Source: Strigamia acuminata (Eukaryota; Arthropoda; Chilopoda; Geophilomorpha; Linotaeniidae). From it: a stretch of 64,000 nucleotides of DNA. The notes under the pieces are model-generated. The model made no database searches and was not told the origin of the DNA. It saw only the letters and a list, made by a program, of their open reading frames with translations. The DNA lies in the NCBI GenBank assembly GCA_949358305.1, contig OX442319.1:434001-498000 (forward strand), written 5' to 3'. Position numbers and translations under genes: made by a program. This document shows positions 1 to 64,000 of this stretch, in pieces. Numbering within the stretch: the first letter of the stretch is position 1; every line of letters starts with the position of its first letter.

Positions 1-144
1 AACAAAAAAATGAAAATGTCCTATTTTCAAGTCAAAATAAAAGAATTATGTTGCACTTTCTAAACTTATGAAATGATTTTTTCAACTTTCTAAACTTTTG
101 ACACAAATGAGGTTTTGAAAATCTCGATTTGTAACTAAACTATA
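1..144. other. AT-rich unclassified sequence
   Basis: AT-rich DNA with no ORF that resembles a protein. The word CTTTCTAAACTT occurs twice here and again near 1439, on the other side of the inverted-repeat element at 145-1296. This suggests that 1-144 and 1297-1458 are one older sequence split by that element. Around 1458 it abruptly replaces the copia-C reverse transcriptase frame, so it is either another insertion running off the left edge or a deletion junction. Confidence 0.4.
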
Positions 145-1296
145 CAGGGTGGAACAAAAGTCTGTTCCCCTCAAATATTTCCTGAGCAATTGCATCTAGG
201 CCAACTTTGATGAAGCGATCATACAGGAAGTTGGGTGAGAGCAATCCAATGACGTCATCAAATTTGACCTTGAAGGCCATTTTCAAGATTATTCACTTGC
301 TAACTTCTAAACCAATCACGTTAGAGCAAAATTTCCAATTACAAAGTTGTAGAGCACCATCAAATTAGTACTATCCAATTTATCTTAGTCATCTTAAGTT
401 AAATGTTTTCGTTTTAAAATGAAAACAAATCAGCTGAAATAAAGTCAGCCATTGAAGCAAAAATTAAATTTCTACTACAAAAATACTGAATTACTTAACA
501 CTAGAAAGGCCGAAAGCGGTCAAAATGACCGCTTGAAACAATGCGTACAAGACCATCAATTTTTGTTTTGCTATTTTCTTCGCATATTTCGCGTGTTACT
601 GATCAATTTGATGGCAAAACGCAAGATACACGTATTGTTTATGTATTTTGCACGATTTGCGCGTTTTGTCCACGTTTCGTGCATGTCTTGTGCGCGTTGT
701 TTCAAGCGGTCATTTGGACCGCCTTCGGCCTTTCTAGGTCAATTCAATTTTTTTAATTTTTATTACAGAAAAAAGCCACGTTTGCTGATTTATGATGTAA
801 AGTATTGTAAACCCTTTGGGTTTATTGCTACAGCTGTTTAAAACAGCTGTTGCGGTCAAAATGACCGCTCTGGCCTTTCTAGTGTTAAATAAATGTATTC
901 AAATGTGCATTATTGTGCAAGTACACAAGAAAAATCACTATCTTTTTTTAATGCCTCAATAATTTATTTTTTCACAAGAAAAAAAATTTCACATTGCTGA
1001 TTTTTTTCTGATTCGTTTCCTTTTTAAAAAGAAATCATTTAAATGAAGATGACTAAGATAAATTGGACAGTACTAATTTGATGGTGTTCTACAACTTTGT
1101 AATTGGAAATTTTGCTCTAACGTGATTGGTTTAGAAGTTAGCAAGTGAATAACCTTGAAAATGGCCTTCAAGGTCAAATTTGATGACATCATTGGATTGC
1201 TCTCACCCAACTTCCTATATGATCGCTTCATCAAAGTTGGCCTAGATGCAATTGCTCAGGAAATATTTGAGGGGAACAGACTTTTGTTCCACCCTG
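145..1296. mobile_element. Tc1/mariner-type element with long terminal inverted repeats, non-autonomous
   Basis: The ends are CAGGGTGGAACAAAAG and its reverse complement, flanked by TA on both sides, as expected for Tc1/mariner insertion. The inverted repeats are about 250 bp (roughly 145-400 and 1045-1296) and only slightly diverged. No transposase ORF is seen; the middle is AT-rich and holds a separate piggyBac-type MITE at 499-884. It is therefore a non-autonomous or foldback derivative moved in trans. The superfamily call rests on the TA duplication and the CAGGGTG terminus only. Confidence 0.72.
499..884. mobile_element. piggyBac-type MITE
   Basis: A 386-bp segment begins CACTAGAAAGGCC and ends with the inverted repeat GGCCTTTCTAGTG. 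It is flanked on both sides by TTAA (495-498 and 885-888), the obligatory piggyBac target. Just inside each end is the palindrome AGCGGTCAAAATGACCGC or a near copy. The open frames inside (for example 452-841) resemble no transposase. It sits within the mariner-type element at 145-1296, so it inserted later. Confidence 0.8.
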
Positions 1297-1458
1297 TATA
1301 ACTAAATATATGTAACTATAAGCTATTTTAGATGAAAAATAATTGTTTTATTCAAATCTGATGGTATAAATTGGTTTTGCTTAACTTTTAAGTCATATTT
1401 TTGGTGTTATTCACAAAGTGAGTGAATTTTTCACTTACTTTCTAAACTTTTGAAATGT
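1297..1458. other. AT-rich unclassified sequence, right part
   Basis: Continuation of the sequence in 1-144 beyond the mariner-type element. It has no coding potential and ends where the copia-C reverse-transcriptase frame starts on the minus strand. Confidence 0.4.
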
Positions 1459-1825
1459 AGTTGTATTGTGAGAGGACAATGACCGAGAACAAGATGTCTG
1501 GCCTTGTCCTGCTCGCCAAGAACAAGAGACTTCCCACTAAGTTGCGATAGGGGAAAGTGGAATCAACCCGCTCTTTTTCCGTCACGCCCTGAATAATCGT
1601 TCCTGGCGTCCCAGGTACTCTAATCCGAAGGCATGAGTCGACCCCATACAACTTACAAAGTTTGTCTATGTATGCCTTTTGATGGATCCTAATTTGGCCC
1701 CCAGACCTATCAAAGGCTATGCCTAACAAAAGGGTCACGGGACCCAAATCAACCGTGTCAAAAGATTCCCTAATCCATCGAACAACGCATTCCTCGACAT
1801 AGTCATCCTTAGAAAAGAGAACTAT
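1459..1825 (-). pseudogene. copia-C pol fragment (reverse transcriptase, C-terminal part)
   Basis: Minus-strand frame that continues the copia-C reverse transcriptase immediately after its YVDD box. It includes the conserved segments for 'LGPVTLLLGI', 'FPYRNLVGSLLFLASRTRPDI' (interrupted here to keep it short) and 'VIVLSQYN'. The upstream half of the same ORF is at 15331-18236; the two were separated by copia-B, which left the 5-bp duplication ACTAT at 1821-1825 and 15331-15335. The RNase H domain and 3' LTR expected to the left are missing: the frame stops at about 1459 and unrelated AT-rich DNA follows. Confidence 0.85.
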
Positions 1826-2288
1826 TGTTAGAAAAATGCCCAACTGTTTGATCTTCTCGGTTGCATGTTTCCGGTTAAATGCAACGTGTGTGTCATTGCA
1901 ATTCTGTATTTGTGTTACATTGGTTGATATTGACTTTTAAACCCTTATTCCTGTGCTAAGTGCCGCAACCAATGTGCTTATTAGCAATGACATACCGATA
2001 TGTCGTCTGCTCGAATATGAGCACTTATCTTTTAGTTTCTCATGGCTTTTGTTTACATTATCGATTATTTATGCCGTTGTTTTGCCTTTGTTATGTAAAG
2101 AATGAATCTTTGCCTGTTAACAATGATTCATTCTACTTTAAGCTTTGTAGCCTCGAAAGAGGTGCGCTTTTATGTTCTCTCTCTCATCACGATAAATAAA
2201 GATGGCGGTCGCATAATGCGAGTTCCCGCACCGTTTGAATCGAGTCTCAGCTCTCTCTTATTGATGTCCGGCGCCCCCAAACCTATCA
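1826..2288 (+). repeat. copia-B 5' LTR
   Basis: 463 bp, starting TGTTAG and ending CTATCA, near-identical to 14868-15330. It contains AATAAAGATGGCGG, in which a polyadenylation signal runs into a YY1/Pho-like motif. Preceded by the TSD ACTAT. Confidence 0.93.
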
Positions 2289-2290
2289 TA

Positions 2291-2308
2291 TGGTAGCAGA
2301 GGATGGTT
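2291..2308 (+). promoter_or_regulatory. copia-B primer-binding site (3' end of initiator tRNA-Met)
   Basis: TGGTAGCAGAGGATGGTT begins 2 bp after the 5' LTR. As I know the metazoan initiator tRNA-Met sequence, this is complementary to its last 18 nt including CCA. It is the minus-strand primer site for reverse transcription. Confidence 0.85.
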
Positions 2309-2403
2309 GACGACGCGGCCAACCGTTTGTGATACGTTTGCGGCAAGTTTCGTGACGAAACGGACATCGCGGATCCTCGCCAGTATCGTCGCAGAGACGT
2401 ATC

Positions 2404-2976
2404 TGTGGTGGTATGCTGCAAAAACAGCACAGACTAGGCAGTGGAAACGCTTAAAAATAAGCCAACACGCACGATATAGCACGCACGAGACGTGCGGCGC
2501 GTCGTGTACGCGAATTCGAGCCGGTTCTGGTCGAATTTGCGTGGTGTCTGCACTTATCTACGTGCAGACACAAGAAACGAATTATTTATAAACAAAATAA
2601 ACGATTTATTAACCTAAAACTTACGAAAACAGGATTGAAAAGCACAGGAGCACACTTAGCAGTGTGCGTCGCCATCTTGGAATAAAAGGGAGTGCGCTCT
2701 GGTGACAGAAGCGAGCGACTCACAGGTATAAACAGATAGGCGATGCATGATGCCCAGTGTGTTAAGACACAGTTAATGCAGGCACCATGCATTTCCCTTA
2801 CAATATAAAGTAAATATACGGAAATATACTGGTAACAACCAGTTAAGTAGGAAATAAACACTAAATCATTTGGGGAAAGAAAATATAACAACCAATGATG
2901 TGAAAAAGTTCAGGTAGCGTCATTGTGCATCGAAAAAGCGTTAAATAAACGTCCGAAGTGGTTTCAAGGACCAACA
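2404..2976 (-). repeat. copia-A 3' LTR
   Basis: 573 bp; on the plus strand it starts TGTGGTGG and ends ACCAACA. Identical by eye to 8651-9223. Read in element orientation it contains CCAAGATGGCGAC, a YY1/Pho-like site. Confidence 0.95.
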
Positions 2977-2992
2977 ATTCCCTCCTTCGATG
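2977..2992 (-). promoter_or_regulatory. copia-A polypurine tract
   Basis: In element orientation GAAGGAGGGAAT lies directly upstream of the 3' LTR. This is the expected site for plus-strand priming. Confidence 0.7.
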
Positions 2993-3022
2993 TGCAATGT
3001 CGATATTAACAGTTCGATGAAA

Positions 3023-6000
3023 TTATTTCGAGATGAAGATCCGGGACAACAAATTTCGGAGGCGTTCGGAACTAAGCCATTTCGTGAAAATATCTGAAAC
3101 ATTTATTTCACCCGGAATTTTGCGGAGTTCGAAGCACCCGGCAATATGCCATTCTCGAAGCCAATGGAACTTCACTCGAATATGTTTGGTTTTCGAGTTC
3201 TCGATGTCGTTGTTCGTGAATTGGATCGAGGCGAGGGCATCGGAGAAAATAATCGGTTTCGATAATCGGTTTAACGGTGGAAAGACTCGATAGATACTGT
3301 CCAACCAGTATAACTCTTTAACGATTTCGACTAGTGCCACAAACTCGGCTTCCATGGTGGAACAGGCGACGCTGGTCTGCTTTTTGCAGCTCCAGCCAAT
3401 TGGCACACAACCGATATAAATGATGTATCCTCCGAAGCTTCTCGATGTCGCAATGTCACTCGCCCACGACGCATCTGTGTATCCCCACAGCTGACTGGAA
3501 TTACACCCCGAGAGTTCGATCGAGAAATCGCTCGTGTTCGCCACGTATTTGAGAACTTGGAGCAAACACTTGACGTGGCGGTGGTCGTAGCAGTTATTAT
3601 ACTGCGATAAAGCGATGACCGAATATAATATGTCGGGACGAGTGCGAGAAGCGAGGAATAATAACGATCCGATGAGCGATCGGTACGGAAAGTCCGGGAG
3701 ATTATCCAACGAGCCTTTGACGAGCGTGGTCCCCGGTGTGACAGGCACTTTAATGAGTGCATCTGACGAAACGTTGAACTTTTTAAGAAGTTTGTCGATG
3801 TAGGAGCGTTGGGACATGAAAACTTTCCCATCGCGACGCACGAATTCTACCCCGAGTAATTTGGTTATTGGTCCGAGGTTGACGATGTCGAATTTGCTGG
3901 AAATCAGCGCCAAAATACGGTCTCGGATACTCTCCGACGCGTAAAACACGACGATATCGTCCACGTAGACTAACATAACAGCCGAATGTCCAAATGCGTA
4001 AACGCAATTACAAGCGGGAAATTTCTGGAATCCGAGGTCGGTTAACGTCTCGTTGAGCTTCTGGTACCACATGCGCCCCGACTGGTGAAGACCGTAAAGT
4101 GACTTGGTTAACAACCAGACGTTGTCGGGTGAGGTGCATGTGGCGCCGGCGGGAATCCGCATGTAAATTTCGTGGTCGAGGTCGCCGTAAAGGTAGGCAC
4201 ACTTGACGTCGAGGTGGAGATCCCTCCATCCTAGTAAAACGACTAGGAGGCAGAAAAAGAATCGGATGAGCACGAAGTTAACCACCGGACTAAAAACTTC
4301 ATCGAAATCAACGCCCATTGTTTGGCGGAAACCTTGTGCGACAAGTCGAGCACGGTAGCGGTGAATTTTCCCGGTGGCATCCGATTTCAACCGAAAAATC
4401 CATTTACACCCGAGGATTGTCTTGTCCGGGGGTCGTGGAACTTCCTTATAAACTTCGCGTTCCTTGAAAGTCGTGAGCTCCTCATCGATTGCCTCGGTCC
4501 ACTTCGGTGCCTCGGGTAGCTTAACAGCTTCGGCGTACGTGGACGGCTCTCGAAAACACATAAGGACGCGATGAACAGGTTGCTCGTCCTGCAATTGATG
4601 TTCGAGGTTGCCGAAAAAGAAAATGTCCTCTTCATACGGAAGTTGGTGAGCAACGCAATATCTTTCGATGTCCCCTCTCGACCTTAAGCGGACACCGTGC
4701 TCCGGATAGTAATAAACGTCGACCTTGATTTTACCAGGCGCTTGTTCTTTCCGGAGATGCTCTTCCCTCCTCCATCCGCTGAAGGGCGTATCTCCACCAA
4801 TAAAACGATAGGGGCAGTGAAGAGCGCGTAACGGAGCGAGGGGCGGTGCAGGCGTTGCAGCGGCCGCTGGTAAGGCGGCTGCCTTATCGAGGAGATCATC
4901 GAGGAGATTATCAAGTGGATCGTCTTCGGGGTCGTGCTCGGAATCACGTTCGGGATAGCGTTCGAAAAATTGTTCGATATCGTGATCAACGTCGAGTTCA
5001 CTATCGCTGGCCTCAGGGGTGTGAGGTTGACGAGCCAAAGCATCGGGACGTAATCTCCTCCGAGGACGGTAAAGCGGAAGTGGTGGGTCAGGCGTGACGT
5101 CCAAATCGATGTCCTCCGGTACATCGTCCGCAAACAGAATAGGAGGAGGTAGTTCATCAGCAATGTCCTCTTCGACCTCCTCGAGGACGGAGCGATATGA
5201 AGCGACTGATGAAGCGCTTGACGGAGCCCGATGGCGGAATTCATCATCGTCATTAGACGATTCATCGTCGGAATCACGACGTCGACGTGACCAGGGAACG
5301 GACGGAAAAGCACCATCGTCAAAAGTGACACGGGACGGTGTAGTGACGTGAGAGGGCTCCTCCATGAATGGAGCATTTTCGTAGGGATCCGGAACGTAAA
5401 ACGGCGAGCGTTTGAAATTCTGACGTTCATCGATTTGAACGTGAACGGATTCCGTGACGGTGTTCGTAGCCGGATTCCAAACCCGATAACCGCGAGTGTT
5501 GGAGGCGTAACCTACGAGGAATCCTTCCCACGCCCGTGGATCCATTTTGTTGCGCCCGGGTGCGGTGAAATGCACCCAGCATTTAGAACCAATTTTTCGG
5601 AAATGTTTGACGGAGAGGGCACGCTGGCGCCATAAAACATATGGAACTTCGTCGTTAAGTTTCGAATGCGGGCTGCGATTTTTAACGTACGAAAATGTCA
5701 CAGCGAGTTCAGCCCAAAGTGTGTGTGGAAAACCGGTTTCGGAGGTAATAGAGCGAAGATAGTCGCCCATCGTCCGGTTTAGGCGTTCGGCGACCCCGTT
5801 CATTTGTGGGCTTCCGGGATTGGTCCGTTGTGCGACAATGCCCTTGTCAGCGAGGTAACGGTCAAAAGTCTTAGAAATAAATTCCCCGCCGCGATCCGTG
5901 CGAATTGATTTGACGCGGGAATCCGTAATGCGTTCAACGCGAGAAACAAAGTCTTTGAAAGTCGCAAAAACGTCGGATTTGCGTGCAATCGGAAAAATCC

Positions 6001-7963
6001 ACGAATATCGGGTCGCGTCGTCAACAATGGAGAAGGCATAATCAGCACCGCCAATCGAAGTCAGTCTTGACGGGCCCCAGACGTCCATGTGCAGCAACTC
6101 CAACGGTTTGGTCGTCGAAGGTGTGGGAATCGGTTTATGCGAGGCGCGCGTGGACTTGGCAATGCGACATGAGTTGCAGGAAAGTTCTTGTCGAACCGCA
6201 GCCGGATCGAGTCCATAAACTTGGGAATTGTTCGCCAAAGTCCGCATGGCTTTGGTGTGGAGATGGCCCAACCTGGCATGCCATAATCCCGTGGCATCCG
6301 CAACGTTCGCAGTCGGCGTTATAACCTTTTTAGGAGGTGGGACTGCCGTAGTCGTGGCAACGGGAGACGGAGGAGATGATAGGACGTTGGAATACATCCG
6401 GATCTGTTGTGGTTTAGATCCGGCAACAGGATTGGGGATGATCGGGGAAGGAGAAGGCACGAGTAGGGTGTTGGGAGAGATAGGTAAGCGGAAGTCGGTC
6501 ATTTCAACGTTTGATATTTTCTTCGACTTCTTTGAGGGCATCGCGGGAAAATCTTCCTCCTTCGTGATGAGAGTCATCGGCGCAGTAGTCGGAGGTGACA
6601 TTGGGATGGGCGGTGTACTCGAAACAACAGTCGGCGACGCAAATGGCGAAATTAGTCCATCTACGAAGTAAAGTCCTGACTTTTGCTTCGCCCGAAGAAC
6701 ACTTTGTTTGATATCCGTCCCATATGTATGCAACTCCGAATTGTAAATGTGTATGTGATGCCCACATTTATCGACTCGCGAAACCGAAATTAAATTAGCG
6801 CCGAAATCAGGTGCGTACAAAACATCGCGGAGAAGTACGGTGCATTCACAGCCATCGATGAGTGACTTGACTGGAACATTCCCTTTTCCGGTAACTTTGG
6901 AGCTTCCTTGTCCCAATTCGATATTAAAAGGGACGACCTCAACAAAGTCCAAGAACCACGATTTAACGTGTGAAACGTGGTCGGTGGCGCCGCAGTCAAC
7001 AATCCATTCGTGAGATTGGACGAAATGAACGGTAGGAACCTGGATCGCAGGTGGTGCGGACAGGAGATATGCTGCATCTCGGCGCGGGCGTGAAGACTCG
7101 CGAAACTGTCCCTGCTGCTGTTGATTCGGGTTCACATTCGGATTCGAGCCTTTATTGCGGCGTCGACTCTTGCTGCGAGATCGTGTCTGAAACGTAGCTA
7201 CCGGCTGTTGCCCAGTTGTTTGCTTGCGAGGATGCTGGCACTTATTGGCGTAGTGTCCAAGCTCGTTGCAATTGAAGCAACGCACCTGCGCAAGCGGGCG
7301 CGGGGGTCGCGACTGGTTACGTCCTTGTCGCCCAGTAGCATAAGCGGAGGAATTACCGGAGTTTCGGTTCGAATGCGACTTTAATCGTAGATATTCCGAC
7401 AACAACTGTTCGGAGACTTTAGCCGGGGTAAACTCTGCCAGCGGCCAATGATAAATGGCAAAAGTCGCCTGGTCGTATTCGTCCGGAAGAAAGTCTAAAT
7501 ACTGGTACGCGTGATGTCGAGGGAGGATGTCTTCACCGACGTCTTTAAGTTGGCGGACCATAAGGTCAACGCGGCTGAGGAAATCGGCCATTTCTTCGCC
7601 GGGCTCCAACTTGAGCTGCAGGAACTCACGGCGCATCGCCGCTTGGCGGGCGAGAGAGCTGGGGGCGTAAATTTTCGCTAAAATGTCCCACGCCTGTTTC
7701 GGAGTGGTGCAACCGTCGAGGGCCGACTGTTTGGCCTGCGAGACGTGGCAATAAATGGTCCCCAGCGCTCGGGCTTTCCGACGTTGCCATTTTCGCCAAA
7801 CGTCTTCATCGACGTTGGCTTTCACTAGTTCCTCCGTTTCGGTGACGTGGTGCCATACGCCGTCGGACATCAATAGCATTTTAATTGCACGGTGCCAGTG
7901 TTCGTAATTGCCGGTCACGAGAATCGGCACATGGCCTGACGACTGGTCGGTGGCCTTTTTCAT
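3023..7963 (-). CDS. copia-A Gag-Pol polyprotein
   Basis: A single frame of about 1646 codons encodes all Ty1/copia activities. In order: copia-type gag, a CCHC zinc knuckle (CFNCNELGHYANKC, near 7285-7245), an aspartic protease core (DCGATDH, near 6990), a GAG-pre-integrase box (HARLGH), an integrase with D-D-E spaced motifs (HMDVWGP, TDRGGEF, GVAERLNR), a reverse transcriptase with YVDD (near 3965-3955), and an RNase H ending in the FTKWL box. Gag and Pol share one frame with no frameshift signal, as in Drosophila copia. I chose the ATG at 7963 because the protein from there lines up with gag of the related copia-B and copia-C; an in-frame ATG at 8017 is less likely. A run of acidic, proline-rich residues separates integrase and reverse transcriptase. 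No stop or frameshift is seen. Confidence 0.93.
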   Translation of the reverse strand: MKKATDQSSGHVPILVTGNYEHWHRAIKMLLMSDGVWHHVTETEELVKANVDEDVWRKWQRRKARALGTIYCHVSQAKQSALDGCTTPKQAWDILAKIYAPSSLARQAAMRREFLQLKLEPGEEMADFLSRVDLMVRQLKDVGEDILPRHHAYQYLDFLPDEYDQATFAIYHWPLAEFTPAKVSEQLLSEYLRLKSHSNRNSGNSSAYATGRQGRNQSRPPRPLAQVRCFNCNELGHYANKCQHPRKQTTGQQPVATFQTRSRSKSRRRNKGSNPNVNPNQQQQGQFRESSRPRRDAAYLLSAPPAIQVPTVHFVQSHEWIVDCGATDHVSHVKSWFLDFVEVVPFNIELGQGSSKVTGKGNVPVKSLIDGCECTVLLRDVLYAPDFGANLISVSRVDKCGHHIHIYNSELHTYGTDIKQSVLRAKQKSGLYFVDGLISPFASPTVVSSTPPIPMSPPTTAPMTLITKEEDFPAMPSKKSKKISNVEMTDFRLPISPNTLLVPSPSPIIPNPVAGSKPQQIRMYSNVLSSPPSPVATTTAVPPPKKVITPTANVADATGLWHARLGHLHTKAMRTLANNSQVYGLDPAAVRQELSCNSCRIAKSTRASHKPIPTPSTTKPLELLHMDVWGPSRLTSIGGADYAFSIVDDATRYSWIFPIARKSDVFATFKDFVSRVERITDSRVKSIRTDRGGEFISKTFDRYLADKGIVAQRTNPGSPQMNGVAERLNRTMGDYLRSITSETGFPHTLWAELAVTFSYVKNRSPHSKLNDEVPYVLWRQRALSVKHFRKIGSKCWVHFTAPGRNKMDPRAWEGFLVGYASNTRGYRVWNPATNTVTESVHVQIDERQNFKRSPFYVPDPYENAPFMEEPSHVTTPSRVTFDDGAFPSVPWSRRRRDSDDESSNDDDEFRHRAPSSASSVASYRSVLEEVEEDIADELPPPILFADDVPEDIDLDVTPDPPLPLYRPRRRLRPDALARQPHTPEASDSELDVDHDIEQFFERYPERDSEHDPEDDPLDNLLDDLLDKAAALPAAAATPAPPLAPLRALHCPYRFIGGDTPFSGWRREEHLRKEQAPGKIKVDVYYYPEHGVRLRSRGDIERYCVAHQLPYEEDIFFFGNLEHQLQDEQPVHRVLMCFREPSTYAEAVKLPEAPKWTEAIDEELTTFKEREVYKEVPRPPDKTILGCKWIFRLKSDATGKIHRYRARLVAQGFRQTMGVDFDEVFSPVVNFVLIRFFFCLLVVLLGWRDLHLDVKCAYLYGDLDHEIYMRIPAGATCTSPDNVWLLTKSLYGLHQSGRMWYQKLNETLTDLGFQKFPACNCVYAFGHSAVMLVYVDDIVVFYASESIRDRILALISSKFDIVNLGPITKLLGVEFVRRDGKVFMSQRSYIDKLLKKFNVSSDALIKVPVTPGTTLVKGSLDNLPDFPYRSLIGSLLFLASRTRPDILYSVIALSQYNNCYDHRHVKCLLQVLKYVANTSDFSIELSGCNSSQLWGYTDASWASDIATSRSFGGYIIYIGCVPIGWSCKKQTSVACSTMEAEFVALVEIVKELYWLDSIYRVFPPLNRLSKPIIFSDALASIQFTNNDIENSKTKHIRVKFHWLREWHIAGCFELRKIPGEINVSDIFTKWLSSERLRNLLSRIFISK

Positions 7964-8630
7964 GATTGTACGGAGGAAAAATGCGTAGAACTGGAAATTG
8001 AAGCACAATCGACGCACAATTCACGCACAAACGAAGCACAAATTACGATGCGAAGCACTTTCCGTAGCACTGTCAAAGCGGAAACCAAGAATGGGCAATT
8101 CCTTCTGAAGGAATTAAATAGCTTTCGGTTGCCAGTCTGAGAGGGTCCGTTCGACTTCCTGGAGCCGCGGGAAACCTCACTTGTACCACGACAAGCACAA
8201 CCGAAAAATACAACGGCGCTTGCCCGGATTCGGACGAAGGGCGCCGAGGATTCTAATTGTCCCACACCAAAATTCCCACTTAAAATTAACAAAGGTAATT
8301 CGACTCTGAAAGGCAAAATAAGGCGAAATTGACGAATCAGTCGCGGTGCACGTCGCAACACGCGATCCTCGTGTGAAAAACACGGATATGTGCGATTTTA
8401 AACGAAAAATCGCGAAAAATGAACGAAAATCGTCGATACTGTCGCACTCCGGGGTGCTAAACAGCGGGTTACACCCGTTTCTCGGTGATAACGTCGTGTA
8501 GACGTCGTCGCATGTCGAAAATCGGTGTAAATCGGCGAAAAATCTGAAAATATAGAAAATTTCCGCAAAATTCGCGAAAAAATCGCGAAAATTGTGGAAA
8601 ATTAAGGAAAAAACGAGGCCCTGGTGTCTT
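7964..8630 (-). other. copia-A untranslated leader
   Basis: Some 670 bp between the primer-binding site and gag. It is rich in CGAAAA/TTTTCG words, so short hairpins are likely. I see no ORF of note. It probably holds the packaging and dimerisation signals, but none can be pointed to. Confidence 0.5.
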
Positions 8631-8648
8631 TCCAGGCCTCTGCTACCA
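8631..8648 (-). promoter_or_regulatory. copia-A primer-binding site (initiator tRNA-Met 3' end)
   Basis: In element orientation TGGTAGCAGAGG lies 2 nt after the 5' LTR. It matches 12 nt of the initiator tRNA-Met 3' end and then diverges (CCTGG), so it is shorter than the copia-B site. Confidence 0.75.
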
Positions 8649-8650
8649 AT

Positions 8651-9223
8651 TGTGGTGGTATGCTGCAAAAACAGCACAGACTAGGCAGTGGAAACGCTTA
8701 AAAATAAGCCAACACGCACGATATAGCACGCACGAGACGTGCGGCGCGTCGTGTACGCGAATTCGAGCCGGTTCTGGTCGAATTTGCGTGGTGTCTGCAC
8801 TTATCTACGTGCAGACACAAGAAACGAATTATTTATAAACAAAATAAACGATTTATTAACCTAAAACTTACGAAAACAGGATTGAAAAGCACAGGAGCAC
8901 ACTTAGCAGTGTGCGTCGCCATCTTGGAATAAAAGGGAGTGCGCTCTGGTGACAGAAGCGAGCGACTCACAGGTATAAACAGATAGGCGATGCATGATGC
9001 CCAGTGTGTTAAGACACAGTTAATGCAGGCACCATGCATTTCCCTTACAATATAAAGTAAATATACGGAAATATACTGGTAACAACCAGTTAAGTAGGAA
9101 ATAAACACTAAATCATTTGGGGAAAGAAAATATAACAACCAATGATGTGAAAAAGTTCAGGTAGCGTCATTGTGCATCGAAAAAGCGTTAAATAAACGTC
9201 CGAAGTGGTTTCAAGGACCAACA
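8651..9223 (-). repeat. copia-A 5' LTR
   Basis: 573 bp, identical by eye to 2404-2976. Followed by the TSD GTATC at 9224-9228. Confidence 0.95.
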
Positions 9224-9228
9224 GTATC

Positions 9229-10201
9229 GTCGGATTCGAGGTGTTTGTAAAGCTGACAACGTGTGCGGACGTTTGCGGAGGCATTTCTGGATCGAACAGT
9301 GTAAGAATTATCGAAATTCTGTGCGAAATAAGCACATTGCTCGATATAAAGAAGATTTTCTTCTGCGGGCGCCATTTTGTTTTGGTTTCATCGCGACCAA
9401 CCGTGAAGCCAGCTGAGAATCGTGTGTACGGGTTGACACACGCTCTCATCGTGATTCGACGCGAGAATACGTCGAATCGACGTCGTTTTTGGATCGTTTC
9501 GTCGTGGGAAAGCACGGAAGTCATCGTACGAAGCGAATTCTTCGACGGCGGCCATTTTCGTCAAAGTAGGCGAAAAACGACGTGTTTATTTCCATTTGAG
9601 GAGAGAAGTCCTGTTAGCGGGTTAAACATACGCGCAGGCATTCGACCAGAAGACCAGTTAGCGGGTTAAACATACGCGCTGGCATTTTTCCCGAGGTTTT
9701 GTGCACGGAGCACATCCTACGAAGGTGCGGACGAGCACGTTGAGTCGACGTGCATCCATTTCACGACGTGGGATCAACGCGGGAGATTTGCGACGCAAAC
9801 CAACCCGCAAAACAACGGATTTTCACCTTGCCAACTATTATTTAGTTTTAAGTTGTCGAAATTCCTTGTTAATAAGCTTAAGGTTTTGTTCGGGGGTCTT
9901 GTAGTATCCTTTCCACCCTTTACGCAGTCGCGTAGTGGAATTGTATTTTTGCGTAGGCTTTCTCTGGCCACCGACTGTCCCGCGGTCCTAGGAGTCCGGT
10001 CGGAACTCGGGAGATACTACGTAAAGTTTTTCGTCTCATTTAGTGAGATTTGTCCAAGGGAGACTGTATAATTTTTCGCCTAAACCTTTTGGGGGTTTAC
10101 GCCACTTGTAAAAGCGTAAAAAGTGTGTTTTGTGCTTCATTTGGTGCGTGCGACGATTTATTTTGTGAAAAAGTGTGATCTTCGCGACGAATCGACTAAA
10201 T
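9229..10201 (+). other. copia-B untranslated leader (main part)
   Basis: Continuation of the leader begun at 2309-2403 after the copia-A insertion. It totals about 1.07 kb, long for a copia element. It includes a 30-bp direct repeat at 9613-9642 and 9657-9686 and two AAAATGGC-type motifs (minus-strand reading). No convincing ORF. Confidence 0.6.
9613..9686 (+). repeat. Two-copy direct repeat in the copia-B leader
   Basis: GTTAGCGGGTTAAACATACG is repeated with a 44-bp period (9613 and 9657). The copies continue to match for 30 bp except for one base. Function unknown. Confidence 0.85.
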
Positions 10202-13200
10202 ATGGCATCAGAAAAAAAATACAACGATTATAAGTCGATTAAAAAACTGAATGGGACAAATTATGCGCAATGGGCGATTGGTGTGAAATTACTGTTATCC
10301 CAACAAGGCGTGTGGGATCACGTGACAGGCGACAAGACCGCGCCCGCCGTGACCGCCACGGCCAAAGAAAAACGGGATTTCAAAGTGCGTGAGAAGCGGG
10401 CGTGGTCCACGAACAGCTCGTGGCCGTTGCCAAGGATACCTCTAAGGGGGCGTGGGAAGCGATCCGAGATGCTTACCAGCCCACCACACGCGCCCGGAAA
10501 GGCAGATTGAGGCGCGAGTTCCTGCAAATGCATCTAATGGACAATGAGGAGATGATGTGTTTTCTGGCCCGTGTCGACAGAAAAGTCGCAGAACTCGCGA
10601 ACGTCAAAGTTATACCGACGGATGAGGAAATCGCATTTCAATATATGGATTTTCTGCCAACAACTTATGAGACAATCAAACAGATAATGTACCACTGGGA
10701 TGATTTGGACTTCACCATTGCAAAAGTGAAAGAGCGATGATTAGGCGAGTATAATCGTTTATTTGAAGCTTCAGACTCCTATGGCATACGTACACAGGAT
10801 TCCATCGATAATGCGGGCGCATTCTTTGGAAAAGGGCGATTCCAACGCGGCAAAAGCGGAAATCAGCCATTCGCGCCCCGAACTTGTTTTTCCTGTGGCG
10901 GCACTGGTCACTTCGCGAGAGAGTGCCCGTCACCGCCCAAACAACAAGCGAATATGCAAAGCCAACGAGGTGGCACCTCTGCACAGCTAGCAAAAGGCAC
11001 TGCACGAGGACGTGGCCGTGGTGGAAAGACCAAAAAGGCCAATTTGGGACAAGTTGACATTTTTGATGAACCATTGACAATGTTCTCGGCGGCAGTTCAT
11101 CAAACTGAAGAGGAAGTCACCTTGTCACCACCATTGTCTTTAATGTCGCATTGCGACTTTGATCCGCACTGGTACATAGATACCGGTGCGACAGATCACT
11201 TTTCATTTAACAGAAGTTGGTTTGTGACCTTCAAGCCACTGTCCGGCTATAGTGTCCAGCAAGGGGAAGGGAAATCTAAAATTGAGGGCATCGGAAATGT
11301 GTTGATCACATCTTGTTATTCTGGCAGATGTAGGAATATCACACTGCAAAATGTTTATTTTGCGCCAAATTTTAAGAAGAATCTCTTATCGCTGGGCCGG
11401 ACAGATGAAGCTGGTTTCACAACTTTTATCAAAAATGGAAAGTTGACCATGTTTAAAGACCGAATTGATGAGCCTTTTATTGTTGCAGAAAGAACGAATG
11501 ATCGGATGTATAAAGTTAACTGCAAAATAGAGGCCAATATTGTGAACACAACTGCACCTTCTGCGCAACAGAGTGCAGCGGTGGGTGGAAATTCGGTCAA
11601 AAATGTTGTAAAAAGTGAAAGTGTCATTAATCCTTTACTAAAAACAGTAGATTTTAAGGCAGCATTACTAAACACATTGAGTGGCGCAGTGCAGACTGCA
11701 GCGAAGCAGCAAGTGAGCGTAAATGCGCTAGTAAATGCGTCAAATCTTCAGAAAAGCGATTTAAATGATACTAACGGGCAAAATGATTCGAATGGGGGAA
11801 AAATCGAAAAGATCAAAGTGAAACCACAGCCAATGGACATTTGGCACTCCAGAATGGGCCATTTTAATGCAAGTGGGATTGCAAAAATGGAAGTTTCACC
11901 TGACATTTTCGGAGTTAAACTCTCCGACAAAGAACTTTCGCCTTGCGACGCGTGCTCGAAGGCAAAGAGCACTAGGGCAACCTTTTCCCCAATCCCTGAA
12001 ATTTCTACAAAGGGGATATTGGAAGTAATTCACATGGATCTGTGGGGCCCTCAACCTTTTAAATCTCTTGGTGGGGCCAGTTATTACTTAATAATTGTGG
12101 ACGATTACTCACGTTTCATGTGGGTGGAAATTATCAAGAACAAGGGGGATGCATTTGAGCGTTTCAAACGATGGCAAACACAAGTTGAGCGCAGCACCGG
12201 GAAAAAGGTCAAATGCATCAAGACAGACAACGGCGGGGAGTTTGTGTCGAAAAAGTGGGATGACTATGCGGCTTCTATTGGGCTTAAGTGCATCCAAACA
12301 AACCCCTACTCCCCAGAAATGAATTTCGTGGCCGAAAGAGCAAACAGAACGATTGTTGGGGGAATTAGAGCCATGCTCTTCGAAAACAATTTTCCAAAGG
12401 GTTTGTGGGCAGAATTGGCCGTGACAGTTGTCTATCTTAAAAATAGATTCCCACATGCAAGCTTAAGTGGGAAAACCCCTTATAACTTGTTTTATAACAA
12501 GAAAATGTCGTTGAGACATTTAAGGTGTATCGGTTCCAAAGTTTTCGTGCACATCCCTTCGCAAACAAGGAGAAGCAAGTTGGAAGAAAGGGCATGGCCT
12601 GGGGCCCTAGTCGGTTACGCGATTAAGACGCGGGGGTATCGAGTTTGGGACCCCAAATCCAATCAAGTGATTGCTTCAAAGCATGTGAAGATTAATGAAA
12701 ATGTTTTTTGGCATGAATCGGTGCAATCAAATTCCATTCCACGTGAGCCAGATTTTGTAGCGGCATCATGGGATGAAGATTCGGATGATGAGATTATTCC
12801 TGCTGTGCAACAGCAATTACCCCAAATGCCCCCTGCACAAAAAGCTGTGATTCCAGCTCCTGCACCTCAAGCAAAAGACCCTGATCCCCAATTAGTTGAG
12901 CCTGGAATTGTGGAAGAAATTGCTCAAGCTGTTGGTGGGATTGAACAAGAGGAGGAAGAACAAGTGGAAGTTCGGCTTCCGAATCCAACTCTCACACCTC
13001 CACCAGTTAGGAGGAATCCACCACGCGGTGCTAAGTTAAAGGGGGATACAGTGAGAAAGGGTATGACTGCTCCCCAGAATTTAAAAATTTTGGACATGAC
13101 AAAATGACAACGGAGAGAAACCATTAGACAAAGTGGTGAAACTGCTGGGCAGGTAGATGTGATCTACATAACACCACTAGGCGATAGAATCCGCAGTCGG

Positions 13201-14850
13201 ATTGATGTTGTACGATGGTGCAAAGAAGAAGACTATCAGTACGATGGGGGTTGTTTCGATTTCAAAGCAACAGATGAGACCGTTGGGTTCGCCGGTCATG
13301 CATCCGTTGAACCGGATACCTTTGAAGAGGCCATGTCCAATCCCAATAAATCCGACTGGCAGGATGCCATGGACGACGAAATTAATATCTTTAATGACAG
13401 AAAAGTTTACGAGGAAGTTGATAAAACCGAAGGGACGAATTTACTGGGAACAAAATGGATTTATAAAATCAAACGTGACCACACTGGGGCAATTAAGCGT
13501 TGGAGAGCACGTTTAGTTGCGCAAGGTTTTGGGCAGAAAGAAGGAGTTGACTTCACTGAGATATTTTCACCAGTGGTCAACTTTGTTCTCGTACTGATAT
13601 TCTTTTGTTCTCTTGTGGTTCTGCAAGGCTGGCGAGATACACATCTCGACATCAAGTCTGCGTACTTGTACGGAGACCTTGATGTGCCACAGTACATCAA
13701 TATCCCGAAGGGCTTCCGGACCAAGGAGAACCAACACAAATGTTGGCGGCTAGTCAAATCCTTGTACGGACTTCACCAGTCCGGAAGGATGTGGTATTTC
13801 AAGCTCCACGAACGATTATTAGAAATAGGATTTACTCCAGTCTTAGGATTGAATTGCGTATATAATTACGGCTCAGACGCTGTCCTTTTGTTTTACGTGG
13901 ACGACATTGTTTTGTTCAGTCGTGATGCTTTCGTTGAACAATGTATCATCGAGTGGATTCAAGAGAGCTTTGAAATTGTCAACCTTGGATCAGTGACTAT
14001 TCTATTAGGGATTCATTTTGAGAGGAAAAATGGGGACATTTTAGTACATCAAAAGAGTTATATTGCGAAATTAGTCGAGAAATATGACATTGATCCGTGC
14101 CATAAGATTAAAATCCCAGTCACGGTTGGCACCATGATACAGAAGGTACAACCGAGTGAACAAATAAACTCGACGTTCCCATACAGGTCCCTAGTAGGGA
14201 GTTTACTATTTATCGCGAACAGAACGCGCCCAGATATCCTTTTCAGCGTCATTGTGTTATCTCAATACAATGAGACCCACTCTAACAGGCATGTTAAAAT
14301 GCTAATACAAGTGTTGAGATATCTGGCGAATACCCCCGATTATGTTATCAACTTAGCTAATTGTAAAAACAACAATTTAACGGTTTATACCGACGCATCT
14401 TTTGCTTTGGACCAAGACAGTAGGAGAAGCTTTGGTGGTCACATAGTTTATTTAGGAGGGGTTCCGATTTCATGGAATTGTCGAAAACAATCCATGACTT
14501 CACTGAGTATCATGGAAAGCGAGTTTCTCGCAGTTGTCGATGGCGTGAGGGAGGTGATATGGCTAGAACGTTTATACGACGCCGATATCATCTTGTGTTT
14601 TGGAAGAAGCGTCCCTTGTGTTTACGCCGATAGCATGCCGGCAATCAACTATGCGAAAAACAAGATCGAAAACCGTGCAAATAAACATATAGATGTTAAA
14701 TTGCACTTTCTCCGCGATTGGTTTGAAAGAGGGGTATTTAACATCAAACATGTGCCTGGTGAGTTAAACATCGCGGATTTGATGACGAAGTGGTTGCCGC
14801 GCCCCAGATTGTGTCAGCTCTGTGAGCATATTTTTGTTGTAGTCAAATAG
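10202..14850 (+). pseudogene. copia-B gag-pol, broken
   Basis: Encodes copia gag (ATG at 10202), the CCHC knuckle CFSCGGTGHFAREC (about 10889-10930), the protease DTGATDH (about 11178), GAG-pre-integrase, integrase (HMDLWGP, TDNGGEF, VAERANR), reverse transcriptase with YVDD (about 13891) and RNase H to the stop at 14850. Three lesions are visible: a one-base loss near 10410 in gag, an in-frame TGA at 10738-10740, and an in-frame TGA at 13105-13107 where copia-C has a TGG tryptophan codon. Downstream of the first lesion the same frame is used throughout. Most of the protein is still readable, so inactivation is recent. Confidence 0.9.
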
Positions 14851-14867
14851 TTGCGCAAAGGGGGATT

Positions 14868-15330
14868 TGTTAGAAAAATGCCCAACTGTTTGATCTTCTC
14901 GGTTGCATGTTTCCGGTTAAATGCAACGTGTGTGTCATTGCAATTCTGTATTTGTGTTACATTGGTTGATATTGACTTTTAAACCCTTATTCCTGTGCTA
15001 AGTGCCGCAACCAATGTGCTTATTAGCAATGACATACCGATATGTCGTCTGCTCGAATATGAGCACTTATCTTTTAGTTTCTCATGGCTTTTGTTTACAT
15101 TATCGATTATTTATGCCGTTGTTTTGCCTTTGTTATGTAAAGAATGAATCTTTGCCTGTTAACAATGATTCATTCTACTTTAAGCTTTGTAGCCTCGAAA
15201 GAGGTGCGCTTTTATGTTCTCTCTCTCATCACGATGAATAAAGATGGCGGTCGCATAATGCGAGTTTCCGCACCGTTTGAATCGAGTCTCAGCTCTCTCT
15301 TATTGATGTCCGGCGCCCCCAAACCTATCA
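14868..15330 (+). repeat. copia-B 3' LTR
   Basis: 463 bp, matching 1826-2288 with about two differences. Preceded by the polypurine tract GCAAAGGGGGA (about 14855-14865) and followed by the TSD ACTAT (15331-15335). Confidence 0.93.
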
Positions 15331-18300
15331 ACTATGTCATCCACGTAAAAGATAATAATCGCGTCGTTGTCTAACGCATAAACACAGTTAAGACCCAACA
15401 AAGGCACAAATCCCAGTTGGAGTAGACGGTCGTGAAGGACTTGGTACCACATCCGTCCATTCTGATGTAGTCCATATAATGACTTCAACAGCATCCAACA
15501 CTTATGTTGGTTTTCGGCTGTTCTGTAGCCCTTGGGAATCTCCATGAACTGGACCTTATCAAGGTCCCCGTACAAGTACGCGGCCTTGATGTCAAGATGG
15601 ACATCTCTCCAACCTTTCAGTACCACCAAGGTACAGAAAAACACCATAACGAGGACGAAATTGACTACGGGGGAAAATACCTCCGTAAAGTCAATGCCCG
15701 GCCTCTGTTTGAAGCCTTGTGCTACCAAGCGAGCCCGGTAGCGCGCGACTGCACCTGACTGGTCCCTTTTCATTTTATAAATCCATTTTGATCCCAAAAG
15801 CAACTCTCCTTCGGGCTTATCAATCTCTTTATAGACAGTTCGATCGTCGAAGATATCTGTCTCTTCCTTCATCGCCTTTTCCCAGTCTCGTTTGTTGATG
15901 TGCCTCATTGCCTCCTCGTAGGTGTCAGGCTCTACGGCACAGAAACCGGCAAAAGGGAGTTCGGGTTCTTCACCCTCTAAGGTCTTGAAGTCAAAAAGAT
16001 CTGGGTCATAATGGTAACCCTCTGCGTCGCACCATCGCGCAACGTTAGTCCGACTTCTAAGCTTGTCCTCATTGGGCGAGAAATAAACTACATCAATTTT
16101 CCCAGCCGTTGCCCCGGCTTTCCGGACAGACTGGACTCGTCTCCATTTAGTCATATTCAGTGGCAGCGACAAAGGATCTTTGACCTTCTTTCCCTTTTTA
16201 CCCGAACCACGACGAGCTTGTATCGTAGGAGGAAGATCGACCTCCTCATCGTCGTCAGGATAAACATTGAAGTAATTCTCATCATCGCCATTATCCCCCT
16301 TCGCCCCACCAATTTCTTCAACTGGATTATCCCCAGCACCAGCATCCCCAATTAGGTCATCTTCAACCGTTTCTATCGCAGATTGTTGTATCGCTTGTTT
16401 CACAAGCGGCCTCAATTCAGGTCTGAAAGCAGGCTTTGGGGTTGTGGGTAAAGGAGGCTTCTCCTTTGGAACCGGGGGTTCAGCAGGGGGCGGAATAGGG
16501 GGTGGTAGTGCCTCATGCACTTCCTCAACAATTTCAGGGATAGGGGCAACGGAATCATCATCATCTCCCTCGGTGTCTGAGGAAGAATCCCCAAAATGTT
16601 TGAATTGTCCACCCTGTGGTTGCTTAATGGGCTGTTGTAGCCGTTTGCCAATCTCATACCAATATGAGTCTTCGAAAATTCGGACATGTTTGGATGCAAA
16701 AACTTGATTCCGTACAGGATCCCAAACCCTGTAGCCCCTAGTTGATATTGCGTATCCAATAAGTGCTCCCGCCCAAGCCCTTCCTTCCAGTTTGCCTTTC
16801 CTGACCTGGGACGGGATATGTACGAATGTTTTCGACCCGATGCACTTAATATGTCGCAAAGACAATTTCTTGCCGAAAAACACGCTATAGGGCACTTTTC
16901 CTCCAAGCCCTTCATGGGGGAATCGATTCTTCAAGTAGACTGTGGTCGTTGCTAATTCAGCCCAAAGGGGATAGGGGAAATCATTTTCCAAAATTAAAGC
17001 TCTGACGCCAACGACAATGGTACGGTTTGCACGTTCCGCAACAGAATTCATTTCCGGGCTATATGTATTCGTACGAATACATTTCAAACCAATTTTGGAT
17101 GCATAATCATCCCAATTCCGCGAAATAAATTCCCCTCCATTATCAGTTTTAATGCATTTCACTTTCCGTGATGTCGTTCTTTCGACTTCCGTCAACCAAC
17201 GTTTAAAATGGCCCAAAACTTCCCCTTTGGTCTTCATCGTTATAATCCACATATAACGTGAATAATCATCAACCAATATAAAGTAAAAATTGGCCCCACC
17301 CAAGGAAGTAGCTTGTGACGCACCCCAGACATCCATGTGCACTAGATCCAATATTCCCTTAGTGGAAATGGTAATTATCGGGGGAAAGCTCGCCCTAGTG
17401 CTCTTAGCACGTGCACATGCATCACAAGTGGATAATTCTTTGTTAGACAAATTAATCCCAAAAACGTCCTCGGATTCTGTTAATTTAATAATGCCTTTAG
17501 CATTATGGTGGCCCATTCTGGAATGCCACGTGTCCATACTCTGGGGTGTTTCTTTATTTTTCACTTTGACCTCATTATTCCCGCTTTTGTTAACTTTCGC
17601 AGTCGCATTAGCTTCGGGAACAATAGTAGGAGGTGTCTGAACCTCATTCCCTGTGTTCTGTAAATTAATCGCCGCAGGCGCATTCGCTTTGATTGGTTCG
17701 CTCACTTGCACACTCAAATTAGATGCGGATTTTCCCATATCCGGCTTACATAAACTTTTTAGTAAAGCTGACTTAAAATCTAAAATGGTTAGTAGCGGTT
17801 GTACAAATTTTTCATCCTTTACGGATGATTTGATTAAATCGAGGACAGCAGCTGTATCCTGTTGCGCAGTTAATGCAGCTGTGTTTACAGAATTAACCTC
17901 GACCCGGCAGTTGACTTTGTACAGTCTGTCGCTAGTCCGAACTGCCGAAATCAAAGGTTCCTCGACTTTATCTTTGAAAATACTCATTTTCCCATCTTTG
18001 ACAATTGTGCACAACCCAGCCTCATCGGTGCGCCCGAGCGAAATAAGGTTCTTCCGAAAATTCGGTGCGAAGAAAACATTTGTCAAGGTTATTTTCCTTG
18101 TTCTTTGTCCATAAAGTGAAGTGAGAACGATGTTGCCCACCCCTTCAATCTTCGATTTTCCTTCTGCTTGGAGAACGCTGAAGTTAGATAACGGTTTGAA
18201 GTTTGAAAACCAATTCCGGTTGAAAGAAAAGTGATCGACGCTCCCGTTTCCACGTACCACTGTGAATCGTAGTTTCCGTGCGACACAAGAGACAAAGGCA

Positions 18301-19237
18301 CTGTGGGCTTCTCTTCCGACACCGCAGAATACAAAGTGTAGGGCTCATCCGCATACGGGTCCAGTTGTGTGAGATTTGCTCTCTGTGGACCACCTCTGCC
18401 TCGTCCTTTGCCACGGGTGCCTCCACGATTCAATTGGGCTGGCGAGCCAGCGCTGGCGGGGAAAGTCCCTTGCTGTTTCGGCGGCGATGGGCACTCTCTG
18501 GCGAAGTGTCCCGACCCACCGCAAGTAAAACATGTCCCTCGCAAAGTTCCGGGCGAATTTGGAGTTTTTCCACGAGGTTTCCATCTTCCTTTAGTATAGA
18601 AAGCAGTAGAATTGTCTGCCAATACAGGTGGGACGCCAAATTCATTGGTCTGTTCATAAAGGCGATTATACTCGCCAAGCAAACGTTCTTTAACGTTTTT
18701 CGCTGTGAATTCCGTGTCTGACCAGTGATACGCGGTCTGTTTCACAGCCTCGTATTGTGGGGGTAGGAGATCCAAATATTGGAATGCCTGGAATTCATCG
18801 GTGACCTCAATTTTAATGTCCTTTAGTTCGACAATTTTGCGGTCGACCCGCCCGGTGAAAACCAGCATTTCCTCATTATCTCGAAGTTTCATGTTGAGGA
18901 ATTCACGTCGCAACCGAGCACGACGTGCCCTCGTCGTCGGTTGATAAGCGTCCTTTAAAGCTACCCAAACTTTAGCAGCGGTGGGGCAGGCAACAGCTAT
19001 CACTTGTTGCGGCTCGGCGCAACTCATGCAAATAGTGGACATTGCCTTGTCCTCTCAAGCGTTAAACTCTCTCTTCTCTTTTGCAGTGGCTGTCGCAGCC
19101 AGTGGTGGCTCAGAGCCACTAACATGTCCCCAAACGCCGTTGTATTTGAGCAATAACTGAACCTGCACAGACCAGGTGGCATAGTTCGTGCCATCGAGCT
19201 TTTTAATATCCTTGTAATCGTCGTGCTTTGAAGCCAT
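15331..19237 (-). pseudogene. copia-C gag-pol, broken
   Basis: Reads from the gag ATG at 19237 through the CCHC knuckle CFTCGGSGHFAREC, the protease (near 18240), GAG-pre-integrase WHSRMGH, integrase (MDVWGAS, TDNGGEF, VAERANR) and reverse transcriptase up to FYVDDIV, where copia-B cuts it. Breaks: an in-frame TGA at 19055-19057 in gag, and a one-base loss near 18236 inside the protease active-site segment, which abolishes the D-T/S-G loop reading. From 18236 to 15331 the frame is open for nearly 970 codons. A long acidic and proline-rich linker lies between integrase and reverse transcriptase. Confidence 0.9.
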
Positions 19238-20418
19238 CGCGACGACACAAGGAAAATGCACAATAATAATGAGTTATGCGCGGAGAAAACACAATTTCAG
19301 AATTTATTCCGCACAAACACTTCACTAGACACTTAATCACACAGTGCACAATTGTCTCTAGTCCCAAAAACCAAAAAGGAAGGTGAAAATACAGTTTCAA
19401 CCCGAGGAATCTCAATAAGTGAGATTGGAAAACCTTGACTGGCAATCCACCAACTCTTCCGTCCGACCACCTGGGGTCGCGGGATCGGTTGGGGGCCCTG
19501 GATAAGCCCAGCCAAGAATACAGTGCTACGTGCCCGACTGGACGTAGGGTAGCACCGAATCTAACAAGGGACCAAGAACAAAAACTTAAATTTAACAAAG
19601 TTTCACGAAAATATCTAATTAAATACACTTTTTCGTTGTTAAGTTGGGCGAATTGTGGGATCCGATCGTCGCAATCGCTTCCTCGTAGCGGTGAACGTCG
19701 GCTTGACGTTATTGGTGCACGGTACTGGGGCTGACGTGCTTCCACTTGCACACTTCCGTGCAAAAGTGGGGAAAAATAATCCAAAATCGTCGTTGCGCAC
19801 GTCCGCGCCTTCGTGTAGCACACCGGGGTGCAAGCCACGGCTTTTCCGCTCCAAAATTAGTCGTGTACGTAGGCTTATACGTACACAGACACTCCAAATT
19901 GATTTCCACCGTCGGCAGCGATGAAAATCCCAACAAAATGGCCGCTGATGAAGATTTGTTCTTCCACGGCGATCCAACGACGATTCCCGTCCGTTTCGTG
20001 ATGAAAAATCGTCGTTTCGGCGATTAAAGGCGCCGTTTCGTTGAGATACGCGTTGTCTCGTTGAAAATTGACGTTGTCTTGAAGAAACAACGTCGTGCAG
20101 GCGTGAATCGACCCGAAACACGCTCTGGTCGGCTGGCTACGCTGCCTGGACGATCCAAGATGGCCGCCGCACAAAAATTTTCAAAACGACGAAAAAGGTG
20201 CTTATTTCGCACCGAAAAATTCGGAAATAGGCTGCTTACACTCGGTTTAGTCCGTAGTAATGTCCGCATCCGCTGTCAAACGTTTTTAAACACTTTGGCG
20301 AAGAAAATCCGTCTGCGTCGATCGATTCGCGTTTGCGGCGATGTCGGGCGACGTCTGCGCTTCGTCTCGCCTTGAAAATGGTCGGAAATCCTTTACCAAC
20401 TGGTTGGGCCGTCGTCAA
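19238..20418 (-). other. copia-C untranslated leader
   Basis: About 1.18 kb between the primer-binding site and gag, similar in length to the copia-B leader. It holds AAGATGGCCGCC (about 20156-20168) and CAAAATGGCCGC (about 19934), both YY1/Pho-like. The open frames in it look like chance ORFs of GC-rich DNA. Confidence 0.55.
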
Positions 20419-20434
20419 CCATCCTCTGCTACCA
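20419..20434 (-). promoter_or_regulatory. copia-C primer-binding site (initiator tRNA-Met 3' end)
   Basis: On the minus strand TGGTAGCAGAGGATGG follows the 5' LTR by about 2 bp. It is identical to the first 16 nt of the copia-B site. Confidence 0.85.
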
Positions 20435-20436
20435 TA

Positions 20437-20895
20437 TAAAGCGATTTCCCGACCTGGCAGAGTAGGAAAAGATCTGACAAGAAACTTCAAACGGTGCGCG
20501 ACACCGACATGCGTGCGCCATGTTTAATGTAACATAAAAGTGTACACGTTTCGAGGCTAACAACTGCACTCGAGAATAATAGAATAAATCATTGTTGAAT
20601 CCCAATGATTTGTCCTTTACATTTCGTAATAAAAACAATGACATTCATAATCGATAACTAAGCAATAATAACAATACAGGACTCGCTCTTTTGAGCAGAC
20701 GATGTTATCAGCACATGCTGCTAAATGGAAACGTTCAACCGCAGTACAGAACCAGCATTAATAAAAATCGAGATCGATTGAACACGACATCGAGACATTA
20801 AATAGCAGCACATTCATTACACATATCCGGAAAGTGTGTAATGTAAATATTCACAAACTATACAATATGGCGACAAACAATCAAACACACAATAT
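20437..20895 (-). repeat. copia-C 5' LTR (boundaries approximate)
   Basis: About 460 bp. In the reverse complement of the copia-B LTR, shared words occur in the same order: TTCAAACGGTGCG, AACATAAAAG, TTTCGAGGCTA, GAATAAATCATTGTT, GAGCAGACGA. The terminal dinucleotides are not clean TG/CA, which suggests mutation. No second LTR is available to fix the ends. Confidence 0.65.
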
Positions 20896-21602
20896 TTCCA
20901 CCACAACTCAATACAATAGACACGGGCTGGTACATTGATTGTGGAGCCACGGACCACTTCACGTTCAAGCGAGAGTGGTTAAGCGATTTCAAGCCATTAG
21001 TGGGCGCAACGGTCCAAATGGGCGAAGGAAGTTCTCGCATAGAGGGGGTCGGCACTGTGAATTTTGTGGCGACTTTTGGTCGACGAACCAAGAAGATTAC
21101 AATGAAAAACGTTTTCTTTACCCCGAACTTCCGCAAGAATCTTATCTCGTTGGGCAGAGCCGACGAGTCCGGATTGACCACCGTCGTGAAGAGCGGAAAA
21201 ATGAACATATATCGGAACAAAGCATCGGAACCAACTTTAACAGCAGTTCGCCTCACTAACAGAATGTATAAATTGGATTGTCAAATCGAGGCTCAAACTG
21301 TAAGTGTGAGTGCATCTGCTACGCCTAGCGATGCAATCACATTAGAGCTGGTACCAACTATTGTAAAACAACCACTAACACAACCTAGTTTTAGTAGCGT
21401 ACTAAATGCCAGCAATGGCGGAGGCAAAGGGTCTTTTACTAGTAATGGCGTACAAGCGCAAGCGAGCGATGTTGCAAAGAGCAAAGCGCAGCAGGGTAGT
21501 GTTAAGAACAATTCTAAACAAAGTTTAGCGGCGAGAGGCACGTTTGCCAGAGTGGACAAGCCACTACATATTGATTATTGGCACGGCAGAATGGGCCACA
21601 TG
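20896..21602 (+). pseudogene. copia-D gag-pol fragment (protease to GAG-pre-integrase)
   Basis: Plus-strand frame with the protease motif YIDCGATDHF (about 20931-20960), the downstream segment KNVFFTPNFRKNLISLGR and the GAG-pre-integrase box WHGRMGHM. The next codons continue at 35912, so copia-E split the gene and duplicated ACATG (21598-21602 and 35907-35911). The gag portion lies left of copia-C, outside the window. No stop codon is seen within the fragment. Confidence 0.88.
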
Positions 21603-21897
21603 TGTTGATTTGTGGTACAAATCATTAGCAAAAGCCCAGCTTTGCAGTGGTGTGGAAAACCCAAAACATAGGAAAGAAGAGACAGGTGTGTGCAGGTGAA
21701 AATCTAAACATAGAGTGAGTTTATTCCAATTGATCACGTGATCCAAAGGTATACAAGTGCCACCTATAGGCGTGAAATGGAAGTTATACATATCAAATGT
21801 AAACACTACAAATGCTCGTAAGGCAAAGTGTTAATATGCATGACATATATATACAAAAGGGACAATTAGCAATCGTAGTTGCTTGATAATACGATAC
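21603..21897 (-). repeat. copia-E 3' LTR, distal part
   Basis: First 295 of 337 bp on the plus strand, starting TGTTGATTTG. It is cut by gypsy-F after ATAC (21894-21897); the remaining 42 bp are at 30283-30324. Confidence 0.93.
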
Positions 21898-22469
21898 TGT
21901 CACGTGTACGAACCGTGCCAATTGATGCGCGATTCGTAGCACGTAATTCGAATCATTATTAGGTTAAATGTTGCTAAATTTCGGCCACAGATGGCGCTGA
22001 CGGCTTGGACTCCGTCATCGCCATGTGATGGACCGATCAATTCAATTATGGGGTTTATGGCAGATTTGCTATAAATAAGGAGCCCGCACTAAGACAGGTC
22101 TCTAATCACTTTTGCTTTTCAGAACTAGAGAGTCTGATGTCGCCTCAATAAAGAGCGCGGCTGATGACTATAAAACCAATTTAATTACATCGCAATTAAG
22201 TTATCACACAGTAGTTCATAACCCAATTAATAAAGGTTGTACATTTGACAAATGTAAGAAGTGACAATTTATCCAAAATAACATTCTGACCTGTTGAGAA
22301 TAAATGTATCTGAATTTATAAGGGATCGAACAAACTTTGTTTGTCCGGTCAAATAAATCTGAATTGAATTTAAAGCATAAATGAATCTCATTCTTTCCTT
22401 TCACACTCACTAAACCCCAATTAAACATAGTTGCGTGGAGACCTGATTAGGCCCGGATTCCACGTAACA
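21898..22469 (+). repeat. gypsy-F 5' LTR
   Basis: 572 bp, TGTCACGTG...CACGTAACA. It contains a TATA box, an AATAAA at 22147-22152 and the word CCACAGATGGCGCT (21985-21998), whose core resembles a CTCF site. Confidence 0.95.
22070..22077 (+). promoter_or_regulatory. gypsy-F LTR TATA box
   Basis: TATAAATA in the LTR, some 75 bp upstream of an AATAAA, as expected for U3 followed by R. The same sequence recurs in the 3' LTR at 29879-29886. Confidence 0.6.
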
Positions 22470-22471
22470 AA

Positions 22472-22486
22472 TGGTGGAGATCGCGG
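22472..22486 (+). promoter_or_regulatory. gypsy-F putative primer-binding site
   Basis: TGGTGGAGATCGCGG begins 2 bp after the 5' LTR. It is shared with gypsy-G (one base different). The position and the leading TGG fit a tRNA 3' end; I cannot assign the tRNA. Confidence 0.6.
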
Positions 22487-23327
22487 TTCTTTCCCCGGGA
22501 CCAAAAATTAGAATAAAAAATCCCGAAATTAGAGTTAAAAATCATTAAAATTGTAAAATCTAGAGTAAAATGAGTGAAATTGGAATTAAAATCACATAAA
22601 ATTGGCAAATTTAGCTTAAAAATAGCTTTGAAATCATATAAAATTTAGAGAAATCCCAACCTAATTTGAATATGAGTGAGTCATTTGTGAAATTGATAGG
22701 AATGTGAGAGTGAGTCATTGCTAAAGAATAAATAGGTCAATTAGATTGAAAATTGGCAAGATCTAAAAAATAAAATAAAATAGAATAGAAGCTTTGAAGG
22801 TTTAAATTGGATAAATTTGCATTTGAGTATTATTTATTGTGATATTTGACTTTTAATTGAATTGATATAGTATTATTGATTGAACTTTGATAAAATTAAA
22901 TGAAAGTGTATAGTAATGAAGAATTTAATTGTGAATGTAAGATAAAATTGAATAATAATAGAGAATATATTGTTTATATTTATTAATGAATTTATTTTCT
23001 TTCCAGAGCATTTTTGTAAAGTGTTATTAATAAGAAGTTTTTCCTTGAATAGTTTTGATGAAATTTTGTAATTATGACCGTGAAAATGAATTGTTTTTGA
23101 TATTTTTGTAAAAAATGATGACCGTGAAAGTGTTTTTTTTTTTTTCCTTGAATTCTTTTGTGGAAATTTTGAGATTTGATTGTGAAGATTGAATTGTTCT
23201 AGTATTTTGAAATATTTCTGTGAAAATTGAAGTGTTTAATCACTGATTTATTTTTTCAGAAAGTGAAAAGTGTTCTGTGTGCTAAAGAGTTATAGTGTTA
23301 TTTATAACTGGAAAAGTGAATTAATAG
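22487..23327 (+). other. gypsy-F AT-rich leader with degenerate repeats
   Basis: Extremely AT-rich leader with the word ATGACCGTGAAAAT and near copies (about 23075-23135). Gypsy-G has the same words in the same place. Two strong 3' splice-site-like strings occur (TTTCTTTCCAG near 22995-23006 and TTATTTTTTCAG near 23250-23262). No ORF. Confidence 0.5.
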
Positions 23328-24851
23328 TGCTTCAAGTCAAAGGGTTGTGTCTTCGAATTTAATTATTTAACAATTGCGGAATCCAAACGTTATAACTTTT
23401 CACAAGTGGTAACGGATTATTTGTTTTCATCAAAAGATCCGGGAGAACTTGAATCACTGGATGATAAGGTGACTGACCGGAAAAAGAGATCAAAATCCAA
23501 AGGAGAAGAAAAAATTCAAAAAAGGGAAGATTTTGAAACCCCGGAACAGCGCCATAAAAGAATAATCGATCCAAGTGTGTACAATTTGTTGTTGCCTGAC
23601 GAAGCTACGGAATTAGGCAATCTCCTGGATAAAGTGCAAGCAAATTTGGACGACGCATTTGAGGACGCAACTGACAATATTGAGGACCAAAAGGAATTAA
23701 TTCAACCAATATTGGCAATTAAAAACGAACAATTTCCAGATAATATGGCAAATGCTTCACCAGAACTAGTAGCAATACAGACGGTATTACAAAATTTAGT
23801 GGTCAATAGAAGAAATCCAGTTGACTTTGATCCGGCTACAGGGAATATTGACACATGGTTGATCGGATATGAAGATACGATCGCCGATGACACTGAAAGG
23901 ATTAAACATCTGTCAATTGTGCTGAAATCCTCCGCATCATCGTGGTATCTAGATCAACTTCCACAACATCCGACTAGAACATGGAGTCAATGGAAAGATG
24001 CGTTGAAGGCAAAATTCAGGCGACAAATAACAACAATTTTGTCGAAATTACAGGCAATGCAGCACAAAGATGGGACAGCAATGGAACATATGCAGAAAAT
24101 ATTAAAAGAATGTTCTTTTGCGAGACCAGCATTTACTGAAGAACAAAAGATATTTCATGTGTTTCAAGGACTTAAAAAGGTGACTAGAGATAAATTAGTA
24201 GTCAATTTTCCAAAGACATTGGATCAGTTAACATCTCAACTTGGACTATTGGAAGCTCATGCATTCAGCGAGGATCCTGCAGAAGTTTTGCTAACCCTAC
24301 TGCAAAAAGCTGTTGATACAACAGGCGAGGTGAAACCAAGTTTGTTAGTTGAACCGAGCGACGTCAATAAATCAAAAGACGAGTTGTTAGCAGAGGTCAA
24401 AGTGCTAAGACAACAGCAGCAGTTTGGGGAAGTTCAATATGCAGAGGTTACTCCAGTCTTCTATCAAAATCAATGGTATACACCACATCCAAACCAGGCC
24501 CAGTTCTACAATAGAGGTAACTTTAGAGGACGATCTGGACAACAACGTGGATGGTGGAATGGCAATAATAGGAACCAAGGAAGAGGATGGAGTGACAATA
24601 GAGGTCAAAACAGAGGTAATTGGAATAATCAGTGGAATAACTCAGGTCAAGGATTCCGACAGCAGAATCCACAACAGCAGTGGAATCCACCACAACAGCA
24701 ATGGAATCCACAAAGACCACAGGGGAATCCAAATAACCAAGGCCATCCTAAAAATCCAAATTATAAAGGTAAAAATTTCATTGAAAATTACCAAGGCCGA
24801 GGTCAACGAGGAGCCCCACGTGGTGGACCGTCTAATGCATCGGGAAACTAG
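23328..24851 (+). CDS. gypsy-F Gag
   Basis: The frame opens at 23328 after an in-frame TAG and runs to TAG 24849-24851. The first ATG is only at 23745 (MANASPE...), giving about 368 residues; the 139 codons before it have no ATG, yet the part from about 23370 is conserved in gypsy-G. The central capsid-like region includes the segment after PVDFDPATGNIDTWLIGYED. The C-terminus is RG-, Q- and N-rich (GRGW, NNQWNN, QQQWNP) and has no CCHC zinc knuckle, so RNA binding presumably relies on arginine-glycine runs. The stop codon directly follows a -1 slippery site. The real start is uncertain: AUG 23745 or a non-AUG codon upstream. Confidence 0.85.
   Translation, partial: CFKSKGCVFEFNYLTIAESKRYNFSQVVTDYLFSSKDPGELESLDDKVTDRKKRSKSKGEEKIQKREDFETPEQRHKRIIDPSVYNLLLPDEATELGNLLDKVQANLDDAFEDATDNIEDQKELIQPILAIKNEQFPDNMANASPELVAIQTVLQNLVVNRRNPVDFDPATGNIDTWLIGYEDTIADDTERIKHLSIVLKSSASSWYLDQLPQHPTRTWSQWKDALKAKFRRQITTILSKLQAMQHKDGTAMEHMQKILKECSFARPAFTEEQKIFHVFQGLKKVTRDKLVVNFPKTLDQLTSQLGLLEAHAFSEDPAEVLLTLLQKAVDTTGEVKPSLLVEPSDVNKSKDELLAEVKVLRQQQQFGEVQYAEVTPVFYQNQWYTPHPNQAQFYNRGNFRGRSGQQRGWWNGNNRNQGRGWSDNRGQNRGNWNNQWNNSGQGFRQQNPQQQWNPPQQQWNPQRPQGNPNNQGHPKNPNYKGKNFIENYQGRGQRGAPRGGPSNASGN
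24842..24848 (+). promoter_or_regulatory. gypsy-F -1 ribosomal frameshift site
   Basis: G_GGA_AAC in the gag frame, immediately followed by the gag TAG. It fits the canonical X_XXY_YYZ rule. The pol frame is -1 relative to gag and is open from this point through the whole polymerase. Identical arrangement in gypsy-G at 44474-44480. Confidence 0.8.
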
Positions 24852-27800
24852 AATGGCCACAAAGACGAAATAACAAGAAGAAAAGAAGAAAGAGAAAATT
24901 AGAAATCATCGAGTTACACGCTATGGACGAACTTTTACAGATTCCAGTAGTATTAAATGGTATGGAAATCACTGGTGTCTTGGATTCTGGAGGTTTTCGC
25001 AACATCATTAGTGAAGATTTGGTGAGAACTCTGCAGCTCAAATATCAGCCTTGTCCAGGTGTTCGATTGAGAGTTGTGGATGGCTCATTGATAGTCCCAG
25101 AAGGAAAAACCAGGATTACCATTGATGTTGGACAACAACAACACACCATCGACGTATTGATCGTTAATGGATTTGGACGCCACTTACTACTGGGAGATAA
25201 TTTCTTAAGATCTGCAAAGTGTAAACTCGACTATGACCAACAGAAGATCTTTGTAGGCCCAAAAAATGAACAACAAGAAGTTTTCCCAATGTCAAAGAAT
25301 TATACTGATGTAAATTACATAGCCCGAGTTTTAAAACCAATAACAATTCCAGCATTACATGAATGTGTAGTTCCAATAAAAATTGCAAAGAAAGTAGATG
25401 ATGAACTATTCATAGAACCACTCAGTGGAGTAATTGACCGTTTTGGAGTAATTTGTTGCAAAACATTGACTAAATTCAGAAAAGGTGAAGGAGTTCTGCG
25501 AGTTGCAAATCCAACTAAAAAGACAATCTATTTAGGAAAAAACTCAGCAATTGCAAAGGCCTTTTATGTAATTGAGTCTGGCGTGCTTGATGAAAACAGA
25601 GTTAATCAATTTGACTTTAGCACGGCCATGGCGAATGATAACATGACGCCATCACAACAAGGGCTAATGTTGCGGTTGCTGGAGAAAAATTCGGATAGAT
25701 TTGCGAAGACTGACAATGATTTAGGCAGAGCTCATACGATTAAACATCGAATTGATACTGGAGATTCTCCTCCAATCCATTTACAACCTTATAGACGATC
25801 GATTAAGGAAAAAGAAATCGAGGATGCTGAAACAAAGAAGTTACTTGAGCAAGGAGTCATTAGAGAATCTGAGAGCCCATGGAGTGCACCAGTACTACTC
25901 GTCAAGAAAAGAGACGGCAAATGGAGATTTTGTGTTGATTGGAGACGGTTAAACGCGGTAACAAAGAAAATGGTTTATCCCTTACCACGTATTGATGACA
26001 CCCTAGATCAATTAGCGGGTGCGAAGTATTTTTCAATGATGGATCTTATCCAGGGATATCACCAAGTCGAAATAGACGAACAAGATCGTGAAAAGACAGC
26101 GTTTACCACGTCTAGTGGACATTATGAGTTTAATGTCCTTGGAATGGGATTATGTAACAGCCCGGCCGCCTTTCAAAAATTGATGAATAAAGTACTTGGT
26201 AACCTCCTGGGAAAAGTATGTATTGCATATCTGGACGATTTGATAGTGTTTTCGAAGACTTTCGATCAGCATCTTGTTGATTTGGAGGCAGTTTTCCAAA
26301 AGCTTAGAACAGCGAATCTCAAAGTCAAACTGAGTAAATGTACGTTTGCGACACACACCATACGATATCTCGGACATGTGGTTGATGCTGAAGGTATTTC
26401 ACCGGATCCCAGGAATCTGGATTCAGTAGCTAAGTTTCCAATTCCTGTGAACGTTAAACAACTACGTGGTTTTTTAGGATTATGCTCGTATTACCGGAAA
26501 TTTATTAAAGGTTTTGCGGACATTTCCAAACCTCTGGTGAATTTAACCAAAAAGGATGAAAAGTTTGACTGGGGACCACCCCACGACAAAGCATTCCACA
26601 CGCTCCGAAATGCATTAATAACAGTGCCGGTGTTAGCGCATCCAGATTTTACTCAGCCCTTCATGATTTCATGCGATGCAAGTGCCTATGGATTAGGAGC
26701 TATTTTGAAGCAAAAAGTCAACAATCAAGAGCGTGTTATCGCTTATGCAAGTCGTATGATGAGCACAGCAGAAATGAATTACACTGCAACTGATAGGGAA
26801 ATGTTAGCAATCATTTTTGCTATTGAAAAGTTTAGACCGTACTTATATGGACAGAAATTCCAAATTATTACCGACCATTCTGCCCTCCAATGGCTGAAAG
26901 GAGTCCGAAATCCAAATGGACGTCTAGCCAGGTGGGCGCTGCAATTAGCTGAGTATGATTTTGAAATATTTCATAAAAGCGGCAAGAAACATACAGATGC
27001 CGATGCTTTAAGTAGGATCCAGGAAGAATTAAGTGAAGAAGAAATAGAAAAATTACCTTCGCTTTTCTTAGAAAACTTGGACCTCCCTGTTGAACAGAGG
27101 AAGGATCCCAAATTACTGGACCTCATAACAGCGCTAGAAAACCAAGAGCAACTTCCAAGAAAAAGAAGACGACCACTAAAGCAGTTCGTTCTTCAAAACA
27201 AAACATTGTTCAGGAAGAAAAAACTTAACAGTTCCCTGAACATGGAAGATTTATTACTAGTAGTTCCAAAACAACTTCAAAAAGATGTATTGTATGAAAT
27301 GCACGATGGATTACTAGGAGCTCATTTGGGATTGGCAAAAACGTGGAAACGAATAAGAACACGATTTTTCTGGACAAGAATCTATAAAGATGTTAGAAAT
27401 TACGTCTTGTCCTGCCAACACTGCGCAAAAGCAAAAACAATGACAACGCCAGCTAAAGGATTAATGCAGCCATGGTCAACAGTCTCAAAACCTTTTGAGC
27501 GAATTGGAATAGACACACTTGGACCATTTCCATTGTCACGACTTGGAAATAAACATGTTTTTGTTGTAACTGATTATCTTTCTAGAAATGCAATAGCTAG
27601 ACCAGCAGCAGCAGCTACAGCGTTAGAAGCAGCAAAAACATTGCTTTATGAAGTTATTCTGAAAGAAGGCAGTCCGAGAGAAATCCTAAGCGACCGTGGA
27701 ACGGAATACAGGAACAAAATGGTTGAGGAGGTCTCAAATATGTTTAAAAGTTTGCATAAAACTACGTCAGGATACCATCCAAGAACAAATGGATTAACGG

Positions 27801-28648
27801 AGAGATTTAATGCGACATTCGCAAAAATGTTGCAAAGTTATGTTAATGAAGAACACACTGACTGGGACGAATTTCTTCCATTTCTCCTGTTTTCATATAA
27901 CACGGCCGTTCATGAAACAACAGGATATACACCACACTATTTACTTCGTGGATATGATGTGGATTTGACAGTAGATGTTAATTTGGACTTGCCACAGAAA
28001 GAATATACATTAAGAACAGCAAAATTCATTCGAGCAGCCAGGAAAATTGCAAATGAGAGACTTGAAAAACAATCTGCAAAAAGTAAGAAAAGATTTGATG
28101 AAGACAGAGTCAACAAAGAATTTGAACCAGGTGAATTGGTTTATCTGAAAACCATCAACAGAAAAGTTGGCTTGTCAGAGAAGCTTTTACCGCAATTTTC
28201 CGGCCCGTATGAAATTGTGCGAAGAACTGCACCTAATGACTATGAAATCATCAATTCTACAAGAAAGAAAAGTGACATAGTGAATGTAGAAAGGTTAAAA
28301 CCATATAAGGAACGAATTGAAGAAGAAATAGATGAAGTTCTGAAAGATATGCCAGAAAAGAAAGTGAAATTTGCTGATAAAGTGAAAAAAATCAGTAAAA
28401 AAGGTGAAATTGTAGTTGAAAACACAGAAAAACTAGTGAGAACAACGAAAATTAAGCCAAAAGAACGTTATATAGATGATACAGAACAGATTTCTCTAAA
28501 ATCACTATTTGAACCACAGCCTACGGTGAAAACGAATGAAAATCAACTTCAAAACCCGCCACTAGATGGCGCAAGTCCACAAACCAACGATTTCCGGTCG
28601 CGCAGACTCAGACCGCGTAAGCGAAAAGACTATCGCCATTTCTACTGA
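24842..28648 (+). CDS. gypsy-F Pol polyprotein (protease, reverse transcriptase, RNase H, integrase)
   Basis: The -1 frame is open from the slippery site; its first ATG is at 24923, likely not the true start. Counting from that ATG: aspartic protease with DSGG at about 21-24 and LLLGDNFL near 90; reverse transcriptase with YLDD at about 436-439; RNase H with CDASAYG near 584 and a TDHSALQWL segment; integrase with an HHCC zinc module (HDGLLGAH near 793, CQHC near 831) and the catalytic D, D and E in GIDTLGPF, SDRGTEY and NGLTERFN; then a GPYEIVRR (GPY/F) module near 1093. The tail is basic, then acidic. Uninterrupted, about 90% similar by eye to gypsy-G. The last codons overlap a perfect CTCF-consensus string (28559-28573). 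Confidence 0.94.
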   Translation, partial: GKLEWPQRRNNKKKRRKRKLEIIELHAMDELLQIPVVLNGMEITGVLDSGGFRNIISEDLVRTLQLKYQPCPGVRLRVVDGSLIVPEGKTRITIDVGQQQHTIDVLIVNGFGRHLLLGDNFLRSAKCKLDYDQQKIFVGPKNEQQEVFPMSKNYTDVNYIARVLKPITIPALHECVVPIKIAKKVDDELFIEPLSGVIDRFGVICCKTLTKFRKGEGVLRVANPTKKTIYLGKNSAIAKAFYVIESGVLDENRVNQFDFSTAMANDNMTPSQQGLMLRLLEKNSDRFAKTDNDLGRAHTIKHRIDTGDSPPIHLQPYRRSIKEKEIEDAETKKLLEQGVIRESESPWSAPVLLVKKRDGKWRFCVDWRRLNAVTKKMVYPLPRIDDTLDQLAGAKYFSMMDLIQGYHQVEIDEQDREKTAFTTSSGHYEFNVLGMGLCNSPAAFQKLMNKVLGNLLGKVCIAYLDDLIVFSKTFDQHLVDLEAVFQKLRTANLKVKLSKCTFATHTIRYLGHVVDAEGISPDPRNLDSVAKFPIPVNVKQLRGFLGLCSYYRKFIKGFADISKPLVNLTKKDEKFDWGPPHDKAFHTLRNALITVPVLAHPDFTQPFMISCDASAYGLGAILKQKVNNQERVIAYASRMMSTAEMNYTATDREMLAIIFAIEKFRPYLYGQKFQIITDHSALQWLKGVRNPNGRLARWALQLAEYDFEIFHKSGKKHTDADALSRIQEELSEEEIEKLPSLFLENLDLPVEQRKDPKLLDLITALENQEQLPRKRRRPLKQFVLQNKTLFRKKKLNSSLNMEDLLLVVPKQLQKDVLYEMHDGLLGAHLGLAKTWKRIRTRFFWTRIYKDVRNYVLSCQHCAKAKTMTTPAKGLMQPWSTVSKPFERIGIDTLGPFPLSRLGNKHVFVVTDYLSRNAIARPAAAATALEAAKTLLYEVILKEGSPREILSDRGTEYRNKMVEEVSNMFKSLHKTTSGYHPRTNGLTERFNATFAKMLQSYVNEEHTDWDEFLPFLLFSYNTAVHETTGYTPHYLLRGYDVDLTVDVNLDLPQKEYTLRTAKFIRAARKIANERLEKQSAKSKKRFDEDRVNKEFEPGELVYLKTINRKVGLSEKLLPQFSGPYEIVRRTAPNDYEIINSTRKKSDIVNVERLKPYKERIEEEIDEVLKDMPEKKVKFADKVKKISKKGEIVVENTEKLVRTTKIKPKERYIDDTEQISLKSLFEPQPTVKTNENQLQNPPLDGASPQTNDFRSRRLRPRKRKDYRHFY

Positions 28649-29694
28649 TTTTGTCTACGGTGAACGCGAACTAATAGCGTGACCCGGAAAACAAGAACTT
28701 CCGACATTTAAGTTGACATTTTGTGTTTGAAATTGTGTTACAAAAGGTTGTGTAAGTGTGTTAAATAATTATAGGTGATTTTTTTGGAATGAAATGTGAA
28801 GTTTTAAACGTTTTTATAAGCGGACTGCGCGAAACGAAACTAATCGCGATCTTCGTCGATTTGCTTTGAATTTTTATAGCATTTAATAAGTTAGATAAAA
28901 TTTTGAAATAATTTGAAATTGAATTTAGTAGTGTAATAGTTTAATTTAAAAATAGTTTTAAAGAATAAATTGGAAAAATTTAATTTGAATAATGCGAATT
29001 GACTGAGGACGCGAGTGGAATCTATCGCGAATTTTGCTTGAAAATATAATGTGTTGAAAATTTTGATAAATTTAATGTAAATATTTCACAGCATAATTTT
29101 GATTGAATGTTAGAAGGAGTTAATTATTGTAAATAATTGAAATAAGTTGATGTTTTAACGGTATTGTTAATTTTAAAGAAAATTAGAGAAATAGGAAAAA
29201 TATTTTTTGAATTTGTTTATTCCCATTTTGGAAAATTGTTAAGAGTTGTAATTTATTATGAAAATGCTTGTTTTTTAATGTGAATAGTTTTGAATATTGA
29301 GTGACAGAATAATTTATATTTATTTTTCATCTTGTTTTAATTTAAAATGTGAACTTTGATTTTGATAATTTAATTTTGACAAAATTTTCTTTTGACTTAC
29401 GTTTTTTTGTTAGACTTTTCAAATATGTAAAGATGAACAATGGAAAAGCAAATATTGTATTAGTGATATTAAGTTAGTTTAAGTTGAATTATTTTATGAT
29501 TTGATCAGAATGGTAACATTGGAATAAAAGGGAGTAAAGTTAACTCCAGAATAATTTAAGTTTGTGTGATAACTATGAAACAGCTGAGTGATAACTTATG
29601 AAAGGTAGAAATAGCCGAACATTCCTTAAGAATGTCCGATTTAAAAGACACCTGTCTGGTATCGAAATTTGTATTTTGGGGTCCAAAACACAGC
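28649..29694 (+). other. gypsy-F 3' untranslated region with spaced GC-rich motifs
   Basis: About 1.05 kb, strongly AT-rich, no env ORF. Three GC-rich islands of related form (GCGAA...AATAGCG near 28665, CGCGAAACGAAACTAATCGC near 28828, GCGAGTGG...ATCGCGAA near 29010) stand out at about 165-180 bp spacing. Gypsy-G and gypsy-U have equivalents after pol. Confidence 0.6.
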
Positions 29695-29706
29695 AAAAAA
29701 GGGAGT
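29695..29706 (+). promoter_or_regulatory. gypsy-F polypurine tract
   Basis: AAAAAAGGGAGT abuts the 3' LTR. Gypsy-G has the same string before its 3' LTR. Confidence 0.8.
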
Positions 29707-30278
29707 TGTCACGTGTACGAACCGTGCCAATTGATGCGCGATTCGTAGCACGTAATTCGAATCATTATTAGGTTAAATGTTGCTAAATTTCGGCCACAGA
29801 TGGCGCTGACGGCTTGGACTCCGTCATCGCCATGTGATGGACCGATCAATTCAATTATGGGGTTTATGGCAGATTTGCTATAAATAAGGAGCCCGCACTA
29901 AGACAGGTCTCTAATCACTTTTGCTTTTCAGAACTAGAGAGTCTGATGTCGCCTCAATAAAGAGCGCGGCTGATGACTATAAAACCAATTTAATTACATC
30001 GCAATTAAGTTATCACACAGTAGTTCATAACCCAATTAATAAAGGTTGTACATTTGACAAATGTAAGAAGTGACAATTTATCCAAAATAACATTCTGACC
30101 TGTTGAGAATAAATGTATCTGAATTTATAAGGGATCGAACAAACTTTGTTTGTCCGGTCAAATAAATCTGAATTGAATTTAAAGCATAAATGAATCTCAT
30201 TCTTTCCTTTCACACTCACTAAACCCCAATTAAACATAGTTGCGTGGAGACCTGATTAGGCCCGGATTCCACGTAACA
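29707..30278 (+). repeat. gypsy-F 3' LTR
   Basis: 572 bp, identical by eye to 21898-22469. Followed by the TSD ATAC (30279-30282). Confidence 0.95.
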
Positions 30279-30282
30279 ATAC

Positions 30283-30324
30283 AATAATATGTACAATGTC
30301 TTTAGTAAATATTATAACCCAACA
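30283..30324 (-). repeat. copia-E 3' LTR, proximal part
   Basis: Last 42 of 337 bp, ending ACCCAACA; completes 21603-21897 across the gypsy-F insertion. Followed at 30325-30337 by the reverse complement of the polypurine tract GAGGGGGCCGAT. Confidence 0.92.
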
Positions 30325-30342
30325 ATCGGCCCCCTCGTATAA

Positions 30343-33300
30343 TCAAGCGCTCAACGTACAAATGTCAACAAGGAAAAGATTACAAAAATGCAAAAGGTCA
30401 ACCTTGTCGACGGACTTAGTAAAAATGTCTGCAAAATTATATTTCGTCCCAACGTGTGAGATCTGGAGGTTGTCTCTTCTAACAAGCTCTCGGATGAAAT
30501 GATATCTTATATCGATGTGTTTAGTTTTGCGATTTTCGATATTCGACTTGGTGAAATCTACTGCCGAAATGTTATCGCAAAGAACACGATGGTAAAAGTG
30601 ATCTGCAAGTTTAGGGACGATCTCGTGTAGGACTCGGACGATCCAAATATAGTCCTTCACTGTTTCGGTAAGGGCCACATATTCGGCTTCCATAGTGGAC
30701 AGCGTCACATTTCGTTGTTTAAAAGTTCTCCAATAAATTGGTGCGCCGCCAAGAGTTATTAAAGTCCCTCCAATGGAGATCCGATCGTCTCGATTATTAG
30801 CATAATCGGAGTCGCTGTATCCAATGATCTCAATTTGATTATTTGGGAAAAGCATCAGTCCTAAGTTCTTGGTGGTTCTAACATAGCTGAGTAGGTCCAG
30901 TAGGACGATCCAGTGGTCCCACCCCGGATTGGATTGGAACTGACTCAGTATATTAACTGCGTACGTAATGTCTGGTCTGGTTCTCGAAGCGATGAAGGCC
31001 AGACACCCAAGTAGGTTCCTGTAAGGGATCCCCTCCATTTGTTTAAAGTCATCTATCGTGGTTGGGCACTGCTTCTTTGTGAGAACAGTCGATTTCGTCA
31101 TCGGCTGCGATCTGATCTTGACCAATTCCAGATGGTTTTTGAACTTGAGCAGGACCTTATTTATATAAGTCCTTTGATGTAACACCATCTGTTGAATATG
31201 TGGATGGAATTCCACTCCCAGCAACTTCTTCGTTTTTCCCAAAATCACGAGATCAAATTGCGTTTTGACCATATTCAGGACGTTCATGGCATCCTCGTAC
31301 TGTCTGCCGAAAACAACGAGGTCGTCGACATACACAATTAAGTATGCCACGTTTCCGAACTTGTAAACGCAATTACACCAGTTGACATGCTCCAATCCAA
31401 GTTTTAACAAAGTGTCCTCCAATTCGATTCCCCATTCTCGGCCTGATTGGTGTAGACCGTATATTGCTCGAAGGAGTTTGCATACGTAGTTTTCCTTCCC
31501 TTTGCAAATAAATCCCTTGGGTTGGCGCATATATATGGTTTTGTGCAGCTTTGCGTAGAGATAAGCGCACTTGACATCAGCCTGGATATAGGACCACTTT
31601 AACATGCACACTAGCAGCGTAAACATAAAGCGTACAATGGAGAAGTCGACCACAGGCGAGAAAGTCTCTTCATAAGACTCGCCGTAGATTTGCGAAAAAC
31701 CTTGCGCGACAAGTCTCGCTTTATATCGGGCTATCTCTTCCTTTTCATTCAGCTTGATTGTGTAGATCCACCTACATCCAATCACTTTAGTATCGGGTGG
31801 CGGTGGAACCAACTCCCAAACGTCGCGTTCGTGCATAGTGTCGATCTCGTCAGACATCGCTTGATTCCACTCTCCTTTTTGTGGCAAGTTAGCAATCTGC
31901 TCAAAGCGTGTAGGAATGTGAACTTCGAGGTGATTGGCTTCAAAATCAAGGGTTAATTCGTCTATATCTGCGTCTGAATAGTCTGCTGTTGTATTCGATT
32001 CAGATGGCTTCTTCTTTCTCTTGTCCTCGAAAAGATGTTCAGGAACACGGAGATTGTGGTCCCTGCAGTAACGTTTGACTTCTGGTATCGAACGCAATCT
32101 TGGTTTGTCGTATCCCTCGATGGTGTACTCAATATCTCTCTGTCCAGTTGGTCTTGTCTTTTCTGTCTTCTTCCAAACAAGATCAGGTATCGTAGGTATT
32201 GGATTCATAAGACATGGTTGCGGTAAAATGCCCTGCAGTTTTACCCCTGCTTCAGCTCCTGGTATGTTTGGTTTGGGTCGAAGCTTTTCATCCGGTAATC
32301 TGAACTTCAATTTCAGTTGAGGAAATTCTTCTTCCTCTTTCTTCACAATAGGTTGCGGCGGAGGTAGCGGTGGTCTTACATCATCATCCGAATAGTATTG
32401 ACGATCGATGTTATCATCCAAGTTGTCTTCTAGGTTGTCGATATACGTTGTATATTTCTCTGGTAGGCCCAGCACGCCTTCAACTCCGCGTCTGCTTTCT
32501 ACAAACTTAACGTCATTGGTCTCGATCACTTTGGAAAATTCTGGCAGCCAGACCCTGTATCCTTTTGTTATCCGGGAATAGCCAAGCATAATTCCGTGCA
32601 GTCCCTTATTGTCTATTTTGCCATCTCGAATTTTCTTCTGCACGAAACATAAACTTCCAAATTTTCGCAGGTGTCGAAGCGATGGTTTACGACCATAATA
32701 TAGTTCCATTGGTGTTTTGTCCGAATTTAATTTGGCAATCCTATTTCGAAGGTAATTAAAAGTGAGGATTGCTTCGCCCCAAAAGCGGTGTTCCAACTGC
32801 GCATCGTAGACAAGCGCACGCATCCCATTTGCCAAAGTCTGGTTCAGTCTCTCAGAAACTCCATTCTGCTGAGGCGTGTATGCGTTGGTCCTCTCGTGTG
32901 CAATTCCTTGTCCCTCGAGATACTCTCCAAACTTGTTGGAACAAAATTCCATTCCATTGTCGGTTCGAATTGCTAGAACCGATTTTCCGAGCAATCGTTC
33001 TATTCGTTTCACGTGCTTCTGGAATATTTCGAATACCTCATCCTTTTTCTTCATTAGATACACTGTTGAGTAACGCGAATAATCATCTGTGATGGTCAGG
33101 AAATATCTATTTCCTGAGAGCGTTGCTGTCCCAAAAGCCCCGCATACATCCATGTGCAGTAATTCTAGTGGCTGTTTCGATCTAATTCCAGGTATTGATT
33201 TGTGCGAAACCGACTTCTTTTTCGCCAATGTGCAGACATCACACTGTGTGATTGGGACATCTAGCACTGGTAATCCAATTACCGCTTGTGTTTTGCTCAT

Positions 33301-34824
33301 TTGTTGGACACTGGGAAAATGGATGTATCCCAATCTCTCGTGCCAAAGCCTAGCCTCTTCTGGACTTGATGCATTTTTCGTTGATCCAGCCGGTGATTGG
33401 TTTTGTTGCTCGCCAACATTGGCTTTATTGTTCTGTTTTTGTCTCAACTTGTCGAAATCTGGTTTCTGATCACTTGTTTGAAGGTAATACAGCCTGTCCT
33501 TTTTCACTGCTTGCATTAACTGTCGTTTCCACTGTGGATCATAAATCTTCACTATTCCAGAGCCAATTGCGACCTTGCACCTTGCTTCGTCTATACACGG
33601 TCCCGACATCAAATTTCTTCTCAAATCCGGTGCGTAGTAAACCTTCTTTAAGGTTATTGGAATCGTTTCTTTTCCCACGACGCACATCACGCAGACGTCG
33701 CCGACGCCTTGGATTTGGATTAATGTCTTCTTATCCGCTTGGCTAATGGTCCCCGTGGTTTGTTTGAAGTTAAAGAACTGGTCCTTTTCTTTACAGAAAT
33801 GCCCTGTCGCCCCGGTGTCGTAAATCCAACAGTTATTTGCTGTGCTGCACTGCAGCATTTCTTCTTTGTCCAATTCGGTTAGGAAACCGACATTCATCAT
33901 ATTCGCATCCAATTCTTCCATTGTGTTGGTATTTAGGCTGCTATTTGGTGGCAATTGCGTCGTGCAATCTCTCGCCCAATGGCCTGGTTGATTGCAGCGA
34001 AAACACGGCCCCCGTCCCGATGATCCGGTCGTGTTTCCACGAAAATTTCTGAAATTTTTGCCGCCTCTATAGTTTGATCGGCCACCCTTTTGTCCGCCTC
34101 CGTATCCACGATTGTTTTGGCTATTGTTTCCCTGCTGCTGTTGAGATTTCGGCGTGTTTTCAGCACTCTTTGTGTTGGAATTGCTTGGTCCAGTGCTGAA
34201 AGCATCTATGATCTGCCCCTGACCCGAATCTCGTCTCTGTTGTGCAAGTCTGCCCTCTTCTGCCACCAATTCGGCCTCGACCTTCTCTAATGTAAAATTT
34301 ATGTCTTCCCATCTGTAGATACTTTGAACGATTGATTGGTATTGTTGAGGTAAATACCGAATCAACTGGAAAGCTTGATATAAGTCCTCCAACTTGTGTT
34401 TCACGTCGGCCAATTTCTTTGCGGCGTTTCGTATTTTTGCTGCAAAAATCCCAATTGTTTCCGTTGCCGGGTCATATTTTAAACTGAAGAATTCGTCCAA
34501 CAAACGAATGATCCGCGCTCTGGAAACTGGTTCAAAGTTGGTTTGCAGCGTATTCCACGCCTTTTTCGCGTCTTCGATCCCGTTGAGCAGTTTATGGTAT
34601 TGGTCTTCAATCGAATAGTAAATCAGGCTGAAGGCGCGTCCTTTCCGCAGTTTGTAATCTGAGCGATCACGCCATGACGCTCCCGGTGCCAACGCCTCCT
34701 CAGTTCCATCGGTGAAACCCCAACAACCATGATGCATTAACAGTACTTTTATCTGTTGTTTCCAGGAATCATAGTTCTCTCTGTTCAGCAAGGTGATTTT
34801 CCTCTCTGGTTTGTCCGTTTCCAT
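30343..34824 (-). CDS. copia-E Gag-Pol polyprotein
   Basis: One open frame of about 1493 codons. In order: copia-type gag, an RG/N-rich stretch and the CCHC knuckle CFRCNQPGHWARDC (near 34020), a protease (YDTGATGHF, near 33820), GAG-pre-integrase LWHERLGYIH, integrase with HMDVCGAF, TDNGMEF and GVSERLNQT, reverse transcriptase with YVDD (near 31330), and RNase H with a SDSDYA start and a TKHIDIRYHF box, ending at 30343. The ATG at 34824 (METDKPERK) begins the gag homology; an in-frame ATG at 34866 gives 14 more residues. No lesion visible. It differs clearly from copia-A to D, notably in the gag and the integrase-RT linker, so it represents a second lineage. Confidence 0.93.
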   Translation of the reverse strand: METDKPERKITLLNRENYDSWKQQIKVLLMHHGCWGFTDGTEEALAPGASWRDRSDYKLRKGRAFSLIYYSIEDQYHKLLNGIEDAKKAWNTLQTNFEPVSRARIIRLLDEFFSLKYDPATETIGIFAAKIRNAAKKLADVKHKLEDLYQAFQLIRYLPQQYQSIVQSIYRWEDINFTLEKVEAELVAEEGRLAQQRRDSGQGQIIDAFSTGPSNSNTKSAENTPKSQQQQGNNSQNNRGYGGGQKGGRSNYRGGKNFRNFRGNTTGSSGRGPCFRCNQPGHWARDCTTQLPPNSSLNTNTMEELDANMMNVGFLTELDKEEMLQCSTANNCWIYDTGATGHFCKEKDQFFNFKQTTGTISQADKKTLIQIQGVGDVCVMCVVGKETIPITLKKVYYAPDLRRNLMSGPCIDEARCKVAIGSGIVKIYDPQWKRQLMQAVKKDRLYYLQTSDQKPDFDKLRQKQNNKANVGEQQNQSPAGSTKNASSPEEARLWHERLGYIHFPSVQQMSKTQAVIGLPVLDVPITQCDVCTLAKKKSVSHKSIPGIRSKQPLELLHMDVCGAFGTATLSGNRYFLTITDDYSRYSTVYLMKKKDEVFEIFQKHVKRIERLLGKSVLAIRTDNGMEFCSNKFGEYLEGQGIAHERTNAYTPQQNGVSERLNQTLANGMRALVYDAQLEHRFWGEAILTFNYLRNRIAKLNSDKTPMELYYGRKPSLRHLRKFGSLCFVQKKIRDGKIDNKGLHGIMLGYSRITKGYRVWLPEFSKVIETNDVKFVESRRGVEGVLGLPEKYTTYIDNLEDNLDDNIDRQYYSDDDVRPPLPPPQPIVKKEEEEFPQLKLKFRLPDEKLRPKPNIPGAEAGVKLQGILPQPCLMNPIPTIPDLVWKKTEKTRPTGQRDIEYTIEGYDKPRLRSIPEVKRYCRDHNLRVPEHLFEDKRKKKPSESNTTADYSDADIDELTLDFEANHLEVHIPTRFEQIANLPQKGEWNQAMSDEIDTMHERDVWELVPPPPDTKVIGCRWIYTIKLNEKEEIARYKARLVAQGFSQIYGESYEETFSPVVDFSIVRFMFTLLVCMLKWSYIQADVKCAYLYAKLHKTIYMRQPKGFICKGKENYVCKLLRAIYGLHQSGREWGIELEDTLLKLGLEHVNWCNCVYKFGNVAYLIVYVDDLVVFGRQYEDAMNVLNMVKTQFDLVILGKTKKLLGVEFHPHIQQMVLHQRTYINKVLLKFKNHLELVKIRSQPMTKSTVLTKKQCPTTIDDFKQMEGIPYRNLLGCLAFIASRTRPDITYAVNILSQFQSNPGWDHWIVLLDLLSYVRTTKNLGLMLFPNNQIEIIGYSDSDYANNRDDRISIGGTLITLGGAPIYWRTFKQRNVTLSTMEAEYVALTETVKDYIWIVRVLHEIVPKLADHFYHRVLCDNISAVDFTKSNIENRKTKHIDIRYHFIRELVRRDNLQISHVGTKYNFADIFTKSVDKVDLLHFCNLFLVDICTLSA

Positions 34825-35557
34825 GGTTGAAATAAGTGTCCACCACTTGAAAAACGTTGAAAACACACACTGTTTTCCTCAAAAACACTTTCAGTACTGG
34901 TTTATCACAACAAGGTGCAAAGTTGTGATGTTAGTTCGCTCTTATAGTTAAGTTAGTAAATCCTAACACAGTACTAAGCTAATAAACTTAAATGACTAAT
35001 AGTATTCAAAGCAATATTCGAAATAAACAAAAGTTCTAGTCTTCTTAAAGCTGTATTGTTGATTTCGCCCCGTTTTGATGTCTTTTCCGCGTCGAAAATC
35101 TCGTTCATCAAATCAGGTGTCGTTTTGTCACAAAAATCCGCTTGTTTTCCGTCTCCTTTCTTCTTTCTCGTTCACACTTCACGTGTGGTTGTCGAGAATT
35201 AATGTCCTCGTGTAACACTCGAAGAAAACGTTCACTTTGCGTAAATATCGACACGTCGCCGATGCGTGCTTCGCCTCGTAGCACGGAAAAACGCCCAAAA
35301 TCCAAAATTCGGAAATGAAAAACGAATAATTAATGGGTTTAATATCTATCAAACCCCAAATAGTGTTCCTGTGTTGTTTAATGACTCTCTGCTCCTCGAA
35401 AATCCATGGAATCCCGGCATAAAAAGTTGTTGTCATCCTCTCTTGTGGGCGCCGCCATTTTGAATAAATTAGAGGAAATTTCTTTCTTCACCTCTAATTG
35501 GTTCCAACTTGTTGAAAATGACTTCAAATGGTTTTCCAGGGTTTTCCCACGTTGTTT
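34825..35557 (-). other. copia-E untranslated leader
   Basis: About 730 bp between primer-binding site and gag; includes AAAATGGCGGCG read on the minus strand (near 35449-35460), a YY1/Pho-like word. No coding signal. Confidence 0.5.
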
Positions 35558-35568
35558 GGCCCATAACC
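35558..35568 (-). promoter_or_regulatory. copia-E primer-binding site (tRNA-Met anticodon region)
   Basis: On the minus strand GGTTATGGGCC starts 1 nt after the 5' LTR. It is complementary to the anticodon loop and stem of initiator tRNA-Met (GGCCCATAACC). Drosophila copia is known to prime with a 5' half of this tRNA at the same site. Confidence 0.75.
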
Positions 35569-35569
35569 T

Positions 35570-35906
35570 TGTTGATTTGTGGTACAAATCATTAGCAAAA
35601 GCCCAGCTTTGCAGTGGTGTGGAAAACCCAAAACATAGGAAAGAAGAGACAGGTGTGTGCAGGTGAAAATCTAAACATAGAGTGAGTTTATTCCAATTGA
35701 TCACGTGATCCAAAGGTATACAAGTGCCACCTATAGGCGTGAAATGGAAGTTATACATATCAAATGTAAACACTACAAATGCTCGTAAGGCAAAGTGTTA
35801 ATATGCATGACATATATATACAAAAGGGACAATTAGCAATCGTAGTTGCTTGATAATACGATACAATAATATGTACAATGTCTTTAGTAAATATTATAAC
35901 CCAACA
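35570..35906 (-). repeat. copia-E 5' LTR
   Basis: 337 bp, uninterrupted copy of the LTR. It shows the unbroken ...CGATACAATAATATG sequence that gypsy-F split in the other copy, which fixes the gypsy-F TSD. Confidence 0.95.
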
Positions 35907-38900
35907 ACATGCATGTCAAAGGAATCCAAGAGATGGAGAAATCTCAGGACGTTTTGGGCGTGAAGTTAACGAGGGACCCCGGTAGTCATTGTGAGGCATG
36001 TGCAAAAGCTAAGAGCACACGTGCAAGTTTCCCACCGATTGGGGTGATAAAATCATCAAATGTACTCGAATTAGTGCATATGGACGTATGGACGACTTCA
36101 TTGGGGGGCGCAGGATATTATTTAATAATAATCGATGATTTTTCGCGCTACATGTGGTTCATTACGATGAAGCACAAAAACGAAGTCTTAGAGAAATTCA
36201 AGAAATGGCAAATGGAAGTGGAAAGAGCCACGTCTTGCCAAGTGAAAGGAATTAGAACAGATAATGGAGGAGAATTCATTTCGAGGGCGTGGCAGGCCCA
36301 CATTGATGCGCAAGGCATTAAATGCAAGCGCACAAACCCCCATTCACCAGAAATGAATCTGGTGGCGGAGCGCGCCAACCGAATTATCCTCAATGGCATA
36401 AGGGCCATGAGACTAGAGACTGATTTACCGAAGTACTTATGGGCAGAGTTGGGGACCACGTTGATTTATTTGAAGAATCGGTTTCCCCATTCTACACTGC
36501 AGGGCAGAACCCCATACAATGTGTTTTATGGCCGCAAAGTGTCGGTGCGACATTTGCGCTGCATAGGCAGCAAAGTTTATGTACACATTCCATCCCAGGC
36601 CAGGAAGAGCAAACTGGATCAGAGAGCTTGGTCAGGGGCCCTAGTGGGGTATGGGATTGACACTCAGGGATACAGAGTGTGGGACAAGGCTAATAGGAGG
36701 GTTGTCACGTCAAAACACGTAGATATATATGAAGATATATATTGGTATGAGGGGGATGAGAAGCCTATGAGGGCCGGACCGACTAGAAGTCAGTGCACGG
36801 GATACATTGGATATGTACCAGTGTGGGAAGAATCAGAGGATGAAGATAGTGTGGCACAGGCCCCATCCCAACTCCCATCGGTGTCCCAACCTCCTCCTCC
36901 ACCCATTCCTGGAGCTAAGTCCCCACCATTACCCACATTGAAGTCGCTGGGGAAACAGCAGAGCATTCCGGGTGTGTCTGCCATTCCACCTATTCCTGGA
37001 GCTAAGCCTCCATTGCCTACGACTCCAAAACCAAAGCTGAGATCAAGTAGTATTCCCAAGGCATCAACGGTTCCCCCATCTCCTCCACCCACTGAGAGGG
37101 ACACAGATCCAGATTATGCGTTATCTGAACATGGCGATAGTAGCCGAGATGAATCGTTTGTCGATTCGGAGGAGACACTGCCATTAACGGCAGAGGGTGG
37201 GAACGAAAGAGATCCGTATGGTGATGAAGAGGAAGAACTTATACCTTTGGATATGAAAGATTGGAAAAGAGTTGAGGTTACTCGAAAGCGGAGAAAAACC
37301 AAGGGTCGGATTGATGTATATTATGAGACGCCTACTAAGGTTAAGCTGCGGACCCGATTGGAAGTTTGTCGTTGGTGTGACAACGAGGGCTACGTGTATA
37401 ACCCCGATTATTTCGAGTTTCTCCCGCGTGGACCTGACAAAACTCCTCAACAGCCCCATGCGTACATGTGTATGGCCGAGCCCAACACATATGAGGATGC
37501 TGTTACTAATATTGACAAAGTCAATTGGGAAAAAGCGATGGACGAGGAGATCGATGTCTTTACGGAAAGGAAGGTCCATGTCGAGGTCGATATTGATGAG
37601 GGAAAGACCCTTTTGGGAAATAAGTGGATATATAAAATAAAACGAGACCATACGGGGAAAATCCAACGTTACAGGGCTAGGCTAGTAGCACAAGGTTTTG
37701 GACAAAAACCTGGTTTTGATTATGGAGAAGTTTTCTCCCCAGTTGTGAACTTTGTCATTGTGACGATTTTCTTCTGTATGCTGGTAGTATTGCAGGGTTG
37801 GAGAGACGTCCACATAGACATCAAGGCCGCGTACCTCTACGGGGACCTTGACGTGCCCCAATACATGGTGATACCAAAGGGGTATCGAACCGCCTTAAAT
37901 GAAGGCAAATGTTGGCGACTCGAGAAAGCCCTATACGGGTTACACCAAAGTGGCAGGATGTGGTTTCAAAGGCTACATCTGGAGCTTTTGAAAATAGGAT
38001 TCTCGAGCGTGCCCGGCTTAAACTGTGTGTATGCACTGGGTGGGGATGTAATCTTAATCGTTTACGTGGATGACATTGTTATCTTTACACGAGATGCTGA
38101 AGTCGAGGGATACATTCTCCAGTGGATAAGCGAGGTCTTCGAAATGGTAAATTTGGGCCCGGTAACATTACTCTTAGGAGTCGAGTTTAAAAGAGATAAC
38201 GGGATGGTTCAAATTCACCAACGTAGTTACATCGAGAGGATCTGTAAACAGTTTAACGTGGGGGCAAACCAACACTCGAACACGCCAGGGGCTGTAGGGA
38301 CAATGATAAAAGGGCCAAGTACGGGTGAACGTATTGACACGTCATTTCCCTACAGATCTCTCGTAGGATGTTTAATGTTTATCGCAACAAGAACAAGGCC
38401 AGACATCTTGTTCTCAACGATAGTCTTATCTCAATACAATGAATGCCATACATCGAAGCATGTTAAAATGCTGTTGCAAGTTCTAAGATATCTTAGAACC
38501 ACGAAGGATTATTGTATCAATTTGTCGAAATGCAAAAACGTTGAACTGTCGGCTTATACCGACGCGTCCTACGCTACCGATCAGGACAAACGAAGGAGCT
38601 TCGGGGGCCATATTGTATTCCTAGGAGGAGTTCCTATTATGTGGTCTTGCCGCCGTCAGCGAATGACGACTTTGTCGATTATGGAGAGTGAGTTTTTGGC
38701 AATCGTTGACGGCGTGCGCAAACTCATATGGCTCTCGCGCATTTTTGAGATTGATCTTGTCGAATGTTTATTCGATTGCAAGCGACCAAGTATTTTAGCG
38801 GATTCGACTGCCGCCATACAGTACTCCAAAAATAGAGTGGAGAATAGGTCGAATAAACATATCGATGTAAAGTACCACTTCCTTCGTGACCTATACGAAG

Positions 38901-39015
38901 CTGGGAAATTTAGCATTCATCACATCCCAGGCGAATCGAATACCGCGGACCTCTTAACCAAATGGTTATCGCGCCCGCGTTTGCGGATGTTGATTGAGAA
39001 TGTCTTTGCTTGAAA
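35907..39015 (+). pseudogene. copia-D pol, main part (integrase, reverse transcriptase, RNase H)
   Basis: Continues the frame of 20896-21602. It has the integrase motifs HMDVW, IRTDNGGEF and NLVAERANR, a proline-rich linker with two imperfect repeats around 'IPGAK', reverse transcriptase with YVDD (near 38058-38069) and RNase H with YTDASYA, MESEFLAI and NKHIDVKYHF, ending TGA 39011-39013. The frame is open throughout. Relative to copia-B and C three or so residues are missing after HMDVW. The gene is called a pseudogene because two other elements split it, not because of point lesions. Confidence 0.88.
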
Positions 39016-39038
39016 GTTATAAGTGATCAGAGGGGATA

Positions 39039-39540
39039 TGTTGGGAAATGGTTTCCTAGGTGATCGCCTATAACGGATTTACTTGTGGCGCGTGTTTCAG
39101 ATTTAGCGCGCTAGAAACGATGTTTGATCTGCGGTTCAGCGCTTCTACATACTGGCCTTTGAGTTTTCATGTGCACGATGATATCCAGTATGTTTAGCGT
39201 GTCGTTGTGTCAAAGTGGACCATCGTTGGCGGTATATTGCGTTGCGTACGGTAGCAGTCCGTTATTGTATCGAGCATCTGCGGTTTTGCGATGCTGGCCC
39301 AAATACTGCGCCTTATTTTGTCCCTGTGGGATTTGTCCTTTAGTTATTATATAACTTATGCTTTGGAATCCTAAGGGATTCGTTCTGTAACCCACATGGG
39401 ATTTGTTCTCCCTGGTGGAGATTCGTTCTGTACTTTTTATGAGTGAAGACACTCAAGCTGTCAACTGCTAATAAAGTGGCAGCCATCTTTTTATGGTTTG
39501 TTTGCCAAAGTGCAAATCATGTCTCCTGTTTCCGCCAACA
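39039..39540 (+). repeat. copia-D 3' LTR
   Basis: 502 bp, TGTTGGGAAATGG...CCGCCAACA, with the terminal inverted repeat TGTTGG/CCAACA. Preceded by a purine tract (CAGAGGGGATA). Contains AATAAA near 39468 followed by GGCAGCCATCTT. The 5' partner is outside the window. Confidence 0.88.
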
Positions 39541-40689
39541 CTCACCCAACTGCGATTGGAACTCAACACTTTACAGTCTATTTTTCAACAATTAACACCA
39601 AGTAAATCTAATTTAGTAGGATCCACATCAAAAGGAGTGACATCCAAGATGGCGGACCCAACAACAGTTTTGACTGATCTTCTCAAGGGTATTTTGATAC
39701 AAAAGCGCGAAGTTGTTTGTTATGATACAGAAAAAGGTAACATCGACCAATGGCTTGTGGCTTATGAAGCTACAATAGCATCGGATGATGAACGAGTGAA
39801 ACAATTGCCGTTAGCCCTTAAGACTGACGGACTGGCATGGTTTGTGGAACAATATAAAACGAATCCAACTTGGACTTGGAAAGAATGGAAGCCACAAATC
39901 GAAAAGAAGTTCAGGAAAAGCCAGGAAAATGTATTGAACACTCTTCATTTTATGAGGCATACAGAAGGTAAAGCCGATGCGTTTATGAAGAAAGTCTTGG
40001 CCGAATGTGCTTATGCGCGACCAGAACTCCCTGAGAATTTGAAGCTTAACTATGTTTATCAAGGATTGAAGCCCGAAATGCAAAAAATGTTGATTACTGT
40101 ATTCCCGAAAACTTTGGCGGATATGGAAGAAAGAATTAAGTTATTTGAAAGTCATAAGATAAAAGATCCAGCAGATGTTCTACTCGCAATGTTTAAAAAA
40201 GTCGTGGATGAAAAGGTGACCCCGGTAACAGCAGGTAAACTGAGTGGAACTGTGGGGACCCAACCAACCCACGCTGACTTGTTAGCTGAAGTTGCTGATT
40301 TAAAACAGCGATTATTGGAAGCTGAGTCAGTGGATTTGCTGGATGAAGAATCGATATTGATACAAAATCAGTGGTATGCGCCAATAAGGAATAGGGGACA
40401 GTATAATCAAGGAGGTAGAAGTAGAGGTGGTAGACAAGGCTTTAATCCTAATTATAATAATTATAATACTAACAATAACAACAATTCTAATAACCGTTCA
40501 TGCGGATGTTATCATCATTTCAGCTGTGAGTTTTATAATCCACCCAGGCAACAACAACAGCAACAACAGCAACAGGATAGAGGTGGAAGTAACAGCTGGA
40601 AGTGGAATAAAAAGAGAAGAAGAGGTGAAAATCCAAGTGGAAACCCTAATCCTCAGGCGCAGACGAAGGACCAAAATTCGAAAAACTAG
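39541..40689 (+). pseudogene. gypsy-U Gag (5' truncated by copia-D)
   Basis: The frame is open from the copia-D junction to TAG 40687-40689. The first ATG is at 39649 (MADPTTVL...), aligned with the MANAS start in gypsy-F and G. The capsid-like core is diverged but clear (IDQWLVAYEATI, RVKQLPLALK, YARPELPE). The C-terminus is N- and Q-rich with a compact Cys/His cluster (CGCYHHFSC), unlike F and G, which have none. The string before the stop is G_AAA_AAC, a weaker version of the F/G slippery site. From ATG 39649 the gag is 346 codons without a break. Confidence 0.82.
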
Positions 40690-41938
40690 TTGGACGGCCA
40701 CAAAGAAATTGTTGCCACCCAAAGAAAAGGCAAAGACAAAAGAAGAACAGTAAGATAGTTATAGTTGACGTTCAGGTATCAGAGTCATTGTTGGAAATCC
40801 CAGTAATTGTAAGAGAAATGGAAATAAAAGCAGTAATGGACACTGGAGCCAAACGAAACCTTTTAAGTGAAGAAGTGGCAATAGCCCTTCAATTGGATTA
40901 TTTACCGAGCCCTAACATTAGGCTACGTGGGATAGGAAAGGATTTGGTGGTTCCAGTAGGTAAAACAAAAATGAACATTGCAATTGGAAAACTGACCTAT
41001 AGAGTGGAAGTGTTAATAGTGTCAGGATTTCATCATCAGCTTTTATTGGGGGATCCATTCATGAGGTCAACAAAAACTGTCGTCGATTATGATTTACAAA
41101 AAATCTTTGTGGGCCGGAACAATGATAGTGGAGTAGAAGAAGCAGTTTTTCCAATGAATAAATCTTTTTCGGACCAGAGTTATGTCGCCAGGGTGATGAA
41201 GAACATTTCAATTCCACCAATGCATGAATGTGTTATACCAGTTTATTTGAATACAAAATTAACTACAGCAATGTTTATGGAACCTCTAGGAAATGTAATA
41301 GATAGGTTTGGAATTTTGTGTTGTAAAACATTAACAAATTTTGAGTATGGTAAAGGAGTTCTGCGTGTGGCTAATCCAACAAACAAATCAGTCTTCTTGA
41401 AGGAGAAATCTGCAATTGGTAAGGCGTATTACATTATCGAAATTGGGTTGTTAGATGAAAAGCAAGTGCATTGCATTGACTCCTCAACCAAAGCGGTTGA
41501 GTTGTCAGATGAAAAGCAAGTGCATTGCTTTGACTTTGACTCCTCAATTGCTAAAGATAAGATGACCAAAAGCCAACAAGAGCAGATGAAGCAGTTACTT
41601 CAAAAGAATCAAGATAGATTTGCAGCCACAGACAAAGACTTAGGTAGAGTAACATCATTTAAACACAGAATTAATACGGGGGACCATGATCCAATACATT
41701 TGCAGCCTTATAGACGTTCAATGGCGGAAAAAGAAGTAGAGGCAGAAGAGACCAGAAAGTTGCTTGAGATGGGAGTCATCAGGGAATCGGAAAGCCCATG
41801 GAGTGCGCCAGTACTTCTCATCAAGAAAAGAGACGATAAATGGAAGTTTTGTGTCGATTGGAGGAGGTTGAACGCGATCACAAAGAAAATGGTATACCCA
41901 CTGCCCAGAATTGACAATAATTGGACCAACTGGCAGGG
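40680..41938 (+). pseudogene. gypsy-U Pol, N-terminal part (protease and start of reverse transcriptase)
   Basis: The -1 frame relative to gag, open from 40680. It carries the protease (MDTGAKRN near 40838, LLLGDPFM) and the N-terminal fingers of reverse transcriptase through YPLPRID. A one-base loss near 41923 shifts the frame just before gypsy-G begins. The linker contains an in-frame 54-bp duplication (41454 and 41508). The rest of the gene resumes at 49856. Confidence 0.85.
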
Positions 41939-41968
41939 GCCTCAAGTGGGCCTAAATCCCACATAACA
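41939..41968 (+). repeat. gypsy-G 5' LTR remnant
   Basis: 30 bp identical to the last 30 bp of the 3' LTR (GCCTCAAGTGG...CACATAACA), joined directly to gypsy-U pol. Confidence 0.9.
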
Positions 41969-41971
41969 AAG

Positions 41972-41986
41972 TGGTGGAGATTGCGG
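41972..41986 (+). promoter_or_regulatory. gypsy-G putative primer-binding site
   Basis: TGGTGGAGATTGCGG, one base different from gypsy-F and at the same distance from the LTR end. Confidence 0.6.
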
Positions 41987-42977
41987 TTTCCCCAAACACT
42001 GCCCCAAAATTAAAATAGAAAAACTCAAATTTGAAAATTTAATAAAAAATAGTCAAAATTTGTGAAAATTCATTAAAAATTTGCAAAATTAGGTTAAGAA
42101 ATCAAAATCTAGAGTTGAAAAACTCAAAAATTGGCAAAATTAGAGTTAAAATTGGTGAAAATTAGCTTTAAAATTGATTGAAAATCTTATAAAATTTAGA
42201 AAGAGCCCAACCTAATTTGAATATGCATGACTCACTGCAAGAAATGATAGGAAAGATAAGAGTGACTCATTGTAAATAGAGTCAATTAGAGTTAATGAAG
42301 TTAAAAGTAGAAAAGCTAAATAAAGCAATTGAATATTTAATTGGATGACTTTACAGTTGGTGTTGTTTGATTTAATGATTGAATGAAATTTGAATTTGTG
42401 AATTGTTTATGATGAAATTGTTTATTTGATAAAGAATTTATTCATGGTGTTTTTGATAAAATTGAGAATTAATAGAGAGAAATTACCTGAATTTGCTAAT
42501 GAATAGTTTTGAATTTCAGAATATTTTGTAAATTGTTCATTGATAAAGTGTTTTGATGGAATTGAATATTAATAAGATATATTGTTCAGATTTATTAGTG
42601 AATTTGTTTCTTTTTCGGGGGATTTTGTAAAGAATTACTAATAAAGAGTTTTCTTGAATATTTACTAATGAAAATTTTGACAATTTTGAAAAATGACCGT
42701 GAAAATTTGATTGTTTTGATATTTTGAATTATATAAAGATAATGACTATGAAAATTGAATTGTTTTGAAGTGGATTGTTTGATAATTGATTGTTTTTCAG
42801 GATATTTTGTTGAATATTTACTGATAGTTATTTAGTGTTTTTTATAAATGACCGTGAAAATTGAATTGTTTAATTATTGAATTTGTTTCAGAAAGTGAAA
42901 GTGTTTTGTGAAAAGTGTTTATCAATAAAAAGGAATTGCTTCGACCCAAAGGATTGTGTCTTCTCTACATTTAATAA
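41987..42977 (+). other. gypsy-G AT-rich leader
   Basis: Aligns in composition and in repeated words (ATGACCGTGAAAAT, GAATTGTTTTGA) with the gypsy-F leader. It carries 3' splice-site-like strings (TTTTTCAG near 42793-42800, TTTGTTTCAG near 42882-42891). No ORF. Confidence 0.5.
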
Positions 42978-44483
42978 ATCATTGCGGACTCTAGACGTTA
43001 CGCGTTTTCAAAATACGTAACGGATTACCTGCTCTCAGGTGTTAAGAAAGAAGAGGAGTTGGAAGAAGAGACAGCATTGAGCGTCAAGGTGACTGAGCGA
43101 AAGAGGAAGCCAAAACCCAAAGAGGAACTTAAAACTCAAAAAAGGGAAGGTGAAACCCCGCAACAGCACCTTATACGAGTTGTTAGTGCTGATCTTCAAG
43201 CTGAATTGTTTCCACACGAGGTGGAGCAATTAGGAGAACTATTGATACGGGAACAGAGTGATCTAGACGACGCAGACGAGAAGGACATTTTCCAAGACGT
43301 TGAGGAGCAACCAAATTTAGAACTTTCATATTTGTGTATTAATAAAGAACAATCTCCAATTAAGATGGCTAATGCTTCGCCATCACCAGAAATGTTGGCA
43401 ATACAAACAGTATTACAAAATTTAGTGGTTAATAGAAGAAATCCAGTTGATTTTGATCCAGCCACTGGAAATATCGACACATGGTTAATTGGATACGAAG
43501 ATACGATTGCCGATGATACTGAAAGAATTAAACATCTGTCAATTGTGCTGAAACATTCTGCATCATCGTGGTATTTAGACCAACTTCCATTACATCCGAC
43601 TAGAACTTGGACTGAATGGAAAGATGCGTTGAAAACAAAATTTCGACGACAAATAACAGCAATTTTGGCGAAATTACAAGCAATGCAGCACAAGGACGGA
43701 ACAGCTTTGGAACACATGCAGAAAATATTAAAGGAATGCTCTTATGCAAGACCGTCGTTCACGGAAGATCAAAAGATATTTCACGTGTTTCAAGGACTGA
43801 AGAAGGTGATCAGAGATAAATTAGTAGCCAATTACCCAAAGACGTTGGACCAATTAACATCACAACTTGGATTGTTGGAAGCCCACGCATTCAATGAGGA
43901 TCCTGCAGAAGTTTTACTAACCCTACTGCAAAAAGCTGTTGATACAACAGGTGAGGTGACACCGAGTTGCTTGGTAGAACCGAGCGACGTCAATAAAACA
44001 AAAGACGAGTTGTTAGCAGAGGTCAAAGTGCTAAGACAACAGCAGCAGTTTGGGGACGTTCAATATGCAGAGGTCACTCCAGTCTTCTACCAAAATCAAT
44101 GGTATACGCCACATCCAAACCAGGCCCAGTTCTATAATAGAGGAAACTTTAGAGGGCGACCTGGACAACAACGTGGATGGTGGAATAACAACAGTAATTG
44201 GAACCAAGGTAGAGGATGGAACAATAATAAAGGTCAAAACAGAGGCAATTGGAATAATCAGTGGAATAATTCTGGCCAAGGATTCCAACAACAACAACAG
44301 CCACAACAGCAATGGAATCCACCGCAACAACAACAACAAGGTCAAAGACAGGGGAATCCAAATAACCAAGGTCACCCACGAAATCCAAACTATAAAGGTA
44401 AAAATTTCATTGAAAATTACCAAGGAGGCCGAGGTCAACGAGGAGCCCCACATGGTGGACCAGCTAATCAATCGGGAAACTAG
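42978..44483 (+). CDS. gypsy-G Gag
   Basis: The frame opens at 42978 after an in-frame TAA and ends with TAG 44481-44483. The first ATG is at 43365 (MANASPSPEM...). The preceding 129 codons have no ATG but match gypsy-F at the protein level (RRYAFSKYVTDYL against KRYNFSQVVTDYL). The capsid core is almost the same as in gypsy-F. The C-terminus is RG-, N- and Q-rich with GRGW and QQQW runs and no zinc knuckle. The stop directly follows GGGAAAC. Confidence 0.85.
   Translation: MIADSRRYAFSKYVTDYLLSGVKKEEELEEETALSVKVTERKRKPKPKEELKTQKREGETPQQHLIRVVSADLQAELFPHEVEQLGELLIREQSDLDDADEKDIFQDVEEQPNLELSYLCINKEQSPIKMANASPSPEMLAIQTVLQNLVVNRRNPVDFDPATGNIDTWLIGYEDTIADDTERIKHLSIVLKHSASSWYLDQLPLHPTRTWTEWKDALKTKFRRQITAILAKLQAMQHKDGTALEHMQKILKECSYARPSFTEDQKIFHVFQGLKKVIRDKLVANYPKTLDQLTSQLGLLEAHAFNEDPAEVLLTLLQKAVDTTGEVTPSCLVEPSDVNKTKDELLAEVKVLRQQQQFGDVQYAEVTPVFYQNQWYTPHPNQAQFYNRGNFRGRPGQQRGWWNNNSNWNQGRGWNNNKGQNRGNWNNQWNNSGQGFQQQQQPQQQWNPPQQQQQGQRQGNPNNQGHPRNPNYKGKNFIENYQGGRGQRGAPHGGPANQSGN
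44474..44480 (+). promoter_or_regulatory. gypsy-G -1 ribosomal frameshift site
   Basis: G_GGA_AAC followed at once by the gag TAG; pol is in the -1 frame. There is no ATG at the start of the pol frame here (the first possible in-frame near-cognate is TTG 44546), which supports frameshifting instead of separate initiation. Confidence 0.82.
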
Positions 44484-47400
44484 AATGGCCACAAAGACGG
44501 AAAAACAAGAAGAAATTCAAAAAGAAAAAATTAGAAATCATTGAGTTGAACGCCACAGATGAACTTTTGCAGATTCCAGTAGTAGTGAATGGTTTGGAAG
44601 TCACTGGTGTCTTGGATTCCGGAGGTTATCGCAACATCATTAATGAAGATTTGGTAAGAACTCTGCAGCTCAAATACCAACCATGTCCACATGTTCGACT
44701 TAGAGTTGTAGATGGTTCATTGATAACCCCAGGAGGAAAAACCAAGATTACCATTGACGTTGGACAACAACAACATACTATTGAAGTGCTGATTGTCAGC
44801 GGATTTGGCAACCATTTACTGCTAGGAGATAATTTTTTGAGATCTGCAAGGTGCCAGCTCGACTATGACCAACAGAAGATCTTTGTAGGGCCAAAAGATA
44901 AACAACAAGAAGTTTTCCCAATGTCAAAGAATTACACTGAACAAAACTATATTGCGCGAGTTTTAAAACCAATAACGATACCAGCTTTACATGAATGTGT
45001 AGTACCAATAAAGATAGCAAAGAAAGTTGATGACGAATTGTTTGTAGAACCATTGAGTGGAGTAATCGATCGATTTGGCGTGATTTGTTGCAAGACATTG
45101 ACTAAATTCAGAAAAGGTGAAGGAGTTCTGCGTGTTGCGAATCCAACTAAAAAGACAATCTATTTAGGAAAAAACTCAGCAGTTGCAAAAGCATTTTACG
45201 TGATTGAGTCTGGCTTGTTAGATGAAAAAAGAGCTGATCAATTTGACTTTAGCAAGGCCATGGCAAATGAGAATATGACACCAACTCAACAGGAATTGAT
45301 GCGACAGCTGCTAGAGAAGAATTCGGATAGATTTGCAACATCTGACAGTGACTTAGGCAGAGCACAGGCAATAAAACATCGTATTGATACAGGAGACTCT
45401 CCTCCAATCCACTTGCAACCTTATAGACGATCCATTAAGGAAAAAGAAATCGAGGAGGCTGAAACAAAGAAGTTACTTGAACAAGGAGTAATTAGAGAAT
45501 CCGAGAGCCCATGGAGTGCACCAGTACTACTCATTAAGAAAAGAGACGGCAGATGGAGATTTTGCGTTGATTGGAGACGTTTAAACGCAGTAACGAAGAA
45601 AATGGTTTATCCCTTACCACGTATCGACGACACCCTAGATCAACTAGCGGGTGCGAAGTATTTTTCGATGATGGATCTCATTCAGGGATACCACCAAGTC
45701 GAAATAGACGAACAAGATCGTGAAAAGACAGCGTTCACGACGTCAAGCGGACATTATGAGTTTAATGTCCTCGGAATGGGATTATGTAACAGCCCAGCCG
45801 CCTTTCAAAAATTGATGAATAAAGTGCTTGGGAACCTCTTGGGAAAGGTATGCATAGCGTACCTCGATGATTTAATAATATTCTCGAAGACATTCGAACA
45901 GCACCTCGTGGATGTGGACGAAGTTTTTCAAAAGCTCAGAACGGCAAACCTGAAAGTTAAGTTGAGCAAATGTACGTTTGCTACCGACACCATTCGATAC
46001 TTAGGACATGTGGTTGATGCTGATGGAGTTTCACCAGATCCCAGGAACCTGGAAGCAGTCGCGAAGTTTCCACTTCCTGTGAACGTTAAACAACTACGTG
46101 GTTTTTTAGGACTCTGCTCTTATTACCGAAAGTTCATCAAGGGATTTGCAGATATTTCTAAACCTCTGGTGAATCTCACTAAAAAGGACGAGAAGTTTGA
46201 CTGGGGTCCGCCCCATGATACAGCTTTTATCACACTCCGAAATGCATTAATAACAGTACCGGTGTTGGCGCATCCAGACTTTGCACAGCCATTCATAGTA
46301 TCAACCGACGCAAGTGCGTATGGAATGGGAGCCATTCTGAAGCAAAAGATCAACAACCAGGAGCGAGTTGTAGCGTATGCAAGCAAACTGATGAGCACAG
46401 CGGAACAAAACTACACCGCCACTGAAAGAGAGTGTCTCGCTATAATGTTTGCAGTACAGAAATTCAGACCTTACTTGTACGGACAGAAATTCCAAATAAT
46501 AACCGACCACCAACCCCTCCAATGGCTGAAGTCAGTCCGAAACCCCAATGGACGTTTAGCCAGATGGGCATTGCAATTAGTAGACTTTGATTTCGATATA
46601 GTGTATAAAAGCGGCAAAAAGCACACAGATGCCGATGCACTAAGTAGGATACCAGACCAGATGAGTGAAGAAGAAATAGAAAAATTACCTTCGCTTTTCT
46701 TGGAAAATTTGGACCTCCCTGCACAACAGAGGATGGATCCCAAACTACTGGACCTAATTACAGCAGTTGAAAACCTAGAGCAACTTCCAAAGAAGAGGAG
46801 ACGACCGCTTAAGCAGTACGTGCTCCACGAGAAAACGTTATTTAGGAAAAAAAACTCTTCAAGTTCCCTAAATACAGAAGGATTATTGCTAGTAGTTCCG
46901 AAACAACTCCAGAAGGATGTATTGCATGAAATGCACGACGGATTACTAGGAGCTCACTTAGGTTTGGCAAAAACATGGAAACGAATAAGAACAAGATTCT
47001 TTTGGACAAGAATTTACACTGACGTTAGAAAATACGTCTTGTCCTGCCAAAACTGCGCAAAAGCAAAGTCGATGACAACTCCAGCTAAAGGACTAATGCA
47101 ACCGTGGTCAACCGTCTCAAAACCATTCGAGCGGATTGGAATGGACACACTTGGACCTTTCCCATTGTCAAAACTAGGAAATAAACACGTTTTCGTTGTG
47201 ACTGATTATTTGTCAAGATCTGTGATTGCAAGAGCTGCACCAGTAGGAACAGCTCTAGAAGCAGCAAAGACTTTGGTTTATGAAGTGATTCTTAAGGAAG
47301 GCAGCCCAAGAGAAATTTTAAGCGACCGTGGAACGGAATACAGGAACCAAATGATTGAAGAAGTATCTAATCTATTCAAAAGTTTGCATAAAACCACCTC

Positions 47401-48304
47401 AGGATACCACCCAAGGACCAATGGATTAACAGAAAGATTTAATGCGACATTCGCAAAAATGTTGCAAAGTTATGTTAATGATGATCACACCGATTGGGAT
47501 GAGTTCCTGCCATTTGTCCTGTTTTCCTACAACACGGGAGTTCATGAAACAACAGGTTACACACCGCACTATCTTCTTCGAGGATATGATGTGGATTTGA
47601 CAATAGATGTTAACCTAAATCTGCCCCAAAAAGAGTTCACGTTACGCACATCAAAATTCATGCAACAGGCTAGGAAAATTGCAAATGAACGACTTCAAAA
47701 GCAGTCAGAGAAAAGTAAGAAAAGATTCGACAAAGATAGAGTCAACAAAGAATTTGAACCAGGTGAATTGGTTTATTTGAAGACCATAAATAGAAAAGTT
47801 GGCCTGTCAGAGAAGCTTTTACCTCAATTTTCCGGCCCCTACGAGATTGTGCGACGAACAGCTCCAAATGACTATGAAATTATTAATTCCACACGAAAGA
47901 AAAGTGATATTGTTAACGTAGAAAGGTTGAAACCGTATAAAGCAAGAATTGAAGAAGACATAGATGAAGCTTTGAAAGAAATGCCAGAGAAGAAAGTGAA
48001 ATTTGCTGAAAAAGTGAAGAAAATCAGTAAAAAAGGAGAAATTGTAGTTGAAGAACTGGATAAACCAAAGCAAACCAAAGCAAACCAAAGCAAAGCAAAA
48101 GAACGTTACATCGATGATAGTGAACAAATTTCCCTCAAATCATTGTTTGAACCGCAAACAGAACCCGAAAACACTGAAAAACAACTTAAAAATCCGCCAC
48201 TAGATGGCGCGAATACGCAAAACGACGACTATCGTTCGCGCAAGCTCAGACCGAAGGCGAGAAAATCCTACCGCCATTGCTACTCTACATTTTCGCCAAG
48301 GTGA
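44474..48304 (+). CDS. gypsy-G Pol polyprotein
   Basis: Open from the slippery site to TGA 48302-48304. Same order as gypsy-F: protease (DSGGYRN), reverse transcriptase (YLDD near 45858), RNase H (TDASAYG, TDHQPLQWL), integrase with HHCC module and D, D, E in GMDTLGPF, SDRGTEY and NGLTERFN, GPY/F module. Near the C-terminus the DNA has a short ACCAAAGCAA tandem (about 48063-48095), giving a K/Q-rich stretch. A perfect CTCF-consensus string occurs at 48197-48210, as in gypsy-F. No lesion visible. Confidence 0.93.
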   Translation, partial: GKLEWPQRRKNKKKFKKKKLEIIELNATDELLQIPVVVNGLEVTGVLDSGGYRNIINEDLVRTLQLKYQPCPHVRLRVVDGSLITPGGKTKITIDVGQQQHTIEVLIVSGFGNHLLLGDNFLRSARCQLDYDQQKIFVGPKDKQQEVFPMSKNYTEQNYIARVLKPITIPALHECVVPIKIAKKVDDELFVEPLSGVIDRFGVICCKTLTKFRKGEGVLRVANPTKKTIYLGKNSAVAKAFYVIESGLLDEKRADQFDFSKAMANENMTPTQQELMRQLLEKNSDRFATSDSDLGRAQAIKHRIDTGDSPPIHLQPYRRSIKEKEIEEAETKKLLEQGVIRESESPWSAPVLLIKKRDGRWRFCVDWRRLNAVTKKMVYPLPRIDDTLDQLAGAKYFSMMDLIQGYHQVEIDEQDREKTAFTTSSGHYEFNVLGMGLCNSPAAFQKLMNKVLGNLLGKVCIAYLDDLIIFSKTFEQHLVDVDEVFQKLRTANLKVKLSKCTFATDTIRYLGHVVDADGVSPDPRNLEAVAKFPLPVNVKQLRGFLGLCSYYRKFIKGFADISKPLVNLTKKDEKFDWGPPHDTAFITLRNALITVPVLAHPDFAQPFIVSTDASAYGMGAILKQKINNQERVVAYASKLMSTAEQNYTATERECLAIMFAVQKFRPYLYGQKFQIITDHQPLQWLKSVRNPNGRLARWALQLVDFDFDIVYKSGKKHTDADALSRIPDQMSEEEIEKLPSLFLENLDLPAQQRMDPKLLDLITAVENLEQLPKKRRRPLKQYVLHEKTLFRKKNSSSSLNTEGLLLVVPKQLQKDVLHEMHDGLLGAHLGLAKTWKRIRTRFFWTRIYTDVRKYVLSCQNCAKAKSMTTPAKGLMQPWSTVSKPFERIGMDTLGPFPLSKLGNKHVFVVTDYLSRSVIARAAPVGTALEAAKTLVYEVILKEGSPREILSDRGTEYRNQMIEEVSNLFKSLHKTTSGYHPRTNGLTERFNATFAKMLQSYVNDDHTDWDEFLPFVLFSYNTGVHETTGYTPHYLLRGYDVDLTIDVNLNLPQKEFTLRTSKFMQQARKIANERLQKQSEKSKKRFDKDRVNKEFEPGELVYLKTINRKVGLSEKLLPQFSGPYEIVRRTAPNDYEIINSTRKKSDIVNVERLKPYKARIEEDIDEALKEMPEKKVKFAEKVKKISKKGEIVVEELDKPKQTKANQSKAKERYIDDSEQISLKSLFEPQTEPENTEKQLKNPPLDGANTQNDDYRSRKLRPKARKSYRHCYSTFSPR

Positions 48305-49265
48305 ATGCGAGCTTCTTGCGTGAACCAAAGCTTAAATTTTGATATTTATTTGTTGTGTCGTGAATTGAATTGTGTTTTTTGAGGTTTGTGAACATATTTT
48401 AAGTGTTTTAGTATGATTTTGAGTTGAAATATTAGGTTAAAAGTGTATAAAATGCCAAACTTCGCGAAACGAAACAAATCGCGATCTTCGCTTATTCGTG
48501 TTGATAATTTTCTTAGACTTTGGATTAATTCTAATGAATAGGAAAATATGTTAGAAATGTTATTTTACATAGTATTAGCAGATAAAAATTGGTTTTAGTG
48601 AGATTAAAATTTTTAATAATGTTGAACTTGATGACACGAAAATCCGAGGTCGCGAGGCGAAGTAATTAAAGCGAATTTAGTGAAGTTTATCGTAATTTGA
48701 ATAAAACTGATTATGTGAATTGTAAATAAATTTTCAAACACAAAAATTTTGTAAATGTTCTAGGATTTAGAGAGTTGATGTTTTAGAAGAGAATTCAAAT
48801 TTTTAAAGAAAATAATGAAAACCAAAAACAAATTTATTTTTTGAAAAGAGTTAAATTATTTTATGAGAATTTATTGTGAAATTTAAATGTTGTATTTTAT
48901 TTCTGAAGGTTTATTGTAAAAATGGATGAAATAATTTGGTTAATTATAATTCGAACCAATTTGAATTGTTTAATTAGTGTTTAATTTTCATTCTTATTTG
49001 AGTTTTGAATTTAAGTTTTGTAAGTTTTTCTTGAATAGTAAGTTAAGTTGGAAATTATGATTGTATAATTTATGAAGTAATATGACCAATATGAGAAATA
49101 TTGTATTTGAAACAGATTAAGATTTTTCTTTTGTATGTACATTAATCTAAAAGGGAGTAAAAAGAGATGTAAATTGTTTTATTTGACACTATGAATTGAG
49201 ATCTAATATTTGGTAAAAAAGAATTGTCTTCATCCGAAATTTAATTTTAGAGACCAAAATTACGC
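48305..49265 (+). other. gypsy-G 3' untranslated region with spaced GC-rich motifs
   Basis: AT-rich, no ORF. GC-rich islands near 48303, 48465 and 48650 resemble those of gypsy-F in order and spacing; the middle one (CGCGAAACGAAACAAATCGC) is nearly identical. Confidence 0.6.
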
Positions 49266-49277
49266 AAAAAAGGGAGT
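49266..49277 (+). promoter_or_regulatory. gypsy-G polypurine tract
   Basis: AAAAAAGGGAGT abuts the 3' LTR; same string as in gypsy-F. Confidence 0.8.
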
Positions 49278-49855
49278 TGCTACGCGTACAGGCCGTCCCG
49301 ATCAACGGACGACCCGTATCGCGTAATTCGGCTATAATTCGGATAAAAGTTGCTAAATTTCGTCCATAGATGGCGTTGGCAATCGATTACATCATTGCCT
49401 CGTCACTGGACTTATCAATTAGTTAAAGGGGGTAACAGGAGCTTTCCTGTGAAGTGAATCCGCCCAAGTTTGACAGTTCTCTTCCGGCTCTCACTTGAGA
49501 GTGAACTCAAATCCCTCCTATCCAATGTCAGCCTGTTCTTGGCTGGCTGCAGAAATTGTTATTAATTTAATCACTATTTAATAGTTTCAGATTGCATCTC
49601 AATTCAGAGTGTCACTTATGATTTATAATTAGAGTTTATATAATTTATATAATTTATGTAGTTCATTATTTGAGTTTAAGAATTGTGCCAATGTAAACAG
49701 AGTAAACTCATCCATTTGAAAGAATAATCAAACAGCTTTGCTGTCTGGTTAAATAAAAACTAGATTGAATTTAAACCTAATTAAAATGACTCTTTATTTC
49801 CTATCAAATCCCAGTTGTGTGGGTAGCCTCAAGTGGGCCTAAATCCCACATAACA
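49278..49855 (+). repeat. gypsy-G 3' LTR
   Basis: 578 bp, TGCTACGCG...CACATAACA. It contains CATAGATGGCGTT at the position of the gypsy-F CAGATGGCGCT word. Right flank starts GTAT, then gypsy-U pol resumes. Confidence 0.93.
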
Positions 49856-52633
49856 GTATTTTTCGATGATGGATCTTATTCAAGGATACTTCCAAGTCGA
49901 GATAGATGAACAAGATCGTGAAAAAACAGCGTTTACCACTTCAAGCGGACATTTTGAGTTCAATGTCCTCGGACAAGGACTATGTAATAGCCCAGCAGCG
50001 TTTCAAAAATTGATGAATAAGGTGCTTGGTAATCTTCTTGGTAAGGTCTGTATAGCTTATATTGATGACCTTATAATATTTTCGAAGACATTTGATCAGC
50101 ATCTTCAGGATCTCGATGCTGTCTTCAGCAAGCTGCGTTTGGCGAACTTGAAGGTTAAACTCAGCAAATGTACGTTTGGTACTAATACCATCAAATATTT
50201 AGGCCATATTGTAGATTCTGATGAAGTGTCACCTGATCCACGTAATTTAGAAAGTGTTGCTAAATTTCCAAAACCAACAAATTTGAAGCAGTTGAGAGGT
50301 TTTTTGGGTTTATGTTCGTATTATCGTAAGTTCATTCCAGGATTTGCGGACGTATCCAAGCCCTTAGCCAACTTAACTCGCAAAGATGAAGCTTTTGATT
50401 GGGGACCACCACAGGAAACAGCTTTTAAGCCCTTACGAACAGCTTTAGTTACGGTACCAGTATTGGCACATCCGAATTTCGCAGAGCCATTCATTGTGTC
50501 TACGGATGCAAGCGCTTATGGACTCGGTGCAATTCTGAAGCAGCGTATTAACAAGCAAGAACATGTGATTTGTTACGCTAGTCGATTATTAAGTACAGCG
50601 GAACAGAACTATAATGCCACCGAAAGAGAATGTTTGGCCATAATATTCGGCATTAACAAGTTCAGACCATATCTTTACAGTAAGAAATTTACAATCGTGA
50701 CAGACCATTCAGCTTTACAATGGTTGAAAAGCGTGAAGAATCCCAACAGAAGATTGGCCAGGTGGAGTTTACAACTGGTAGACTACGACTACGATGTGAT
50801 GCATAAGTCAGGCAAGAAGCACACAGATGCAGATGCTCTTAGCCGAATCCAAGAAGAGAGTGGTGAGGAAGAAAAATAAATTATTCCCTTATTACTTCTC
50901 GAGAAACTCAACTTACCTGTCGAACAGCGTAAGGACGAGAAATCATCACCGCAATGGAGAATATTGAGCAACTTCCAAGGAACAGGAAACGTCCTTTAAA
51001 ACAGTTCGTTATTCTGGATAACATTTTGTTTAGAAAGAAAAATTATAATTCTCTAAACATGGAAGGAAACCTTTTAGTAGTACCGCAGCATTTACGTAAG
51101 CAAGTGTTAGAAGAAATGCATGACATACTCGTAGGTGCTCATCTCGGCCTAAATAAGACGTGGAAAAGGATTAGAGTAAGATTCTTTTGGCCGAGGATAT
51201 ATAGGGACGTAAGGAATTACGTACTCTCTTGTCCACATTGCGCAGGAAGTAAGTCAATGACCACTCCACAAAAAGGTTTAATGCAACCTTGGTCGACGAT
51301 TTCAAGACCGTTCGAGAGGATTGGTATAGACACGTTAGGAAGCTTTCCAGTTTCAAATAGTGGAAATAAATTTGTTTTTGTCATAACTGATTATTTGTCG
51401 CGTGCAGTCATCGCTAGAGCGGCTCCAGCATGTACAGCGTTGGAAGCAGCAAAAACTCTTGTGTACGAGGTAATGTTGAAAGAGGGAAGTCCACGCGAAA
51501 TACTCAGCGATAAGGGGACAGAATACAGGAATGAAATGATTAATGAAGTATCAGCATTGTTCAAATCCCAGCACAAATCTACTTCCGGGTACCATCCAAG
51601 GACCAACGGATTAACGGAAAGATTTAATGCAATGTTTGCTAAAATGTTGACATGTTACACTAATAAAGATCACACAGATTGGGATGAATTTTTACCATTT
51701 GTCATTTTCTCCTATAATTCTGCAGTCCATGAAACAACTGGATATACCCCATATTATTTGTTGAAAGGTTATGAAGTTGATTTGAGTGTGGACGTGAACT
51801 TGAACCTTCCTCAAAAGGAATTCACTCTTCGCACTTCTAAATTCATGCGGGAGATGCGGAAAATTGCCAACGAAAGATTAGAATGGCAGAGTGAGAAAAG
51901 CAAGAGAAGATTTGATTTGGACAGAATTGTAGTGGAATTCGAACCAGGAGAATTGGTTTACTTGAAAACCCCAAATAGGAAAGTAGGGTTAAGCGAGAAA
52001 CTCCTGCCACCATTTTCTGGACCATACGAAATAGTTAGACGCACAGCACCAAACGATTATCAAGTAAGGAATTCATCAGGAAAGAAATCTAGCATTGTCA
52101 ACGTGGAACGTTTAAAACCATATAAACCACGAGAGGAAATTCCAGAAACTATTCTGCAGGATTTACCATCAAAGAAAGTAACATTTTCAGATCAAGTGCA
52201 GGAAAATTCGCAAAAAGACAATCAAAATGCGGAGATTGTGAAGGAAGTCGATGATTCGCAAGCAAAGTTGAAATTAGGTGCAAAGGAAAGATTTATTACT
52301 GACGAGGACCAGATATCATTGAAATCACTCTTTGAATCTGAAGACAAAACGTCGGATTTCCCGGTTCTAACTGAAAGGGAGCGATTGAAGGCACTCTACG
52401 GGCCGAAAGAAATCGAGGAACGACGAGTAAAAGAGGAAGACAGGAAAAACAAACAAAATCGGTTGCTAAAATCGTCGCCAGTCGAAGACAAGAAGAATCA
52501 GTCGCAGAAACCACCACCAGGTGTCGCAAGCGCTGTATTACCCAACGTGCATGCGCATCCACCTGTTGAAAGTGATTTCCGGTCACGCCGACTTAGATCG
52601 CAACCACGGCAAGATTACACTGCATTTTACTAG
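49856..52633 (+). pseudogene. gypsy-U Pol, C-terminal part (reverse transcriptase, RNase H, integrase), broken
   Basis: Resumes the reverse transcriptase exactly where 41938 stopped, through YIDD (near 50058), RNase H (TDASAYG, TDHSALQWL) and the integrase (HDILVGAH, CPHC, GIDTLGSF, SDKGTEY, NGLTERFN, GPYEIVRR). Lesions: in-frame TAA at 50877-50879 and a small deletion with frame change near 50940, between RNase H and integrase. From 50954 the integrase frame is open for 560 codons. The C-terminal tail is longer than in F and G and rich in K, E and Q. Confidence 0.88.
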
Positions 52634-53139
52634 CTTTTCCTCGAGCGAACGCAAGCTATTTGCAGTGAGCGAAGGGAATTGTTATTCTTCGGGGTGTGAT
52701 TGACGAGGATTTCGTATATTTTTGGTGAAAGTAGGTACTTTTAATTGACGGAAATTGAAATGAACGTAGGCGAGACGTGATGTGATTTTGAAGTTGTATT
52801 TTCTTGTTTTTCGAGGCGAACGCAAGTTATTTGCAGTGAACCGAGAATAACTCGAATCTATTTGATTATTTGGACAATTTTGAGACAATTTTCTACAGTT
52901 TTTGATGATATGAATAAAAGCGCCGAAAGTGAACAAAACGAAACGAATCTATCGCCATTTCCTCAGCAAATGGAGTGGACTTCGCACATTTTTTCGAAAT
53001 GTTAACTTAGTATTTAATTTTGAAATTTAATAGAAATAGCTTTGAATTTGGATAAGTTGATTGTATACATGAATTATATTGGTCATTTAATGAATTCTAA
53101 TTTATGAATTTAATTTATTTTTGCACATAATAGACTTGA
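52634..53139 (+). other. gypsy-U spacer between pol and the Ulp1-like ORF
   Basis: AT-rich with three GC-rich islands: GCGAACGCAAGCTATTTGCA near 52645, GCGAACGCAAGTTATTTGCA near 52816 and ACGAAACGAATCTATCGCCA near 52937. It ends with a 3' splice-site-like string (TTATTTTTGCACATAATAG, to 53133), 6 bp before the ORF start. Confidence 0.55.
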
Positions 53140-53946
53140 ATGGACGACATGACGGGAAAATTTAGTAGGATGGACGTGAAAGATAGTTCGGATGAAGACG
53201 ACAATATTTCCGTGTGTTCGGGAGTTTCGACCCAGCTATTTGATTTATATGACAGGAAATCGGAGTTGGAGCACTTGGACGTTTTGGCGGAAGAGAAGGA
53301 CATTGCGACTATTGAAATCAAGCCTATGTCAGATGATCCATCCATAATAATAACCAACCATGAAATGGCGTCTCTTGGACACCTTGCGCCAGGTAAAAGG
53401 GCTTGGGTTCATCCAAGTGTCATTGACCACTATTTGCGGATGCTCGCGAAATCGAACAAACGCGTGTGGGCGGTCAGATTTGACTTCGTTGAGATGATCC
53501 TGGACCCAGATCGGTTTCCAGACGCGAGGAGATGGATGCGAAAAACCCACGACCATTATGGGAAGTCAATTTGGATTTTTCCAATACCGGAAATCGAACA
53601 CTGGCAATTGTTCGTGGTCGATTGGACCAAGTTTCCGACGCAGGTAACATCGTATGACCCGAGTGGGGTCCTGACGTTTAGCTGCCCTGCGTGGGAGCGA
53701 GTCCACAACTGTATCATCGGAGCTGGAATGGTTTTTCCACGGGGCTATGAGAAGTGGGACCCGCCCCGCATGCAACAGCTTGACGGCGATAGCTGCGGGC
53801 CCACTATCTTGTATTTTGCACGGAGATATATCGAAGACAGGGATAACATGCGCCACGGTCATCCCATCGATTTGCGCCAGCGTATAGTGTATGAGATCTT
53901 ACACGAGAAATTAATCCCATTCGAAAAGGAGGAAAATCAGCCTTAA
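53140..53946 (+). CDS. Ulp1/SENP-like (C48) cysteine protease ORF of gypsy-U
   Basis: 268 residues, intact, start fixed by an in-frame TGA directly before ATG 53140. The N-terminal 60 residues are acidic and serine-rich. The C-terminal half has the Ulp1/adenain-type layout: His154 in EHWQLFVVD, an acidic partner Asp173 in YDPSG, the oxyanion Gln213 and Cys219 in QLDGDSCGP, with the Gln-to-Cys spacing of six seen in SUMO proteases. The usual N and D of QxNGxDCG are D and S here, a variant I associate with transposon-borne members. Predicted to cleave SUMO or another Ubl, or the element's own polyprotein. It lies 506 bp after pol and 487 bp before the 3' LTR, in the env position, and is markedly less AT-rich than its surroundings. 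A host gene caught between element parts is the alternative; no second LTR or exon structure supports that. Confidence 0.85.
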   Translation: MDDMTGKFSRMDVKDSSDEDDNISVCSGVSTQLFDLYDRKSELEHLDVLAEEKDIATIEIKPMSDDPSIIITNHEMASLGHLAPGKRAWVHPSVIDHYLRMLAKSNKRVWAVRFDFVEMILDPDRFPDARRWMRKTHDHYGKSIWIFPIPEIEHWQLFVVDWTKFPTQVTSYDPSGVLTFSCPAWERVHNCIIGAGMVFPRGYEKWDPPRMQQLDGDSCGPTILYFARRYIEDRDNMRHGHPIDLRQRIVYEILHEKLIPFEKEENQP

Positions 53947-54419
53947 TCAGACATTAAGTGTTGTGTGTATATTATTTTTTTTGTGTATTATTTGTTTTCA
54001 TTATTTTGTCAATGATGTGAGCCCAGGTGTACTGGAGCGAGCAGAGACGTATTTTTCATTAATTGACTTTGATTTTTTTTTCTCTCATTTTTATTTGATT
54101 TTGTTATTATTTTCATTTTCATTCACATTGAATGTAATGTACATTATTTCTTTAAACCATTTAGTTTGTATAGAAAATTAGAAAACGGTAAACAAAAAAA
54201 ATTAATATAAGCATGTAAAAATACCAAAAAGTGTTGATTTTGAAAGTGTATTTTGTAATACTTGAAACGATATTCTGAATTTCAGAGTGTAAATTTGTTT
54301 TAATTTATCTTTAATTTGAAGTGTATATTATTGTAAATGAGCATGGATAACACATCCCAAGAGAATGAATAACACGTATTTGACCAGATTTATTTTATTG
54401 TTTTTGGGGTCCAAAAAGC
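53947..54419 (+). other. gypsy-U 3' untranslated region
   Basis: AT-rich, T-run-rich DNA between the Ulp1-like ORF and the polypurine tract. No ORF or clear motif. Confidence 0.5.
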
Positions 54420-54431
54420 TAAAGGAGGGGG
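54420..54431 (+). promoter_or_regulatory. gypsy-U polypurine tract
   Basis: TAAAGGAGGGGG lies 1 nt before the 3' LTR. Confidence 0.7.
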
Positions 54432-54432
54432 C

Positions 54433-54923
54433 TGTTACGCGGTTGGCGAGCACACTGTAAGCCAGTTGTCGCCACCACGTTTCCGTACTTATTTGATTTG
54501 AATTAACTCATTAAATTCTCAATAGAGTTCGCCTTAAGCGAATGAGGTAATTAGTTTACCTATCAATCATTAATAGAACAGCCCAAACCTATTTAAGTCT
54601 GGGTTTGACTTAGAGATGACACAGAGCTTGTCAGGCAGTTATTGCCGTGGCATCTCAAGGTTTTGATGTGATTGTTTTCAGTGTTATTCATGCTCATAGT
54701 CTAAGTTAGTTTTAAGTTAGTCTTAAGTTGATTTTCATTTGAAATTGCTTTATGTTTTATAACTGAATAAATATATTTTATATAATTTAAACATAATCAA
54801 TGAGTCCTTCGTATTTACACCCCAAGTCAAGTAGTTTAATAAATGCAATTAGTCTTTGATTAGACTTAGTCCCAAATTAAGTTATTTACGTGGTCAAACA
54901 GTAGTCAGTCTGGCCACGTAACA
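54433..54923 (+). repeat. gypsy-U 3' LTR
   Basis: 491 bp with perfect terminal inverted repeat TGTTACG/CGTAACA, the same termini pattern as gypsy-F. AATAAATATA occurs near 54765. The right flank starts GTATT. Confidence 0.85.
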
Positions 54924-56097
54924 GTATTCATTTTAAATTTGTCAAATGGAACATAAAGTAAACTTGCCCGCTTAAAATTATGATAAAGCATTCTATCACT
55001 GCTGGATATACATTATCAAAATCAAATCCTCCTCTTGAATAATTAACTGACATTGCATCTAATCTATCCATCTGTGGGAAGAGATTTGTCATCAATTCAC
55101 ATTTGTTGAAGGTCTACTTTCTTTGAAAAATTCCTAGAGAAGAGAAAAAAATTAAAAATTAAAATAAGGATTAAATATTAATTGGCCACAAATTAGGGTT
55201 GTAGCACTCAGTGTTTTTAATGCCTGTCCTTTTAGACTTCTAAACCTGATGTTTAGAAAGTCTCATGGAACGGTTCTGTCTGTCATTCGATTCCAAATCA
55301 AAATCTGCACCAGCCTGTAATCTTTTTTAATTCGATTCGGTCGACAAAATCTACCAATTCAGACAATCTTAGCGAGTAACCGAATGGAAATTCGGTTGAA
55401 ATGTTCGTGGCGGTCCATTTTTTTTGTTTTTTTTTAGGTCAAGATGAGATTTATAAATTTGGAAACCAGGCCCATTCGATTGGAAATGAAACTCTCCACC
55501 GGCCTATATGTTTTTTTAAATTTGTATATCAATAAGAAGTACCGTTACGGTCGGCCAAAGTCAGCGACCGAATGAACAAATTACGGCGAAAATTTGATAA
55601 ACGTGCATTGCAGTGAAGCCCCCACTCCTGCCTCCTAGCAACCGATCGGCAAATTTTTGGGCATTTGTTTCATCCCAAATTATTAAATCAAGCTTTTCAA
55701 TATAATGTTGTATTAATTTTATTTATTTAGGGACAGATGGACAGGGTTTAGAAGTCTAATATGTAATGCATCCATGCATTACAGATGTTTACTTGTTTAA
55801 TTTTAACGTTTTTATGGGTATTTTTCTTTTTTAGATTTTTTTATTTGAGGGTTTACTTGTGCTGGGTTTTTTTTGCCAACGTTTAATTTTTTCAGCGTAT
55901 TGATTAAATTAAATTAAAATAAATTTAATTTAATTAAACATTCAATTTTAATTCAGCATTTTTGTGTTCAGCGTTTTAGTGTTCAGCGTTTTTGTGTTCA
56001 GCGTTTTTAAATTCATGCAAGGGATTTGTACTGTTCACATGGTATTTATAAGTATAATTTATAAAATATATTTGTTGTACCGCAAGTGCCTATTTCA
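54924..56097. other. AT-rich intergenic DNA
   Basis: No gene. Contains a short hairpin GACTTCTAAAC...GTTTAGAAAGTC (about 55235-55262) whose arm recurs inverted near 55745-55762. A diverged direct repeat of some 60 bp begins CATTCGATT (near 55283 and 55471). Around 55955-56015 a CAGCGTTTTTGTGTT unit is repeated four times imperfectly. These could be parts of an old MITE; I cannot set ends. Confidence 0.4.
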
Positions 56098-57142
56098 ATA
56101 AAAGAGAAAAGCTAAGGCATAAGCGAAAAGCTAAGGAATAAGAGAAAAGCTAAGGAATAAGAGAGGAAAGCTAAGGAATAAGAGAGAAAAGCTAAGGAAT
56201 AAAAGAGAAAAGCTAAGGCATAAGAGAAAAGCTAAGGAATAAGAGAAAAGCTACGGAATAATAGAGAAAAGCTAAGGAATAATAGAGAAAAGCTAAGGAA
56301 TAATAGAGAAAAGCTAAGGAATAAAAGAGAAAAGCTAAGGAATAAGAGAGAAAAGCTAAGGAATAAGAGAGAAAAGCTAAGGCATAAGAGAAAAGCTAAG
56401 AAATACTATGTAAGAGAAAAGCTAAGGAATACTCTGTAAGAGAAAAGCTAAGGAATACTCTGTAAGAGCTAAGGAATAAGAGAAAAGCTAAGGAATAAGA
56501 GAGGAAAGCTAAGGAATAAGAGAGAAAAGCTAAGGAATAAAAGAGAAAAGCTAAGGAATAAGAGAAAAGCTACGGAATAATAGAGAAAAGCTAAGGAATA
56601 ATAGAGAAAAGCTAAGGAATAAAAGAGAAAAGCTAAGGAATAAGAGAGAAAAGCTAAGGAATAAGAGAGAAAAGCTAAGGCATAAGAGAAAAGCTAAGGA
56701 ATACTATGTAAGAGAAAAGCTAAGGACTACTCTGTAAGAGAAAAGCTAAGGAATACTCTGTAAGAGAAAAGCTAAGGAATACTATGTAAGAGAAAAGCTA
56801 AGGACTACTCTGTAAGAGAAAAGCTAAGGAATACTCTGTAAGAGAAAAGCTAAGGAATACTCTGTAAGAGAAAAGCTAAGGAATACTCTGTAAGAGAAAA
56901 GCTAAGGAATACTCTATAAGAGAAAAGCTAAGGAATACTCTGTAAGAGAAAAGCTAAGGAATACTCTGTAAGAAAAAAGCTAAGGAATAAGAGAAAAGCT
57001 AAGGAATAAGGGAGAAAACTGAAAGAATAAGAAAAAAAAACTATGGAATAAGAGAGAAAATCTAAGGAATAAAAGAGAAAAGCTAAGGCATAAGAGAAAA
57101 GCTAAGGAATAAGGGAGAAAACTGAAAGAATAAGAGAAAGAC
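56098..57142. repeat. Minisatellite of GAGAAAAGCTAAGGAATA units
   Basis: More than 50 tandem units of about 17-24 bp, purine-rich on the plus strand. Variants end in AATAAGA, AATAATAGA, AATAAAAGA or AATACTCTGTAAGA. A rare CTACGG variant recurs 319 bp apart (56251, 56570) with the same neighbours, which shows higher-order duplication. Confidence 0.95.
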
Positions 57143-57486
57143 GGATGGTGAACACACGTTGAGCTTAAGTTCAACGAAGTGGCTAGGTTCACGTCCGACG
57201 TGAATGTATTATTTTCATGACGCGCTGTGATTGGTTGAGAGATGCATTGAAATACATTGATGAAAATCCTCATTTCGTCAACTTTGCTAAAAACGGATAA
57301 GATTAGGTCTAGAGGGAAAAAAAGAAGCTAAAACCACAAAAACATTAAATTTGAGAAAACTTACGTTGAGGAAAAGAACCGACATGAATAAGCTTAGATT
57401 CAGCCAATCACAGTGCGTCATGAAAATAAGACGTTCACGTTGGACATGAACGTAACCACCGCCTAGTTCAATGTACAGTAAATACG
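57143..57486. mobile_element. Imperfect foldback/MITE-like inverted repeat
   Basis: Arms of about 65 bp (about 57177-57243 and 57404-57475) share TTATTTTCATGACGC followed by a TGTGATTGG stretch in inverted orientation at about 85% by eye. No ORF. No clear TSD, so the class is unknown. Confidence 0.5.
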
Positions 57487-58028
57487 GTTAAAGTTTATCC
57501 AATACACATAAATGGGAAACATTTTTACAAGAACACTAGGTGCATTCGAAAAGTCATTTGCACTAAACAACTGATAGTGCAACTGGTAGTGCAAATGTGA
57601 AGTTAAACGACCCAATTTCCCAGTTTATGCAATTGATATTGTCACGCGATAGAGCCGTACCGTATTGGCAAAAGTGCAACAGAAGTACTACGTTAAGTAC
57701 TACGTTCGTATGGTACGTTACATTTTGTATTGTTACATTTTGTATATAAGACCAACCATCCAACAATCAAACCATCCAACGACAATCCGAGAATCCAATA
57801 ATGCAAGAATCAAACAATCCAACAATTCAACCAATCGTGAAACGAAACCTTTTTTTTGTTTGAAGCGGGATTTAAATTACGTGTCGTGATGTTTGCAGAA
57901 AATAATAACTTTTCAGCTATCGTACTAAACTCAAAATTGCTAACTCGGCTTATACACGCATACACCATTTATTAGCAAAATGGTGCCTCAGAATGGGGAG
58001 GTCGACTTATACACCGGGTCGGCTTATA
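57487..58028. other. Intergenic DNA without recognised gene
   Basis: Contains a run of CATCCAAC/CAATCCAA-like words near 57748-57830 and a short TACATTTTGTAT duplication near 57718-57742. Nothing else seen. Confidence 0.4.
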
Positions 58029-58422
58029 CAGGGTGTATCAGAATTCATGTTACACAGAAATAGGGGGTGTAGAGGGGGACCAGGAGATCCCATTTCCACT
58101 AATCAAAAATTCCAAAAAAATTCTTTTACATTAATGATTTGTTTTAATTTTTCCGGATTTTTGGGTTTTTTTTGTGATTCTTTAACATTAAAATGATCAG
58201 TTTGTGTGTTTTTACTTGAGAATTGAGCTTTAACCTGGCAAATGTGGGCGATATGCGGGACGGGCGATATGCGGGACGCGCGATATTTGAAATCTTCCAT
58301 TGTTTTGGGGGCTGTGACTTAGTGAGAAATTTTTTTTGGAATTTTTGATTAGTGGAAATGGGATCTCCTGGACTCCCTCTGTACCCCCTATTTCTGTGTA
58401 ACATGAATTCTGATACACCCTG
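58029..58422. mobile_element. Tc1/mariner-type MITE
   Basis: 394 bp starting CAGGGTGTATCAGAATTC and ending with its reverse complement, with TA on each side (58027-58028, 58423-58424). Inverted repeats are about 85 bp. No transposase. The terminus CAGGGTG is shared with the element at 145-1296, but the rest differs. Confidence 0.82.
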
Positions 58423-58669
58423 TATACAGTAGTCTCATTTGAACTTTGTTTTAGATTTGATTGGATTGATTTATCATTTAACTTTATTTAATATATGATT
58501 TGAACTTTAGTGTTATAAGTTGAAACTGTATAAACCTTTACGTAACCATAAGCAGTTAAATTCTTACCTGATAATAAATAACGTCTATTTTCTAATAATC
58601 AAAGCTTGTGTCATTCTCAAATATAAACAACAGTCACGTGATTTAACTCATCCCCAGAACCACGTAACA

Positions 58670-59053
58670 ATACCGTATATCTTTGATTTGTACGCGGGCC
58701 TTTAATAGCCCGCGGACCTTATTTAACACGCGGGCCAATTGTTACGTTTCCGAAACGTACCACAATTGTTGTTACATCTCGGAAATGTTCCAATTGTAGG
58801 CCGAAAAGTTTTGAAATGTGCCGAAAAAGGATGATAAATGGAACGCTTTGCATATGTTTCAGTAGAAATTACCGAAACACATGCAAAACGTTTCATTTAT
58901 CACACTGTTTTGGTGATTTTCGTCGCAAATTGGACGAACCTTTTTTCCAATTCGGAATAAACCGCAGGCCTTAAATATAGCCCGCGGACCTCAAATAGCG
59001 CGCGGGTCAAAATATTTTTGCGGGTGCGCTATTTGCAGATATATACGGTATTT
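58670..59053. mobile_element. Unclassified MITE with TACCGTATAT ends
   Basis: Begins near TACCGTATAT and ends with ATATACGGTA. Sub-terminal GC-rich blocks (GCCCGCGGACC, CGCGCGGGTC) are present at both ends in partly inverted order. A central inverted pair flanks GTTTCAGTAGAAATTACCGAAAC (interior hairpin near 58855-58885). No ORF and no sure TSD. Confidence 0.5.
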
Positions 59054-59099
59054 GAAAAGTGAAAAAGTGTTGGGGTACAATTATGTATATTTGAAAATG

Positions 59100-59700
59100 A
59101 TTGGGCTAAATATGTTGGGGCTGAAACCTTTTTTAGGAAGGAAGGATTATTTTTGATCTGGATTCCTTTCAACCAGGAATATTTTCAAGTTTTAGAGGAA
59201 CAGGACTCCTTTCGATCCGGATTCTAGTCAATAAAGATTCCATTCTACTGAATTTTTTTCCGACCAGGAGTATTTCCAACTGCACAAGAAGTTTTTTCAT
59301 CCTGGAATAATTTGGACCAGAAAAATTATCTCAACCAAGATTCCTTTCGACCAGAAAATTTTTGACTTGGCTGAAAAGAATCCCGGTAGTTTTTTTTTGT
59401 TTTGTCATCATTTTTGTTTTTATTTCCTATTGTTGTTGTTGATTGTAACATTGTTTGGTATTTTTCATTACTTTTATTTTCATTTTTGGTGTTTGTTTTT
59501 CTTATTTTTCACCACAATTTTTTTCGACCACATCAAAAATAATCCTGGTTCAGAAGAATCCGAGAGAATTCCTGGTTGAGAGGCATCCAGTCAAAATTAT
59601 TCCTGATCGCAAAGATAAGTGGTAATAAAAAATCCAGTAGAAAATAGTACTGATCAAAAGAAATCCAGTCAAAAAAATTCCATTGTGCCCTTTTTAAGGG
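59100..59700. repeat. Degenerate GATTCCTTTCGACCAG repeat region
   Basis: The left part repeats variants of GATTCCTTTCGACCAGGA; the right part (59540-59690) repeats the opposite-strand form (CCTGGTTGAG, AAGAAATCCAGTC). It looks like an old foldback of short tandem units around a T-rich core. Confidence 0.4.
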
Positions 59701-59926
59701 GTTTTACACATTAGAGGAATAAAATAGTTTTCTAAGGGTGGTTTTGAGTTGTGATATTTCGAGTCATTATTGGATGGTAAATGAATCAAAGATGGCGGTT
59801 GAATAAATAGAGTCCAAATTAATTTTACATGACACCAACATTTCTCAAATACCATCACTAATGAAATTCATAAAGCAAAAAATTTAATATCATTGGAATT
59901 TTTCATCTAATATATCCAGGGTCTAA

Positions 59927-60301
59927 CAGTGGCGTAGCATTGGCGAAGCATTGGGAGTGCGGAGAGGGAGAGGGAGAGGGAGAGGGAGAGGGAGAGGGAA
60001 AGAGAAAGGGAGAGGGAGAAGGCGGATGATCACTTTTCACGTGCTCATCCACCTCACCAGACCAGCGCCGGCGTCAGTCTTCGGGGTGGGTTAAACCAAG
60101 GTCGACTGGCCACAGCTTGGGCACCGACACAAAATTCAAAACTTTCAATTTTTTTTTGTTTTTGTTTTTTTTGTTTTTGAATTTGTCGAAATTTTCTCAA
60201 AATTGCCATTCAAGTAATATAAAATTTCTCAAATGTTAATGTAAACTCAGAGACCGCGATCGCGACCGTCCCGGGCGGCAAAAGCTCTAGCTACGCCACT
60301 G
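59927..60301. mobile_element. hAT-type MITE
   Basis: 375 bp with ends CAGTGGCGTAGC and GCTACGCCACTG. CAGTGGCGTAGC is a widespread hAT-type terminus. The flanking 8-mers GGGTCTAA and GGTTCTGA agree at six of eight positions, fitting an aged 8-bp TSD. Contains a GAGAGG microsatellite. Confidence 0.75.
59957..60020. repeat. (GAGAGG)n microsatellite
   Basis: About ten copies of GAGAGG with a few AGAAAG variants, inside the hAT-type MITE. Confidence 0.9.
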
Positions 60302-61071
60302 GGTTCTGAAATGATATAAAAGGTGACCAGACAAAAATTCAAAACTCCCGCAATTCCTAAATTCTAGGTATGTAACCCTAGGTATGGACAGTGATTGATG
60401 CCTTACCTATACCTATCCAGATATGTTTGTCATTAATTTCTCATTTCTCGGAATAAATGTTGGTTTTTGCCCCGTTCAGTGAGACCAAGAATGAATCCAA
60501 GTGATTGTGAAGCACTAACAAGTAAAAGCGTCGTTTGGTATTTGAGCCTTGACAACTTAACTGGCGATGGCGACTCAATGGGCTCAGCGGGTGCGGGGCT
60601 GAGCGTCATTTCTCCTAGTGGTGAACTTCAAAATATACAAAAATTTAAAAAACAAAAATTGAAGCACGATTTTATTTTTCATGCATTTGTTGATGTAATT
60701 TGAAAAGCTAAAAGCAGGTATAAAAAAAAATTCCACTTAAGAAATCACAAATATAGGTGGCGCTAATTACTAAAGTTGAGTTTAAAATGTATTGAATCTT
60801 ATTTATGTTTTTTTCTTTTTTTTCTCTCGTTATTTTCATTCGTATCATAAAACCGAGAACTTTTCCTTTCAAAATTCAAAATTGAAAATACAAAGTGAGA
60901 TGTATGATAAAAGACAACCAGTGAAATTTAATCAAAAATAATTTGTTTCACGCAAATGATTTGTAAGATTTCTTCCTTCATTCATAAATTCGGTTGAAAT
61001 CTCTACGAAATGAAGAAATAATGGACCCACACAGATAGAAAAACATACCAGTTGAATTATGGGCCTAAGTT
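60302..61071. other. Intergenic DNA upstream of Ada2b
   Basis: No protein-like ORF; the 78-codon frame at 60467-60703 resembles nothing I know. Contains TAGGTGGCGCTA at 60754-60765, which resembles the core of the Drosophila CTCF site. Confidence 0.45.
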
Positions 61072-61079
61072 TGACGTCA
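61072..61079. promoter_or_regulatory. CRE-like palindrome in the Ada2b promoter
   Basis: TGACGTCA, the full CREB/ATF palindrome, ends 25 bp before the Ada2b ATG. The region has no TATA box. The ATG itself sits in AAAGATGGCGGGTG, a YY1/Pho-like context. Confidence 0.5.
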
Positions 61080-61104
61080 CTCACGATTTTTATTTCAAAC
61101 AAAG

Positions 61105-63140
61105 ATGGCGGGTGAGCGAAAGTCATCGAATATTATCCATTTTTTTTCAGGCTCGATTTTCTTTCGCCAAATTACTCTCCCATTCCTATAATCGAGACCG
61201 ATGATTTTCCATTGCAGACTATGTAGCGAAATACCATTGCAACTATTGTCAAGAAGATATCGTGGGTATTCGAGTAAAATGTGCTGAATGTTTAGATTTT
61301 GACCTCTGTTTACAGGCAAGTCACATGATTACGCTAGCCATTCAGTAGCGCGCCTGCGATTTGGCTATTCTTTGTACCCGTTTTACCGCGTTTTAGCCGT
61401 ATCTCGAACCCGCACAAGGAAGTTCGTTTGCTATGTTTTATCATTGCAATCGACATTGATCCTATACTTGGCAAGAATTTGGTGTAATTTGATTTTGATT
61501 TTTCCTTGTACTATTGGATTTTGCGACATTAGAATACTGGTAGGTGGTTATGGCGATGGCGACCATTTTTATATGTGGGTGACTGGGTGCCGTGCTGCTC
61601 ACATTTTGTGGGCGTTTAGCAGTATGACAAGCTATGAGGATGTTGATGCCGCGCCGCGCGAGACTATTTATTTTCTGCTACTCCGTATTATTTTATTTAT
61701 TCGCCTCTCTTTTATTTTAGATTGGATTATGAAGTGGCTTATGCAGTAAATGTTTTGTCTGATTGGAGGTTTATTGTTTATTGTTTTGCAGTGTTTTGCA
61801 TGCGGAGCTGAAATCGGGATTCACAAACATGGACACAAGTATCAATTAATAGTACGTATTTAATAGTAATTAGAGAATTGAATTGTATTGAATTGAATTG
61901 AATTGAATTTAATTTAATTTAATTGAAACGTTTAATTCATCATTTTTACTTGGCACATTTAGATGATTGAAATTGTTGACATTTAATATGAAAATCGAAA
62001 ATTTGTAATGGCTAATGGTCCACTGTGATATGTTAGATAATCGATCGTCTTTTCATTTTTATACAAATTAGCAACATTTTTGGGCGCAAAGAATCCAAGT
62101 TGCAAATAATCAAATTGGTATACTCATTTCCTGATGGAAATATGAAATGGCATCGTAATGAGGAGTTGGTGAAACAAATTGGTCTTTTTGCAATTCTAAA
62201 ACTTGTTCGTACAAGATGATTGATTCGAAGGCAGAATTAACAAAAAAAGATCCTTTGCAAAACAAGTCTACTTGTAGGTAAACTGTATAAACCACAGTAA
62301 GCACAACACTTTGGGTTGTCAGACTTAGGACATGGCCTGGGAAGTTAGTTGCATTGACCGCTTCGGGGTATGTCCAATCGGGCCAGCGTGTAGTCTATAG
62401 TCTATATGCTTTTCAGGCCATCAGATTGTTTGTGCCTTTTCTTCTTCTCCCTTTGTATTGTGAGCAAAAAAATACAAACCCAAATGATCACAATTTGACA
62501 AAATCTTTTTGGCCGAATTCTATATTTTGGCTTGTATGTTTTTGAATCCACTCAAATGGTCTTGGTAGGATGAATGGTCTGCACGTCTGCAGGATGAATG
62601 AATGAATGAATGAATGAATGAATGAATGAATGAATCGTCCCAGGATCAAACGTTTTGATTCGATTCGATTCGATTCGATTCGACAGCGTTTCCTTCTGGT
62701 CTATCTCTAGCAGCTACTTTGAATTAATTATCTTATTGCGAATTGGTATCACAACGTTTAACGTCTTCGCCACTCGTCTTTCAGCTTTATTAGATTAGAA
62801 TAGAAGTGTGTGTGGACATGAAATTAAATGAAATTATAATTAATACTATCATTATGCAATTTATTGATTAAATTTAATTGTCACACCATTGATTTCATTT
62901 CCTCTGTCAAGTGTGCATTTTGTATAAATAATGTTTTTGTTTTTGTTTTTGATTTTTTGATTTTCTCTACAATTTATATATCAAATTTCTTATAGTAACA
63001 GGTATTTTGGCTTCAACGAAGCCCTCTTCGATTTTTCAGGACAGAGGGATGTTTACTATATTTCAAGCATCTAATGCATGGAAGGCTACAGAAGAAATAT
63101 TATTGTTAGATGCAATAGAGCAGTATGGGTTTGGCAATTG
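61105..63140 (+). CDS. Ada2b: Transcriptional adaptor Ada2b, exons 1-4 (gene continues beyond the window)
   Basis: Coding exons 61105-61111, 61218-61315, 61792-61851 and 63040-63140 join into 88 complete codons plus two bases of the next (Trp89). The product is the N-terminus of TADA2B/Ada2b, the nuclear adaptor that holds the Gcn5 acetyltransferase in the SAGA module. Residues 7-55 form a ZZ zinc finger with Cys10, 13, 24, 27, 33, 36 and His46, 50. From Trp69 a SANT domain begins ([14 protein letters not shown]). The sequence is closer to insect Ada2b (FDLCLQCFA) than to Ada2a. The first exon carries only ATGGCGG. Intron 1 (106 bp) and 3 are GT-AG; intron 2 (61316-61791) starts GCAAGT, a GC-AG intron. 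Exon 4 ends in phase 2 at a GTAGGT donor. The exon joins are my reading of splice sites and protein similarity. Confidence 0.9.
61884..61926. repeat. (AATTG)n/(AATTT)n microsatellite in Ada2b intron 3
   Basis: GAATT and TTTAA units in tandem shortly after exon 3. Confidence 0.85.
62590..62635. repeat. (GAAT)n microsatellite in Ada2b intron 3
   Basis: About eleven GAAT units in a row. Confidence 0.95.
62656..62683. repeat. (GATTC)n microsatellite in Ada2b intron 3
   Basis: Five to six GATTC units (ATTCGATTCGATTCG). Confidence 0.9.
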
Positions 63141-63168
63141 GTAGGTATCAGTTGCGGGTCAGTATCAT

Positions 63169-63908
63169 GCCAGCGTTTTTGTTGCCTGATCTTTTAAAAT
63201 GTCGCGCTGTTTTGTGCTGGCGGGTTTTTTCCTCTTTTTTTGCCAGCATTCCATTTAATTTTTGAGGGATTTAATTGAATATATTTAAATTAAAATTAAA
63301 ATTAAAATTTATTTTAGCGTTTTTTATTTGAGCATGGTTTAAATTCAGCTTTTCCTTTGGATACCGTCATTCAATTTAACTGCCAAGGTCATAACTGGGG
63401 TGCAATACACATCCTCACCCAAACCAAGAGGAACTATGACAAACCCTACAAACCCATGACAACTCCAACATGCAAAAGAAATACACATTCAAGAGGCAGG
63501 AAAGTCCCGATGAAGTCTCAGATTGAAAAAATCCCAGGATGAGAAGTAAGTTTGAGTTAGGAAATGGGTGCACACAACTATAAGCTGGGGATCTGGCATT
63601 CAAATAATTGAAACTATCCTCAATTCTCGTTTTGAACGCCTACCCCTTTGTCATTTACATATTTCCCAATATATTACATGAAACGTGTAATTTACATGCA
63701 ACATATGTGCGTGCATTTAAGAAAAAAGGCTGAATTTAAGTAGGCTGAGGTGAAAAAACGCTGGAAATTTGGGATATTTAATGCAGTAAACTGTATTATT
63801 TAAAGCCCCCGAAAAAAGAAAGAAAATCAAACGTGCTAAAATAAAATCAAATAAAATACGCAAAATAAGCGCTAAATGGCTGTTCTGCTGGGCATTAAAA
63901 ACGCTGGC
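63169..63908. mobile_element. Possible inverted-repeat element in Ada2b intron 4
   Basis: GCCAGCGTTTTT at 63169-63180 and its exact reverse complement at 63897-63908, 740 bp apart. CAGCGTTTTT words also occur inside (about 63316, 63756) and in intergenic DNA near 55980. No transposase or TSD. It may be an old MITE family of this genome. Nothing coding is seen from 63141 to the window end. Confidence 0.35.
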
Positions 63909-64000
63909 AAGACACTACACCTCAATTGCGATATATCATGATTATTTTTAATATCAAAGTTTGAAACTAATACTTTAGGGAGGATGTATCTAGACACATA

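Follow-up and report, generated by a model that had tools for sequence, protein, structure and literature searches.

Ty3/gypsy elements of the centipede Strigamia acuminata carry a third open reading frame (ORF3) for a predicted SENP/Ulp1-type (C48) cysteine protease, and this architecture is genuine, conserved and abundant in the genome. ORF3 was analysed starting from a 64,000-nucleotide stretch of contig OX442319.1 (positions 434,001 to 498,000, hereafter the window). The best explanation for ORF3, to which we assign a probability of roughly one half, is that its product would be a diffusible SENP-like deSUMOylase relaxing the SUMO-dependent silencing exerted by the host.

The window ORF3 runs from an ATG to a TAA and encodes 268 amino acids (Table 1). 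The catalytic residues proposed by an earlier sequence-only reading, His154, Asp173, Gln213 and Cys219, are all found at these positions, and the protein matched the Peptidase_C48 model with 22.3 bits (E 1.3e-4), slightly above the cut-off of 20.7. The best solved relative is SENP1, which was matched by residues 68-259 (E 7e-9, phmmer against PDB). The claimed location was likewise confirmed, with the integrase ORF upstream and a polypurine tract and the 3' LTR downstream. The integrase ORF scored over the Pfam cut-off for Integrase_H2C2 and under it for rve. Given the base composition of the non-coding DNA that flanks L039 (28% GC), a complete relative in the same genome, an open frame of 268 codons would arise by chance with a probability of approximately 5e-12; the GC content of the window ORF3 is 48%. 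Compared to the 453-codon form, 185 codons are missing, lost in frame after residue 62. The dN/dS ratio of the window ORF3 to its relative in L016 is 0.048 (268 codons).

Table 1. Ty3/gypsy features of the window (positions within the 64,000 nucleotides).
Feature	Position	Strand	Evidence or remark
Sibling Ty3 element, gag and pol	23406..28648	+	
5' part of the ORF3-bearing copy (gag, start of pol)	39621..41941	+	blastn to L039, 94% over 2322 bp
Nested material inside the ORF3-bearing copy, including a second Ty3 element	41942..49853	.	
Second (nested) Ty3 element	gag 43059-44483, pol 44546-48304		
pol, reverse transcriptase and RNase H part, same copy as ORF3	49854..50879	+	
End of pol, integrase (H2C2 zinc finger, rve core, C-terminal domain), same copy as ORF3	50954..52633	+	
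ORF3, SENP/Ulp1-like (C48) cysteine protease, 268 aa	53140..53946	+	Pfam, phmmer; internally deleted relative of a protein of ~453 aa
Junction of the in-frame 185-codon deletion in ORF3	53313..53324	+	region exists in full-length copies
Polypurine tract, directly 5' of the 3' LTR	54421..54432	+	motif also in L065-L068 and L073
3' LTR, 491 bp, TGTTACG...CGTAACA	54433..54923	+	

The window copy corresponds to positions 1456-9492 of L039 and is present in two pieces (39621-41941 and 49854-54923), the ends of which are contiguous in L039. It is a relic: 5'-truncated, with 5' LTR and leader absent, split at 41941/49854 by the second Ty3 element, and internally deleted in ORF3. Because of this damage it is a poor witness alone, and the argument is built on the other copies in the genome. 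Neither in the nested Ty3 element nor 3' of the sibling element at 23406..28648 was an ORF3 detected. On the pol of the nested sibling, Pfam domains were found in the order PR-RT-RH-IN, including an aspartic protease domain. At its C-terminus, the Gag of this sibling contains many Gly, Arg, Asn and Gln residues. The 3' LTR of the window copy is followed by GTAT, and a family of direct repeats with a spacing of mostly 21 bp is located just downstream of the element (56120-56497). Furthermore, several long frames in the window (3023-8017, 10954-14850, 15300-19042, 30343-34866 and 35909-39013) resemble Ty1/copia polyproteins by eye.

In the genome of S. acuminata, at least 144 matches to ORF3 were found, at least 116 of them without internal stop; these counts are lower bounds, as 143 of 405 candidates were scored. 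When matches less than 3 kb apart are merged, at least about 141 places remain. Full-length ORF3 frames comprise mostly about 450-480 codons and contain no introns. For 68 of the 144 matches, an integrase in the same orientation lies no more than 4 kb upstream, as judged against the best 150 of 3596 integrase candidates, and ORF3 was found downstream in 68 of these 150. Since this list holds the integrases closest to that of the window, distant subfamilies are missed on the integrase side. C13, presumed to be the Y chromosome (10.34 Mb, ~4% of the assembly), holds 39 of the at least 144 matches, which suggests an accumulation of ORF3 on this chromosome.

Five ten-kb regions around ORF3 (L039 to L043) were read. 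Three of them, L039, L041 and L043, harbor complete elements with open gag, pol and ORF3 and with LTR pairs that are 100% identical (519, 494 and 545 bp, respectively). Together with the domain order on the sibling pol, the LTR pairs and open frames of these three place the elements in Ty3/gypsy. In L042, gag, pol and ORF3 are also open and the visible LTR bases are identical (242 of 242, the 5' LTR being cut by the edge of the region), while L040 has an open ORF3 behind a disrupted upstream part. ORF3 thus recurs, as an intronless frame, at the same place (the env position) in copies with two LTRs, and the genome copies support the proposal that the third ORF of a Ty3/gypsy element encodes a C48 protease. 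This recurrence argues against a one-off capture of a host gene; a single capture is ruled out by the at least 144 matches, the intronless full-length frames and the integrase upstream of 68 of the 144.

The printed flanks contain 4-bp target-site duplications, ATAT in L039, L041 and L043 and GTAT in the ORF3-less copies L086 and L087. All five complete copies thus have an RTAT duplication, which suggests a target preference. Directly after the 5' LTR of L039, L041 and L043, a putative primer-binding site was found, TGGTGGAGATGCGG or a sequence near it. A CCHC zinc knuckle is absent from the Gag of L039, L041, L042 and L043 (four families tested).

A profile built from 13 aligned ORF3 proteins was compared with the PDB. 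It matched SENP1 (2.2e-12), SENP5 (1.1e-7), SENP2 (2.9e-7) and Ulp1 (2e-5), and furthermore SENP3 and XopD. All 16 matches at E ≤0.01 were SENP, Ulp1 or XopD; none was adenain (C5), and an adenain-like identity was rejected. Singly, only 2 of the 13 proteins reached the Pfam C48 model at E 0.01, with 22.3 bits as the best score. In the alignment, the upstream Trp, His-Trp, Asp, Gln and Cys-Gly of SENP1 have conserved counterparts in ORF3. The two Trp that correspond to the di-Gly tunnel of SENP1 are invariant in all 13 aligned proteins. Judged by its sequence, ORF3 belongs to the C48 family, with a significant family match and the order His-Asp-Gln-Cys. SUMO as the modifier is not distinguishable at this level from ubiquitin or another one; the protease may act on SUMO or a related Gly-Gly modifier.

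The C-terminal ~205 amino acids of ORF3 form the SENP-type protease domain, and the N-terminal ~245 are Lys/Arg-rich and conserved. For the N-terminal part, neither a Pfam match (13 proteins scanned) nor a PDB match (L016 tried) was obtained. An envelope glycoprotein as in errantiviruses was not found, C48 being the one Pfam domain detected in ORF3. When the ORF3 profile was compared with SENP1 and with 20 C48 loci from the same genome, it scored 52 bits for SENP1 and at most 29 bits for the genome loci; as the exons of host SENP are split, this comparison does not single out a donor. With the window ORF and the 13-sequence alignment as queries, no homologue was found elsewhere at E 1e-3 in a collection of 5.8 billion proteins (including nr and UniRef), nor was any found in viral contigs; since the protein searches require shared five-residue words, relatives of ORF3 may nevertheless exist.

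For an assessment of conservation, 54 loci (L010-L063) were examined, of which 41 have frames of at least 400 amino acids when counted from the start assigned to them (37 distinct frames, 415-480 aa); five loci without a frame and eight with shorter frames were excluded. The Asp, Gln and Cys as well as the Trp after the His are each conserved in 41 of 41 full-length copies, the His in 39 and the Gly after the Cys in 40. Six hand-picked pairs of the window's subfamily gave whole-ORF dN/dS values of 0.03-0.07, with 0.02-0.08 for each domain. In the likewise hand-picked pair L045/L063 of another subfamily, values of 0.10 (whole ORF), 0.15 (C48 domain) and 0.07 (N-terminal domain) were obtained; in comparisons across subfamilies, dS is saturated or nearly so. 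ORF3 is under strongly purifying selection, and both domains are constrained. With the L039 flanks as reference composition, a frame of 453 codons would be open by chance with a probability of about 9e-20. Across L039, L041, L042 and L043, pol is 62-74% identical and ORF3 32-42%, and the two most similar elements are the same for pol and ORF3.

A few copies have lost the catalytic His. It is replaced by Ser in L047 and L052, which have long open frames, and by Arg in L048 (394 aa, not among the 41). These long-frame copies, together with the conserved Lys/Arg-rich N-terminal domain, which is under similar constraint, would fit a pseudo-protease that binds SUMO, DNA or RNA and for which catalysis is dispensable. 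Such a function is nevertheless highly improbable, since retention of the His in 39 and of Asp, Gln and Cys in all 41 full-length copies would hardly be expected if catalysis were idle.

Copies without ORF3 are common. For 82 of the best 150 of 3596 integrase copies, no listed ORF3 match was located within 4 kb downstream. Among these 150, a listed ORF3 is missing in 24 of 42 copies of the window's subfamily (≥92% identity), in 2 of 34 of the group whose pol frames comprise 1273-1327 codons, in all nine with a pol frame of 1310, in all eight with one of 1276 or 1278, and in 39 of the 57 remaining. Of nine ORF3-less copies that were read, six (L065, L066, L068, L069, L071 and L072) retain a 3' fragment of ORF3; no trace of it was seen in L067, L070 and L073, nor in the two siblings in the window. 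Alignment to ORF3-bearing relatives identified L067 and L073 as deletions spanning the whole ORF3. With six remnants and two deletions relative to ORF3-bearing elements, the absence of ORF3 is secondary in these eight copies. The sequence-only reading had named copies lacking the ORF as evidence against it, and on this point the outcome is mixed: copies without a listed ORF3 make up more than half of the 150 compared, but in eight of the nine read (the other being L070) ORF3 had been present and was lost.

The deletion breakpoints are shared by L065 and L066 and by L067 and L073, and differ in each of L068, L069, L071 and L072. ORF3 has been deleted repeatedly in sibling copies. An origin from spliced cDNA, by loss of an intron, was rejected for the five junctions compared (L065-L068 and L073), which were read as lacking GT...AG ends. 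In two further ORF3-less copies read over their whole length, L086 and L087, the gag and pol frames are open and the LTRs of each pair are identical (507 and 519 bp); ORF3 is therefore not needed in cis for recent insertion. The product of ORF3 may act in trans, or it may be dispensable in the short term and not needed for every transposition. Repeated loss, continued mobility of the copies that lost it and strong constraint on retained ORF3 fit a product shared in trans, and also a function that is not always needed. ORF3-plus and ORF3-minus siblings in one genome offer a built-in comparison for action in cis or trans and for cheating among transposons.

Adenain-type viral proteases mature virion proteins, and by this likeness ORF3 could be a second polyprotein protease for Gag-Pol. 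We consider this the least probable of the functions discussed here: an aspartic protease domain is kept in pol (sibling element), a conserved Gly-Gly is lacking in the alignments of both Gag (539 columns) and Pol (1386 columns) of four ORF3-bearing families, the profile gave no adenain match in the PDB at E 0.01, and copies with open gag-pol insert without ORF3. The suggestion of the sequence-only reading that ORF3 processes the proteins of the element itself is disfavoured by the aspartic protease, the missing Gly-Gly and the recent ORF3-less copies.

A related but less improbable view is that ORF3 is an active deSUMOylase mainly for the element's own proteins or for import and integration complexes (e.g. 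Gag or integrase carrying SUMO), so that assembly, entry into the nucleus or integration would be eased. Four subfamilies whose pol sequences have diverged all retain ORF3 alongside gag and pol, and an active role of Ulp1 and OTU domains in Ginger1 transposition is proposed by Bao et al. (PMC2836005). The recent insertion of L086 and L087 with open gag-pol but no ORF3 speaks against this function, which must at least be suppliable in trans, and we regard it as unlikely. Even more doubtful is an action on DNA-repair or checkpoint factors of the host after integration. This was suggested for the Ulp1 domains of Ginger1 (Bao et al. 2010, PMC2836005) and would agree with the presence of C48 domains in elements as different as MULEs, Ginger1 and the ORF3-bearing Ty3/gypsy elements. 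That suggestion was, however, made for cut-and-paste elements, which leave a break at the donor site, whereas retrotransposons do not.

For the preferred reading, a deSUMOylase that relaxes host silencing, the following course is conceivable. ORF3 would be made from its own, possibly spliced, mRNA, and the basic N-terminal part may take the protein to the nucleus. The C48 domain would strip SUMO or a related Gly-Gly modifier. Acting in trans, it could lower the SUMOylation of host transposon repressors, so that silencing would relax and transcription of the element would be relieved, and deletion derivatives would profit from the product of full copies. A hint at a splice acceptor is an AG within the last 14 nucleotides before the ATG in 33 of 34 ORF3 copies; when random pieces were taken from these stretches instead (500 draws), 9 had an AG on average and 12 at most. 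The 34 were selected from the 41 by a length of at least 440 amino acids and a start of M followed by D, E or N, and their 25 distinct upstream stretches are in many cases related. A splice donor common to the elements was not found, and splicing of the ORF3 mRNA therefore stays conjectural.

Support from other organisms comes from two studies. In yeast with mislocalised Ulp1 (delta-N-ulp1), Ty1 RNA was increased 3.5-fold and retrotransposition 89-fold, and the rise in Ty1 RNA, cDNA and retrotransposition was put down by the authors to decreased SUMOylation (PMC8585004). In Drosophila, transcriptional silencing is supported by the SUMO attached to Panx, and endogenous deSUMOylases take this SUMO off (PMC13195609). 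Deconjugation of silencing factors by ORF3, as the sequence-only reading had proposed, is plausible. SUMO is used by animal germlines to silence transposons (Panx in Drosophila), and a SUMO protease borne by a retrotransposon would be, if the reading is true, a direct counter-defence. Tentatively, the elements could represent the first described LTR-retrotransposon lineage with its own SUMO protease as a counter-defence in trans, shadowed by recurrent ORF3-deleted "cheaters" that would amplify on the protease of full copies.

The sequence-only reading knew of no established case in a metazoan Ty3/gypsy element, and this is consistent with a literature search of open full texts, titles and the beginnings of abstracts. 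No LTR retrotransposon with a C48 ORF was evident from the titles and beginnings of abstracts of the open-access papers listed, most subscription journals and Repbase lying beyond its reach, and in their accessible text PMC6338049, PMC6431247, PMC8220671, PMC11645255, PMC2582038 and PMC6264045 do not report such an element.

Two other types of C48-encoding frames were encountered in the genome of S. acuminata. L006 encodes a Mutator-like transposase together with C48 and PHD domains; its C48 domain scored 48.7 bits in Pfam, compared to 22.3 for the best ORF3, and it was not among the ten listed matches to the ORF3 profile. Mutator-like loci of this kind (L006-L008) occur at six places with equal score and frame length, the domains having been read in L006. 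In L088 (C1:22247000-22253600), an open frame of 1828 amino acids (594-6077) encodes a PHD finger and C48, with a second place of the same length and score; neither a transposase nor a reverse transcriptase was recognised in it by Pfam at E 0.01.

The nearest precedents for the ORF3 element are the Ginger1 and MULE DNA transposons. Mutator-like elements carrying Ulp1/C48 are known, and MULEs share with the ORF3 element a transposon-borne C48 domain but are DNA transposons. According to PMC2836005, Ginger1 combines, like the ORF3 element, a gypsy-type integrase and an Ulp1 (C48) protease in animal genomes, is mobilised by cut-and-paste, is bounded by TIRs and contains Ulp1 as the C-terminal part of its transposase. 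The ORF3 element, in contrast, has LTRs, gag, PR, RT and RH and encodes the protease in a separate ORF. Among host SUMO proteases, SENP1/SENP2 and yeast Ulp1 resemble ORF3 in the catalytic domain by profile, whereas ORF3 is intronless and transposon-borne and has an N-terminal domain without Pfam or PDB match in the proteins tried. An additional non-env protein of an LTR retrotransposon is also present in Cer1 of C. elegans; there, CERV is a regulatory RNA-export protein made from a spliced mRNA, as described in PMC10309623, whereas a protease is predicted for ORF3. Besides Ginger1 and Mutator-like DNA transposons, from which C48 proteases are known, a retrotransposon has also acquired one.
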